A stretch of 64,000 nt of DNA, taken from positions 8,232,595 to 8,296,594 of the forward strand of contig OX387182.1 in NCBI GenBank assembly GCA_947561395.2, given 5' to 3'. The first letter of the stretch is position 1. Every line of letters begins with the position of its first letter. The position numbers were made by a program, and so were the translations under genes. Origin of the DNA: Buxus sempervirens. Its lineage: Eukaryota; Streptophyta; Magnoliopsida; Buxales; Buxaceae. The notes under the pieces are model-generated. The model ran no database searches. It had not been told where the DNA came from and was given only the letters and a program-made list of their open reading frames with translations. Shown one piece after another: positions 1 to 64,000 of the stretch.

Positions 1-1
1 G

Positions 2-3000
2 AGTCTGACCGGGTCAGCCCTTCGGTGGTTCGCTACAGTTGACCATGGAAGGATTAGAAGGTGGAAGGACTTGGCCGATGCTTTCCTGGACCAGTACAAG
101 TTCAACTCTGAGATCGTGCCGGACCGGTACGACATGATGAGGATGACCAAGGGGAAGGATGAACCGGTACGGCAGTACGCCAAGAGATGGAGAGAGGCCG
201 CCTCCCAGGTCAGGCCACCTATGCAAGAGCCGGAGATGATCTCCACATTTATGGGCACACTGGGGCAGCCCTTCTACAACCATCTGGTGGGCCAGATCAC
301 CACCAACTTTGCTGCCTTGGTACAAGTAGCGGACCGGATCGAGGAAGGGGTCAGGTCAGGAAGACTGATAGACTACTCTACTCTGACTGGGCAGTCTGAT
401 TCCTTTGCCTCCATGGCCCAGAAGAAAGGGGCCGGATTTAAAAAGACAGGGGCCCGTAAGGAAGGGGAGGTGAACCTGGTCCAGGCTCCTCCAGCTAAGA
501 AGCCACTTCACGTCAACATCTCGGCACCCCAACAGGCCCAGCAGGCCCAGCAGTCGTACCAGACCCCGCTGAATGTCAACTTCTCTCCTTCTGTGCCAGC
601 TAACACAAGGAGGACTTTTTCTAAGGAGGAGCGGGATGCCTGGTTCGCAGCAAGAAAGAACCGGGTTTTCACCCCTCTACCCATATCTCTGTCCCAACTA
701 CTGCCAACCCTGCTGAAAGGGGAATACTTGACTCTGAAGGAGCCTAACCCGAATGCCACCAGGGGGAGAAATTTTGACACATCAGTCACCTGCGATTTCC
801 ATATGGGTGCACCGGGGCACTCTACTGATACCTGCTGGGTATTGAAGCATGCAGTCCAGGATTTGTTGGACCAGAAGGCCTTGGTGTTCAACACTGCTGC
901 ACCGGCCCCGTCCGGGAATGATATTGGGCAGAATCCTCTGCCTTACCACAATGGGGCAGGCCCATCCAACTCCATCACTGCCATATCCACCACCAGAAGG
1001 GCCTTTGACCCATCACAGCTCATAGCTCCCGTGGGGACCACGGTCCAGGTCCGATTTTTCCCAGAGGAGGAAGAGGAGGAGATCAACATGGTCTCCCAAA
1101 AAAATAATACAGCTGCTGAGGACATAAGTTCCTCTTTGAACCGGGTCTCATCTCTTATGACGCAGATAAATACTGCAAGGCCTCCATTGGTCTTCAATTG
1201 CAGTCCACCCACTTGTTCCCCATCCAAGCCGTCTAAGGCTCCACTGGTCATCAATCTTGACCCCACCACTGCTTCCATCACTTCTTCTGTCCCCACCAAA
1301 TCCAAACTTCAACCCCTGGTTGTAAATGTGCAGCCAGCCCAAACTATCCCTAAACCGGCCCATACATCCCGGTCCAAACTCCAGCCACTAGTGGTTGACA
1401 TCCCTAAATTAGCCTATTCAGAGGCCGCTGTACCATGGAATTACAGCGAGGGAATCACGGCAACGGTTCCAGCGGTTAGAAACCCGAACCAGGAGGAGGT
1501 GAACCTCATGACGAGGTCAGGGAGATGTGCAGGGGGTGAAGAGAAAGAAAAGGAGACAGAAACAGAAAAAGAAAAAGTAGAAAAAGAAAATGAAGAAAAA
1601 AGAAAACAGAAAGGAAAAAATAAAGTGGGAGAAGACACCCCCCAGGGTGCAGAAAATGAGGCAGCCGACCTCATAAAAATAATAAAAAAGAGTGAATTTA
1701 ATCTTGTGGATCAGCTAAACAAGGTCCCGGCCCAGATTTCAATACTGGGCCTTTTGCTGAATTCTGAAAAGCATAGGGATGCATTGTTAAGGGTGCTACA
1801 GAGTGCACACGTATCCCAGACCATTGATCCAGACCAGCTTGGTAAAATGGTTGGTCAAATCTTGTCACATAATGTGATAAGTTTCTCAGAGTGTGAGATC
1901 AGCCCAGGTGGGTGTTATCATGTGGACCCTTTGCACATCACTGTGCTTTGTAAGGGCTGCATGGTTGCACAGGTTTTAATTGACAACGGGTCAGCATTAA
2001 ACGTTTGCCCGTTAATCACTTTTACCAAGCTGGGCCTGGACCAGTCAAGGATCAAACAAAATGGGCGGATAGTAAGGGCTTTTGATAGCTCCAAGACCCA
2101 CTCCCTAGGGGAGATTGAACTGCCGGTCACAATTGGGCCGAATATCTTTAACATCACATTTGAAGTGATGGATATACCCGCAGCATTCAATCTGCTCCTA
2201 GGGAGGCCGTGGATACATTCGGCTAGGGCAATACCATCCACGCTCCACCAGAGGGTGAAATATATAAGAAGGCAAAGGGTGATAACAGTCCTAGCCGAAA
2301 ACTTGGTGCCGCCCATTGTGTCACCTGATGTACCATTAATCAATGTGGACCTAACTGTCGACAAGATTGCATTCCACTCATTTCAATTTGAGGCGGTAAA
2401 TTACATACCTGGGGGGTGTGAGAAAAAGAAAGAAAAGGGGACCACTGCAGAAAGGATGGTCAAGAAAGTGATGGAGAAATACCACTTTCACCCAGGGAAA
2501 GGCCTGGGGATCAATCTGCAGGGGATGGTGGAGCCAATCACAGCTAAGAAACTGATCCCCAAGGTAGGGTTGGGCTTCAAGCCCAGAGGCTGGAGAAGAA
2601 TGAAACATGAAGAAGGTGAGGTCAGAAGCAAAGGAAAACTCCCGCATCTGAGGGTGAACTTTCCAAAACCCTCCAACATAATCCAAATTTCTCCTTTCAT
2701 GGACCAGTCCAAGCCTCCATATCGAAACATTAACCCATTTCAAAAGCCTCTTGTTTCGGCCCTACAACCCTATAACCCACCTCCAATACTGGGAGCAGTG
2801 GATGGGCCTGGACCACAGCCCGAGCAGCAGGTGGACTTTTCTGAAGATGTTGGTGCATTCTTCGCCATGACTGAGGGCGAAAAGACAGGGGCAGACATGG
2901 AACTGCCATTCATTGATTGGGCCGCAGTAAAGGTTCCAGACAAGGTCATTTCTGGTTTGGGCCCTGTAGCAGAAAAGGGCAGTACCCACCTGGTGATGAT

Positions 3001-3169
3001 GGCATCGGATGCTGGACTTGAGGAGCAGACTTTCCCTATTTCCCCTGCTCCCCAAAATTTTGTAATAAACAATTGGGAGGAAACTCCCCTTACCTTTGAA
3101 GCAGCGTTTGTTCGGCAAACTAACGCGGCTTCCAAAAAAAACTCCAATAGTGGAATGCCATTTCCCTGA
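2..3169 (+). CDS. gag-pro: Gag-protease polyprotein, partial 5' end (element 1)
   Basis: The frame is open from base 2, so the true start is upstream; the first in-window ATG at 71 is internal. Counted from base 71: the end of the retrotransposon gag domain fills about residues 1-110. A knuckle-like Cys/His cluster (CDFH...GH...C) lies near residue 240, and a Lys/Glu-rich stretch near 495-525. An aspartic protease with active-site motif DNGSALNV lies near 637. A G-patch-like segment (KYHFHPGKGLGINLQG) lies near 797-825. Asn in place of the usual Thr in D-T/S-G is seen here and in element 2. The ORF ends just after an A8 run at 3132-3139, overlapping pol by 74 nt in another frame. Confidence 0.9.
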   Translation, partial: SLTGSALRWFATVDHGRIRRWKDLADAFLDQYKFNSEIVPDRYDMMRMTKGKDEPVRQYAKRWREAASQVRPPMQEPEMISTFMGTLGQPFYNHLVGQITTNFAALVQVADRIEEGVRSGRLIDYSTLTGQSDSFASMAQKKGAGFKKTGARKEGEVNLVQAPPAKKPLHVNISAPQQAQQAQQSYQTPLNVNFSPSVPANTRRTFSKEERDAWFAARKNRVFTPLPISLSQLLPTLLKGEYLTLKEPNPNATRGRNFDTSVTCDFHMGAPGHSTDTCWVLKHAVQDLLDQKALVFNTAAPAPSGNDIGQNPLPYHNGAGPSNSITAISTTRRAFDPSQLIAPVGTTVQVRFFPEEEEEEINMVSQKNNTAAEDISSSLNRVSSLMTQINTARPPLVFNCSPPTCSPSKPSKAPLVINLDPTTASITSSVPTKSKLQPLVVNVQPAQTIPKPAHTSRSKLQPLVVDIPKLAYSEAAVPWNYSEGITATVPAVRNPNQEEVNLMTRSGRCAGGEEKEKETETEKEKVEKENEEKRKQKGKNKVGEDTPQGAENEAADLIKIIKKSEFNLVDQLNKVPAQISILGLLLNSEKHRDALLRVLQSAHVSQTIDPDQLGKMVGQILSHNVISFSECEISPGGCYHVDPLHITVLCKGCMVAQVLIDNGSALNVCPLITFTKLGLDQSRIKQNGRIVRAFDSSKTHSLGEIELPVTIGPNIFNITFEVMDIPAAFNLLLGRPWIHSARAIPSTLHQRVKYIRRQRVITVLAENLVPPIVSPDVPLINVDLTVDKIAFHSFQFEAVNYIPGGCEKKKEKGTTAERMVKKVMEKYHFHPGKGLGINLQGMVEPITAKKLIPKVGLGFKPRGWRRMKHEEGEVRSKGKLPHLRVNFPKPSNIIQISPFMDQSKPPYRNINPFQKPLVSALQPYNPPPILGAVDGPGPQPEQQVDFSEDVGAFFAMTEGEKTGADMELPFIDWAAVKVPDKVISGLGPVAEKGSTHLVMMASDAGLEEQTFPISPAPQNFVINNWEETPLTFEAAFVRQTNAASKKNSNSGMPFP

Positions 3170-6100
3170 AGGTTCTAATGGGCCTTCGTCTTCAGGGGAA
3201 TTATGTTTAGAAGGCCCACAAAAAACCCAAAAAGATTTTTCTATTTTTTCTAGAAAATTTAATTTTTTCAAAAAGGTCCACACCACTTATGAACCATATA
3301 ATCAGACCGAATTGGACCAGGTTGAATATGACTTCGACCTTGAGCTCGACTTTGATCTCATGGGGGTCGAAGAAGAGACCGAGGTCGAAGAAGATGACAT
3401 TCCAAAAGAAATTGAATACCAATTGGAACTTCATGAAAAGGGGGTCCAACCTAATATTGAGGAGACCATATCCATAAACCTTGGGACTAAAGATGACCCA
3501 AAAATTGTGAAAATCGGGTCATGCTTGTCTGATGTGCAGAAAAATGAAATGTCACAGTTCTTGGCAGATTACAAGGATGTGTTTGCTTGGTCGTATCGGG
3601 ACATGCCGGGGTTGGACACTGACATGGTGGTGCACAAGTTGCCAATTTTGCCAGGGGTTAAGCCGATTAAGCAGAAGCTGAGAAGATTGAAGCCTAAATG
3701 GACCTTAAAGGTCAAGGACGAGGTGGTCAAACAGTTCCAAGCTGGATTTTTGGCAGTCTCTACGTACCCGGAGTGGCTCGCAAACATAGTGCCAGTACCA
3801 AAGAAGGACGGGAAAGTCCGAATGTGTGTGGACTATAGAGACTTGAACAGGGCAAGCCCAAAGGACGATTTTCCGCTTCCACACATCGACATTCTGATCG
3901 ATAATACTGCGGTACATAGCCTGTTTTCCTTCATGGATGGTTTCTCAGGATATAACCAGATCAAGATGGCTAAGGAGGATCAAGAGAAAACAGCATTTAT
4001 CACACCTTGGGGCACATTCCACTATACAGTCATGCCATTCGGACTCAAGAATGCCGGGGCAACATATCAGCGGGCAATGACTGCACTATTCCATGACATG
4101 ATCCACAAGGAGATGGAGGTCTATGTGGACGATATGATTGCCAAATCATGCAAAGAGGAGGACCACTTGATCAATCTGAAGAAAGTGTTTGATCGGCTCA
4201 GGAAGTACAGTCTACGGCTTAACCCGGCTAAGTGCGTCTTTGGGGCTACATCAGGAAAGTTGCTTGGGTTTATAGTGAGCCGAAGGGGAATTGAAATTGA
4301 CCCGGCTAAAGCCAAGGCCATAATTGAAATGCCAGCACCCAGAACCGAGAAGGAGGTCAGGGGCTTTCTTGGAAGGATTCAATACATAAGCCGGTTCATA
4401 GCACAGCTCACTGCTATCTGTGAACCAATTTTCAAACTTCTAAGGAAAGATAACCCTACGGTCTGGAATGAGGACTGCCAGCAGGCATTTGACACCATAA
4501 AGAGGTATTTGCTAAACCCACCTGTGCTAGTGCCACCAACTCCAGGAAGACCACTGATCCTGTACTTGTCAGTGTTGGAAACGTCGATGGGATGTGTCTT
4601 GGGGCAGCATGATGAGACTGGTAGAAAAGAAAGGGCAATTTACTATCTGAGTAAAAAATTCACAGAATATGAAGCTAAGTACTCATCATTGGAGAAGACT
4701 TGTTGTGCTCTAGTGTGGGCCACTCAGAGGCTAAGGCATTATTTCCTTAGTCACTCCACACTATTGATATCCCGGATGGACCCGCTGAAATATTTATTTG
4801 AGAAACCGACACTAACTGGCAGGACGGCAAAGTGGCAACTGCTACTGTCCGAGTTTGACCTCACATACATCACCCAGAAGGCAATCAAGGGTCAAGCCAT
4901 AGCTGATCACCTGGCTGCACATCCTTTGCCAGAATATCAACCCTTGAAGACCAACTTCCCAGATGAGGCAATTCTGTACACTGAAGAGGAAGACAGTGAG
5001 AGTTCTTGGCAGATGTTCTTTGATGGGGCAGCCAATATGAATGGGAACGGAATAGGGGCAGTCTTGGTCAAACCGGATGGTTCTCACATCCCGATTGCAG
5101 TAAAGCTGAGATTCCAGTGCACCAATAACATAGCAGAATATGAAGCCTGCATAATTGGATTGCAAGCAGCCATGGATCATGGAGTAGAGGAACTTGACGT
5201 ATACGGGGATTCGAGTCTTATCATCTTCCAAACAACTGGTGAGTGGAAAACAAAGGATCACAAATTGATCCCCTATCACCAGTATTTGGAAGAAATAAGC
5301 ACAAATTTCACTCGAATTTCCTTCAACTATATGCCAAGGGCCAAGAATCAGTTTGCGGATGCTCTAGCAACCTTGGCTTCAATGGTCAGCATACCAGAAG
5401 GAGTAGACATCAGACCACTCGAAATTGAGGTCCGAGATGAACCGGCTTACTGTCTCGTTCTAGAGGGAGCACCAGAAGAAGAAGCACCATGGTTTCATGA
5501 TATCAAGAACTTCTTGAATAATCGGAGTTTGCCAGAAAATGCCACTGCCACTGAGAAGAGGACAATACAGAGATTGGCTGGTCAATTTCTGCTAAGTGGT
5601 GGACATGTGTACAAGAGGTCACATAACGACATTCTGCTAAGATGTGTTGCCAAGGCTGAGTCGGAAAGGCTGATTGAGACTGTACATGGAGGAGTCTGTG
5701 GGCCCCATATGAGTGGACACATGCTGGCTAAGAAGATCCTGAGGCTGGGATACTACTGGACGACCATGGAGCATGATTGCTGTATACATGTCAGGAGGTG
5801 CCACCAATGCCAGATATATGCAGATAACAAGCATGCACCCCCAGGCGAGCTGCACAACATGACATCACCCTGGCCCTTCTCTATGTGGGGCATAGATGTT
5901 ATTGGCATGATATCCCCTAAGGCATCGAACGGACACAGATTCATCCTGGTGGCAATTGATTATTTCACTAAGTGGGTGGAAGCAGCTTCATATGCAAATA
6001 TCACAAGCAACCATGTTATTAAATTTTTGAAGCACAATATCATTTGTCGCTATGGACTGCCAAGTGCCATAGTATCAGACAATGCTTCAAATATTAAGAA

Positions 6101-6737
6101 CAAGGACATGAAGAAAATGTGTGAGCAGTTTCAGATCACCCACCACAAGTCAGCTCCGTATAGGCCAAAGATGAATGGGGCAGTAGAAGCAGCCAACAAG
6201 AATATAAAGAAAATCATTCAGAAGATGGTAGTAAGTTACAAAGATTGGCATGAAATGCTACCACTTGCTCTACATGCCTACAGAACCTCGATCCGGACTT
6301 CAACTGGGGCAACCCCATACTCCCTAGTCTATGGGATGGAAGCAGTCTTACCCGTGGAAGTAGAGATCCCCTCACTCCGAGTGCTCATGGAAGCAGAACT
6401 AGAAGAAGCTGAATGGATACAATCAAGACATGATCAACTTAACCTGATAGAAGAAAAACGATTGAAAGCGCTTTGCCATGGACAGTTGTACCAGAAGAGA
6501 ATGGCCCGGGCTTACAATAAGAAAGTGAGGCCCAGAACTTTCCAAGAAGGAAACTTGGTGCTAAAGAAAATCTTACCATTTTTGGAAGATCCTCGTGGTA
6601 AGTTCAAGCCCAATTGGGAAGGCCCATATGTCGTCAAGAAAGTCTTGTCAGGGGGTGCACTCATCTTAGCAGAAATGGATGGATCAGATTTTCCTGAGCC
6701 CATTAACTCTGATGCGGTAAAAAGGTATTTTCCTTGA
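3096..6737 (+). CDS. pol: Pol polyprotein: reverse transcriptase, two RNase H domains, integrase (element 1, intact)
   Basis: An uninterrupted 1213-residue frame. Reverse transcriptase spans about residues 180-390, with YVDD near 343-346. A first, retroviral-type RNase H spans about 455-570. A second, archaeal-type RNase H starts near 638 (WQMFFDGAANMNG) and ends near NQFADALATLASM. Integrase has an HHCC zinc finger (HGG...H...CHQC, about 863-908), catalytic Asp in GIDVIG (about 932), Asp in VSDNAS (about 993) and Glu in NGAVEAANK (about 1031). The ATG at 3096 lies inside gag-pro and is probably not the real start; expression as a fusion through frameshift or splicing is more likely. This is the only intact pol in the window and could serve defective relatives in trans. 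Confidence 0.93.
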   Translation: MKQRLFGKLTRLPKKTPIVECHFPEGSNGPSSSGELCLEGPQKTQKDFSIFSRKFNFFKKVHTTYEPYNQTELDQVEYDFDLELDFDLMGVEEETEVEEDDIPKEIEYQLELHEKGVQPNIEETISINLGTKDDPKIVKIGSCLSDVQKNEMSQFLADYKDVFAWSYRDMPGLDTDMVVHKLPILPGVKPIKQKLRRLKPKWTLKVKDEVVKQFQAGFLAVSTYPEWLANIVPVPKKDGKVRMCVDYRDLNRASPKDDFPLPHIDILIDNTAVHSLFSFMDGFSGYNQIKMAKEDQEKTAFITPWGTFHYTVMPFGLKNAGATYQRAMTALFHDMIHKEMEVYVDDMIAKSCKEEDHLINLKKVFDRLRKYSLRLNPAKCVFGATSGKLLGFIVSRRGIEIDPAKAKAIIEMPAPRTEKEVRGFLGRIQYISRFIAQLTAICEPIFKLLRKDNPTVWNEDCQQAFDTIKRYLLNPPVLVPPTPGRPLILYLSVLETSMGCVLGQHDETGRKERAIYYLSKKFTEYEAKYSSLEKTCCALVWATQRLRHYFLSHSTLLISRMDPLKYLFEKPTLTGRTAKWQLLLSEFDLTYITQKAIKGQAIADHLAAHPLPEYQPLKTNFPDEAILYTEEEDSESSWQMFFDGAANMNGNGIGAVLVKPDGSHIPIAVKLRFQCTNNIAEYEACIIGLQAAMDHGVEELDVYGDSSLIIFQTTGEWKTKDHKLIPYHQYLEEISTNFTRISFNYMPRAKNQFADALATLASMVSIPEGVDIRPLEIEVRDEPAYCLVLEGAPEEEAPWFHDIKNFLNNRSLPENATATEKRTIQRLAGQFLLSGGHVYKRSHNDILLRCVAKAESERLIETVHGGVCGPHMSGHMLAKKILRLGYYWTTMEHDCCIHVRRCHQCQIYADNKHAPPGELHNMTSPWPFSMWGIDVIGMISPKASNGHRFILVAIDYFTKWVEAASYANITSNHVIKFLKHNIICRYGLPSAIVSDNASNIKNKDMKKMCEQFQITHHKSAPYRPKMNGAVEAANKNIKKIIQKMVVSYKDWHEMLPLALHAYRTSIRTSTGATPYSLVYGMEAVLPVEVEIPSLRVLMEAELEEAEWIQSRHDQLNLIEEKRLKALCHGQLYQKRMARAYNKKVRPRTFQEGNLVLKKILPFLEDPRGKFKPNWEGPYVVKKVLSGGALILAEMDGSDFPEPINSDAVKRYFP

Positions 6738-7682
6738 GTGAATATTTCTAGGAAATGATCCGAGGCCATTTTTCTTTGTTTCCTTCAAAAATTTTAATCC
6801 CTAGTCTAGCCAAGTTGAGCCGGTTCGTTTCTTTGATCAACCCAAACCGGATTTACAGTCAAATTGGGGCAAAATCAATTGGGGCAAAAGTGAGGAAATA
6901 AAAAGAAAAAGAGAGGAAAAGCAATGGAAATGGCAAATGAAAGCCAAGTGTGAAAAAATGCAAAAAATGCAATTTGGGGGAAAAGGGTTAAATTCATCAT
7001 GACTGTAAGTCCGGTTGACCTATTTCCACACTTGAAAATTTTTGGGCCTTTAATACCCTTTCTTTCATAAACTGAGCCTAGCCTTTATTTCGTCCTATTT
7101 TTAAGCCCTCGGTGATCTTAGCTTGTTCATTTAAATATCAGAGTAAGATGGGTGATGACGGAATTCAGAAGCCGGCCCTAGTGAAAACCGTAACTGGCGC
7201 TAGGGGCAATATTGGCGAAAAGGCAAAAAGAGAAAAAAAATAAGAAAAATGAAAGAAAATCAGAGGTTGAGTTGATCATGGGGATCCGAGCTTCAAGCAA
7301 AGTTGGCATGAGCATAATGGGGCAGTTTTGGCAGTTGGGAATGACTCTAAAGGTCCTAAGATGGACGGTTCTGATCCCTCAGTATTTTGTGGACAACCCT
7401 TTTCATTATTTAACCTGGTTCTAATTCCTTTAATTATAGGTGATTAAGTGCATGGACCAAATTTCAAAAAAAAAATATATACAAAAAAAAATATAAAAAG
7501 GAAAAATTATACTTTGGCCAGTGATGAGAAATCAAATACTTTTCATAAAACCTTTGTTTTACAAGCATCTGAGCATTCTGAGGCCAATAATATAAAAACT
7601 TTATTTTGAATTAAATCCTTTGTATTTCCACTATTGGAGTTCAATTTTGTACAAAGGTATGAAAAATGTGCAGGAAATAAAG
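6738..7682 (+). other. Non-coding region between pol and the antisense gene (element 1)
   Basis: AT-rich and without a supported gene. It is colinear with 38846-39782 of element 2, with small gaps in the A-rich parts near 7230 and 7470-7500. It lies just past the stop codon of the minus-strand gene, so it should hold the 3' ends of both the pol transcript and the antisense transcript. No clear poly(A) signal can be chosen by eye. Confidence 0.6.
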
Positions 7683-8567
7683 CTAATCTCTATCTCCTAG
7701 CCGCTCCTCAAGCTCCCGAATCCGAGCTGCCTGAGCTGCAATGACTCCTGAAGCCCCCTCTGCAGCGGGGTCACTCAGGAAGGAAATGACCTCATCTGAA
7801 AGGGCCTGCTTGATCCGCATACTCCTAAGGCTGGCCAAAGTAGCCTGGTACTTCTGCCGGATCATACGGACCTCGAAGCAACGGGCCTGCCTCTGCTCCT
7901 CCAGCTTCTCTTCCACGGCAATACGGCGTGAGATCTGCTCCTCAAGCTGCCTCTCCAGATAAGCGCCCTGTATCCTGAGCTCCTGGGCCTCCCGTACCCA
8001 TATCTGCTGAAGCCGCTTATGAGAAGCCCGCTCAGACTCTAGAATGTCCTCATAGGTGGGAGCCAAGACTACTGGACGATCTTCGGGTATTGGGGCCTGA
8101 GTCTGTATCTGCTCCTTGATCCAGAAGAGATAATCCTTCACATGGGCTTCCGAGAAGACTGGACCATGCATAAAGCAGACATAAGACCACTCCTTCATCA
8201 ACCAGGCATTCAGCTTCATAGAAAGGGGCCCAAGACGATCCTCATATCCACATGGGATGATAATCCCCTGGGTTGCACGGAACTGACGAAGAACCCGCAG
8301 AGGAAGATACAGCACTGCATGCTTCAGGCCCGCTAGAATCAGAAAGTTGCGATCACGAAAGCTAATCACTGTTTCCGCATTAGGCTGATAAGTACCAGGC
8401 CATCTCACCTGGTCATCCTGAAGCGAGCCCAAGAAAGTGAACCAGCCCTGTTTGCCCCCTAGAATATCGGGGTACCCCCTGTTGCTCATCAAGAGAGGGA
8501 CTTTTAGACTCGGGAAGAAGTGTCGATTGATTTTTTCAATCTGGCTCAAATGATCAAGTAGCCAAAG
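7683..8567 (-). pseudogene. Last exon of antisense plant-mobile-domain gene 1 (first exon deleted)
   Basis: The exon is open from its splice acceptor (AG at 8569-8568) to the stop and closely matches the last exon of the intact gene in element 2. It encodes the C-terminal part of a plant-mobile-domain-like protein followed by a Glu/Arg/Gln-rich coiled coil (ERQLEEQISRR, RIRELEERL). The adjoining intron is kept up to CCTGCAGG at 8683-8690; beyond it the first exon is missing. No start codon or promoter remains, so I call it a remnant although the exon itself is undamaged. Confidence 0.8.
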
Positions 8568-8926
8568 CTGCAAAGAAAGAGAGATATATCAGCACATTGT
8601 AAAAAGAAAAAAGCAAAAAAAAAAAAAAGCAAAAAGAAAGCAAAAAAAAGGCAAAAATAAAAAATAAAAAAATATTTTTTTACCTGCAGGTTATGGGCAA
8701 CAATGGCACCTACATCCTTATTGAGAGATCAAGAAAATGAAAAAGCAAAAGCAAGTTGCAGAATATTCAAGCACAGGTTTGGGCATCAAATGGCACCCAG
8801 GTAAATCAAATAGGAAAATCAATCAGGAAAATTCAATAAAATATTTCCTTCCTTATTGTTGAAGGACATCAAAAGCAATTGAGTTTGCAGAGGTCAATTT
8901 TAAATCCACATTCTTTTCAAAATTTG
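8568..8926. other. Intron remnant and deletion junction, no gene
   Basis: Bases 8568-8690 match the A-rich intron of antisense gene 1 up to CCTGCAGG. From 8691 the sequence (TTATGGGCAACAATGG onward) has no visible counterpart in element 2. This is where about 5 kb of antisense genes and promoters present in element 2 is absent. Confidence 0.6.
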
Positions 8927-8980
8927 CTTGTCTCAGATTTCTTTTCATAGCCACGAGAGCTCAAAGAAATCTGAGATAAG
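8927..8980 (+). other. Hairpin A upstream of the polypurine tract
   Basis: Arms 8927-8944 and 8963-8980 pair over 18 positions (17 Watson-Crick and one G-U by eye). The 18-nt loop is TCATAGCCACGAGAGCTC. The loop is identical to that of hairpin C, while the stem is a quite different sequence. The loop ends in the 6-nt palindrome GAGCTC. Confidence 0.75.
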
Positions 8981-9157
8981 GAAGAGACGCCACCCCGTCA
9001 GACTATACACAGCAGGGGTTTCATTGGCTATCTTCAAATCCATGTCTTTTATCACTCATTTGTTTGACCAAAGCAAGTTCAATTAAGGAGGTGTCTTTCA
9101 AACGTGCAATTTTGAGTTGTGTCTATTCTTTGCTGTTCATTGTGTTACGACTCCAGC

Positions 9158-9230
9158 AAAGAGGGGAAGTTGTAGACACCCCAAAATTTGCACGATTTTT
9201 GATAAATCTTGAAGGAAAGGAATATATTAT
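9158..9230 (+). repeat. Duplicate polypurine tract and decayed LTR start
   Basis: CAAAGAGGGGAAGT at 9157-9170 followed by TGTAGACACCCC at 9171 repeats the true polypurine tract and LTR start at 9667-9692. Similarity continues through about 60 bp (GCAC, then GAAGGAAAG against GGAAAG) and then fades. The preceding 70 bases also resemble 9610-9670. It looks like a second, degenerate 3' end left by recombination or template switching between related elements. Confidence 0.65.
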
Positions 9231-9315
9231 TGGAATTTTCGATTCTTTGCATTGGGTTTAAAAAGGAGCAAAAAGAAATGTGCTATAATTCTTACTATTT
9301 TCTCAAAATCCTATT

Positions 9316-9369
9316 GTTGTCTTGAAATCCACCGCACAGCCACAAGAGCTCTGTGGAATTTAGGACAAC
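9316..9369 (+). other. Hairpin B upstream of the polypurine tract
   Basis: Arms 9316-9332 and 9353-9369 pair at 16 of 17 positions, with two G-U pairs and one A-A mismatch. The 20-nt loop holds GCACAGCCACAAGAGCTC, the same core as hairpins A and C. Its counterpart in element 2 is hairpin D at 45943-45994. Confidence 0.7.
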
Positions 9370-9463
9370 TTTGGGAAATGTGCCTGGTCAAAAGGATGAT
9401 ATCCACTCAATTTTCAACTTGGTTTGATAAAAAATCAGTTTTTCAAAAAATCCTATTTTTGGG

Positions 9464-9507
9464 CTTAAAATCCACTTCATAGCCACGAGAGCTCAGTGGA
9501 ATTTAAG
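9464..9507 (+). other. Hairpin C upstream of the polypurine tract
   Basis: Arms 9464-9476 (CTTAAAATCCACT) and 9495-9507 (AGTGGAATTTAAG) pair at 12 of 13 positions. The loop at 9477-9494 is identical to the loop of hairpin A. The counterpart in element 2 is hairpin E at 46092-46136. Confidence 0.7.
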
Positions 9508-9665
9508 AACTCTTGGAGAGATGCCCCCTTAAAGTGAGGGCCTTTTGGCAAATCTCCACTCAAAAATGGTTTTCTACAGAAATTGAATTGAACCGAGCAA
9601 ATCATGCTCAAGGGAATGCAATTTGGGCTTGTCTACTCTTTGCAGCTCACTGCTTCGCAGCTCCC

Positions 9666-9680
9666 GCAAAGAGGGGCAGT
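9666..9680 (+). other. Polypurine tract of element 1
   Basis: GCAAAGAGGGGCAGT stands directly before the TG of the 3' LTR, the usual primer position for plus-strand DNA synthesis. The same tract precedes the 3' LTR of element 2. Confidence 0.8.
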
Positions 9681-11955
9681 TGTAGACACCCCAAATTGCA
9701 CAAACAATCATCAAAAATCATTATCTCCTGGAAAGCCAGCACAGAATTTGAAGAAAATAAACTTTTACCTGTATCCGGATTGAGTATCCGGATACAAGTA
9801 CCCTTTCCCGTATCCGGATAGTCATACCGGATACGTGTGAGCCTTAGCGTATCCGGTACCATGTACCGGATACCTTAAAGCCCTTTGTTATCCGGCCTGA
9901 TATACCGGATACCTTAAGTTTGCTCAAAATTAGGGTTTTCCGAGAGCTTTTCACTTTTACCATCATGTCCCTCATTAAAGGAGGGGAAATCGCGGAAATA
10001 ACCTTAGGGTTTAGGTTGGAGGGGTTCTAGACGTTAAGTTGTGTCTACCAATGACCTTAGCCCTTGCCTATAAATAGGAGCCTCCTCCTTGAGCAAATGG
10101 CACACAACTCTTGTTTTGAATTCTCGCAAAGAAGAACTCCAAGAGAAGAAGAAAACCGCTGTGGAATCGCCTCCAGCACTCAGGTAAGCCTCAACTTTTC
10201 TTTTTATTTTCTGTCTTTACATTCCTAGATCTAGATCTCTTCTTCTACCTTTCTGTAGTGTAAAGCCTTGATTGTATGTGTGGAAATCCTTCCCCGGCTC
10301 AAAGTATCTCAAGACTCCCCTAGCCGTAAAACGTGAAGACGGATCTAGGAGAAACGAGACTGGGGATTGACCCTAGTGCTAGAACCTATGTAGCATAAGG
10401 CCTTTTTGATTGATTGTAAACCGTTCCATATTCAAAGTACCCTTGATTATCTTAAAGAGAACAGAGGGAAACGATAATGGAACGGAACCCTAGGCTATGC
10501 TAGAACCTATTTTATTGAATCTATATGCATGTGTATGGATCTTGCTAGGTTTTATTCACTTTTGCACACATATCACTATTTTGGCGGGATAGGCTCATAT
10601 TTGGGGTTTATTGCATTTATTGTGATAAATCTCAAATAAATGGGCTCAATCAATTCTGGAATGCCTTTCGGATGATTTTGAAGTATTTGTGTTCATCTTA
10701 CACGAATTTCATTTTTTATCAATTTTCGGATTTGGTTTTTACTCAAAAATGGCTTAGCTTGACAGCACCTGTACCCTTACTTCGGACGTCCGTAACTTCA
10801 TCATCCGGATGAATTTTGGGGCGATTTTAGAACCATGGTAAAGGTGAGGCTGTCTAGTTTCTGTTCACCAAATTTCATGAATTTCTCTCTAGCCGATTTT
10901 TGACACCTTTCTGTCGAAGTTGAGTGGACAGTTCAGGTCCAAGTACAGAACTTGTCACTTCGACGGACCGCCATGTGTTCGTTTTAAGTCCGATTCGAGT
11001 GATTTTTATTTCTGGGTACTCCTTTATGAGTCTATTTTCAAATCCAGTTGGTTTCATAATTTTTGAATTCCATTTGAATTATTGGTAGCCGATTTACTCA
11101 GAACTGCTCATTTGCATTTTTCTGGGTAAATCTGTGATCTTCGGGGCCTGTTCGGGAGACCACCCAAGGCACGTCCGAAGGGATTTTTGTATGAGGCTAG
11201 TTTCTCTGGAAAGATGGCCATACAGACTTCAATCACACCAAATTTCACGGATTCCTATGTAGTGGAGTTTTCTAGACAATTTTCCAAAGTTGCCCACTTA
11301 CCACTTTTAAAAATCCCCAGCAGCAACTTCAAAGGAGCATAACTCCTAGATTTTTCATCGAAATGAAGTGAAATTTTGCATAAGACTCTTATTTACCCTA
11401 GTCTTTCAAATGGATTTGGTTTGGTTCATTTTAGAATTGGATTTGAATGATTTCAAGGCAAATGGCATACTTTTTACCGAATTTTCCGGATTTGATTTAA
11501 CTTGGTTTTAGGCAACTTGAGCTTTGATTTCCATCTTTTGAGATATTCCAGAAGTGATATCGACATAAGAGAGGATCTAAAATCCATTTAGATCTTCATG
11601 TGAAAATATCATACATTGTTCCTTTTTCAAGGCTTTTTCATGATTTTTAGCAAGCTTCTTATTTTCTTTTTAGCATGAACATACACTTGGCAACCACTTC
11701 GTGTGGATGAATGGGGGTGCCTAACACCTTCCCCCGTTCATAATCTAATCCCCTTACCCATCTCTGGATTTGATTTTCAAGTAGGGTTATTTTTATCCTA
11801 GAATTTGTCTTTTGGCTATTTTTGCATATTTTGAACTCTTTGGTGTCCATTCTCACCCCAAAATCATGAATGGTGGCGACTCTCCCAATTTTTGCGTTGA
11901 GCCCGTGTGTTGACGGAGGGACGATCACTCCGGTGATTTTTTCCCATGTCTCACA
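9681..11955 (+). repeat. 3' LTR of element 1
   Basis: It runs from TGTAGACACC to ATGTCTCACA, 2275 bp, and aligns throughout with the LTRs at 26156-28430 and 46311-48582. U3 carries four interrupted palindromes (9771-9912). A TATA box TATAAATA lies at 10069-10076, and a splice donor CAG/GTAAGC has its GT at 10184-10185. The end at 11955 is fixed by comparison with element 2, where the primer-binding site follows. Confidence 0.93.
9771..9912 (+). promoter_or_regulatory. Cluster of four GTATCCGG-N9-CCGGATAC palindromes in U3 (element 1 LTR)
   Basis: Units at 9771-9795, 9810-9834, 9849-9873 and 9888-9912 are each 25 bp with a 9-bp spacer; the last begins TTATCCGG. The spacer of the first unit, ATTGAGTAT, is the exact reverse complement of the spacer in the same unit of element 2 (ATACTCAAT). 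The TATA box follows about 160 bp downstream. Confidence 0.75.
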
Positions 11956-11961
11956 AAAATA

Positions 11962-12299
11962 TGCCCTTGCAATCGAGGTACATGCAAAGTCTTGACCTCG
12001 AAGCAGCCGGGTTCATTTGGGCGACGCTTTTACCTGTGTCCTGCATCAAAGGTCTGTCTTTATTACTTTTCTTGTTTTTCAGTAAGAATTGTATATATCA
12101 TGCTAAACCTTAACTCTCTAATTGATAGGCCGAAGACCGAGAAAATCGTGGGTGCGGTTATTTTTGCTGGGTCGATGAAAATGTCGAAGATGCCTCCACC
12201 TCTTCCGTTGAAGATGCCTCCACCTCTTCCACCAATCCTTCTTCCACTGACCGTGTTGAGTCAATAAGAAGAATTATTGAAGCGGAGGTTGAAGCCTAG
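11962..12299 (+). pseudogene. GRF-type zinc-finger gene fragment, 5' end cut by element 1
   Basis: Two exons join in phase 0: 11962-12051 and 12129-12299, with an intron GTCTGT...GATAG. The product shows a GRF zinc-finger pattern: CNRGTCK, then GRRFYLCP, then GCGYFCWVDE. An acidic Ser/Thr tail follows, with a small internal repeat (VEDASTSS twice), ending in TAG at 12297-12299. GRF fingers bind nucleic acid in other proteins. The start codon and first zinc ligands are missing because the retrotransposon LTR ends 6 bp upstream. Small single-GRF genes are common repeated genes in plants. Its former role is unknown. Confidence 0.7.
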
Positions 12300-14505
12300 G
12301 AAAGAGTTGCAAACTTAGGTAGACTTATTTTAGAAAAATTAGACGGACAATCATTAAATGGAAAGAGAAGAGAACGATGAGTAAGATGTAATTTAAACAC
12401 TTGTGTGTTTAATTTTGAGTAAGATGCTATTTAAACACTTGTGTGTTTAAGTTTTCTATCAGTCTGCAATTTCTCATGTTTTAATCTGCAATATTATTTC
12501 TCTGTGTGTAGTTATTATGTTTCTCATTATCCTTTTGGGATCTGATTCTGTAACTTTGTACTCTCAAATTTGAAAAAGAGGACAAATATGACAAGGATAT
12601 TGGCTGTCATTTTAGGGATTTTGTTTTTGTGCTGCTGGGTAGCCATGCCCGGATTTGGTGGCTGTCCACTATCTCTTTATTTGATGTATTCTGAGAACCA
12701 TAATTTCAACATACAGTTTTCTTTCAGTTTTATGCTTTCTGTTCAATTGATTTAGAACAAAAATTAAGAATGATTTTGTTTAATTGGAGTCTATTTGATA
12801 GGATTTCTAATAGAGAAGAACGCTGGTATATTTGCAGGTTTATAGGTCACCAAATTTAGTTGGCACAATTATCCTGTCTGAGGTCTCTGTCTATACATTG
12901 TAAGGTGTAGCATTTAACATGTGTACGCTCTTTACTGCAAATTGTAAAATAACAAGTGCAACTTGTTGGGACCAAGAAATTTTATACCCATAGATGAGAG
13001 TTCGCCATGATTTTGTATTCCATGATAATGATCAAAATATTTAAGTCATTTCCAAATATTGTGCATGGCGTCTTTCAAATTAGCAAGAATAACATGTTCG
13101 ACATTGTTCCATGTTTTGCTGTGATGGCTTAGTTATTTGTACAAAAATCTCAAGGCGGATGTTGCAGCCACTCAATTTCATGGTTAGTAATTCCAATATT
13201 GATTAATTTGGAGCCATTATAATACGGTTTTTCTTTTAGCTCAATTGCAACAAAACAAGAACCTTCCCAGTTTGGTTTTTGCAGTTCAAAAGATTTGATA
13301 ACTCAAATGCTGATTTTCGCTTGTTGAATGACAATTTGAAAGATTCAATTGAAGATTCAGGGAAAGCATCAAGACGAGTTCAATGATGTGAGATTTGCTT
13401 CTGTGTACCTCAGGTTTTCCGAAGGCTTTTTGGTCAAACAGATTGTGTCTCTTTTCTGGAGAAAGGAAAAGTCTCAATATTGTTCCCAGAAACCATAATG
13501 GCAACTTTCAACTTGAATACGCTCACTTCAGAGTATGAACTAGAATTGTGCTTCCATAGGTCCTTCACCATATAAAACCAACTCAGATTTCTAGCCACTT
13601 GCATGTGAAAAACGTCAAAGAAAATTATTTATGGGTGTAAGTATTTCCACGAGGTCCACAGATCTAGTTTAAGCCATGGTCAGTGGAGACATGTACTACT
13701 GCATATTAGCCTGTAGGGAGCTTCTTGTTTAGAATTCACATACATGTAAGAATCGCAGAGAATCAACTTCCATTCAAGTTACCTTACGAGAGGCAAGAGA
13801 ATCAACCCAAAAAATTTAGATTTTAATAAGAAGATGAAGAAAACATTGAAATAAAACTACATGTGCAACTTCTGTTTTGCTTCCCTAAGCATCAAGACGA
13901 GTTCAATGGCTCTTCAGATTCCACCAATAGATCACGCTAACAGAAAAGGAAAAGGAAACCGCTATCATTGGAATATTAAAACACCAGGTTAGCATCATAA
14001 AAACACGATCAAATGCCTACCACAATACAAAATTACTTTGACATCCAATTGTTAGTAGTCATTTAAGCAGAGTAAGAAGGAATCCCACATATAAAAAGAA
14101 GGGAAAACTTGAAACAAAAGCAAAAATCCTTTCTTCATGCACAAGGAAACACAAGGAGCCTATAACAACCCATTGATCAAAAGCTCCACACTAACAGGAA
14201 AGACGTGGCGATGCTAATCAAGAAAGCAAATAAATAGCAGCAGTGTTCCCAGAAGAAGCCACAAATGAAGTAAAAATCACAATGAAGTAAAAATAGCAGC
14301 AGTGTTCCCAGAATAAGCCACAACCAGATCTGTCCAATGAAGTAAAAATCTAACCAAGAACAAATCCTTGCAACAAGTATAAAATACTGAGACCCTGTTC
14401 TCCTGTTCTCCCCATCACCTATTGTCACAATAAGAAAACTAATAAGTAACAAGTATAAAATTTTACAAAGCAAATACTGAGACCCTGTTAATTAGTTTCA
14501 ACCAA
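12300..14505. other. Intergenic AT-rich DNA with small repeats
   Basis: No supported gene. Near 12378-12455 about 37 bp containing AAACACTTGTGTGTTT is repeated in tandem; each copy is itself palindromic. At 14224-14305 a segment with GCAGCAGTGTTCCCAGAA and AATGAAGTAAAAATC is duplicated. The part nearest 14500 may be the 3' flank of the MULE, but no terminal inverted repeat was seen on this side. Confidence 0.5.
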
Positions 14506-17198
14506 TTACCTGTTGCTTGACGTGTTGCCACGTTGATGTTCTTCTTGTTCATCGTGTGAACTATTCCCCTGCATTAAATAAATGAAATTATGAAATTTAT
14601 AATCAAACTTATTACGAATTCAAAAGAAAGAAATACAAAACATTAATTGGTTAGTTGGTCATACCTCTCGTCTAGACCCAGATGCCTTACTGCTACCCAG
14701 CGTTGGGCCACGCTGGCATGTCCTTTTTTTGTGACCAAATTGTTTACAGACACAACACCGTAGTGTACTTGATCTACGTACTTCACCCGTGGTGCGTGAT
14801 TCATCTGCCTCCCTCCTTCTATTTTTCTTCGGTCTTCCAGTCAAACGACGAAGAGAAGGAGCCATTAATGGCTCCACCTCAACTGTTGGCCACATCTTCT
14901 GATCCGGAATTGGATCAATCATTTCAGCATATGCCCTCAAGTATGTGTCAACCCTATAACATTGGTCACAATAGTTCTCTAAATTCTCCTTTCTCCATCT
15001 TATGCATTGTACTGCATGCTTACATGGTATCCCTGACAAATCCCACACCTTGCAAGTACATGTCCGTGGACCGAGCTTTACAATAAATCTGTTTGTTTCA
15101 TCTCCTTTACTTCATATTCATCTTGACCGGCAAACAATATACGACAGTTCCTTGAAGCCCTGATTCTTGCATCCAATATGCCACAAACTTTGGGGGTTAC
15201 CAATGTAGTCCATGTCAATGCAGTTTGGTATCGTTTTTGAATTTTTACCATCCACCTCGACCTTATACCATCCACTAAAGATATGATAGACTTCTCTCTA
15301 TGTTCACCAACCCACTGATTGAAAGACTCTGTCAAGTTATTTGTAATGTGGTCATTCTTCACACGCACATCAAAAGCTTGTCTCGACCAAGTAGATGGAG
15401 GGATTTCCTTCAGCCAATCATATGCCTCAGGTGATGCATTCTTGATATGCTCCATTGCATCCTCGAAGTCAAATACATGATAGGCTCTAGCTGCTGTCCA
15501 GAATAAATTCTTCAATAAAACACCCTTGTGAACTGTCTTGAAGTTGCTATAAACATGTCTTGCACAATAACGCTGGGTAGCATATGGGAAGATGTCTCCA
15601 ATTGCCTTTATAATGCCCTATAAAGTGTAAAATAAAATAAAGTTACGAATTATAGTCTAATCTATTACTTAAAAGTGAAACAAAGTTAATAAATACCTTC
15701 TGTCTAATCTAGCAAATTAATTACTTAAAAGTTAAAAATTAATAAATACCTTCTGTCTGTCTGACAAGAAAGTCCATGGTTGATCCACACTCCCAAGAAT
15801 CATGCATAAGTGCTGTGAGAAAAAGGACCAATTATACTGTGTTTCTGCTTCGACCACTGCAATAGCCAAAGGAAACAAACTACCATTACCATCTAATGCT
15901 ACTGCAGCGAACAATACTCCTCCAAATGGACCCTTCAAGTGACAACCATCAAGTCCAATAAATGGTCAACATCCTTGAATAAATCCAATCTTCATTGCAT
16001 TAAAGCTAATGAAGTATCTCTTGAACCTAGGATTTGAAGAGGGACCCAACCTCTCCACCTCAATCTTTACCAAACTCCTTGGGTTGGTAGCTCTAACAAC
16101 TTCAGAATATCTCCATAGCATCCCATACGCCTGTCCATGCATTCCCTCTACGTCTTCAATTGCCTTCCTCCTAGCCCTCCTTAACTGCATATCACTGGCC
16201 TCAATATTGTACTGAGAATGGACGATCTCTCTAATAGATGAAATAGGCAACTTTGGATTTGCACGGAGTTGTGGAATAATCTTATCCGATATCCATCTAG
16301 AGTTTGCTTCAATATTCTTGTGTACACAAATACAATTATGTTCTGCCTGAATTGTCTTGATCATGAAAGTCATCCCATCAGGGCTCAGTGATGCATGTAG
16401 TCTCTACCTACAACCGTCATGAGCACACCCAACTGTGACCCGAGTTCGCTCATTCTTCATTCTCTTTATGTTGAATCCTTCTCTAATCGCAAACTCAGTT
16501 AGGGCTTTTCTGAAATCATTGATGCTAGGAAATAGCATACCTTTCTCAATTTTAGGCTCCTCCATACCATGGTCCATATCAAATTCAAAACTCGCATCCC
16601 CAACATGTTCTTCATCTGAGTCAGCTAAACTTTGGTGGTCAAGATCGGATTCATAATCAGAGAGTTGGTTTCCATTATCTTCGTCATATTCAAAACCTAC
16701 TTCATCATGTTCTCGTGGTACACGTGTGTCATTCAACACTTCTTCACCTTCTTCTTCTCCCTCATTACTTAAATCATCTTCATCTTCATCTTCACTTATT
16801 ATAACCTCCTCCTCCACCCAATCTTCATCATCTATTGATTCTTGCTCCTCGCTTCTTCTTCCACCTGAAGTAGCCGCCTCACTTCTTCTTCCACCTGAAG
16901 TAGCTGCTTCCTCTTGCGTACATTGGGATATTAGAATTGCAGGCTCTTCCTCCACAACCAAGTTGATCTCATTTACATTGCTATAGAGCTCAAACACCTT
17001 CATTAATATTTTATCACCATCAATAACGTGTAAATCTTGTGAACCAAGAGCACGATTCTTGATGGTGAAAGCATTACCAACATCAACCTTAGCTACATTC
17101 ATGGCATCATCCACCAAATCAAGATAACTATATCTGTCCTCGTCCACGTTATCAATGTAATCAACGCCTCTTGAGTGATGAATTTTAAGTGTATGCAT
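14506..17198 (-). pseudogene. MuDR-like (MULE) transposase, inactivated
   Basis: In transcription order: an N-terminal PB1-like part from ATG 17198 and an acidic linker with a tandem 10-residue repeat (AATSGGRRSE). Then a MuDR-type DNA-binding zinc segment (GFNIKRMKNERTRVTVGC) and a DDE core with LDGCHLKG, LSDRQK and NNLTESFN. It ends with a SWIM finger (CTC...CKH), a CCHC knuckle (CCVCKQFGHKKRTC) and a short last exon ending at 14506. The catalytic D, D and E are all still visible. An intron runs from 15749 to 15618, with its donor region duplicated in tandem. Inactivating changes: in-frame TAG at 16404-16406, TGA just after FIQGC near 15963, and a frameshift near 15090 before the SWIM finger. 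Confidence 0.85.
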
Positions 17199-18565
17199 CT
17201 TGTTCAGAAGAAACTACGCCTAACAAATTGAACAAGATGAAATTAGCTACAGCGAGAACTGTGAATCACAACAATAGAAAAATTAATAGATACAACTCTG
17301 AAGAAACGAGATGAATCACACCAAATCACATGACAAACAACAACAAAAGTCTAGACAAATAAGGACTAATAGCAATAAACTTTGAAAATTGAGGCACTAT
17401 ACTTATAAGGCTTGCCATGTTTTCTGTGATTAACAAGATTTTTGCTACACCTCATCTTGTCCACCTTAGTGAAATTCATCTATCATTCAAGTGTTCAATA
17501 ATCTACTGAGGGCCAATAGTCAAATAAAATAACCAATCAATTGTTTTTAACAAGAAAAGGTGATGGATGGTATAGATTATAGATTATATGACATAGTATA
17601 CAGTATTCATCAGTTTAAAATTACCATAACCCATTCCTTAGTGTCGTGTTGATATATATTTTCTAACCTACAGGTTGCGTCAGAAAAATTCTTCCTTCAT
17701 TGGGAGCAAAGGTGATAATTTGCCATTTTATCATAAAATGGTAATCAGATGTGATTCACAGACAACTTGAAGCCTAACCATAAAGCAATCTCAGCAAAAC
17801 TAGTTAAAATTGAGACAAAGATATTGATAAAATAGATTTCATGTGACACATTCTGTTTCCAAATGACAAAATATCTTGTCATCCAGAACATTGATATTGC
17901 AGCTCTGATAATTTGCCGCACCCACAAGAATTAGAACTTCAAATTTTAAAGAGAGATACTCACCACTTTATTTTGGCTAGAAGCTCCACATTATTTTGTT
18001 AGTAGCTTTTACATTTTACAAATGGAGGAGTTTGTGTGTTAAGGCCATCATTAACAAATATGGTATTCAAGAAAACGGCCAGGACATTAACCATCAAGCA
18101 ATGATGTATGGTGCTAGCCCTTGGTATTTCATCCTCTCTTTCGCTCCTTATTCTCTCTTTCTGCTATAGTGAGGGGTTTTGGGATCCATTTTAGATTCTG
18201 ATCTCATGATCAGATGCAAGCAAATGTGACATTTTTTTTTTCACCCTTTGACATCAATCTTATGCCAAACTCAATGCTTCGAAGATAAATCATCAATGAT
18301 TTATCTGAATAAGAAATTCAGATAAACATATCTTCTCCACATTATTAGAAACGAAAATAAAATGAAATACAAACACAATAATTCTGTAACTTACTTTATA
18401 GAAAAGATCAAGAAATACCTAATCAATAATGCCTAGGAACGAATTTTTTAACTGCCAGTTGAGATGAAGAATATAGAAGCTTTAATCTTCGAAGTTGCGC
18501 AGAGCTAGGGAGACTGTGGAGAAGAGAACGGAGAGAGAAGGAATAAAGCGGATTAGGGCATGTGT

Positions 18566-18569
<4 letters not shown>
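17199..18569. other. Non-coding region upstream of the MULE transposase
   Basis: AT-rich, with no supported gene. It lies between the transposase start and the probable terminal repeat near 19015, so it may hold the transposase promoter and 5' UTR. No convincing TATA box could be selected. Confidence 0.4.
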
Positions 18570-18618
<49 letters not shown>

Positions 18619-18645
18619 GAGTGAACTAGAGAGAGAGAGAGAGAG
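18570..18645. repeat. (GA)n microsatellite
   Basis: An uninterrupted GA run fills about 18570-18613 and a second one about 18628-18645. The Arg-Glu-rich reading frame across it is an artefact of the repeat. Just downstream, 18670-18800 holds two short tandem duplications (GCGATTAGGGCATTTCGATT and GAAGGGTTTTGTTCTTGG). Confidence 0.9.
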
Positions 18646-18839
18646 GCTTCATGAAGGGGATGCGAAGGAGAAGAAGAATGAAGCGATTAGGGCATTTCGA
18701 TTTCTCTCTTGGCGATTAGGGCATTTCGATTTTGTTCTTGGAGAAAGGAGAATGAAGAGAAGGGTTTTGTTCTTGGAGAAAGGAGAAGGGTTTTGTTCTT
18801 GGATAAAGGAGAACGAACGAAGAGAAGAGCGTTTTAAAC

Positions 18840-19015
18840 AGGGGCATTTCTGCCATTTGAGAAAAATACCCAACGGCGTCTATGGGCAAAGTAACGACAG
18901 GGGGTGTAGGCGACGCTTTTTCAAACTACGGGGGTAGTAAGTGATCGCTTTTGAACCACAGGAGGTGTCCGTGACACTTTCCCAAACCTCAGGGGGTGTT
19001 AGTGTAAATTTCCCT
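18840..19015 (-). repeat. Probable MULE terminal repeat
   Basis: Read on the minus strand from about 19015: GGGAAATTTACACTAACACC, then runs of ACACCTCC, ACTACCCCC and ACACCCCC separated by GTGACACTTTCCC-type segments. I associate this punctuated pattern with long terminal repeats of plant MULEs. It lies on the 5' side of the transposase, as expected. No matching repeat was found on the other side (12.3-14.5 kb), so the assignment stays tentative. Confidence 0.4.
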
Positions 19016-19019
19016 ATCT

Positions 19020-19440
19020 TTTTTATAAATTGATGAAGTGGGTCTGGTATGAGCCCTGTTGGAGGGCCTAGAGGAATCCAAGTTGGGCTTAAGTCAAGCC
19101 CAAGGCCCAATTCAGGTTATTGGGTAGCTCTTATTGGATTTGGCTATTTGGTTTAAAGATTCAATTATACTTACACAATTTAGTGAGTTTGAGTTTTTTA
19201 GGGCCTATCGGGCTTGGATTGGGCCCAAGAACAATTAACCAAGTGGCCTTTAGCCCAATTATTGAAATGGGCCTTGGTTGGGCCAGACGGGATGGGGGAC
19301 CCATTGGAGGGCCCACGAAGCCTTGGTGGGCCCACGGTCTCAGAATGGGCTTGGAAAAGTCCAAAAAGCCCAATGGGTCAAGTCTTACAAAAATGGGTCG
19401 GATTGGGTCCAACCGGGTCCAAAGAAAAATGACTTTTAAG
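19020..19440. repeat. GGGCC/TTGGGC-rich degenerate repeat
   Basis: A dense run of TTGGGCC, GGGCCCA and GGCCTTGG words in both orientations, unlike its AT-rich surroundings. Several frames are open through it by composition only. It may be the internal or terminal part of a decayed transposon. No family can be named. Confidence 0.35.
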
Positions 19441-20335
19441 TTACTTCTTAATTTGCCTGTATTTATTATGCGGGCGGGCTTAGCCCGTAAACATATTACG
19501 GTTCAAGCCTGCCCGTATAGTAAATAAGGGCATGCCTAGACCGTACAGAAAATACGGTTTCGGCCCGATTTTCCAAGAAATGCCACTGTGGCCTCAAGAT
19601 CGGGTTCGTCTTCTCTTTTTTGACGTCGCCAACTTCGATTAATGATTTCAGCCCCTCCAAATGGTGTGAAACTCTTATCCTGCTCGTTTTTTGGTGTTCC
19701 ACCAAAAGAAAAGGTTTCTCCTTTTTGCTGCTCATTTAAGCCATTAGCAATGAAGGGAAAGAGGGGAAGGTTATGGGGTACAATAAGAGCTAAAGAGGAC
19801 AGGACCCTCTTTACAAATATGAACAGATTAACATAAGAAAAGTTAGTTCAAAACAGTTTATTGGAACTCTCTCTTCCTCCGTTGTTTCGCGTGGGGGAAC
19901 GCCCCTCCCGGGGAGTCCCGTTTATATGCACCAAGTAAACAGATTAGATAAAAAGAATAAAACAAAGAACAGCTTTAAAATGTCAAAATGATCACTTATT
20001 CAGAGAATTTTGATAGCAATGTAATACAAAGCTAATTAAAAGCTTACCGTGCTATTATTACCTTGTTCTGAGGTGTGGAAGTTCTCCAAGTGATTTTGGC
20101 AGCACTTCCGCGCTTCCGCACTTCCTTGGATTTCCCAAAATTGGCTTGAAAAGAGCCTCCTTGCCTTCAAGATTAAAAGGGATGGAAGGTGACAAGAATG
20201 GGTGGAGCCTAAAGGTATTTTGGGAATAAAATTTGGGTTGAAAAGGCAAGAGGGTTTTGGGCAGAGTTTGGACGTGGCTAAACTCAAGGAAGGAGAGGGG
20301 CTAGGCCAAAGGGGGTTAGCTTACACAAATGGGGC

Positions 20336-20361
20336 GGGGGGGGGGGGGGGGGGGGGGGGGG
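20336..20361. repeat. G26 homopolymer
   Basis: Twenty-six consecutive G on the plus strand, right beside the TATA box of the minus-strand LTR. On the transcribed strand it reads as poly(C) at the expected start of transcription. The length in the original DNA may differ, since such runs are error-prone in sequencing. Confidence 0.9.
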
Positions 20362-20527
20362 CTGGCCCCCTATTTATAGGCAAAAAAATCGTGCCCATAT
20401 TTGAAGTGAGGGCATGCCTTGTCCGTAATTCAAATGCGGGTGAAATAAACACGTTTTAAAATCTCGCGAATCCGCCAGCTGTCACCGTACGGGACGCGTG
20501 TCCTGCCGTACAGGACGCGTGTCCTGC

Positions 20528-20588
20528 TTGCCCGTATTTGAAATGCAGGCATGTCTTGCCTGTACTCCCGCATTTCAAATACGGGCAA
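20528..20588. repeat. Inverted repeat with about 20-bp arms in the LTR U3
   Basis: Arms 20530-20549 and 20567-20586 are complementary except for one position, built from CCCGTATTTGAAATGC and its reverse complement. It lies upstream of the minus-strand TATA box. The position recalls the palindrome clusters of the Ogre-type LTRs, but the sequence is unrelated. Confidence 0.7.
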
Positions 20589-21168
20589 ACACGTTTTTTA
20601 AATGCTGGATTTGAAACACTTTATTAAATTTGGTTTTTAATAAAGATTTTATCCGATTTTTTGATTATTATATTATAAAAACGAGATTTTTTATTAAAAT
20701 ATAATTAAAAAATAAATATATTTCTATTAAATGATTATTTTATTTATTTTATTCATTTATTCTGTTTTTTGCTGCTGTTTTGCCACATGGGCAGTTTTCT
20801 TTGAAACTTCAACTGCCCATAACTTTTCCGTCCGAATTCCGATTTCAGCAAATTTGGTGTCGTTGGAATCGGCTCAGAACCCACTATCCATTGGGATTAA
20901 TTTTGGCAGTTGAATTGGGACCGAGCAAAAAGTCAACTTTCGCTCCCCCAAAAGTTTGACCGACTCATAACTTCCTCCTCTGGACTTCGATTCCAGCAAA
21001 CTCAGTTGCGTTGGAACCGTGGCTAAGTGTTCTTTTTAATGAGATGAAGTTTGATGGCCAATTCTCTTTGGATCAAAAAGTCAATTTTCAGGCCCCTCAA
21101 GGTTTGACTTTTTAATTAAAAATTTTATTTTCTGTATTTTTGGGGGTGCAAAAATCAAGTGTCTACAA

Positions 21169-22673
<1,505 letters not shown>

Positions 22674-22777
22674 GGTTACCTCCCATGCGCTCTTGCTGTG
22701 GCAAGGTGGAAAGAAGACATGAATACTTTGTAAGAAGACAAATTAAAAAAAAATGTAATCCAACAAAGTGGTTAGTT

Positions 22778-22781
<4 letters not shown>

Positions 22782-22823
<42 letters not shown>
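22782..22823. repeat. (TA)n microsatellite
   Basis: An uninterrupted TA run about 100 bp past the stop codon of the kinase pseudogene. No insertion is present in it, unlike the TA run at 55078-58111. Confidence 0.9.
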
Positions 22824-22825
<2 letters not shown>

Positions 22826-22901
22826 ACAAGTTAGCCAATTAGATTCATTGTGACATTCAATATATATGTCTTTGATGCATAGAGTCACATACATATAAGG
22901 T

Positions 22902-23313
22902 TGCTAATCATGCCGGCCTAGCAAGGTACGAGCACGTTTAGCCCATGCCTGACAGGCCGGGTGTGACATGGCCCACTTGGGAGACTGGCTGTGCCATGCC
23001 TAGCCCGTATATCAATATCCTTGGCACGCAGGCTAATAGGTCACATAAAATTTATTAAAAATTTTGGAAAAATAGAAAAAAAGGAAAGAAAAAACACATA
23101 AAATTCTAAAAAATATATTTATTATTCACACATATTTTTTACACTTATTGGGATACACTTTTCTCCAAAATTGTAAAAAATAAAGATAAAAAACCCCAAA
23201 AGATGAAAAAAGACTCCTTTTTTTTAATGCAAGTGGCCCAATAATAGTGTCTGTGCCGTGCCAGCCATTGGCCATGCTATGCCTGTGTCGGCCCGACCCG
23301 ATTAGAATCGCTA
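22902..23313. mobile_element. Possible MITE with GC-rich imperfect inverted ends
   Basis: The left end CTAATCATGCCGGCC and the reverse complement of the right end (CTAATCGGGTCGGGCC) are similar. The outer parts are rich in GCCGGGC, GTGCCATGCC and GGCCCA words, while the middle is AT-rich. This is about 410 bp with no coding capacity. No target duplication was confirmed. Confidence 0.35.
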
Positions 23314-23399
23314 CGTCCATACATGGTGTATAAAAACACCAATGCATCATCAAGAAAATGAAAATAAATGCTATTAAAAAATCCAATATTTTACAATGA

Positions 23400-23530
23400 C
23401 AAACAAGCACGCACGTGCGTCATGCACACACGTATACATGCACGTTGCACATGCACTAACGCACGTTTTAGAAAGGCATATGGGCACATGCACACATAGC
23501 CATGACCCCATGTGCATGCATACACATGTA
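23400..23530. other. Alternating purine-pyrimidine tract
   Basis: A run rich in CACGCACGTGCG, CATGCACACACG and TACATGCACG alternation, which can favour left-handed DNA. The 69-residue frame across it is rich in Cys and Val by composition and is not a supported gene. Confidence 0.4.
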
Positions 23531-23772
23531 TATTTATTATAGAGCATTTAAAACCAAAGGAGAAAAAGAAAAAAATTTGGTTGAAATAATTGAATTGCAT
23601 AAATACATATTTTTCTTATCTCCTAATAATTGTGTAGAGAATTTCTAAACGAATTATCTAGATCGTATCAAGGTCAACTTTCCAGCTCAACTTACTATTA
23701 TTGTTATTTTTTTTCATATATAGTGTTTAATGTGGAGAAACTCTCGAAAAAGTTTGAGGTTTGCCTTTTTTT

Positions 23773-24244
23773 TGGAAAAATTAATTTTTAGTGGTGTTTT
23801 ATCAAAATATTTAAGATTTAGTCAGAAAAGTTTTGAATTTTAACTTCTAATGCACCGTTATGAAAATAATTAATTTTTAATGTCCTTTAACTATTACAAG
23901 TCAACTATTTCAAAAATGTTCTTACATCACTCATCCAAATGGCTTGTACAGGTCACTCATTCAAGGTACAAGTCTTTTTATTGACTTGTACAAGCTAATT
24001 TATTAACTTATACAAGTCATTTTATTGCTTGTACAATTCTAAAATGACTTGTACAAGTCAATTTATTGCTTATACAAGACCCAGAAGTAAGTTGTATAAA
24101 AGTATTTTTGGAAGAGTTTATTCGTATCAGTGAAATGGTACTAAAAACTAATTATTTTGATAAAGGTGTAATAAAAGTCAAAACTCAAAAATTTGCTTAC
24201 TAAATCTTAAATATTTTGATAAAGCACCACTAAAAATTAATTTG
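23773..24244. mobile_element. Fold-back MITE with arms of about 113 bp
   Basis: The arm 23773-23886 (AAAAATTAATTTTTAGTGGT...) is the imperfect reverse complement of 24130-24244 (...ACCACTAAAAATTAATTTG). The centre, 23940-24100, repeats the palindrome ACTTGTACAAGT and close variants about six times. It has no coding capacity. Superfamily and target duplication could not be determined. Confidence 0.65.
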
Positions 24245-24384
24245 CTTTTTTTTTTATTTTATAAAATAACTTGGAGGCATGGGTGGGTGGTTGAATATTA
24301 GGTTGCTTACTAAGTGAAAATGAAGAGATTGTTATTAAAAGAACATAAAAGATAAAGTTGTTTGTTGGTGTTATAGCTCCTATT

Positions 24385-24528
24385 GCTACAACAATAGCAA
24401 CATGGTAATTAAACTTATGTGGCCAAAGAACCTATGCAAGATGGGTACACATACAGCTACAACAATAGCAACATGGTGATTAAACTTATGTGGCCAAAGA
24501 ACCTATGCAAGATGGGTACACATACAGG
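24385..24528. repeat. 72-bp direct tandem repeat, two copies
   Basis: Copies 24385-24456 and 24457-24528 begin GCTACAACAATAGCAACATG and differ at one position (GTAATT against GTGATT). The near identity indicates a recent local duplication. It lies just upstream of the Harbinger remnant. Confidence 0.9.
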
Positions 24529-24589
24529 TGTAGGATGTTAAAACGCTTATATGGTGGAAAAAAACGATAAATGCATTAAAAAATTATGC

Positions 24590-25760
24590 CTTACAAATTA
24601 AGAAATACTTTTTAAAATTATGTTACAATTTATGAGATAGAGAAGGACTAATTGATAGAAAAGATGTAACTATCAAAGAAATTGTGGTGATATTTGTGCA
24701 CATTATTATTTATTGGTTATAATTTGAAAAATCAAGTGGTTCAATTATATTGCATCCGTTATGGGGAGACAGTGAATGGATAGTTCCATGAGGTCCTAAT
24801 TAAGATTAGTACTCACGCTAACCAAAGATTTTATAAAATCATATGAAAATATTGATTCTAAACCAAATGATGAGAAATGGAAGTAGTTTAAGGTGTGGCC
24901 AAACCCGTTACTATTTTTCATTATTAAGAACATAGTTAAATGGCAAAATCCTAATATTTCAGTATATAATTCATTTATAAGAATTTGTCTTGGGGCTCTT
25001 GATGGCATGTTTGTTCCAGTTACTCTTATTCTTGTAGGCCAAGGACGATATCAAAATCAAAATCAAAATATTGCCACAAATGTCTTGAGAGTTTGCGGTT
25101 AAGAGAGGCAATTTGTTTGTGTTGCCTAAATAGGTAGGATCTGCTTCAGATTCAAAGGTGTTATGATCATCACTTACAAGATCTACACCTTTTATTTCCT
25201 CTACAAGTATGACTTTTATTGATCAGTCAGTAAACATGTTAAAATATTAGCAACGATAATTAATATGAAAAACCTTTATTGTAGATAAGGACTATCTTGT
25301 AGATGAAAGATACACAAATTGTCTTGGAATTATTTAAAATATTATCAATGATAATTAATATGATAAACAAGAGTCCACGTAATTATAAGGAATTATTTAA
25401 TCTTCATCATTCTTTAGCAAGAAATGTCCTTGAAAGGACATTTAAATCATTGAAGAAGCATTGAGCTATATTATAGATTGTGTCTTTTTTCATTATGAAA
25501 GCTAGCAAGAACTGTCGTTGAAAGGAAATCTGGATTACTGGAGAAGCATTGAGCTATATTATAGATTGCATCTTTTTTCAATATGAAAGCACAAGTTAGG
25601 GTTGTGAATGATTGTTGTGTCTTACATAAATCTTTAAGAGAGTAACAACTTGATGATCTTTTGTTGCATTAAGTGATTGAATAGATGCTGAAGAATCTAA
25701 ACCAATCCCTGAGCCAGGGAGAGTTTGATGTAATTGGGAGTATCCATGCTACTAATGGAT
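24590..25760 (+). pseudogene. PIF/Harbinger transposase, decayed
   Basis: Broken frames still show family signatures in order. KNQVVQLYCIRYGETV lies near 24730-24780. CLGALDGMFVPVT...GRYQNQ...NIATNVLRVCG at 24985-25100 is the DDE nuclease block with its first Asp. RNVLERTFKSLKKH near 25418-25462 and CCVLHKSLRE near 25608-25640 complete the set. Many stops and frameshifts and an internal tandem duplication near 25415-25600 make it inactive. Its 3' part is duplicated at 54852-55077. Confidence 0.75.
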
Positions 25761-25787
25761 GACACTGTTTTGTGATAATTTAGCCTG

Positions 25788-25801
25788 AAATATATATATT
25801 T
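25788..25801. other. Short TA run: paralogous empty site of the pararetrovirus insertion
   Basis: GCCTGAAATATATATATTTGGCCTG here corresponds to GCCTGAATTATATATA...ATATATTTGGCCTG at 55070-58130, where about 3 kb of pararetroviral DNA separates the two halves. The site therefore shows the pre-insertion state. Confidence 0.8.
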
Positions 25802-26150
25802 GGCCTGTAATTAGGTCAAGCTTAACAAAATAAACTAGAATATGCTTTTCCTTATCGATTTTCTTAGCTCATAAACATATGAAGAACACTTCTTATTTAT
25901 ACACTTGTTATTTGCCTTTTCTTTTGAATATAGATGTAAAATAAATGAGCTTTGAAATTGATTTGATACTTTTGAATATCTTTATAGAGTTTTTATTGTT
26001 GAATTAATTATTTGTTTGCAAATGAAAATATTTTTAATCATTTAGTGTTATTATCAATGTACGAATACTTAAGTAGGTAGATAGAAGATTGCAACACTCA
26101 ATTCCAAAAAAGGAGATGACACAAAGATATAAAAGAGATACCTTGTATGG

Positions 26151-26155
26151 ACAAC
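26151..26155 (+). repeat. Target-site duplication ACAAC, left
   Basis: ACAAC directly before the 5' LTR equals ACAAC at 48583-48587 directly after the 3' LTR, the 5-bp duplication expected for integrase-mediated insertion. Confidence 0.92.
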
Positions 26156-26245
26156 TGTAGACACCCCAAATTGCACAAACAATCATCAAAAATCATTATC
26201 TCCTGGAAAGCCAGCACAGAATTTGAAGAAAATGAACTTTTACCT

Positions 26246-26387
26246 GTATCCGGATACTCAATCCGGATACAAGTACTCCTTCATGTATCCGGATACTCAT
26301 ACCGGATACATGTGAGCCTTAGCGTATCCGGTATCATGTACCGGATACCTTAAGGCACTTTGTTATCCGGTCTGATGTACCGGATAC
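26246..26387 (+). promoter_or_regulatory. Four GTATCCGG-N9-CCGGATAC palindromes in U3 (5' LTR)
   Basis: Units at 26246-26270, 26285-26309, 26324-26348 and 26363-26387 are spaced regularly about every 39 bp, each 25 bp with a 9-bp spacer. Identical geometry occurs at the promoters of both antisense genes and in the leader. The inferred role is binding of a dimeric regulator or a methylation target, since each unit contains two CCGG. Confidence 0.75.
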
Positions 26388-26543
26388 CTTAAGTTTGCTC
26401 AAAATTAGGGTTTTCCGAGAGCTTTTCACTTTTACCATCATGTCCCTCATTAAATGAGGGGAAATCGCGGAAATAACCTTAGGGTTTAGGTTGGAGGGGT
26501 TCTAGACATTAATTTGTGTCTGCCAATGACCTTAGCCCTTGCC

Positions 26544-26551
26544 TATAAATA
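26544..26551 (+). promoter_or_regulatory. TATA box of the 5' LTR
   Basis: TATAAATA in the context TTGCCTATAAATAGGAGCC, conserved in all four Ogre-type LTRs of the window. Transcription should start about 30 bp downstream. Confidence 0.8.
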
Positions 26552-26658
26552 GGAGCCTCCTCCTTGAGCAAATGGCACACAACTCTTGTTTTGAATTCTC
26601 GCAAAGAAGAACTCCAAGAGAAGAAGGAAACCGCTGTGGAATCGCCTCCAGCACTCAG

Positions 26659-26660
26659 GT
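26659..26660 (+). other. Conserved splice donor in R/U5
   Basis: CACTCAG/GTAAGCC matches the donor consensus and recurs at 10184, 46812 and, on the minus strand, near 63597. A matching acceptor TTATTTGCAG ends at 31519, before the gag ATG. Splicing would remove the primer-binding site and the minisatellite leader. Confidence 0.5.
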
Positions 26661-28432
26661 AAGCCTCAACTTTTCTTTTTATTTTCTGTCTTTACATTCC
26701 TAGATCTAGATCTCTTCTTCTACCTTTCTGTAGTATAAAGCCTTGTTTGTATGTGTGGAAATCCTTCCCCGGCTCAAAGTATCTCAAGACTCCCCTAGCC
26801 GTAAAACGTGAAGGCGGATCTAGGAGAAACGAGACTGGGGATTGACCCTAGTGCTAGAACCTATGTAGCATAAGGCCTTTTTGATTGATTGTAAACCGTT
26901 CCATATTCAAAGTACCCTTGATTATCTTAAAGAGAACAGAGGGAAACGATAATGGAACGGAACCCTAGGCTATGCTAGAACCTATATTATTGAATCTATA
27001 TGCATGTGTATGGATCTTGCTAGGTTTTTTTCACTTTTGCACACATATCACTATTTTGGCGGGATAGGCTCATATTTGGGGTTTATTGCATTTATTGTGA
27101 TAAATCTCAAATAAATGGCCTCAATCAATTCTGGAATGCCTTTCGGATGATTTTGAAGTATTTGTGTTCATCTTACACGAATTTCATTTTTTATCAATTT
27201 TCGGATTTGGTTTTTACTCAAAAGTGGCTTAGCTTGACAGCACCTGTACCCCTACTTCGGACGTCCGTAACTTCATCGTCCGGATGAATTTTGGGGTGAT
27301 TCCAGAACCATGGGAAAGGTGAGGCTGTCTAGTTTATGTCCACCAAATTTCATGATTTTCTATCTAGCAGATTTTTGACACCTTTCTGTCGAAGTTGAGT
27401 GGACAGTTCAGGTCCAAGTACAGAACTTGTCACTTTGACGGACCGCCATGTGTTCGTTTTAAGTCCGATTCGAGTGATTTTTATTTCTGAGTACTCCTTT
27501 ATGAGTCTATTTTCAAATCCAGTTGGTTTCATAATTTTTGAACTCCATTTGAATTATTGGTAGCCGATTTACTCAGAACTGCTCATTTGCATTTTTCTGG
27601 GTAAATCTGTGATCTTCGGGGCCTGTTCGGGAGACCACCCAAGGCACGTCCGAAGGGATTTTTGTATGAGGCTAGTTTCTATGGAAATATGGCCATACAG
27701 ACTTCAATCACACTAAATTTCACGGATTTCTATGTAGTGGATTTTTCTAGACAATTTTCCAAAGTTGCCCACTTACCACTTTTAAAAATCCCCAACAGCA
27801 ACTTCAAAGGAGCATAACTCCTAGATTTTTCATCGGAATGAAGTGAAATTTTGCATGAGACTCTTGTTTACCCTAATCTTTCAAATGGATTTGGTTTGGG
27901 TCAATTTAGAATCGGATTTGAATGATTTCAAGGCAAATGGTATACTTTTTACCAAATTTTCCGAATTTGATTTAACTTGGTTTTGAGCAATTTGTGCTTT
28001 GATTTCCATCTTTTGAGATATTCCAGAAATGATATTGACATAAGAGAGGATCTAAAATCTATTTAGATCTTCATGTGAAAATATCATACATTAATCCTTT
28101 TTCAAGGTTTTCTATGATTTTTAGCAAGCTTTCTTACTTTATTTTTTGCATGAACATACACTTGGCAACCACTTCATGTGGATGAATGGGGGTGCCTAAC
28201 ACCTTCCCCCGTTCATAATCTAATCCCCTTACCCATCTCTGGATTTGATTTTCAAGTAGGATTATTTTTATCCTAGAATGTTTCTTTTGGCTATTTTTGC
28301 ATACTTTTGAATCTTTGGTGTCCATTCTCACCCCAAAATCATGAATGGTGGCAACTCTCCCAATTTTTGCGTTGAGCCCGTGTGTTGACGGAGGGACGAT
28401 CACTCCGGTGATTTTTTCCCATGTCTCACAAC

Positions 28433-28450
28433 TGGCGACTCTGCTGGGGA
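28433..28450 (+). other. Primer-binding site, tRNA-Arg type
   Basis: TGGCGACTCTGCTGGGGA lies 2 bp after the 5' LTR. It fits the CCA-tailed 3' end of a plant tRNA-Arg with one mismatch to the sequence I recall (GACTCCGCTGGGG type), as reported for Ogre elements. It is absent after the other LTRs, which confirms that they are 3' LTRs. Confidence 0.8.
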
Positions 28451-30260
28451 CTTGTGGATTTAAGCCATTTTGTGTATATTCATGCTTTTTCATCACTTTT
28501 GAATGCTTGCTATTTTGTTTGTTTTATTTGTGCATATTCTTGTATTTCAAATCAGATTGGGATGCTTTTGAATTTTATATGAATCAAGTCATGTATGTTT
28601 TACTTGATGTTGCCTAAAGGTTGATTTAGGAAAAGCCTATCTTGAAGCATGATTTGGTTATATTTTTGACAACATGCTCTAATTTGGATTTTGAATACCA
28701 TGGTTTGAACATGAGAATTAGAAACATGAAATCTAGGAGTTCAGAATTTTTGGGGTATTCAAACATGATTCCTATAAAGCATGCTTTTTTGTGCTTAAAA
28801 ATTTTTGTTATGCCATGCCTTTGATTTGGGGTATAGGGGGATTCAATTTAAGCATGAAAACCAAGAGCATGAGAAATCTGAAAATTTTAGTGCATATTTC
28901 TGGAGATTTCAAGCATATTTTACCTCATTGAAACACTTTGGTATCATGTCAAGTAGTGCTAAAATTTTAGGCTCCAATTTGGGATAGAAATGGTACACTT
29001 TGAGCATGAAATCTGGGATTTTAGGGAATGCTTTTGAGTTTCAAGCATGCTTACATGATTTAATGGTTGTTTGTACAAATGACATGTTTTGTATAACACT
29101 TTTTGGACATGTAATATTTTTGTGCATATTTGGTTGCTTTGGCTCTTGCTTGCTTGTAGTTAGCTTCATTATTTTTGTCATATGTACCTTGGCTTGAAAT
29201 TGAATGCATGGCTACGAAAAAGAGTGGCAAGGGGCTGGGACGTTGTGAATGTTACCACAATTTAAAATTGCACTTGAGCACTTGAAACAATTTGCACAGC
29301 CTACCCTTTACCTATTAGGAAGTTGAACCATGAATGTGTGTAGCTTGGCGCACCGAGGTCGTGACTTCGGAAAGCGAAAGTGAAAACATTTACCTTAGAA
29401 TTTGGGTCAATGATGTGATGACAATGGGATCTGTGATTCGATTCCGGGCATCACTAGACTTGAGTTCTAAGTTGCCAATTAAGCCAAAACCCAAAAACCA
29501 TACGCTTGAAGGTGGAGAAACACGTTTTTGGCTAAAAGCACACAATTGCGTTTGGGGAATTGGGTGTAAATGTGGGAAGGCCGTTTGCATGTTTTACAGG
29601 CCAAGGTATAATGTGAATACCATATTGAATGAAGGTAATACAAGGTGGCAAGGTAAAGCCATGTCCTTTTCTTAAATTTGCGGAATTTTGCAAGTGTGAT
29701 GTCCAAGCCCGATTTGGGGCAAGTTTTGAAGGTCAAATTAAGGTGAACATCAATCGGGAATGAAAAGAATCAAATCTGGTGAAAAAAATGAGTCAAAAAG
29801 GGCCATTTCGGCAATAACCGGCAACTCAGGCCGGTTAATAACAACCCTGCTCATATCCGGTATATATTTCCGGATAAAAAGGCATATGCGTGAATCCGGT
29901 TATGGTAACCGGATACAATAAGGCATATTATTATCCGGAATGTTATACCGGATACGTTCAAAAATGCAAAAATTGGCTTTTCAGCCCAAATTTTCAAAAT
30001 AAAATGCCTAAAACACTGTGGATAATCCTTAGGCACCCCGAAAAGAACATAAGAACTGTTCCCAAAAATACAAAAACAAAGAAAAAAAAACAAAAAAGAA
30101 TAAAATAAAATATTCTTTCAGGATTTAACCTAAGTTTGAAAATCAAAGAGGAAACCAAGGTGTCATATTTTTTGACACCAACTCAACTCAAACATGTGTC
30201 AATCAAACTCTGGAACTTGAAAACTGAGAAAATTCAGCAAATTTGAAGAAGAAAAAAAAA
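28451..30260 (+). other. Leader of element 2, non-coding part
   Basis: AT-rich, with no reading frame that I would call a gene. Ogre elements of other plants carry an extra ORF before gag; none is seen here. Bases 28640-29060 repeat loosely the words AAGCATGA, GAACATGAGAA and GAAATCT. A palindrome cluster lies at 29815-29955. Confidence 0.6.
29815..29955. promoter_or_regulatory. Palindrome cluster in the leader
   Basis: Three units of the (G/A)TATCCGG-N9-CCGGATA type lie at 29853-29877, 29892-29916 and 29931-29955. A variant with TAACCGG/CCGGTTA arms lies at 29815-29837. All four have a 9-bp spacer. No TATA box stands beside this cluster, so its promoter role is doubtful; it may be the trace of a lost promoter. 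Confidence 0.6.
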
Positions 30261-31345
30261 CCTTGGTTGGTTATTTTTATCAATCAAATCAAAATAAAAA
30301 AGATCAAAAAAATTGGGACCCTTGGAAGCCCTAGAATATTCCATGAAAACCTTGGTTGGTTATTTTTATCAATCAAATCAAAAAAGATCAAAAAAATTGG
30401 GACCCTTGGAAGCCCTAGAATATTCCATGAAAACCTTGGTTGGTTATTTTTATCAATCAAATCAAAATAAAAAAGATCAAAAAAATTGGGACCCTTGGAA
30501 GCCCTAGAATATTCCATGAAAACCTTGGTTGGTTATTTTTATCAATCAAATCAAAATAAAAAAGATCAAAAAAATTGGGACCCTTGGAAGCCCTAGAATA
30601 TTCCATGAAAACCTTGGTTGGTTATTTTTATCAATCAAATCAAAATAAAAAAGATCAAAAAAATTGGGACCCTTGGAAGCCCTAGAATATTCCATGAAAA
30701 CCTTGGTTGGTTATTTTTATCAATCAAATCAAAACATTTGTGGGATACTTGGATAGAGTAGTCCAAGACACCTTTGGTTGGTTATTTTATCAATCAAATC
30801 AAAACATTTGTGGGATACTTGGATAGAGTAGTCCAAGACACTTTTGGTTGATTATTTTTATCAATCAAATCAAAACATTTGTGGGATACTTGGATAGAGT
30901 AGTCCAAGACACCTTTGGTTGGTTATTTTTATCAATCAAATCAAAACATTTGTGGGATACTTGGATAAAATATTCCAAGACACCTTTGGTTGGTTATTTT
31001 TATCAATCAAATCAAAACATTTGTGGGATACTTGGATAGAGTAGTCCAAGACACCTTTGGTTGGTTATTTTTATCAATCAAATCAAAACATTTGTGGGAT
31101 ACTTGGATAGAGTAGTCCAAGACACCTTTGGTTGGTTATTTTTATCAATCAAATCAAAACATTTGTGGGATACTTGGAAGCCCTAGAATTTTCCAAGACA
31201 CCTTGGTTGGTTATTTTTATCAATCAAATAAAAAAAAATTAGGACCCTTGGAAGCCCTAGAATATTCCATAAAAACCTTGGTTGGTTATTTTTATCAATC
31301 AAATAAAAAATTTATGGGACCCTTGGAAGCCCTAGAATATTCCAA
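30261..31345 (+). repeat. Minisatellite in the leader, about 14 units of two types
   Basis: Every unit starts CCTTGGTTGG or CCTTTGGTTGG followed by TTATTTTTATCAATCAAAT. Five units of 84-89 bp (starts 30261, 30350, 30434, 30523, 30612) contain AAATTGGGACCCTTGGAAGC. About seven units of 70-71 bp (30701 to 31125) contain AACATTTGTGGGATACTTGG. The last units (31125, 31201, 31276) are hybrids. Open frames across it are artefacts of the repeat. Confidence 0.93.
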
Positions 31346-31461
31346 CACAAAATCAAAATAAAAAAAAAAAAAACAAACAAAAAAACAAAAAATCAAAAAA
31401 ATCTGGATTGGTGTTCACCTAACCTACTGGTTTACATATATAGGGGTGTGACTCAAGTTAA

Positions 31462-34400
31462 ATGGAAGCTAACATGTTTTATTCATTTTTTACTCAGGTA
31501 CATTTACACTTATTTGCAGTCATAGCTCCCGTGACCAGATCCAAAGCAAGAGCCATGAATACTGAAGAGAACCAAGCCCAAGCTACCATCCCCGCTCAGG
31601 ACTTTACTCAGCTGCAGGAGCAAGTGGCCGGTCTGGCCAAAATGCTGGGAGACTTACTGGCGGCTCAGGCCCAGCAGGCCCAAGCCCCGAACCAGGCATC
31701 TACTTCCCATCAGGCACCACCACCTCAGGCCTACATTCCGCCTCCGGTTCAGCCCATGCCTGAGCCCATTTCTGAACCAGTCCCTGAACCCATTCTGATC
31801 AGGGAAAATATGGCGGAGTCAGAGAAAGAGCTGGAGAAAGAAAAGGCCCGAGATGAGATGGAAAAGAAGATGCTGCTGAGGATAGAGAGGATTCAGGCAG
31901 AGCTGAAAGAGGTGAAGGGGGGAGGCAGCCATGCAGGCACCACCTTCGAAGACCTGTGCATGTACCCGGACGTCTGTCTACCGGCTAAGTTCAGGTGCCC
32001 GGATTTTGACAAGTTTGATGGCACGGGCTGCCCATTAAGCCATCTGAAACTATACTGCGGGGCCCTGTGCCAGTTTGGCCGGGACGATGGAATACTGATC
32101 CAGCTCTTCCAGAGGAGTCTAACCGGGTCAGCCCTTCGGTGGTTCGCTACAGTGGACCATGGAAGGATTAGGAGGTGGAAGGACCTAGCAGACGCTTTCT
32201 TGGACCAATACAAGTTCAACTCTGAGATCGTGCCGGACCGGTACGACATGATGAGGATGACCAAGGGCAAAGATGAGCCGGTACGGCAGTACGCCAAGAG
32301 ATGGAGAGAGGCCGCCTCCCAGGTCAGGCCACCTATGCAAGAGCCGGAGATGATCTCCACATTTATGGGCACACTGGGGCAGCCCTTCTACAACCATCTG
32401 GTGGGTCAGATCACCACCAACTTTGCAGCCCTGGTGCAGGTGGCTGACCGGATTGAAGAAGGGGTCAGGTCAGGACGGCTGATAGACTACTCTACTCTGA
32501 CTGGGCAGTCTGATTCCTCTGCCTCCATGGCCCAGAAGAAAGGGGCCGGATTTAAAAAGACGGGGGCCCGAAAAGAAGGAGAGGTGAACCTGGTCCAGGC
32601 TCCTCCAGCCAAGAAGCCACTGCACGTGAACATCTCGGCACCCCAACAGGCCCAGCAGGCCCAGCAGTCGTACCAGACCCCGCTGAATGTCAACTTCCCT
32701 CCCTCTGTGCCAGCTAACACAAGGAGGACTTTTTCTAAGGAGGAGCGGGATGCCTGGTTCACAGCAAGAAAGAACCGGGTTTTCACCCCTCTACCCATAT
32801 CTCTGTCCCAACTACTGCCAACCCTGCTAAAGGGTGAATACTTGACTCTGAAAGAGCCCAACCCGAATGCCACCAGGGGAAGAAATTTTGACACATCAGT
32901 CACCTGCGATTTCCACATGGGTTCACCAGGGCACTCTACAGATAACTGCTGGGTACTGAAGCATGCGGTCCAGGACCTGTTGGACCAGAAGGCTTTGGTC
33001 TTTAACACTGCTGCACCCGCCCCGTCCGGGAATGATATTGGGCAGAATCCTCTGCCTTACCACAATGGGGCAGGCCCATCCAACTCCATCACTGCCATAT
33101 CCACCACCAGAAGGGCCTTTGACCCATCACAGCTTATAGCACCAGTAGGGACCACTGTCCAGGTCCGTTTCTTCCAAGAAGAGGAAAAAGAGGAGATCAA
33201 CATGGTCTCCCAAAAAAATAATCTTGCTGCTGAGGACATAAGCTCCTCCTTAAACCGGGTCTCTTCTCTGATGGCCCAGATAAATACTGCAAGGCCTCCA
33301 TTGGTCTTCAATTGCAGTCCACCCACTTATTCCCCATCCAAGCCGTCTAAGGCTCCATTGGTCATCAATCTTGACCCCACCACTGCTTCCATCACTTCTT
33401 CTGTCCCCACCAAATCCAAACTTCAACCCTTGGTTGTAAATGTGCAGCCAGCCCAGACTATCCCTAAACCGGCCCATACATCCCGGTCCAAACTCCAGCC
33501 ACTAGTGGTTGACATCCCTAAATTAGCCTATTCAGAGGCCGCTGTACCATGGAACTACAGCGAGGGAATCACGGCTACGGTTCCAATGGTCAAGGACCAG
33601 AACCAGGAGGAGGTGAACCTCATGACGAGGTCGGGGAGATGTGCAGGGGGTGAAGAGAAAGAAAAAGAGACAGAAGTGGAGAAAGAAAAAAAAGAAAATG
33701 AAGAAAAAAGAAAACAGAAAGGAAAAAATAAAGTAGGAGAAGACACCCCCCAGGGTGCAGAAAATGAGGCAGCCGACCTCATAAAAATAATAAAAAAGAG
33801 TGAATTCAATCTTGTGGATCAGCTAAACAAGGTCCCGGCCCAGATTTCAATACTGGGCCTTTTGCTGAATTCTGAAAAGCATAGGGATGCATTGTTAAGG
33901 GTGCTACAGAGTGCACACGTATCCCAGACCATTGATCCAGACCAGCTTGGTAAAATGGTTGGTCAAATCTTGTCACATAATGTGATAAGTTTCTCAGAGG
34001 GTGAGATCAGCCCAGGTGGGTGTTATCATGTGGACCCTTTGCACATCACTGTGCTTTGTAAAGGCTGCATGGTTGCACGGGTTTTAATTGACAACGGGTC
34101 AGCGTTAAACGTTTGCCCGTTAATCACTTTTACCAAGCTGGGTCTGGACCAGTCAAGGATCAAGCAAAATGGGCGGATAGTAAGGGCTTTTGATAGCTCC
34201 AAGACCCACTCCCTAGGGGAGATTGAACTGCCGGTCACAATTGGGCCGAATATCTTTAACATCACATTTGAGGTGATGGATATACCCGCAGCCTTCAATC
34301 TGCTCCTAGGAAGGCCGTGGATACATTCGGCTAGGGCAATACCATCCACGCTCCACCAGAGGGTGAAATACATAAGAGGGCAAAGGGTGATAACAGTCCT

Positions 34401-35259
34401 AGCTGAAAACTTGGTACCGCCCATTGTGTCACCTGATGTACCATTAATCAATGTGGACTTGACTGTTGACAAGATTGCATTCCACTCATTTCAATTTGAG
34501 GCAGTAAATTACATACCTGGGGGGTGTGAGAAAAAGAAGGAAAAGGGGACCACTGCAGAAAAGATGGTCAAGAAAGTGATGGAAAAATACCACTTTCACC
34601 CAGGGAAAGGCCTGGGGATCAATCTGCAGGGGATGGTGGAGCCAATCATGGCTAAGAAACTAGTCCCAAAGGTAGGGTTGGGCTTCAAGCCCAGAGGTTG
34701 GAGGAGAATGAAACATGAAGAAGGGGAGAGCAGAAGCAGAGGAAAACTCCCGCATCTGAGGGTGAACTTCCCAAAACCCGCTTATATAATCCAAATTTCT
34801 CCTCCTATGGACCAATCAAAACCTCCCTACTACAATGTCAACCCATTTCAAAAGCCTTCTGTTTCGGCCCTACAACCCTATAACCCATCTCCAATACTGG
34901 GAGCAGTGGATGGGCCTGGACCACAGCCCGAGCAGCAGGTGGACTTTTCTGAGGATGTTGGTGCATTCTTCGCCATGACTGAAGGCGAAAAGACAGGGGC
35001 AGACATGGAACTGCCATTTATTGACTGGGCCGCAGTAAAGGCTCCAGACAAGGTCATTTCTGAACTGGGCCCCGTAGCAGAAAAGGGCAGTACCCACCCG
35101 GTGATGATGGCATCGGATGCTGGGCTTGAGGAGCAGGCTTTCCCTATTTCCCCTGCTCCCCAAAATTTTGTACTGAACAATTGGAAGGAAACTCCCCTTA
35201 CCTTTGAAGCAGCGTTTGTTCGGCAAACTAACGCGGCTTCCAAAAAAAAACTCCAATAG
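31462..35259 (+). CDS. gag-pro: Gag-protease polyprotein of element 2
   Basis: The open frame begins at ATG 31462. A splice acceptor TTTGCAG at 31519 and the better-placed ATG at 31555 (MNTEENQ) suggest the real start is 31555. From 31462: Gln/Pro-rich head, coiled coil near 115-155, retrotransposon gag domain about 165-340, Cys/His knuckle (CDFH...GH...C) near 490. A Lys/Glu-rich linker is near 730-755, the protease motif DNGSALNV near 877, and a G-patch-like segment about 1036-1062. The frame ends after an A9 run at 35241-35249, one A more than in element 1. Pol lies in another frame. Confidence 0.92.
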   Translation: MEANMFYSFFTQVHLHLFAVIAPVTRSKARAMNTEENQAQATIPAQDFTQLQEQVAGLAKMLGDLLAAQAQQAQAPNQASTSHQAPPPQAYIPPPVQPMPEPISEPVPEPILIRENMAESEKELEKEKARDEMEKKMLLRIERIQAELKEVKGGGSHAGTTFEDLCMYPDVCLPAKFRCPDFDKFDGTGCPLSHLKLYCGALCQFGRDDGILIQLFQRSLTGSALRWFATVDHGRIRRWKDLADAFLDQYKFNSEIVPDRYDMMRMTKGKDEPVRQYAKRWREAASQVRPPMQEPEMISTFMGTLGQPFYNHLVGQITTNFAALVQVADRIEEGVRSGRLIDYSTLTGQSDSSASMAQKKGAGFKKTGARKEGEVNLVQAPPAKKPLHVNISAPQQAQQAQQSYQTPLNVNFPPSVPANTRRTFSKEERDAWFTARKNRVFTPLPISLSQLLPTLLKGEYLTLKEPNPNATRGRNFDTSVTCDFHMGSPGHSTDNCWVLKHAVQDLLDQKALVFNTAAPAPSGNDIGQNPLPYHNGAGPSNSITAISTTRRAFDPSQLIAPVGTTVQVRFFQEEEKEEINMVSQKNNLAAEDISSSLNRVSSLMAQINTARPPLVFNCSPPTYSPSKPSKAPLVINLDPTTASITSSVPTKSKLQPLVVNVQPAQTIPKPAHTSRSKLQPLVVDIPKLAYSEAAVPWNYSEGITATVPMVKDQNQEEVNLMTRSGRCAGGEEKEKETEVEKEKKENEEKRKQKGKNKVGEDTPQGAENEAADLIKIIKKSEFNLVDQLNKVPAQISILGLLLNSEKHRDALLRVLQSAHVSQTIDPDQLGKMVGQILSHNVISFSEGEISPGGCYHVDPLHITVLCKGCMVARVLIDNGSALNVCPLITFTKLGLDQSRIKQNGRIVRAFDSSKTHSLGEIELPVTIGPNIFNITFEVMDIPAAFNLLLGRPWIHSARAIPSTLHQRVKYIRGQRVITVLAENLVPPIVSPDVPLINVDLTVDKIAFHSFQFEAVNYIPGGCEKKKEKGTTAEKMVKKVMEKYHFHPGKGLGINLQGMVEPIMAKKLVPKVGLGFKPRGWRRMKHEEGESRSRGKLPHLRVNFPKPAYIIQISPPMDQSKPPYYNVNPFQKPSVSALQPYNPSPILGAVDGPGPQPEQQVDFSEDVGAFFAMTEGEKTGADMELPFIDWAAVKAPDKVISELGPVAEKGSTHPVMMASDAGLEEQAFPISPAPQNFVLNNWKETPLTFEAAFVRQTNAASKKKLQ

Positions 35260-35420
35260 TGGAATGCCATTTCCCTGAAGGTTCTAATGGGCCTTCGTCT
35301 TCAGGGGAATTATGTTTAGAAGGCCCACAAAAAACCCAAAAGGATTTTTCTATTTTTTCTAGGAAATTTAATTTTTTCAAAAAGGTCTAAACCACTTATG
35401 AACCATATAATCAGACCGAA

Positions 35421-38400
35421 TTGGACCAGGTTGAATATGACTTCGACCTTGAGCTCGACTTTGATCTCATGGGGGTCGAAGAAGAGACCGAGGTCGAAGA
35501 AGAAGACGTTCCAAAAGAAATTGAATACCAATTGGAACGTCATGAAAAGGGGGTCCAACCTAATATTGAGGAGACCATATCCATAAATCTTGGGACCGAA
35601 GATGACCCAAAAATTGTGAAAATCGGGTCATGCTTGTCTGATGTGCAGAAAAATGAAATGTCACGGTTCTTGGCAGATTACAAGGATGTGTTTGCTTGGT
35701 CATATCGGGACATGCCGGGGTTGGACACGGACATGGTGGTGCATAAGTTGCCGATTTTACTAGGGGTTAAGCCGATTAAGCAGAAGCTGAGAAGATTGAA
35801 ACCTGAGTGGACTTTGAAGGTCAAGGATGAAGTGGTCAAACAGTTCCAAGCCGGATTTTTGGCAGTCTCTACGTACCCTGAGTGGCTCGCAAACATAGTG
35901 CCGGTACCAAAGAAGGACGGGAAGGTCCGAATGTGCGTGGACTATAGAGACTTGAACAGGGCAAGCCCAAAGGACGATTTTCCGCTTCCACACATCGACA
36001 TTCTGGTCGATAATACTGCGGTACATAGCCTGTTTTCCTTCATGGATGGTTTCTCAGGATATAACCAGATCAAGATGGCTAAGGAGGATCAAGAGAAAAC
36101 AGCATTTATCACACCTTGGGGCACATTTCACTATACAGTCATGCCATTTGGGCTTAAGAACGCTGGGGCAACATACCAACGGGCCATGACTGCACTATTT
36201 CATGACATGATCCACAAGGAGATGGAGGTCTACGTGGATGATATGATTGCCAAATCATGCAAAGAGGAGGACCACTTGATCAATCTGAAGAAAGTGTTTG
36301 ATCGGCTTAGGAAGTACAGTCTACGGCTTAACCTGGCTAAGTGCGTCTTTGGGGCTACATCAGGAAAGTTGCTTGGGTTTATAGTGAGCCGAAGAGGAAT
36401 TGAAATTGACCCGGCTAAAGCCAAGGCCATAATTGAAATGCCAGCACCCAGAACCGAGAAGGAGGTTAGGGGCTTTCTTGGAAGGATTCAATACATAAGC
36501 CGGTTCATAGCACAGCTCACTGCTATCTGTGAACCAATTTTCAAACTTCTAAGGAAGGATAACCCTACGGTCTGGAATAAGGACTGCCAGCAGGCATTTG
36601 ACACAATAAAGAGGTATTTGCTGAACCCACCTGTGCTAGTGCCACCAACTCCAGGAAGACCACTGATCCTGTACTTGTCAGTGTTGGAAACGTCGATGGG
36701 ATGTGTCTTGAGACAGCATGATGAGACTGGTAGAAAAGAAAGGGCAATTTACTATCTGAGTAAAAAATTCACGGAATATGAAGCCAAATACACACCATTG
36801 GAAAAGACTTGCTGTGCTCTAGTGTGGGCCACTCAGAGGCTAAGGCATTATTTCCTTAGTCACTCCACACTATTGATATCCCGATGGACCCGCTGAAGTA
36901 TTTATTTGAGAAACCGGCACTGACTGGCAGGACGGCAAAGTGGCAACTACTACTGTCCGAGTTTGACCTCACATACATCACCCAGAAGGCGATCAAAGGT
37001 CAAGCCATAGCTGATCACCTGGCTGCACATCCTCTGCCAGAATATCAACCCTTGAAGACCAACTTCCCAGATGAGGCAATTCTGTACACTGAAGAGGAGG
37101 ACAGTGAGAGTTCTTGGCAGATGTTCTTCGATGGGGCAGCCAATATGAATGGGAACGGAATAGGGGCAGTCTTGGTTAAACCAGATGGTTCACATATCCC
37201 AATTGCAGTAAAGCTGAGATTCCAGTGCACCAATAACATAGCAGAATATGAAGCATGCATAATTGGATTGCAAGCAGCCATGGATCATGGAGTAGAGGAA
37301 CTTGACGTATACGGGGATTCGAGTCTTATCATCTTCCAAACAACTGGTGAGTGGAAAACCAAGGATCACAAATTGATCCCCTATCACCAGTATTTGGAAG
37401 AAATGAGCACAAATTTCACTCGAATTTCCTTCAACTATATGCCAAGGGCCAAGAATCAGTTTGCAGATGCTCTAGCAACCTTGGCTTCCATGGTCAGCAT
37501 ACCAGAAGGAGTAGACATCAGACCGCTGGAAATTGAGGTCCAAGATGAACCGGCTTACTGTCTCGTTCTAGAGGGAGCACCAGAAGAAGAAGCACCATGG
37601 TTTCAGGATATCAAGAACTTCTTGAATAATCGGAGTTTGCCAGAAAATGCCACTGCTACTGAGAAGAGGACAATACAGAGATTGGCTGGTCAATTTCTGC
37701 TAAGTGGTGGACATGTGTACAAGAGGTCACATAACGACATTCTGCTAAGATGTGTTGCCAAGGCTGAATCGGAAAGGCTGATTGAGACTGTACATGGACG
37801 AGTCTGTGGGCCCCATATGAGTGGGCACATGCGGGCTAAGAAGATCCTGAGGCTGGGATACTACTGGACAACCATGGAGCATGATTGCTGTGTACATGTC
37901 AGGAGGTGCCACCAATGCCAGATATATGCAGATAATAAGCATGCACCCCCTGGTGAGCTGCACAACATGACATCACCCTGGCCCTTCTCTATGTGGGGCA
38001 TAGATGTCATCGGCATGATCTCCCCTAAGGCATCGAATGGGCACAGATTCATCTTGGTGGCAATTGATTATTTCACTAAGTGGGTGGAAGCAGCATCATA
38101 TGCAAATATCACAAGCAACCATCTGATCAAATTTTTGAAGCACAATATCATTTGTCGCTATGGACTGCCAAGTGCCATAGTATCAGACAATGCTTCAAAC
38201 ATTAAGAACAAGGACATGAAGAAAATGTGTGAGCAATTTCAAATCACCCATCATAAGTCAGCTCCGTACAGGCCAAAGATGAATGGGGCAGTGGAAGCAG
38301 CAAACAAGAATATAAAGAAAATCATTCAAAAGATGGTAGTGAGTTACAAAGATTGGCATGAAATGCTACCACTTGCTCTACATGCCTACAGAACTTCGAT

Positions 38401-38845
38401 CCGAACTTCAACTGGGGCAACCCCGTATTCCCTAGTCTATGGGATGGAAGCAGTCTTGCCTGTGGAAGTAGAGATCCCAGCACTCCGAGTGCTCATGGAA
38501 GCAGAACTAGAAGAAGCTGAATGGATACAGTCAAGACATGATCAACTTAACCTGTTAGAAGAAAAGCGGTTGAAAGCACTTTGCCATGGACAGTTGTACC
38601 AGAAGAGAATGGCCCGGGCTTACAATAAGAAAGTGAGGCCCAGAACTTTCCAAGAAGGAAATTTAGTGCTAAGGAAAATCTTACCATTTTTGGAAGACCC
38701 TCGTGGTAAGTTCAAGCCCAATTGGGAAGGCCCATATGTCGTCAAGAAAGTCCTGTCAGGGGGTGCACTCATCTTAGCAGAAATGAATGGGTCAGATTTT
38801 CCTGAGCCCATTAACTCTGATGCAGTAAAAAGGTATTTTCCTTGA
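35421..38845 (+). pseudogene. pol: Pol of element 2, broken by a 1-nt deletion
   Basis: Colinear with the intact pol of element 1: reverse transcriptase with YVDD near 36235, two RNase H domains, HHCC and D-D-E integrase. Near 36883 one G is missing relative to element 1 (CCCGATGG against CCCGGATGG at 4771-4778). This stops the first part at 36894-36896, inside the first RNase H; the rest stays open from 36884 to 38845. Upstream, TAA at 35388-35390 blocks the pol frame in the gag-pol joint, where element 1 has CAC. Otherwise it is well preserved, as expected for a recent insertion. Confidence 0.93.
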
Positions 38846-39782
38846 GTGAATATTTCTAGGAAATGATCCGAGGCCATTTTTCTTTATTTCCTTTAAAAAT
38901 TTTAAACCCTAGTCTAGCCAAGTTGAGCCGGTTCGTTTCTTTGATAAACCCAAACCGGATTTACAGTCTTAAATTGGGGCAAAATCAATTGGGGCGAAAG
39001 TGAGGAAAGAAAAAGAAAAAGAGAGGAAAAGCAATGGAAATGGCAAATGAAAGCCAAGTGTGAAAAAGAGATGCAAAAAATGCAATTCGGGGAAAAATGG
39101 ATAAATTCATCATGACTGTAAATCCGGTTGACCTATTTCCACACTTGAAAATTTTTGGGCCTTTAATACCCTTTCTTTCATAAACTGAGCCTAGCCTTTA
39201 TTTCGTCCTATTTTTAAGCCCTCGGTGATCTTAGTTGGTTCATTCAAATATCAGAGTAAGATGGGTGATGACGGAATTCAGAAGCCGGCCCTAGTGAAAA
39301 CCGTAACTGGCGCTAGGGGCAATATTGGCAAAAGAAAAAAAATCAGAAAAATGAAAGAAAATCAGAGGTTGAGTTGATCATGGGGATCTGTGATTGAAGC
39401 AAAATCGGCATGAGCAGAATGGGGCAGTTTTGGCAGTTGGGGATGACTCTAAAGGTCCTCAGATGGACGGTTCTGATCCCTCAGTATTTTCTGGACTACC
39501 CTTTTCATTATTTAACCTGGGTCTAATTCCTTTAATTATAGGTGATTAAGTGCATGGACCAAATTTCAAAAAAAAAATACAAAAAAAAAATATAAAAAGG
39601 AAAAATTATACTTTGGCCAGTGATGAGAAATCAAATACTTTTCATAAAACCTTTGTTTTTACAAGCATCTGAGCATTCTGAGGCCAATAATATAAAAACT
39701 TTATTTTGAATTAAATCCTTTGTATTTCCACTATTGGAGTTCAATTTTGTACAAAGGTATGAAAAATGTGCAGGAAATAAAG
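38846..39782 (+). other. Non-coding spacer between pol and antisense gene 1
   Basis: Matches 6738-7682 of element 1. Sense pol and antisense gene 1 converge here, so both transcripts must end in or overlap this stretch. No gene is seen. Confidence 0.6.
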
Positions 39783-41482
39783 CTAATCTCCTAGCCGCTC
39801 CTCAAGCTCCCGAATCCGAGCTGCCTGAACTGCAATGACTCCTGAAGCCCCCTCTGCAGCGGGATCACTCAGGAAGGAAATGACCTCATCTGAAAGGGCC
39901 TGCCTGATCCGCATACTCCTAAGGCTGGCCAAAGTATCCTGGTACTTCTGCCGGATCATACGGACCTCAAAGCGACGGGCCTGCCTCTGCTCCTCCAGCT
40001 TCTCTTCCACGGCAGTACGGCGTGAGATCTGCTCCTCAAGCTGCCTCTCCAGATAAGCACCCTGTATCCTGAGCTCCTGGGCCTCCCGCACCCATATTTG
40101 CTGAAGCCGCTTATGAGAAGCCCGCTCAGACTGTAGAATGTCCTCATAGGTGGGAGCCAAGACTACAGGAGAATCTTCGGGTACTGGGGCCTGAGTCTGT
40201 ATCTGTTCCTTGATCCAGAAGAGATAATCCTTTACATGGGCTTCTGAGAAGACTGGACCATGCATAAAGCGTACATAGGACCACTCCTTCATCAGCCAGG
40301 CATTCAGCTTCATAGAAAGGGGCCCAAGACGATCCTCATATCCACATGGGATGATAATCCCCTGGGTCGCACGGAACTGACGAAGGACCCGCAGAGGAAG
40401 ATACAGCACTGCATGCTTCAGGCCCGCCAGAATCAGAAAGTTGCGGTCTCGGAAGCTAATCACTGTCTCCGCATTAGGCTGATAAGTACCAGGCCATCTC
40501 ACCTGGTCATCCTGAAGCGAGCCCAAGAAAGTGAACCAGCCCTGTTTGCCCCCTGGAATATCGGGGCACCCCCTGTTGCTCATCAAGAGAGGGACTTTCA
40601 GACTAGGGAAGAAGTGTCGGTTGATCTCTTCAATCTGGCTCAAATGATCAAGTAGCCAAAGCTGCAAAGGAGGAGAGATATGTCAGCACACTGTAAAGAA
40701 AAAAAAAAGCAAAAAAGGCAAAAAGAAAGCCAAAAAAAGCAAGGAAAAAAAAATAAAAAAAAAAACTTTTTTACCTGCAGGATCTGAGCACATGCTAGGA
40801 AGCGTTTCGACTTCCTATTGTAGCAGTCGGTTAAGGCCTGATATATCCCAGCTAAAATCATAGGGGCCAACCTCTCCCGCTCCCTAACCTGGCATATCAC
40901 GGAAATCAAGGCCAAGTCCACCTCGTCATCCTCCCGTGGGAAAAGCAACTGGTTGACCACTATCAGGGTCAACGCATTGAATCGGGCCTCCTTATCTTCT
41001 CCCCTCAAAAGCTTCTCAGTCAAAAAAGCCTTAGATAGGGTCAAAAGGGTGTCAGAATCCCCCAAGTCCTTCTTCCCTATGCCCAAAAAAGTAGAAGCTT
41101 CCTTCTTGTAATTGGGCCTAAGAGGTGGATTCACCACCTTCTCATCAAACCTCAGGCCCAGGATAGTTTCCACCTCCTCAATGGTTGGGGTCATCTCATG
41201 GGTCCCAAAGCGGAACAAGTTGAGATCAGGAACCCAATGACCAATCATGGCCTCTATAATCTCCCACTTGAAGGGAACCTTGGGAATGAGCAGGGTATGG
41301 CCTAGGTTGGTAGTACCCCATCTCCTCTCCTCATCTAGGGTCATAGAGTTAACCCACCTTGTGTAAAAGGAATCCACAGGGTTGTACCTAGTGAGATTTG
41401 GGGGTTTTGATCTAAAAGGCTGTTTTGCAGGGGAGGCAGTGTGGACAGACAATAACGGGGCAGAAGATGATCCGGATTCCAT
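39783..41482 (-). CDS. Antisense gene 1: plant-mobile-domain protein, two exons, 528 aa
   Basis: Exon 1 is 40775-41482 and exon 2 is 39783-40661, joined in phase 0 (donor CTGCAG/GTAAAA, acceptor TTTGCAG). The joined frame is open. The start MESGSSS at 41482 is preferred because the TATA box at 41593-41599 puts transcription start near 41568, below the earlier ATG at 41575. The region around HEMTPTIEEVETILGL and the following 150 residues match the aminotransferase-like plant mobile domain (PMD). The C-terminal third is a coiled coil. PMD proteins occur in plant nuclei and inside transposons; their biochemical role is unknown. Its last exon survives in element 1. Confidence 0.82.
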
Positions 41483-41592
41483 TGGATTTGACGGGAGCAA
41501 GCTAGAACTCAAGAGGAGGAAGAAAAAGGCGAAAAAGGGGTTTTCTAAACTCAAAAACTCGTAAAAAATGCTCAAATCCCGAGTCTGGTTGC

Positions 41593-41752
41593 ATTTATAG
41601 CATCTTTTAACGTATCCGGTAACTCAGACCGGATACAAAGGCTTTAGTAAGATCCGGATAAGTATACCGGATACAGAGGCTTCCATGAATATCCGGTATG
41701 ACATACCGGATACAAAGACCAGTCAATGTATCCGGTATGTCAGACCGGATAC
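41593..41752 (-). promoter_or_regulatory. Promoter of antisense gene 1: TATA box plus four palindromes
   Basis: The minus strand reads CTATAAATGC (TATAAAT at 41599-41593). Upstream stand palindromes at 41612-41636, 41650-41674, 41690-41714 and 41728-41752, each with a 9-bp spacer between TATCCGG- and CCGGATA-type arms. The nearest lies only about 13 bp from the TATA box. Confidence 0.72.
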
Positions 41753-41965
41753 CGAGAAAAAATGCAAAAAAAGAGCTAAGGATGAAAAATCCGAATTTTT
41801 TACCTGTTTTACCTGCTTACATGTCATAATTGCATAAAATTGAGAACAAAAGATATGCAAGACATGATAGAATGAATAAAAAGTTTTTTTTCATATATAT
41901 CTGGAAGATTTGTACAGGGATGATGATATAAAAATGAAAAAATCCTAATCTACTCCTATGCAGGA
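41753..41965. other. Spacer between the two antisense genes
   Basis: About 210 bp of AT-rich DNA holding the 3' end of antisense gene 2 and the far upstream part of the gene 1 promoter. No separate feature is seen. Confidence 0.5.
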
Positions 41966-44637
41966 TCATCCCCCGCGTCCTCGGCCGCGCCCACCTCTAC
42001 GGCCTCGCCCCCAAAGTCCTCGGCCTCTAGAGTAGGCAAGGATCCGCTCGGCTGCATGGCGAGGATGCCGACCTACCACCTGCTGAAGATGATACTCCAA
42101 GCAATAATCCTCGAGATCTGGGGGAGGAGCAGGAGTAGAATCTGGGGAAGAAGCCTCGGGCTCAGCAGCAACCGGCCCAACTGGGCCCTCATCCAAAGCC
42201 TCCTCTGCTCCCGCAGCTCCAGAAGGCCCAGCATCAGCAACAGAGGGGCCGGGATCAGAAGTAGCTGAGTCCACAGAAAAGGGGAAAATCAGAAGACTCA
42301 AATATAAGGAAGAATAAAAGAGGAGAATTAAAAGAAGATCATACCAGGAATGTCGGCAGAAGGAGCAGGAGGATCCGGTTCGTCAAGACCAGCCGCTGGG
42401 GCATCCTCGGGATCAGCAGCCCGAGCCGGAGATGGGTCGGGAATCAGGAAATCATGCTCAAAGAAAGCGTCCTGATCATGGACCGGGCCCTGCACAAGTC
42501 AAACAAGCATATCAGAATAGCAGAAACAGGAAAATAATGAAAGAAATGAAAATATGAGAAGGCCAGCTACCTGTCTAGCCTGGAGCTCAGCAACCAAGGC
42601 CTCCAGCTCCCTGATCCGGGCATCCCGCTGGGCCACGACCGCATCGTGCTCCGCGATCATATCATCGATCGCGGCCCGCTGGCTCTCGAACTGGTCCCGA
42701 ATGGAGTTCAGCTCGTGTACCTGCCAACAAGAAAGGAAGCATGGTCAGAAATGCATAAGAAAGGAAAATAGGATAAAAACAGGAAGAATACAAGGCTTAC
42801 CGTGTCCTCATGGATCCGGATACGGATCCCGCCAATCTCTGTCACCCCGGCACGAGTGGGTCGATCCATCAAGCACCCAATGGACACCCTCTGGAACCAC
42901 TCGTCATAATCTCCGGCTGCTGTGAGCCCCTCGGCATCCAGGAAGTGATCAAACTGATCCACATCGAAGCCAGGAAGGAGAGTATCGGGACCCACAGCAG
43001 GAGGAGGGACGGGGATGCAAAGTGCGCCAGTGTGCTGATAGTACAGGCGCTCTCCCAAGTACATCACCCTACCAAGCCTCCCAAGGAAGCACTGGTAGGG
43101 CTGACGTCGGAGATCTCTCTCAAAAGCATCCTGTACTGCCATCTCACGGGCAACTCCGACATCCACGTCATCTGGACGGGATAGAATGAGCTGCAAAGAA
43201 GCAAAGTGGTCAGATACAGTTAAGATACAGGAAAGAAAATAGAAGAAAAAGAATAAGGCTTACATCAGATCGGCGGGCACGGTCTAAGTGCACCCGGGCA
43301 GTGCGAGGCTGGCTCCTATCAGCATCCCGGACCAAGGCCGACCATCGCAAAGCCACTGGAAAATCTGCGACCTCAGGTACCGGGGAGGGTCGGAAGAAGG
43401 TCATATAGGTGTACATGAACACCTAGCAAAAGAAAAATCAGTCAAAAAAAGAAATAGCCGAAGGAATTAAACCAGACAGATGAATGCAATACCTGTAGAA
43501 TCTTCCAGAAGAACCGGCTGCTGACTCCATCACCTCTCGGAGATGCTAAGCCTCGAACCGCTCGGCACAGCCCGGCCAAGATGGTCCCATAGATCAGCCG
43601 ACCCCATGCTAGCTGGCGGGTCTGATGGAAATCTCGCAAGGCATCCAAAAAGAGCGGACTGACACCAGTCGTATCCTCTGGGAAGAAGCAGCTCCCCAAC
43701 ATCAGCAGGAATACATGTCGGAAGATCGGCGCAAAGGCTGCATCCTCCCCAGAAACGGTCTCGTGCCTCCTCTCAAAATGGCGAGCCAGACTCTCCCGCA
43801 GCCAGCTAATGGAGAGCCGGCCACTCCTCCCATCCCAGGCAGTAGGTGGCAGGGCCTGATACCCCAGAAGGAGGCCAATATCCTCCGCAGAAGGCCGCTC
43901 CAAGATGATGGTCCGCCCAGTCAATGGAATACCGGTGATCATCACAAAATCCGAGGGGCGGATCCCCAGCTCCACGTCCGGCAAATGAAATGACTGCGTC
44001 TCAGGGAAATATCTCTCCATCATGGCAAAAATAAGCGGACGGTCGGCTCTGAACGATGGAATGCTGAGGAAGTGATCCAGGTGGCACCTCCCAAACTCCC
44101 GCCTGAGTGCCGGGGAAAGCGACCGAGCTAACTCACTGAATCTCCCCCAGCTACCTCGCAAGTGGGAAGAGTAGTAGGGAAGCGGCACATCGGCCCTGAT
44201 GCACATAGAGGGGTGGCTATCCAAGCCATGGAGGAGCTCTGTATCATGCACAGAAGCCCTCAACTCCTCAGAGACCCCTGCCAGAGCTACAGCAACCCCC
44301 TCTGGAGCCATATCTCTGGCTCTGCCTCGGCCTCTACCACGGCCTCTCTCGCCCTCAGGGGCCTGATCCTGAACTCTGCCTCTGCCTCTGCCTCGACCTC
44401 GAGCCGGTGCAACCGCGGGCTAAAATTCAAGAGAAAGATGTGAAGTTTGTGTGAAAGAAGAGTAGAATGAAGAAAGAAAGGAAATTTTTGAAAGCCTACC
44501 TCAGCAGAGCTCTCTCGGGAGACATCTAGCGGCTCCGACAGGGTGGCGCTGGAACTCGCCTCTGTCCGAGCCCGCGAACTGGAGGGCTGATCAGCAGGGT
44601 CAGCCTCCTCTCTAACTCGGGAACGACTCCTAGCCAT
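41966..44637 (-). CDS. Antisense gene 2: second plant-mobile-domain-like protein, seven coding exons, 735 aa
   Basis: Coding exons: 44500-44637, 43493-44419, 43264-43422, 42801-43190, 42571-42720, 42345-42489, 41966-42264. All junctions are GT-AG, and the total of 2208 nt stays in frame. The product has an Arg/Ser N-terminus and an Arg-Gly run near residues 53-80. A plant-mobile-domain-like core covers about 85-460 (SFHLPDVELGIRPSDFVMITG, then WKILQ at the exon end). A coiled coil is encoded by the 42571-42720 exon, followed by an acidic Pro/Ala linker and a C-terminal RGG-type tail. The intron after ...ILQ sits where antisense gene 1 also has one, which suggests common descent. RGG tails often bind RNA, which is only an inference here. 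Confidence 0.75.
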
Positions 44638-45640
44638 CTACAACAGGGAAGTGTTTTATAAATTTCAGTTCAAATCTATCTGGAATCCTACTTTGCTCAG
44701 TTCAAGTTGAAAAGAAAATTTTTTTTTGATTGTATAGGTTCCAACTCTGGCTCATCAGGAATCTTATATGATTTTTCAGGAATTGTGTTTTAGTTCAAAG
44801 TTTAGAAAATATTCCTATATTATTCTAAAACATTTTGTTTAGAAGGCCTAATATCTGATAATTTACTGCAGGATCGTTACAGTTGTGCAAAAACAAATGG
44901 TCTGAGCTAAATCAAGGAGTGCAAGAACCAACCACAGAATGGTCCTGGCAGTTAGAGCACAACATCAACACCGGGCGGATTGAGAAAAGTAAATCCCAGC
45001 ATATCAAGACAAAAGAAGTAGCAGCAAGGCAGTCCTAAGTTTTGGACACTATCAAGTCAAGGCTTGCACAAGCCACAGTCACATGGGCAGCTCCAAAAAA
45101 AATGGCAATTGAAAGTCAAGACAAATTTTGAAAAAAATCACATAGCATGAATTCTATCAATAGTTATATGGGAAATACAAAGTCATGCTGGGCACAATGC
45201 AGTGAATTAGCAACGACAAAAATCCAATCCACAATAATCCAACATGATCAAAGCAAAAACATGCTTGAATTCGATGGAATCATGCAAAAGGAAAAAAAAA
45301 AAGAGAAAAAGCATGCTTGACTAGGTCGGATTGCACTTACTAGTTGAGCAGCAAAGAAGGGAATCTGGTTGATGAAGAATCAGGCACAAGCAATCACCGA
45401 AGATCAACACCCCCACACTGAGTTGATAAAGTCGCTGGAAATCGAAAATTTTTGAAGAAAGCCGAGTTAGGGCTCAGTCGCGGCAAGGAACAGAAGTCGC
45501 CGGAGTTACAGGTTGTCGCCGGCAGCAAAAGGAGCACCAGAGTCGTCGGAGATCGCCGGAGAAGAAGTAGGATCGTCGGTTGTCGAAGAAGCAAAGCCTG
45601 GAGCCGGTCTGAGTAATCGGAGCAAGAAGAAAAGAAGAGG
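44638..45640 (-). other. 5' untranslated exon and intron of antisense gene 2
   Basis: A CT-rich leader runs from about 45640 to 45341 and ends in a strong donor (CAACTA/GTAAGT, GT at 45340-45339). The acceptor TTGTAG at 44643-44638 stands immediately before the ATG at 44637. A 5' UTR intron of about 700 bp is a normal plant gene design. The 111-residue frame at 45394-45729 starts upstream of the predicted transcription start and is not called. Confidence 0.55.
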
Positions 45641-45661
45641 AAAAGTCGCGGTCGCGCGCGA

Positions 45662-45740
45662 CTTATAAAACCTGCGGGATCCGGATACTCAGGCCGGATA
45701 CCCGCAGATCCTTGATTATCCGGATACACTTACCGGATAC
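45662..45740 (-). promoter_or_regulatory. Promoter of antisense gene 2: TATA-like box plus two palindromes
   Basis: The minus strand reads TTTTATAAGTCGC (TATA-like at 45668-45662). Palindromes at 45677-45701 and 45716-45740 stand just upstream, both with 9-bp spacers. This is the same layout as at antisense gene 1. Confidence 0.68.
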
Positions 45741-45741
45741 C

Positions 45742-45898
45742 AAAGAAAAAAGAAAAAAAAATAGAAAAAAAGCAGAAAAAATAGAGAAAAAAAACAGGGA
45801 AAAATAGAAAAAAAGAAGAAAAGAAAAAAAAAGAAAAGAAAAAAATAGAAAAAAAGAGAAAAAGAAAAAAAGAAGAAAAGAAAGAAAAAAAAAGAAGC
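45742..45898 (+). repeat. Purine-only tract (GAAAAA-rich)
   Basis: About 155 bases of almost only A and G with scattered T, upstream of the hairpins. It marks the end of the antisense-gene insert, because homology to element 1 resumes right after it (from about 45905, matching 9280). Confidence 0.8.
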
Positions 45899-45942
45899 AA
45901 ACTTGTGCTACAATTCTTACTATTTTCTCAAAAATCCTATTC

Positions 45943-45994
45943 TTGTCTCGAAATCCACCTCACAGCCACGAGAGCTCTATGGAATTTGGGACAA
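45943..45994 (+). other. Hairpin D upstream of the polypurine tract
   Basis: Arms 45943-45959 and 45978-45994 pair over most of 17 positions, with two G-U pairs and three mismatches. The loop TCACAGCCACGAGAGCTC keeps the conserved core. It is the homologue of hairpin B in element 1. Confidence 0.65.
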
Positions 45995-46091
45995 CTTTGG
46001 GAAATGTGCCTGGTCAAAAGGATGATATCCGCTCAATTTTCAACTTGGTTTGATAAAAAAAAATCAGTTTTTCAAAAATCCTATTTTTGGG

Positions 46092-46136
46092 CTTAAAATC
46101 CACTTCACAGCCACAAAGGGCTCGGTGGAATTTAAG
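46092..46136 (+). other. Hairpin E upstream of the polypurine tract
   Basis: Arms 46092-46104 (CTTAAAATCCACT) and 46124-46136 (GGTGGAATTTAAG) pair at all but one position, counting one G-U. The loop TCACAGCCACAAAGGGCTC is 1 nt longer than usual and has lost the GAGCTC palindrome. It is the homologue of hairpin C. Confidence 0.65.
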
Positions 46137-46295
46137 AACTCTTGGAGAGATGCCCCCTTAAAGTGAGGGCCTTTTTGGCAAATCTCCACTCAAAAATTGT
46201 TTTCTACAAAAATTGAATTGAACCGAGCAAATCATGCTCAAGGGAATGCAATTTGGGCTTGTCTACTCTTTGCAGCTCACTGCTTCGCAGCTCCC

Positions 46296-46310
46296 ACAAA
46301 GAGGGGCAGT
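46296..46310 (+). other. Polypurine tract of element 2
   Basis: ACAAAGAGGGGCAGT stands directly before the TG of the 3' LTR. Element 1 has the same tract with one change. Confidence 0.82.
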
Positions 46311-48582
46311 TGTAGACACCCCAAATTGCACAAACAATCATCAAAAATCATTATCTCCTGGAAAGCCAGCACAGAATTTGAAGAAAATGAACTTTTACCT
46401 GTATCCGGATACTCAATCCGGATACAAGTACTCCATGTATCCGGATACTCATACCGGATACATGTGAGCCTTAGCGTATCCGGTATCATGTACCGGATAC
46501 CTTAAGGCACTTTGTTATCCGGTCTGATGTACCGGATACCTTAAGTTTGCTCAAAATTAGGGTTTTCCGAGAGCTTTTCACTTTTACCATCATGTCCCTC
46601 ATTAAATGAGGGGAAATCGCGGAAATAACCTTAGGGTTTAGGTTGGAGGGGTTCTAGACATTAATTTGTGTCTGCCAATGACCTTAGCCCTTGCCTATAA
46701 ATAGGAGCCTCCTCCTTGAGCAAATGGCACACAACTCTTGTTTTGAATTCTCGCAAAGAAGAACTCCAAGAGAAGAAGGAAACTGCTGTGGAATCGCCTC
46801 CAGCACTCAGGTAAGCCTCAACTTTTCTTTTTATTTTCTGTCTTTACATTCCTAGATCTAGATCTCTTCTTCTACCTTTCTGTAGTATAAAGCCTTGTTT
46901 GTATGTGTGGAAATCCTTCCCCGGCTCAAAGTATCTCAAGACTCCCCTAGCCGTAAAACGTGAAGGCGGATCTAGGAGAAACGAGACTGGGGATTGACCC
47001 TAGTGCTAGAACCTATGTAGCATAAGGCCTTTTTGATTGATTGTAAACCGTTCCATATTCAAAGTACCCTTGATTATCTTAAAGAGAACAGAGGGAAACG
47101 ATAATGGAACGGAACCCTAGGCTATGCTAGAACCTATTTTATTGAATCTATATGCATGTGTATGGATCTTGCTAGGTTTTTTTCACTTTTGCACACATAT
47201 CACTATTTTGGCGGGATAGGCTCATATTTGGGGTTTATTGCATTTATTGTGATAAATCTCAAATAAATGGCCTCAATCAATTCTGGAATGCCTTTCGGAT
47301 GATTTTGAAGTATTTGTGTTCATCTTACACGAATTTCATTTTTTATCAATTTTCGGATTTGGTTTTTACTCAAAAGTGGCTTAGCTTGACAGCACCTGTA
47401 CCCCTACTTCGGACGTCCGTAACTTCATCGTCCGGATGAATTTTGGGGTGATTCCAGAACCATGGGAAAGGTGAGGCTGTCTAGTTTATGTCCACCAAAT
47501 TTCATGATTTTCTATCTAGCAGATTTTTGACACCTTTCTGTCGAAGTTGAGTGGACAGTTCAGGTCCAAGTACAGAACTTGTCACTTTGACGGACCGCCA
47601 TGTGTTCGTTTTAAGTCCGATTCGAGTGATTTTTATTTCTGAGTACTCCTTTATGAGTCTATTTTCAAATCCAGTTGGTTTCATAATTTTTGAACTCCAT
47701 TTGAATTATTGGTAGCCGATTTACTCAGAACTGCTCATTTGCATTTTTCTGGGTAAATCTGTGATCTTCGGGGCCTGTTCGGGAGACCACCCAAGGCACG
47801 TCCGAAGGGATTTTTGTATGAGGCTAGTTTCTATGGAAATATGGCCATACAGACTTCAATCACACTAAATTTCACGGATTTCTATGTAGTGGATTTTTCT
47901 AGACAATTTTCCAAAGTTGCCCACTTACCACTTTTAAAAATCCCCAACAGCAACTTCAAAGGAGCATAACTCCTAGATTTTTCATCGGAATGAAGTGAAA
48001 TTTTGCATGAGACTCTTGTTTACCCTAATCTTTCAAATGGATTTGGTTTGGGTCAATTTAGAATCGGATTTGAATGATTTCAAGGCAAATGGTATACTTT
48101 TTACCAAATTTTCCGAATTTGATTTAACTTGGTTTTGAGCAATTTGTGCTTTGATTTCCATCTTTTGAGATATTCCAGAAATGATATTAACATAAGAGAG
48201 GATCTAAAATCTATTTAGATCTTCATGTGAAAATATCATACATTAATCCTTTTTCAAGGTTTTCTATGATTTTTAGCAAGCTTTCTTACTTTATTTTTTG
48301 CATGAACATACACTTGGCAACCACTTCATGTGGATGAATGGGGGTGCCTAACACCTTCCCCCGTTCATAATCTAATCCCCTTACCCATCTCTGGATTTGA
48401 TTTTCAAGTAGGATTATTTTTATCCTAGAATGTTTCTTTTGGCTATTTTTGCATACTTTTGAATCTTTGGTGTCCATTCTCACCCCAAAATCATGAATGG
48501 TGGCGACTCTCCCAATTTTTGCGTTGAGCCCGTGTGTTGACGGAGGGACGATCACTCCGGTGATTTTTTCCCATGTCTCACA
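46311..48582 (+). repeat. 3' LTR of element 2
   Basis: 2272 bp, nearly identical to the 5' LTR. Palindrome cluster from 46401, TATA box 46696-46703, splice donor near 46812. It is followed by ACAAC and no primer-binding site. Confidence 0.95.
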
Positions 48583-48587
48583 ACAAC
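48583..48587 (+). repeat. Target-site duplication ACAAC, right
   Basis: Matches 26151-26155. Reading across without the element gives CTTGTATGG-ACAACACGAATGG-ATTCC, against CTTGTATGG-ATTCC in the paralogous block at 58466-58479. Confidence 0.92.
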
Positions 48588-50230
48588 ACGAATGGATTCC
48601 ATCTCACTATTACCCTACTTGATCAAACATTGTCTTAGTCATAGAGGTGATGGTATAGTTGGAAGCCTATTGCATCAATTATAGTTATAATAAATGCTAT
48701 AAATATATAATGTGTAATGCAGTGTCTAAAAACCCGACAGGTCTGGTAACTCGGAAGCTTATCTATCCGAGTAATTATGGGTAATTAGGTTGAGTTACCA
48801 GCCTTGTTATTATATAAAAAAAGTAATATTTTAAGAAATAATTGAGAAATATATTATAATTTAATGAGTTTTTATCTAAAACCTGGTTAATTGACTAGTT
48901 TAGATTTTGGGATTTATTCTATAGAACTCTCAACTTACACTGTCCGAGTAACTCAGGCGGGTATTCCGAGTTATTCACTGGTTTTTAAACAATGGTGTAA
49001 TGTCAATCAATAGAGATCATGTAAAAGCAATATTCAAAACTTAGGAGAAACATCACAAGACTATCAAATAGATCCTGGCATGTTTGGATAGGATTCAACA
49101 AAACGGATGATAAAGGTGGATGATGAAATATTTTTGGGCAAAATCGGGCCAATGGAGAAGTTGCTAAACATAGTATGGAAGCTAAGGCCCATATATGGAC
49201 TAATTTTGAATAGTCATATGACAATATTAAAGAGAAAAATTACGAAAGAGCAAAAAAGTTGGTTCCTCTTAAATCCATAAAAATCAAAGAAAAGAGTTCA
49301 TGCAAATGACAATATATATCTCTGTAGATTTATCACAAGTAACTTCTATTTTTTGAAAAATTGTATGGCTTCAAATGATAATAAGGAGGCAATTAGTGAA
49401 CAAATAGTTCTTGATGGAGTGGCAAGAGTTGAAGACTTCTCTAATACAGAGCTTCTTAAAGCGCGTGATTTAGTGATGGTTGATCGAAGACATTATGAAT
49501 TTCAGTTGAAGACTTCTCTAATACAGAGCTTCTTAAAGCGCGTGATTTAGTGATGGTTGATCGAAGACATTATGAATTTCAGTTGAAGACTTCTCTAATA
49601 CAGAGCTTCTTAAAGCGCGTGATTTAGTGATGATTGATCGAAGACATTATGAATTATTCTCATGTCTTCTAGTTAAGATGAGGGAAAATTGAATTATTCT
49701 CTTTCTTTATTTTATTTTAAAGGGAGCCATTCCTCTCAGTTACGTTTGGTCAATTTCACGCGTCAGGGTAGTCATCGTTTTGGGAAATATAAGATTTTCA
49801 TTGATTTGACTGGCTTTCAAAGGATTCAAAATTCCTCCTATAGTTGAAGACAAGATGTAACGTGTGAGGTTGATAACTAATCACGGTTTAGCAAATTGCG
49901 TGCCCGGCAAGCCAGCGGTTCTCCAATACCGAAGTCACCCCCTAAAGGATGAGTGTCGTCATCCCAAAGACCTAACTAACTAACTAGGGGCCTACCAAAA
50001 AAAAAAAAAATTAACTAACTAACTAGGGACGAAATGGTGGAAAAAATCCACTATCAAAAAAAAAAAGAAATGGTGGAAAAAGTCGTAGATGAAATGGACT
50101 TTATAGGATCAGCTTTGTAATCAACATACAGGAGCGTTGCGTTTGACTGACTTTTTTGCTGAAAAATTTCAAGTTTTCCAAATTAAATATTGAAATTGGC
50201 CGGTACATGTTCTCTGAAATATCTCTATGA
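48588..50230 (+). other. Upstream region of the intact kinase, part of a segmental duplication
   Basis: Colinear with 58471-59770 upstream of the broken paralogue. Differences: the Helitron in the other copy, and about 500 bp present only here (about 49205-49720) that includes a 77-bp triplication. No other gene is supported; the 65-residue frame at 49353 runs into the repeat. Simple A runs lie at 49999-50012 and 50057-50067. Confidence 0.6.
49427..49657 (+). repeat. 77-bp tandem repeat, three copies
   Basis: Copies start at 49427, 49504 and 49581, beginning AGTTGAAGACTTCTCTAATA. They are almost identical; the last has GATGATTG for GATGGTTG. It lies inside the insertion unique to this block, so it arose after the segmental duplication or was brought with the insertion. 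Confidence 0.93.
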
Positions 50231-53200
50231 GTGATCACAAGGTTTGCAGCAATGGTTACCAGAAGCAGGTGGGTGTTCTTCCTTTCTATTGTACTTATGT
50301 GCCTGGCAAGAACCGGTTTCTGTGTTGGAGATACCATTGCTTTCGGCGAGTCTCTCTCTTCCGACCAAACCCTGACATCTGAAGGTAATGTTTTTGAACT
50401 GGGTTTCTTCAGAATGTATGGCTCCAGCGACATCTACCTAGGCATCTGGTACAAAAACGTCTGGGAAAAAGTTGTCGTTTGGGTAGCCAACAGAGATAAA
50501 CCTCTCACTAACTCATCTTCCTCTCGCCTAATCATCTCCAAAGAAGGTAATCTACAGCTCATGGAGTCAGAAATGCAAGTGTGGTCAACTAATCTAACCT
50601 CTAAGATTGAGAATTCCACAGTAGCAGTTATTCTTGCCGATGGAAATCTTGTTTTGAGAGACAGGTCCGAGTCATCTGGTTTCATTTGGCAGAGTCTTGA
50701 TTACCCAACTTGTGGTGTATTAATTCCAGGTGCAAAACTTAGGTTTAACAAACAAACCAAAGCATCTCTAGTCACTACTGCATGGAAAAGTTACACAGAT
50801 CCAAGAGAAGGGATGTTCTCTCTTGGGATAGATCCAGATGGACCCCAACTTTATTTAGAGTGGAACAAGTCCCAAAGGTACTGGACTAGTGGACCATGGA
50901 ATGGACAATTTTTCAGCCAAGTTCCTGAAATGAGAATAAAGGAAACCTTCAATTTCAGCCTCATCTCCAATGAGAATGAAATCCTCTTCACATATTATGT
51001 TAATGATACTTCCATTTCCTCTATACTTTTGCTTGCTGTGACAGGGGATATCCAGCTAATAACCTGGTTAAAAGGTGTTTCAGAACAACATGTGTCTTGG
51101 TCTCGACCCATGCAGAAGTGTGAGATCTATGGTGTATGTGGAGCTTTTGGTACCTGCCTTCGGCAAGACTCAATCTCTTGCACATGTTTGGATGGTTTTG
51201 AACCACACTTTCAGCCAAATCAAGGCTTGTCTGGTTGGTCTAAAGGTTGCGTCAGAAGAACCCCTTTGCAATGTGAGAACAAAACTTCAAGAAGCGGGCA
51301 GGATGACAGTTTTTTGCCAAAGTCCAACATAATATTACCTGGAAATGCACAAGCATTGACCGTTGGTAGTGATCAACAATGCAAATTTGCTTGCTTGAAC
51401 AACTGTTCTTGCACTGCTTACGCCTATGACAATGGTAAGTGTTCAATATGGAATGGAGAATTATTCAACCTGCGGCAATTGAATGACAATGATGGAAGTG
51501 ATATCTATGTCAGACTTGCTGCTTCCGAGCTTCCTAGGCATAGAGCTGAAGCTAAGGCTAAGAAACCACTATGGTTGATTGTAACATTGCCCACTATACT
51601 AGCGATGCTTATTTTGTGTTTCTTCATATGCTATATGAAAAAGAGAAAGCTCAAACAAACAGGTAAGCCTCACAGTCATAATGTCTATATCAATTTCTGC
51701 ATCTTTATTATCTCTTTCCTTTCTTTGTTTCTTCCCCTTTGGTGAAGATCTTCAATATCATGAGTGTCCTTATTTGAATCAGGGGAAACAGAAACAAGCC
51801 AAGACCTGTTATTGTTTGATATGGGTACAGCCAATAAAGGAACCGATGGCAATTACGAAGGCACAGATAAGCCCCTGAAAGGAGGGAAACAAGATGTCAA
51901 GTTGCCGTTTTTCAGTTTCTCAAGTATACTGGTAGCTACTGATAACTTCTCCGCTACAAATAAGCTTGGAGAGGGTGGCTTTGGACCCGTTTACAAAGTA
52001 AAACTAAATTCCTTAAAACCTTTTCAAGAAAAATATTGATGCTATATTTTGTTCTCTTGGATCAAATACTTGAAACAAAAACTCAAACATTTTCACTTAC
52101 AGGGTAGATTAATGGATGGACATGAAGTAGCACTCAAAAGGCTCTCAAGACAGTCAGGACAAGGATTAATTGAGTTCAGAAATGAGATGTTACTAATTGC
52201 ACAATTACAACATAGGAATCTTGTTAGACTTCTAGGATGCTGCATGGAAAGAGACGAAAAGATATTGATCTATGAGTACATGCCCTACAAAAGCTTGGAT
52301 TCTTTACTCTTTGGTCTGTAGTTCTCCATGCTAAAAATTTTATTGACATTTTTTTCCTTTTCTGATTGTCTAGTAAGTTTGTCCATACGAACCCCTTTCC
52401 CTTTTATTTTCCTTGTTTATTCTTGGATGCAAAAATATTTAATTCATTCATTATGCTATATAATTAGTGTTAGGAGCTTTCTATTTACATCTCTAGTATT
52501 AAAATTTGTGACAGATCCAATGCGACGACAACTATTAGATTGGAAAAGGCGGGTTCAAATTATTGTAGGGATTGCTCAAGGTCTTATTTACCTCCATGAA
52601 TATTCCAGATTAAGAATCATTCACAGAGATGTGAAAGCTAGTAACATCCTCTTGGACGGTGACATGAACCCCAAAATATCGGATTTTGGTATGGCAAGAC
52701 TTTTTGGAGGCAACAATTCTCAAGAGAACACAAACAGGATTGTGGGGACATAGTAAGTAGAGATTACATTCATAAAGCACACACTCACATTTCCGGAAAC
52801 AACAATAGAAATATCCACTGTAGCTATTGACATTCCTTTTTATTGCTGCAATTCAGTGGTTATATGTCCCCTGAGTATGCTATCAAAGGCCTCTTCTCAG
52901 TCAAATCTGACGTCTTTAGCTTTGGAGTGTTGATGCTAGAGATCTTGAGTGGTAAGAAGAACTCCGGATTCTGTCATCCTGACTCTCTTAATCTTCTAGA
53001 ATATGTAAGTGACTGGAATGAAACTAATCATATTCTTAATGCTAAACTAATACTTTATGCAATTTCGTTTTACCATCATTTTCCCTTGTTGTGATTTTGT
53101 ATTGCCTCAGGCATGGGAGTTGTGGAAAACTGATAGGGGATTGGATTTGATGGATCCATCATTGTCTGATCCACCTTTGTCACCTCTAACATTGAAATAC

Positions 53201-53413
53201 ATTCAAGTGGCACTTTTGTGTGTTCAAGAAAGTCCAACCGACAGACCTACCATGCTTGAAGTTTCCTCAATGTTAAGTAACAAATCTGCACTACCTTCAC
53301 CTAAGGACCCCGCTTTTTTAATTAGTAGAAAAGATTCAGATCCAAATTCACAAGGAATTGTTCCAATTAATTTTTCTTTGAATACTATAACAGTTTCGAT
53401 GGAAGCCCGTTAG
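50231..53413 (+). CDS. G-type lectin S-receptor-like serine/threonine kinase, intact, 848 aa (copy 2)
   Basis: Six exons: 50231-51662, 51783-51997, 52103-52313, 52515-52752, 52857-53004, 53111-53413; the total of 2547 nt is in frame, with the classical S-domain kinase exon sizes (211, 238). Domains: signal peptide (start at 50231 or 50252), bulb-type lectin with [10 protein letters not shown]-locus glycoprotein domain, EGF-like Cys cluster, PAN domain ([16 protein letters not shown]), membrane helix near residues 440-465. The kinase has [24 protein letters not shown] and MSPEYA, all intact. Such receptors sit in the plasma membrane and act in defence or recognition signalling; the ligand is unknown. 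It is the only working copy of three here. Confidence 0.92.
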
Positions 53414-54399
53414 CATTGTCCCTTTTTCATTATTTTTTTCGCTGCCCTAAAAACTCCTGTTAACATTCTTGTATATATTTTGTATTTTCATATATAAGTT
53501 TTTCTTGTAATCTTCACTCCATTTCAGGCTATGATCTTTTCTCTATGTTTGTAGTTTGTCTTTTTTCCATACAGTTAAGCTACTCCAATTATCAGTAGTT
53601 TAACAAAATCCAAAGCTGATTGAACCAAATGATCTAGCCTATTGATGCAACTCAATTGAACCAATGCCCTCTGCATCTCATTTGAAGAATTTCAAATTTA
53701 TGACATCAACTGAAATTCAAGTCAAGAAATATAAATGGTCAATTAAACCATATTCCTGCCCCAGCATGTCACATTCTTAGCCTGATGCTTCTTACAGATG
53801 ATTCAGCTAGTGTTTCTCTTGTAAGCTAACTAATCACTGATGTAGACTTGACCATGACATTTTCAATTGGATGAACATAGTAACTGTTAGTTATTCCAAA
53901 GATTTGACCTGAAAAAACTAGCTTTTCCTCATCAGAGACATTTAGGATTTTTCTAAAGAGATGAGGTAGGTTAGTTTCTATGAAGAAGGATCAGAAAGCC
54001 ACGGCAGTTATGATTCCAATGCAAGATTTCAATAAAAACTAAACACTTTCCGTTGCATACATGCATGAACACTGAATTCCACATAAGTTCTAACAATCAA
54101 AAACACTGAACACCCCAAACGATTTTCCCTCTTATCATTTTCTTCAATAATTATGCCTTCTGAAGAACAATTTCATTTTTGTAGCAAGAGAATCTTTCTC
54201 TATGAACAGATTCCTCGATTTCAGATTTCTTTTTCATCCCGCCATGCATACAACTGTACACTAACTGGAAATCTTACTTCACATTGTTGAAAATCTATTG
54301 AATTTGATCAGAAACAAGGCCTAATACAATCTCAAGAGAGAATCTGCCAATCATGTCCTCCTTTGCCTTCCTGCCTTTGCCACAAGGTTCCTCAGGACT
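53414..54399. other. 3' flank of the intact kinase, no gene seen
   Basis: AT-rich DNA without supported coding or repeat features. It separates the kinase from the glycosyltransferase fragment. Confidence 0.5.
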
Positions 54400-54525
54400 G
54401 TTTTCTTCCATTTCCATGGAATCTATAATGGATCGACCCCAACCTTCTGCCCTTGATGGAATTACAAATGCATCGACTGCCTTGTACATTCTAGACAAAA
54501 CCGGAGCCCATCCATTGAAATCAAA
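54400..54525 (-). pseudogene. Fragment of a GT4-type glycosyltransferase gene
   Basis: The minus strand encodes MYKAVDAFVIPSRAEGWGRS, which matches the conserved donor-binding block of plant group-1 glycosyltransferases (AADAFVLPSRGEGWGRP-type, recalled from family knowledge). Only about 40 residues are recognisable, in a 114-residue frame (54295-54639) whose ends do not fit the family. It is probably an exon scrap carried by rearrangement or capture. Confidence 0.55.
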
Positions 54526-54851
54526 TATACCAAAAAAAGGGGGATAAAGTATAGAATTCACGAATGAAAGATTAAAAGAGAACCTCTTGAAAAATGTAGA
54601 AAGAGAAACTTTTGATATAAAAAAAATGTCTCTTGGCATGATCTTACAAAATTAGACCTGGCTTAGAGATGAAATTCTTGAAAATTAAATAGGGAAATTT
54701 ATTTTTAAAAAATCACCTTTTGGCTTATATTTATAAAGCAGTCCATGAAAATCCCACTATCAGAAAAGGATCACTTTTAAAAAATAATTACCCGGTAGGA
54801 TCACATGAATAACTTATTTTTAAAAACTCGCCTTTTGGCTTATATTCATAA
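54526..54851. repeat. Spacer with a diverged direct repeat
   Basis: Two copies of about 45 bp containing TTATTTTTAAAAA and CCTTTTGGCTTATATT lie near 54699-54745 and 54812-54852. No gene is seen. The segmental duplication starts at its right edge. Confidence 0.5.
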
Positions 54852-55074
54852 ATTGCATCTTTTTTCAATATGAAAGCACAAGTTAGGGTTGTGAATGATT
54901 GTTGTGTCATACATAAATGTTTAAGAGAATAACAACCTGATGATCTTTTGTTGCACGGAGTGATTGAATAGATGCTGAAGAATCTAAACCAATCCCTGAG
55001 CCAGGGAGAGTTTGATGTAATTGGGAGTGTTCATGTTACTAATGGATGACACTCTTTTGTGATAATTTAGCCTG

Positions 55075-55077
<3 letters not shown>

Positions 55078-55114
<37 letters not shown>
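55078..55114. repeat. (TA)n tract, left border of the pararetroviral insertion
   Basis: A pure TA run, continuous with the TA run at 58085-58111 on the other side of the viral DNA. In the paralogous block the same place has only about 12 bp of TA. Confidence 0.88.
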
Positions 55115-55116
<2 letters not shown>

Positions 55117-56278
55117 CAACAATGGTATAATCCCAACTGACGATCCAGGCAAGCTTTAAATGAAAAAAGAAATGGAAAAGACATGGAAAATGGTTAAGAT
55201 GGGGCTTGGTATTCTTGTAGAGCTTGGCAAATAAGGAGAATCCTTGCAGACTTTCCTCTGGGAGGTTATCTGGAATGGGGCCAAAATGAGACCACCATTG
55301 GAGGAACCAGGCTGGAATTGTTTCAACAAATTGATGCTTGAAAAATATGAGCCACGAGTGACTCGTAGGCCTAAGGTAAAATGTATTGTACCAGGCTGAG
55401 GTATAGTCCCAATAATTGTAAAATTGAGGCTCAAAGGTTTGGGAGAGTCTTCTGGGAGTGAGAGGATGGGTTCCCCAAGAATACAGATTGTGTACTTGAA
55501 GGATCTGACATGTGGAATGGGTAACATAAGGCTCGGGTCCAGAGCCTGGATAATGCTTGATCAAAACAGATTTTGTATCAACTAAAATAAATTCATAAAA
55601 TTTTTGAGTCTTGTTTGTAAAACCACATGGAAATTCTTGTTCGTTTGAAGTATTGTGATTGTGAAAATAATTTTGAGCACACTGATCTGGGTCAGGGTGA
55701 TAAAGCTCTTCTTCAATAGTTAAAACTTGTAAAGTACTTCTTGGTTTTAACAAATAGTTTGATTGGTTTGCTGAAAATGATTTTGCCGAATTTAAAGGTG
55801 CGGGACCAGGTTTGGTCGCCACAATTTGACTTGAAGCTGAAGGTCTTGCCAATTGTTTGCCTTTGTTTTTCTTGACTACTTCTTTGAATGGCTGAGAATC
55901 TAGAGCTAATTCCTTAGATTGCTCTAATTGAAGTAATTGAATTCTCAAATCTTCTTCTTGTTTTTCTGCATCGGCAGCCCATGATTTTGCTTGGAATTGG
56001 TTTTTTGGTGAGACTTGTCTGACAGATGTATTGGATCTTGTACTTGTATTGGAGGAAGGTTGAGCTTGGATAAAACCAACTAATCTTTGGGCTGGACTAG
56101 TTGATTGGGATGCATTTGGATCTTGGGCAAATTGGGCATACGATTGAGGCGTAGTGTATTGAGGTTCTGATGTCTTGGATTCTTGGGCTTGTCTTGCTTG
56201 CTGGGCTCTGGTGACTGGATTGAGCTTAGGAGGGATGGTTTGAAGTTTCCTTGGCATCTTGGCCCTGAAGGAATTCAC
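55115..56278 (-). pseudogene. Pararetroviral 3' ORF of unknown function
   Basis: The open frame starts at 56278 or at the second Met, 56257, and overlaps the end of the RNase H frame. It runs into the TA repeat, so its natural end is lost. The N-terminal half is Gln/Ser/Pro-rich with a Lys-rich segment; the C-terminal half is rich in Trp, Tyr and Phe (NYWDYTSAWYNTFYL). I know of no function for it. The frame is otherwise undamaged. Confidence 0.6.
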
Positions 56279-58083
56279 GGGTTAAGAAGTCAGGAAGAGA
56301 ATTTTGTTCTCCTTTAATAAACTCAATATCAAAATCAAAAATACATAAAATTGCTTGCCACCTGGCAAATATTTGTTTTGAAGCCAAATTCTTGACATCT
56401 TTTTGTAAAACACTTTTTGCTGCTTTGCAATCAACTCTTAAAAGAAATTTTTTATTGAGTAAATCCGATTGAAATTTTGAAATACATAAAACCATCGATA
56501 AAATCTCTTTTTTGATTGTAGAATAATTGGATTGAGTTGGATTCCAAGTTCCACTTGTAAACTGACTAATTGTTCCTTATTGTCTGTTTTTTGTTTGAGA
56601 ATACCTCCGTACCCTATGGCTGATGCATCTGTTTCAACTATCTTGAAAGCATCAGGGTTCGGTAGGGTTAAGCATGGCAAGTGCTTAACTTGTTTCTTGA
56701 TCTTTTGTACAATTGCCGTATGCTCCGGAGTCCATGGACCGGGAGTCTTTTTGAGTCTTTTTCTGAGCAATTGAACTTCGTGACTTAAATTTGGAAAGAA
56801 ATCTGTTACATAATTCAGACTTCCTAAGAATCTTTGTAACTGTTTTTTGTCTTTTATTTCATCAGGAAATTTATCTCCAAATGAGAGTGATCTCCCAATG
56901 GGTCGAATAGTTCCTTGATGAATAATATGACCTAAAAATTTTATTTTTGTTTGAAATAAAACAATTTTGGGTTTGGAGATTACCAATCCATTTTGTTTTA
57001 TTATATTGTAAAATTGATTCAAGTGTTTCCAATGTTGTGATATTGATGAAGAAAAGACTAAGACATCATCAATATAAACAATTGTAAATTTGTCATATGG
57101 ATTGAATATTTCATTCATGATTTTTTGAAATTCTGAAGGGGCATTCTTAAGACCGAAAGGCATTACATTCCATTCATAATGTCCAAATGGAACTGTAAAT
57201 GCTGTTTTGTATCGATCTTGCTCTGCTATCTGGATCTGCCAAAATCCAGACTTCATATCGAATTTCGAAAAAATTCTAGCATTATGTAATCTTTGGATTA
57301 AGTCTTGTTTATTGGGAATTGGATACCTTATCCATTGTAAGGCATCGTTTAATGGTTTATAATTGATTACTAATCTTGGAGTTCCTCTTTCGATTTCTGA
57401 GTTCTTGTTAACATAGAACGCAGAACAACTCCAAGGTGATTTGCTTGGTCTAATGATATTCTTCTTAAGTAAATCATCGATTTCTTGTTTACAATATTGT
57501 AATAGTTCTTGAGACATTTGAATTGGTCTAGCTTTAGTAGGGATTTTGTTTTCTTGAAAATCTGGAGTATATGGTAAAGAGACTGTATGTTTTTTCCTAT
57601 GCCAGAAAGCATTTGGATTATCAGAACATACTTCTCTTTCTAATTTCTGTTTGAAATTGTCTATTTGTTGGATTAAGCTTGAATTATTAAGTTGTTGTTC
57701 AATATTTTTATTTTCTATTTCTTCTTTAAGAAACATAATTTGTTTCTCCTTTCTTTGAATTAAATTGGCTTCTGGAGATATTGATAATTGTTTCAAAATA
57801 TCTATTTCTCTTGTTGTTTGCCTAGTAATAAATCGGAAATTAATTGTTTTGTCTTCACATATTGTTTCTAAGCCATCATTTGTGACAGTGAATGGTTGGA
57901 TCAATGCTAAGAATGGAGTACCTAAAATGACCTGTTTGCTAAGATCCTTAATTAAAATGAATGGGGTTTTGAAGCAGATATTGTCATTGCATATGTGTAC
58001 ATTTGATAGTTTATAATTGATTTTCATTCCAGCTCCACTTGCCGTATGGAGTCTTTCCTTGGTTTTCTCAAAGTATTTGGATG

Positions 58084-58084
<1 letters not shown>
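56226..58084 (-). pseudogene. Pararetroviral replicase fragment: protease end, reverse transcriptase, RNase H
   Basis: The frame is open from the left edge of the fragment at 58084, so the 5' part is truncated; the ATG at 58027 is internal. The protease end shows LGTPFL, and the reverse transcriptase shows VMPFGLKN and YIDD. RNase H follows but is split: the first frame ends at 56438 after a shift near 56565, and the remainder, ending with LPDFLTREF, lies in another frame up to 56226. I describe the break only and offer no repaired reading. Confidence 0.8.

Positions 58085-58111
<27 letters not shown>
58085..58111. repeat. (TA)n tract, right border of the pararetroviral insertion
   Basis: TA run following ATGG. 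It ends in TAGATATATATTTGGCCTG, which resumes the duplicated host sequence. Confidence 0.85.
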
Positions 58112-58114
<3 letters not shown>

Positions 58115-58556
58115 TATATATTTGGCCTGTAATTAGGTCAAGCTTAACAAAATAAACTAGAATATGCTTTTCCTTACCGATTTTCTTAGCTCATAAACAT
58201 ATGAAGAACACTTCTTATTTTATACACTTGTTATTTGCCTTTTCTTTTGAATATAGATGTAAAATAAATGAGATTTGAGATTGATTTGATACTTTTGAAT
58301 ATCTTTATAGAGTTTTTATTTTTGAATTAATTATTTGTTTGCAAATGAAAATATTTTAATCATTTAGTGTTATTATCAATCTACGAATACTTAAGTAGGT
58401 TATAGATAGAATATTGCAACACTCAAGTCCAAAAGGAGGAGATGACAAAGAAATAAAAGAGATATCTTGTATGGATTCCATCTCAGTATTACCTGACTTG
58501 ATCAACATTGTCTTAGTCATAGAGGTGATGGTATGGTTGGAAGCCTATTGCATCAA

Positions 58557-58859
58557 TCTATACTATATATAAAGCAAGGCGCTCCCTTGGGAAGCGTGCC
58601 TAAATTAATCGCCTTTTTGTCCATATCACCCTTGAAATTACATGCCATAATATATTAATGTAGGGTTGTTATTGTCATTTTCTCTCTTACCCACGTTGGG
58701 TAATCAGTTACATTCCCCTGAAGCCATGAAACCATCACGCAAGTGTTTTAATCTTACAATTTCTCTAACCACCTCCACTCAAAATCACAGTGATAACTAT
58801 GTGTTTACATTCTTTTTTTTTCCTTACGTACGTGCAGTACTGCACGTCTACACTGCTAG
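58557..58859 (+). mobile_element. Non-autonomous Helitron, 303 bp
   Basis: It starts TCTATACTATATATAAAG and ends CTGCTAG, preceded by the perfect 18-bp palindrome ACGTGCAGTACTGCACGT at 58830-58847, 12 nt from the end. This is the TC...hairpin...CTRR structure of Helitrons. It sits between A and T (CATCAA/TTATAG), and the paralogous block has the uninterrupted site at 48678/48679. It has no coding capacity, so it depends on a Helitron helicase elsewhere. Confidence 0.9.
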
Positions 58860-59812
58860 TTATAGTTATAATAAATGCTATAGATATATAATGTGTAATG
58901 CAGTGTTTAGAAACCCGACAGGCCTGGTAACTAGGAAGCTTATCTATCCAAGTAATTATGGGTATTAGGTTGAGTTACCAGCCTTGTTATTATATAAATA
59001 AAGTAATATTTTAAGAAATAATTGAGAAATATATTATAATTTAATGAGTTTTTATCTAAAACCTGGTTAATTGACTAGTTTAGATTTTGGGATTTATTCT
59101 ATGGAACTCTCAACTTACACTGTCCAAGTAACTCGGGCGGGTATTCTGATTTATTCACTGGTTTTTAAACAATGGTCTAATGTCAATCAATAGAGATCAT
59201 GTAAAAGCAATATTCAAAACTTAGGAGAAACATCACAAGACTATCAAAGGATCCTGGCATGTTTGGATAGGATTCAACAAAGCAGATGATAAAGGTGGAT
59301 GATGAAATATTTTTGGGCAAAATCGGGCCAATGGAGAAGTTGCTAAACATGGTATGGAAGCTAAGGCCCATATATGGACTAATTTTAAAGGGAGCCATTC
59401 CTCTGAGTTACGTTTAGTCAATTTCAATCGTCAGTGTGATCATCGTTTTGGGAAATATAAGATTTTTCATTGATTTTACTGGCTTTCAAAGGATTCAAAA
59501 TTCCTCCAACAGTTGAAGAAAATATGTAACGTGTCAGGTTGATAATAATTCCAGAACTCACGGTTTAGCAAATTGCGTGCCCGGCTAGCCGGCGATTCTC
59601 CAACACCGAAGTCACTCTGTAAAGGATGAATGTCGCCATCCCAAAGACCCAAGTAGGGACGAAATGGTGGAAAAAGTCGTAGATGAAATGGACTTTACAG
59701 GGTCAGCTTTGTAATCACCATACGGCAACGCTGTGTTTGACTGACTTTTTTCTGCTGAAAAATCTTAGTTGTCCAAATTAAATATTGAAATTGGCCGGTA
59801 CACGTTCTCTGA

Positions 59813-61794
59813 AATATTGTACTTACGTGCTTGGCAAGAACCGGTTTCTGTTTTGGAGACACCATTGCTTCCGGCGAGTCTCTCTTTCCCCGACAAGACT
59901 CTGACATCTAAAGGTAAAGTTTTTGAACTGGGTTTCTTCACAATGCCTGGCTCCATCAACATCTACCTAGGCATCTGGTACAAAAACGCTTGGGAAAAAA
60001 TTACCGTTTGGGTAGCTAACAGGGATAAACCTCTATCTGATGTTTCTTCTTCTCGCCTAATCCTCTCTGAAGAAGGTAACCTACACCTCATGGACTCAAA
60101 AATCCAAGTTTGGTCAACAAATCTGACCTTTAAGCCAAGGAATTCTACAGTGGCGGTTCTTCTTGATGATGGAAATCTTGTTTTGAGAGATGGGTACAAC
60201 TCATCTGATTTCCTTCGGCAGAGTTTTGATTACCCAACTGGTGAATTAGTTCCAGGAGCAAAACTTGGGTTTAACAAACTCACTAAAGCATCCCAAGTCT
60301 TAACCACATGGAAAACTTACAAAGATCCAGGAGAAGGGATGTTCTCTCTTGGGATAGACCCAGATGGATCCCAACTCTATTTAGAGTGGAACAAGTCTCA
60401 AAGGTACTGGACTAGTGGACCATGGAATGGCCACTTTTTCAGCCAACTTCCTGGAATGAATGACAGGAGAATAAAGGAATTCTTCAACTTTAGCTTCGTC
60501 TCCAATGAGAATGAAAGCTTCTTCACATTTTCTATTCATGATACATCCAAACTCACTATACTTATGACTGATGCAGGTGAGTTAAAGCTATATAGCTTGT
60601 TAAAAGGTGTTGCGCAAAAGCATGTGTCTTTGGTTCAACCCACAAACAAGTGTGAGATTTATGGTGTATGTGGAGCTTTCGGTAGCTGCCTCCGGCAAGA
60701 CACAATCTCTTGTGCATGCTTGGATGGTTTTGAACCACGCTTTCAGCCAATTCAAGACTTGCATGATTGGTACAAAGGATGTGCGAGAAGAACCCCCCTG
60801 CAATGTGAGAACAAAACTTCCAGCATGGGAAAAGAGGATGATTTTTTACTGCAATCCAATATAAGATTACCTCGGAATGCACAAACATTGACAGTTGGTG
60901 GGAATCAACAATGCAAATTAGCTTGCTTGAACAACTGTTCTTGCACTGCTTACACTTATGCTAATGGTCAGTGTTCAATATGGTATGGCGAACTTTTTAA
61001 TCTGCAGCAATTAAATGATGATCAGGGAAGTGATCTTTATGTCAAACTTGCTGCTTCAGAGCTTCCAAGGCCGAAGGCTAAAGCTAAAAAGCCACTATGG
61101 TTGATTATAGTATTGCCAACTGTTCTAGCAGTGCTTATTTTTTGTTTTTTCTTGTGCTATCTGCGAAAAAGAAGGCTCAAACAAAGAGGTAAGGACCACA
61201 GTCATAGTGTCTAAATCAATTTCCGCATCTTCAGTATCATGACTTCTTATTTATATGAAGTAGGGGAAAGCGAAACAAGCCAGGACCTATTATTGTTTGA
61301 TTTGGGTACAAGCAATAAAGCAAATGATTGCAATTACAGTGATTTAAGTAGGCTCCAGAAGGGACAGAACAAACATGCCAAGTTGCTGATATTTAGTTTC
61401 TCAAGTGTCTCGACAGCTACTGATAACTTCTCTGCTGCAAATAAGCTTGGAGAGAGTGGTTTTGGGCCTGTTTACAAGGTAAAATTAAACTCCTTTAACA
61501 CTTCCTGTACAAAATATGGATCTCGCATTTAGTTCTCATGCACGAAAATCGTCAAAAACAAACTTAAAAGAGTTCACTTACAGGGTAAATTACGAGATGG
61601 ACATGAAGTAGCAGTGAAGAGGCTCTCAAAACAGTCTAGACAAGGATTGATTGAGTTCAGAAATGAGATGTTACTAATTTCACAGTTGCTGCATAGGAAC
61701 CTTGTTGGACTTCTAGGATGCTGCATGGAAAGAGACGAAAAGATACTGATCTATGAGTACATGCCCAACAAAAGCTTGGATTCTATACTCTTTG
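59813..61794 (+). pseudogene. S-domain receptor-like kinase, broken (copy 3)
   Basis: Exons by comparison with copy 2: about 59813-61188, 61264-61478, 61584-61794. About 90 bp holding the start codon and signal peptide are deleted at about 59817, and an extra base near 59887 shifts the frame just after. The rest of the lectin, S-locus, PAN and membrane parts is open. The glycine loop reads GESGFG instead of GEGGFG. After exon 3 only 9 bp of intron remain before an Ogre-type LTR at 61804; the last three exons are not in the window. Confidence 0.9.
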
Positions 61795-61803
61795 GTCTGT
61801 AGT

Positions 61804-64000
61804 TGTGAGACATGGAAAAAATCACCGGAATGATCTTCCCTCCGTCAACACACGGGCTCAACGCAAAAACGGGAGAGTCGCCACCATTCATGATTTTGGG
61901 GTGAGAATGGACACTGGAATGTTCAAAAGTAGGCAAAAATAGCCAAAAGAAACATTCTAGGGTGAAAATAACCCTACTTGAAAATCAAATCCAGAGATGG
62001 GTAAGGGGATTAGATTATGAATGGGGGAAGGTGTTAGGCACCCCCATTCATCCACACGAAGTGGTTGCCAAGTGTATGTTCATGCAAAGAAATAGAAACC
62101 TTGCTAAAATCATAGAAAACCTTGAAAAATGACTAATGTATGATATTTTCACATGAAGATCTAAATGGATTTTAGATCCTCTCTTATGTCAATATCATTT
62201 CTGGAATATCTCAAAAGATGGAAATCAAAGCACAAGTTGCTAAAAAACCAAGTTGAATCAAATCCGGAAAATTCAGTAAAAAGTATGCCATTTGCCTTGA
62301 AATCATTCAAATACCATTTTAAGTTGAACCAAACCAAATCCATTTGAAAGATTAGGGTAAATAAGAGTCTCATGCAAAATTTCACTTCATTCCGATAAAA
62401 GTCCTAGGAGTTATGCTCCTTTGAAGTTGCTGCTGGGGATTTTTAAAAGTGACGAGTGGGCAACTTTGGAAAATTGTCTAGAAAAATCCACTACATAAAA
62501 ATCCACGAAATTTGGTGTGATTGAAGTCTGTATGGCCATCTTTCCAAAGAAACTAGCCTCATACAAAAATCCCTTCGGATGTGCCTTGGGTGATATCCCG
62601 AACAGGCCCCGAAGATCACAGATTTACCCAGAAAAGTACAAATGAACAGTTCTGAGTAAATCGGCTACCAATAATTCAAATGGAATCCAAAAATTATGAA
62701 ACCAACTGGATTTGAAAATAGACTCATAAAGGAATACTCAGAAACAAAAATCACACGAATCAGATTTAAAACGAACACATGGCGCTCCGTCGAAGTGACA
62801 AGTTCTGTATTTGAACCTGAACTGTCCACTTAACTTCGACAGAGAGGTGTCAACAATCAGTTCGATGGAACTTTATGAAATTTGGTGGACATAAACTATA
62901 CAGCCTCACCTTTCCCATGGTTCTGGAATCGCTCCAAAATTCATCCGGACGATGAAGTTATGAGCGTCCGAAGTAAGGGTACAGGTGCTGTCCAGTTAGG
63001 CCCTTTTTAAGTAAAACCAAATCCGAAAAAGTGATAAAGTGTGTGAGATTCATGTGAGATGAATCCAAAACTTTTGAAAATCATTGCAAAACCTTCCAGA
63101 ATTGATTGAGGTCATTTATTTGAGATTTATCACAATAAATGCAATAAACCCCAAATATGAGCCTATTCCATCAAAAGAGTGTAATATGTGTGCAAGAGTG
63201 AAAAACCAAGCAAGATTAATACAACAATATATCATGCATATAGATTCAACAAGATAGGTTCTAGCATAGCCTAGGGTTCCGTTCCATTATCGTTTCCCTC
63301 TGTTCTCTCTCCCCGTTAAACACAGTTCTTCGAGATAATCAAGGGTACTTTGATTATAGAACGGTTATCAATCATTCAAAAGCCTTATGCTACATGGGTT
63401 CTAGCACTAGGGTCAATCCCTAGTCTCGTTTCTCCTAAATCCCGCCTTCACGTTTTACGGCTAGGGGAGTCTTGAGATACTTTGAGCCGGGGAAGGATTT
63501 CCACACACAAAAAGAGGCTTTATTCTACAGAAAGGTAGAAGAAGAGATCTAGATCTAATAAATTAAATACAGAAAATAAATGAGGGTTGAGGCTTACCTG
63601 GGGTTCTAGAAGCAATCCGGCAGCGGTTCCCTTCTTCACTCGGAGTTCTTCGATCTCCCAAAAACTTGTTCCTTTGCTTGGAGAGGAGCCTCCTGGATTC
63701 TGGAAGCACTCCCGCAGAGATTTCCTTCTTCTCTTGGAGTTCTTCTTTGCGAGAATTCAAAACAAGAGTTGGTTGCCATTTGCTTGAGGAGGAGCCTCCT
63801 ATTTATAGGCAAAGGTTAGGGTTAGGGTTGGTGAGAATGGTAGACACAACATAAGGTCTATAGCCCACCAACCTTAACCCTAAGGCTGTTTCCGAGATTT
63901 CCCCTCATTTAATGAGGGATATGATAGTAAAAGTGAAAAGCTCTCGAAAAACCCTAATTTTGAGCAAAACTAATGTATCCGGCATATCAGACCGGATACA
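61804..64000 (-). repeat. 3' LTR of a third Ogre/Tat-type element, minus strand, running off the window
   Basis: From TGTGAGACATGG at 61804 it is the reverse complement of the LTRs of elements 1 and 2, clearly more diverged. No primer-binding site adjoins 61804, so this is the 3' LTR and the element body lies to the right. The minus-strand TATA box is near 63801-63808. The R/U5 part (about 63600-63750) carries a tandem duplication of about 95 bp (GAAGAACTCC repeated). The donor GTAAGCC near 63597 is kept. One palindrome with a 9-bp spacer is visible at 63975-63999. The left flank GTAGT should be its target duplication. Confidence 0.9.

Follow-up and report, generated by a model that had tools for sequence, protein, structure and literature searches.

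An LTR retrotransposon of Buxus sempervirens, element 2, carries the same interrupted palindrome in every main non-coding stretch (U3, leader and both antisense promoters), together with two antisense genes for plant mobile domain (PMD) proteins. We interpret the palindromes as sites for a symmetric protein, the likeliest binder being an antisense PMD protein of the element itself, or both such proteins, in a VANC-like self-recognition, and assign this reading a probability of about 0.5. Because a rigid site in non-coding stretches is combined with two proteins of a family with a predicted VANC-like fold, the element may carry its own self-recognition circuit.

Organization of element 2

The window analyzed comprises 64,000 nt of the forward strand of contig OX387182.1 (assembly GCA_947561395.2, positions 8,232,595-8,296,594). 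Element 2 was identified as an LTR retrotransposon by its LTRs, gag-pol frames and 5-bp target duplication (ACAAC, read from the flanks at 26151-26155 and 48583-48587). Its LTRs are 99.69% identical over 2277 columns, with 4 mismatches and 1 gap opening, and the letters directly after the 5' LTR form, by position, a putative primer site. We describe it as a giant plant retrotransposon, abundant in the host genome.

Table 1. Features of the window and their coordinates
Feature	Coordinates	Strand	Details
Element 1 3' LTR U3 array	9771..9912		4 palindromes at 9771, 9810, 9849, 9888; step 39
Element 2 5' LTR	26156..28430	+	begins TGTAGACACC; TATA-like box CTATAAATA at 26543
U3 array, element 2 5' LTR	26246..26387		4 palindromes at 26246, 26285, 26324, 26363; spacer 9, step 39
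Leader array, element 2	29814..29955		4 palindromes at 29814, 29853, 29892, 29931; spacer 9, step 39
Element 2 gag frame	31462..35259	+	G-patch domain
Element 2 reverse transcriptase and RNase H frame	35391..36896	+	RT_RNaseH
Element 2 second RNase H, then integrase	36860..38845	+	RVT_3; different frame
Antisense gene 1	39783..41482	-	exons 41482-40775, 40661-39783; 528 aa; DUF7745 and plant mobile domain
Antisense-1 promoter array	41612..41752		4 palindromes at 41612, 41650, 41689, 41728; spacer 9, steps 38/39/39
Antisense gene 2	41966..44637	-	seven exons predicted by eye; PMD protein
Antisense-2 promoter array	45677..45740		2 palindromes at 45677, 45716; spacer 9, step 39
Element 2 3' LTR	46311..48582	+	
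U3 array, element 2 3' LTR	46401..46539		4 palindromes at 46401, 46437, 46476, 46515; steps 36/39/39
Site in a third LTR, inverted and cut by window end	63975..63999		1 palindrome

In the frame 36860-38845, a domain search placed RVT_3 at residues 90-208 and rve at residues 375-472. Element 2 thereby resembles the Ogre lineage (Tat clade, Ty3/gypsy) in having a second RNase H between RH and integrase, a feature given as common to Ogre and Retand in the accessible text of PMC6317226. Similar to Ogre, a PMD frame lies antisense between pol and the 3' LTR; PMD frames favor Ogre, TRP28 frames being typical of Retand. The same text reports PMD in 57% of Ogre elements and describes no target motif or regulatory array for them (PMC6317226), and element 2 differs in its two PMD genes. 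In Retand, too, pol is followed by antisense genes, for which a role in DNA binding and regulation has been proposed, but these are TRP28 instead of PMD, and the available sections report no shared palindrome (PMC11963269).

Geometry and distribution of the palindromes

All 13 sites that the first-pass annotation had listed for element 2, counting the LTR once, were confirmed, as were four in element 1 and at least one in the third LTR. The related variant that it had placed at 29815 is indeed a variant but starts at 29814 and forms a complete site, ATAACCGG-N9-CCGGTTAA, the first of the leader. Adjacent palindromes follow each other at 39 bp, start to start, with exceptions of 38 and 36 bp, once each, in element 2; this step had been missed.

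Exact 8+8-bp palindromes occur 12 times in the window with a spacer of 9, and no other spacer length between 0 and 30 gave any; TCCGG-N9-CCGGA occurs 22 times. For 200 simulated 64-kb sequences with the base-to-base frequencies of the window, the means were 0 for exact sites and 0.025 (maximum 1) for TCCGG-N9-CCGGA. The genome carries tens of thousands of such sites (28,399), and their spacer length, claimed at the outset to be fixed at 9 and open to challenge by free variation elsewhere, is nearly invariant genome-wide. This specificity led us to reject half-sites acting independently of the spacer. A pattern scan of viral contigs matched 8 stretches.

The first 50 exact sites listed, which cover the initial 4.5 Mb of a single contig, all lie inside the element's family; within this sample, the short motif is dense in the family's non-coding parts and rare elsewhere, as is typical of VANC targets. 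The antisense promoters, where absence from other copies would have spoken against the earlier claim, carry sites in 11/11 other long copies read. Across 12 long copies the number of sites is nearly constant, and copies without intact antisense genes retain them.

LTRs often multiply host factor sites in their promoters. A host transcription factor dimer could accordingly bind the palindromes, with the element having multiplied host sites and the PMD proteins acting otherwise. Any dimeric factor fits the fixed spacing and TCCGG half-sites, and the retention of sites in copies without intact antisense genes also agrees with this explanation; however, sites would then be expected at host genes, and the 50 sites examined all fall in the family. 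We regard a host factor as unlikely, though it deserves weight.

Position relative to TATA-like boxes

The clusters are separated from the TATA-like boxes of the two antisense genes by 11 and 7 bp, rather than touching them as first described. Such proximity at two genes would again suit a host factor, whereas the leader array, with no TATA-like box (TATAWA) within 300 bp on either side, would not. The antisense-2 box CTTATAAA reads CTTAAGTAAA in 3/6 copies compared. For the proposed role of the palindrome, "promoter mark" is too narrow a term, because the leader array lacks a nearby box and the U3 array stops short of the TATA-like box of the LTR, which follows 155 bp downstream.

Conservation of cores, spacers and arms

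In a sample of 15 LTRs from selected, not unselected, copies, the CCGG cores show no difference, whereas linkers and spacers differ by 16-18%. The array flanks, for which there was no gap alignment, were left out of this comparison. The core bases are the best-conserved bases of the sites, and the TCCGG half-sites are nearly invariant. The arrays might be remnants, evolving neutrally, of a single tandem duplication that was copied from region to region, consistent with the common 39-bp unit and the AAGGC that recurs in some of its linkers; given the divergence of linkers and spacers around unchanged cores, and the fixed lengths, we disfavor neutral duplication and give it a very small chance.

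The same conservation bears on the possibility that the sites are host silencing targets, through a PMD complex of the MAIN/MAIL1/PP7L type or through CG/CHG methylation at CCGG, which contains both kinds of site. Methylated CCGG is expected to decay, and selection on the element would be expected to remove such targets, yet the cores are conserved best. Arabidopsis PMD proteins silence transposons and their dependent genes share a promoter motif, according to the portions available of PMC7156037, but the motif example in those of PMC9899485, CATGCAGTTT, is unrelated in sequence. Host silencing is thus improbable.

The spacer sequence varies, as had been noted, but within limits: among 18 copies of LTR site 1, two spacers that are exact reverse complements of each other occur in 7 copies each, and the remaining 4 have other spacers. 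These flips suggest that the arms sometimes fold or recombine, and 120/281 sites have perfect arms, which would suit DNA or RNA hairpins with an 8-bp stem and a 9-nt loop. However, in 45% of sites the outermost bases of the arms do not pair, and complementary two-sided changes were confined, among the 281 sites, to a class of 13, the first site of the leader, and to one further single site. A hairpin requires complementarity, not the identical 7 bases at every site, and the transcripts predicted for the antisense genes begin downstream of their promoter sites. A hairpin function is therefore disfavored and, in our estimate, quite improbable. Of the original interpretations, which also named a possible methylation target, the hairpin target thus lost ground, while the dimeric DNA-binding protein is supported by the near-invariant TCCGG, the fixed spacer, the tolerance of different spacer sequences and orientations, and the scarcity of compensatory change.

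The antisense PMD proteins

Both antisense proteins score above the curated cut-off of PF10536 (34.9 bits), with 72.3 bits for gene 1, whose splice sites were set by eye, and 65.8 bits for gene 2. Purifying selection counts among the features shown. The gene 2 protein is Arg/Gly-rich at its ends and has a heptad-like stretch around residue 560; in gene 1 a crude heptad scan detected no such stretch and thus lends no support to coiled-coil dimerization of its protein. Gal4-type zinc-cluster proteins recognize inverted CGG-Nx-CCG half-sites at fixed spacing; in contrast, neither antisense protein has a zinc-cluster (Zn2Cys6) domain at E up to 0.05.

A homologue search with gene 1 alone returned 2 distant proteins, and one limited to residues 20-345 returned none; a four-sequence profile retrieved 64 homologues, and those with an organism name are from Solanaceae. 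A PDB sequence search with gene 1 gave no match. The predicted model of a Solanaceae PMD relative aligns with DNA-bound VANC21 (9lnj); VANC21 was not among the matches listed for a truncated exon-1 model, and no significant match emerged from a search of viral structures. The predicted fold resemblance of PMD to VANC21 is thus indirect, through this relative, and, both antisense proteins being PMD, it indirectly supports either as a candidate binder.

Of 8,447 candidates in the genome, 117 were scored as PF10536 matches. Elsewhere in the genome, we read six matches at four loci (L047 and L048 with a pair each; L049 and L051 of one family; L050 adjoining L049), and CCGG-N9-CCGG is absent from all stretches read at L047-L051. 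L049/L051 have other U3 palindromes with spacers that are not fixed; downstream, L050/L051 carry a motif repeated in a tandem array, and a small cluster of ATTCCAACTATA lies at L047. These loci neither support nor refute co-divergence of motif and protein.

Comparison with self-recognition systems

Similar to VANC21 and VANC6 of the Arabidopsis VANDAL elements, element 2 encodes its candidate binder and bears a short motif dense in its family's non-coding regions, and the modeled PMD relative aligns with DNA-bound VANC21. VANDALs are DNA transposons, in contrast to the LTR retrotransposon described here, and their motifs, in the available text of PMC5735166, share a single orientation and are organized as tandem repeats subject to expansion and contraction. 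Element 2 has an inverted repeat of fixed spacer and phase, whose number hardly changes across the 12 long copies, and its proteins are assigned to Pfam family PMD; the accessible passages of literature naming both VANDAL and the plant mobile domain state no VANC-PMD homology. Arabidopsis MAIN/MAIL1/PP7L, PMD proteins linked to transcription and to the "DOWN" promoter motif, differ as host genes that silence transposons, with a different motif and a link to it without demonstrated binding in the parts available of PMC7156037 and PMC9899485.

In the proposed circuit, a symmetric DNA-binding protein would contact two TATCCGG half-sites 17 bp apart, and two or four such palindromes form each array with a phase of 39 bp. 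Most likely one or both antisense PMD proteins, as a self-recognition factor like VANC, would mark the U3, leader and antisense promoters of family copies, promote or de-silence transcription there and autoregulate the antisense genes. Where these genes have been lost, the LTR and leader sites persist, and such copies could depend on protein supplied in trans. We infer binding, dimerization and the effect, be it activation, de-silencing or feedback repression. More tentatively, and below even odds, Ty3/gypsy PMD and VANDAL VANC may form one superfamily of sequence-specific DNA readers. Element 2 would then be an LTR retrotransposon with a full self-recognition circuit, whose antisense PMD protein binds the 39-bp-phased CGG-N9-CCG palindromes of its non-coding stretches and counters the silencing of family members, and the host silencing factors MAIN/MAIL1 would be domesticated DNA-binding anti-silencers.

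The element offers a concrete candidate target, whose half-site, spacer of 9 and phase of 39 make sharp predictions, and a possible structural link, through modeling, to the DNA-bound anti-silencing protein VANC21; together, these open the question to gel-shift assays. If the reading is true, a giant, abundant plant retrotransposon would possess a VANC-like self-recognition system.

Geometry and phasing of the palindromic sites

The palindromes listed in the first-pass annotation were all recovered at their positions in a scan of the 64-kb window. Exact GTATCCGG-N9-CCGGATAC occurs 12 times in the window, whereas all remaining spacer lengths between 0 and 30 bp give 0; with one mismatch allowed, 20 sites have a 9-bp spacer versus 1 over all other spacers. 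In 200 simulated sequences, exact sites averaged 0 and relaxed sites 0.025, against 22 relaxed sites observed. The variant at 29814 completes the leader array as its fourth full site, so that a long copy such as element 2, the giant LTR retrotransposon of the window, carries arrays of 4 (U3), 4 (leader), 4 (antisense 1), 2 (antisense 2), and 4 (3′ U3) sites. Moreover, the sites are phased, a feature overlooked by the annotation: among 281 arrayed sites of the window and other copies, with both LTRs of each copy counted, the start-to-start step is 39 bp in 191 of 204 neighboring pairs and 38 bp in ten, while steps of 36, 40, and 77 bp occur once each, the last adjoining a match that is probably spurious.

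None of the 18 sites of element 2 lies inside the gene-spanned 52% of its length. The annotation read the palindromes as a promoter mark. Arrays are indeed present at promoters, but a promoter-only role does not fit the leader array, which has no TATA-like box (TATAWA) within 300 bp on either side, or the U3 array, which ends 155 bp before the LTR TATA-like box. Separately, the leader tandem repeat contains no palindromic site in the window scan, and one weaker palindrome-like stretch (39934, three mismatches) falls within gene 1 exon 2; it is present again in long and short copies, is coding sequence, and is perhaps coincidental.

Coordinates and properties of the features discussed
Feature	Location	Properties
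Element 2	window 26156–48582	LTRs 99.69% identical; 5-bp duplication ACAAC
Gene 1 (antisense)		two exons by eye, 528 aa; DUF7745 1.7e-25, PMD 5.5e-20
Gene 2 (antisense)		seven exons by eye; PMD 4.9e-18
Short copies (n = 5)	L028/L029; L030; L031; unit of tandem array L032/L046; element 1 (window 1–11955) with L033	~15–16 kb
Leader tandem repeat	window 30255–31345	period ~71 bp, from shifted self-matches
Palindrome-like GTATCCTG-N9-CCGGATCA	window 39934–39958; 7840–7864	3–4 mismatches, spacer 9
G-type lectin/S-locus-like frames	window 50231–51745; 59769–61214	B_lectin, S_locus_glycop, PAN; probably host genes or pseudogenes
Eight same-orientation LTR arrays of the element 2 family	G000 (host genome) C1:8464557–8571861	step ~15.32 kb; ~168–275 kb right of window
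Diverged site cluster	G000 C1:5920009–5921196	steps 39 and 103 bp, unusual spacers; perhaps an older relative
Second gypsy family, two U3 palindromes	L049 6668–6817; L051 7077–7209	GGGTCGTGCA-N2/4/6-TGCACGACCC
Second gypsy family, downstream array	L050 175–1077; L051 8535–9306	short AATCGTCC-containing motif, 25–30 copies
Paired PMD frames (example)	C12:20508698 and C12:20512122	~3.4 kb apart

Distribution in the genome and the family

Across 676.5 Mb of the host genome, the exact palindrome with a 9-bp spacer occurs 20,444 times, against 0 for the reversed-pattern control and ~0.2 expected by simple arithmetic, whereas spacers 0–8 pooled yield just 36. Spacers 10–40 give 1,570 (control, 2); among the matches listed, which are the first places, each has spacer 35, 22, or 32, values created by neighboring phased sites where the half-site is the 12-mer GTATCCGGATAC. 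With 7-bp half-sites, spacer 9 gives 28,399 (control, 5). The first 50 exact sites listed, which cover only the opening 4.5 Mb of a single contig, all belong to the element 2 family: 39 in the U3, 10 in the antisense-1 promoter, and 1 in the leader.

Eleven further long copies, covered piecewise and scanned for spacer 9, retain the palindromes at both antisense promoters (44/44 sites for antisense 1 and 21/22 for antisense 2) and 42/44 in the leader, by the script criteria. In the five short copies, the U3 array persists together with gene 1 exon 2, but the stretches covered revealed neither antisense array, no gene 2, and no exon 1 of gene 1. Where their leader is covered, it holds four (L029), four (L033), and three (L046) sites. 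An older LTR, L027, is 80–85% identical to that of element 2, yet its four sites preserve the 9-bp spacer and 39-bp step; three of the four carry one mismatch. The eight-array tract, one unit of which is partly covered by L032 and L046, has the appearance of a tandemly amplified short copy.

Conservation and spacer inversions

Among 15 LTRs, picked through exact LTR sites and hence biased toward conserved LTR arrays, the CCGG cores show no differences, while rates reach 0.033 in outer arm bases, 0.176 in spacers, and 0.158 in linkers. The rest of the LTR differs at 0.077 (CpGs) and 0.053 (other bases), and when eight CpGs were drawn at random from outside the array, only 10 of 5000 draws were as conserved as the cores. 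The U3 background is lower (0.034 for non-CpG bases outside the array, 0.041 for three other CpGs), and the outer arms are therefore no better conserved than their surroundings; within the U3, the cores are better conserved and the spacers and linkers clearly less. Over all array types in six copies, the rates are 0.018 (CCGG), 0.044 (outer arm), 0.134 (spacer), and 0.179 (linker).

Some spacers are inverted. At LTR site 1, ATACTCAAT occurs in 7/18 copies, its exact reverse complement ATTGAGTAT in 7/18, and others in 4/18 (12/34 and 14/34 single arrays for the two orientations), both orientations being preceded by the same flank. At LTR site 3, TACCATGTA occupies 28/33 arrays and its reverse complement 2/33, the two being the LTRs of a single copy. 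In chloroplast DNA, hairpin loops are known to undergo small inversions of this kind between their inverted arms. The flips suggest that spacer orientation is irrelevant to any factor recognizing the site, consistent with a symmetric dimer. The hairpin alternative of the annotation is disfavored, as stem pairing is not what is conserved: only 55% of sites have a complementary outermost pair, and two-sided complementary changes are confined to 13 instances of the first leader site plus one further site.

PMD genes and a candidate self-recognition circuit

The frames of element 2 run from gag with G-patch through reverse transcriptase with RNase H to an additional RNase H (RVT_3) followed by integrase. 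PMC6317226 describes Ogre and Retand elements as marked by an extra RNase H located between RH and INT, an arrangement shared by element 2, and notes PMD frames in 57% of Ogre elements, paralleling its antisense PMD (plant mobile domain) genes. These genes are under selection. For gene 1, dN/dS is 0.081 in exon 1 (11 long copies, excluding L016, whose best match covers <80% of the exon; internal stop in 2/11) and 0.165 in exon 2 (12 long copies; 4/12); for gene 2, it is 0.063 in exon 2 (12; 3/12) and 0.091 in exon 4 (12; 1/12). Gene 1 exon 2 also gives 0.154 among four short copies lacking exon 1 (one frame-shifted), and thus its value alone says little about whole-protein selection.

A general rule that PMD means fixed palindromes does not hold, since a second gypsy family with an antisense PMD frame of 970–985 aa (L049, L050, L051) has no fixed-spacer array like that of element 2 in the stretches covered. 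Several PMD frames elsewhere are paired, apparently marking another PMD-bearing repeat family.

The best account of the sites is self-recognition by the element. The data show the sites and their geometry, the conserved cores, the confinement of the first listed sites to the family, and PMD genes under selection; from these we infer that a PMD protein binds, which way it regulates, and which of genes 1 and 2 supplies it. The main rival is a host dimeric factor that would bind the same sites. In the literature searched, largely titles and abstract openings with few subscription journals, no target motif was described for any PMD protein of a transposon; PMC8616336 suggests that transposons may counter silencing with PMD proteins of their own. 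Under self-recognition, a PMD dimer encoded by the element would read TATCCGG-N9-CCGGATA in its non-coding intervals, would activate or de-silence copies of the family, and would feed back on its own two genes.
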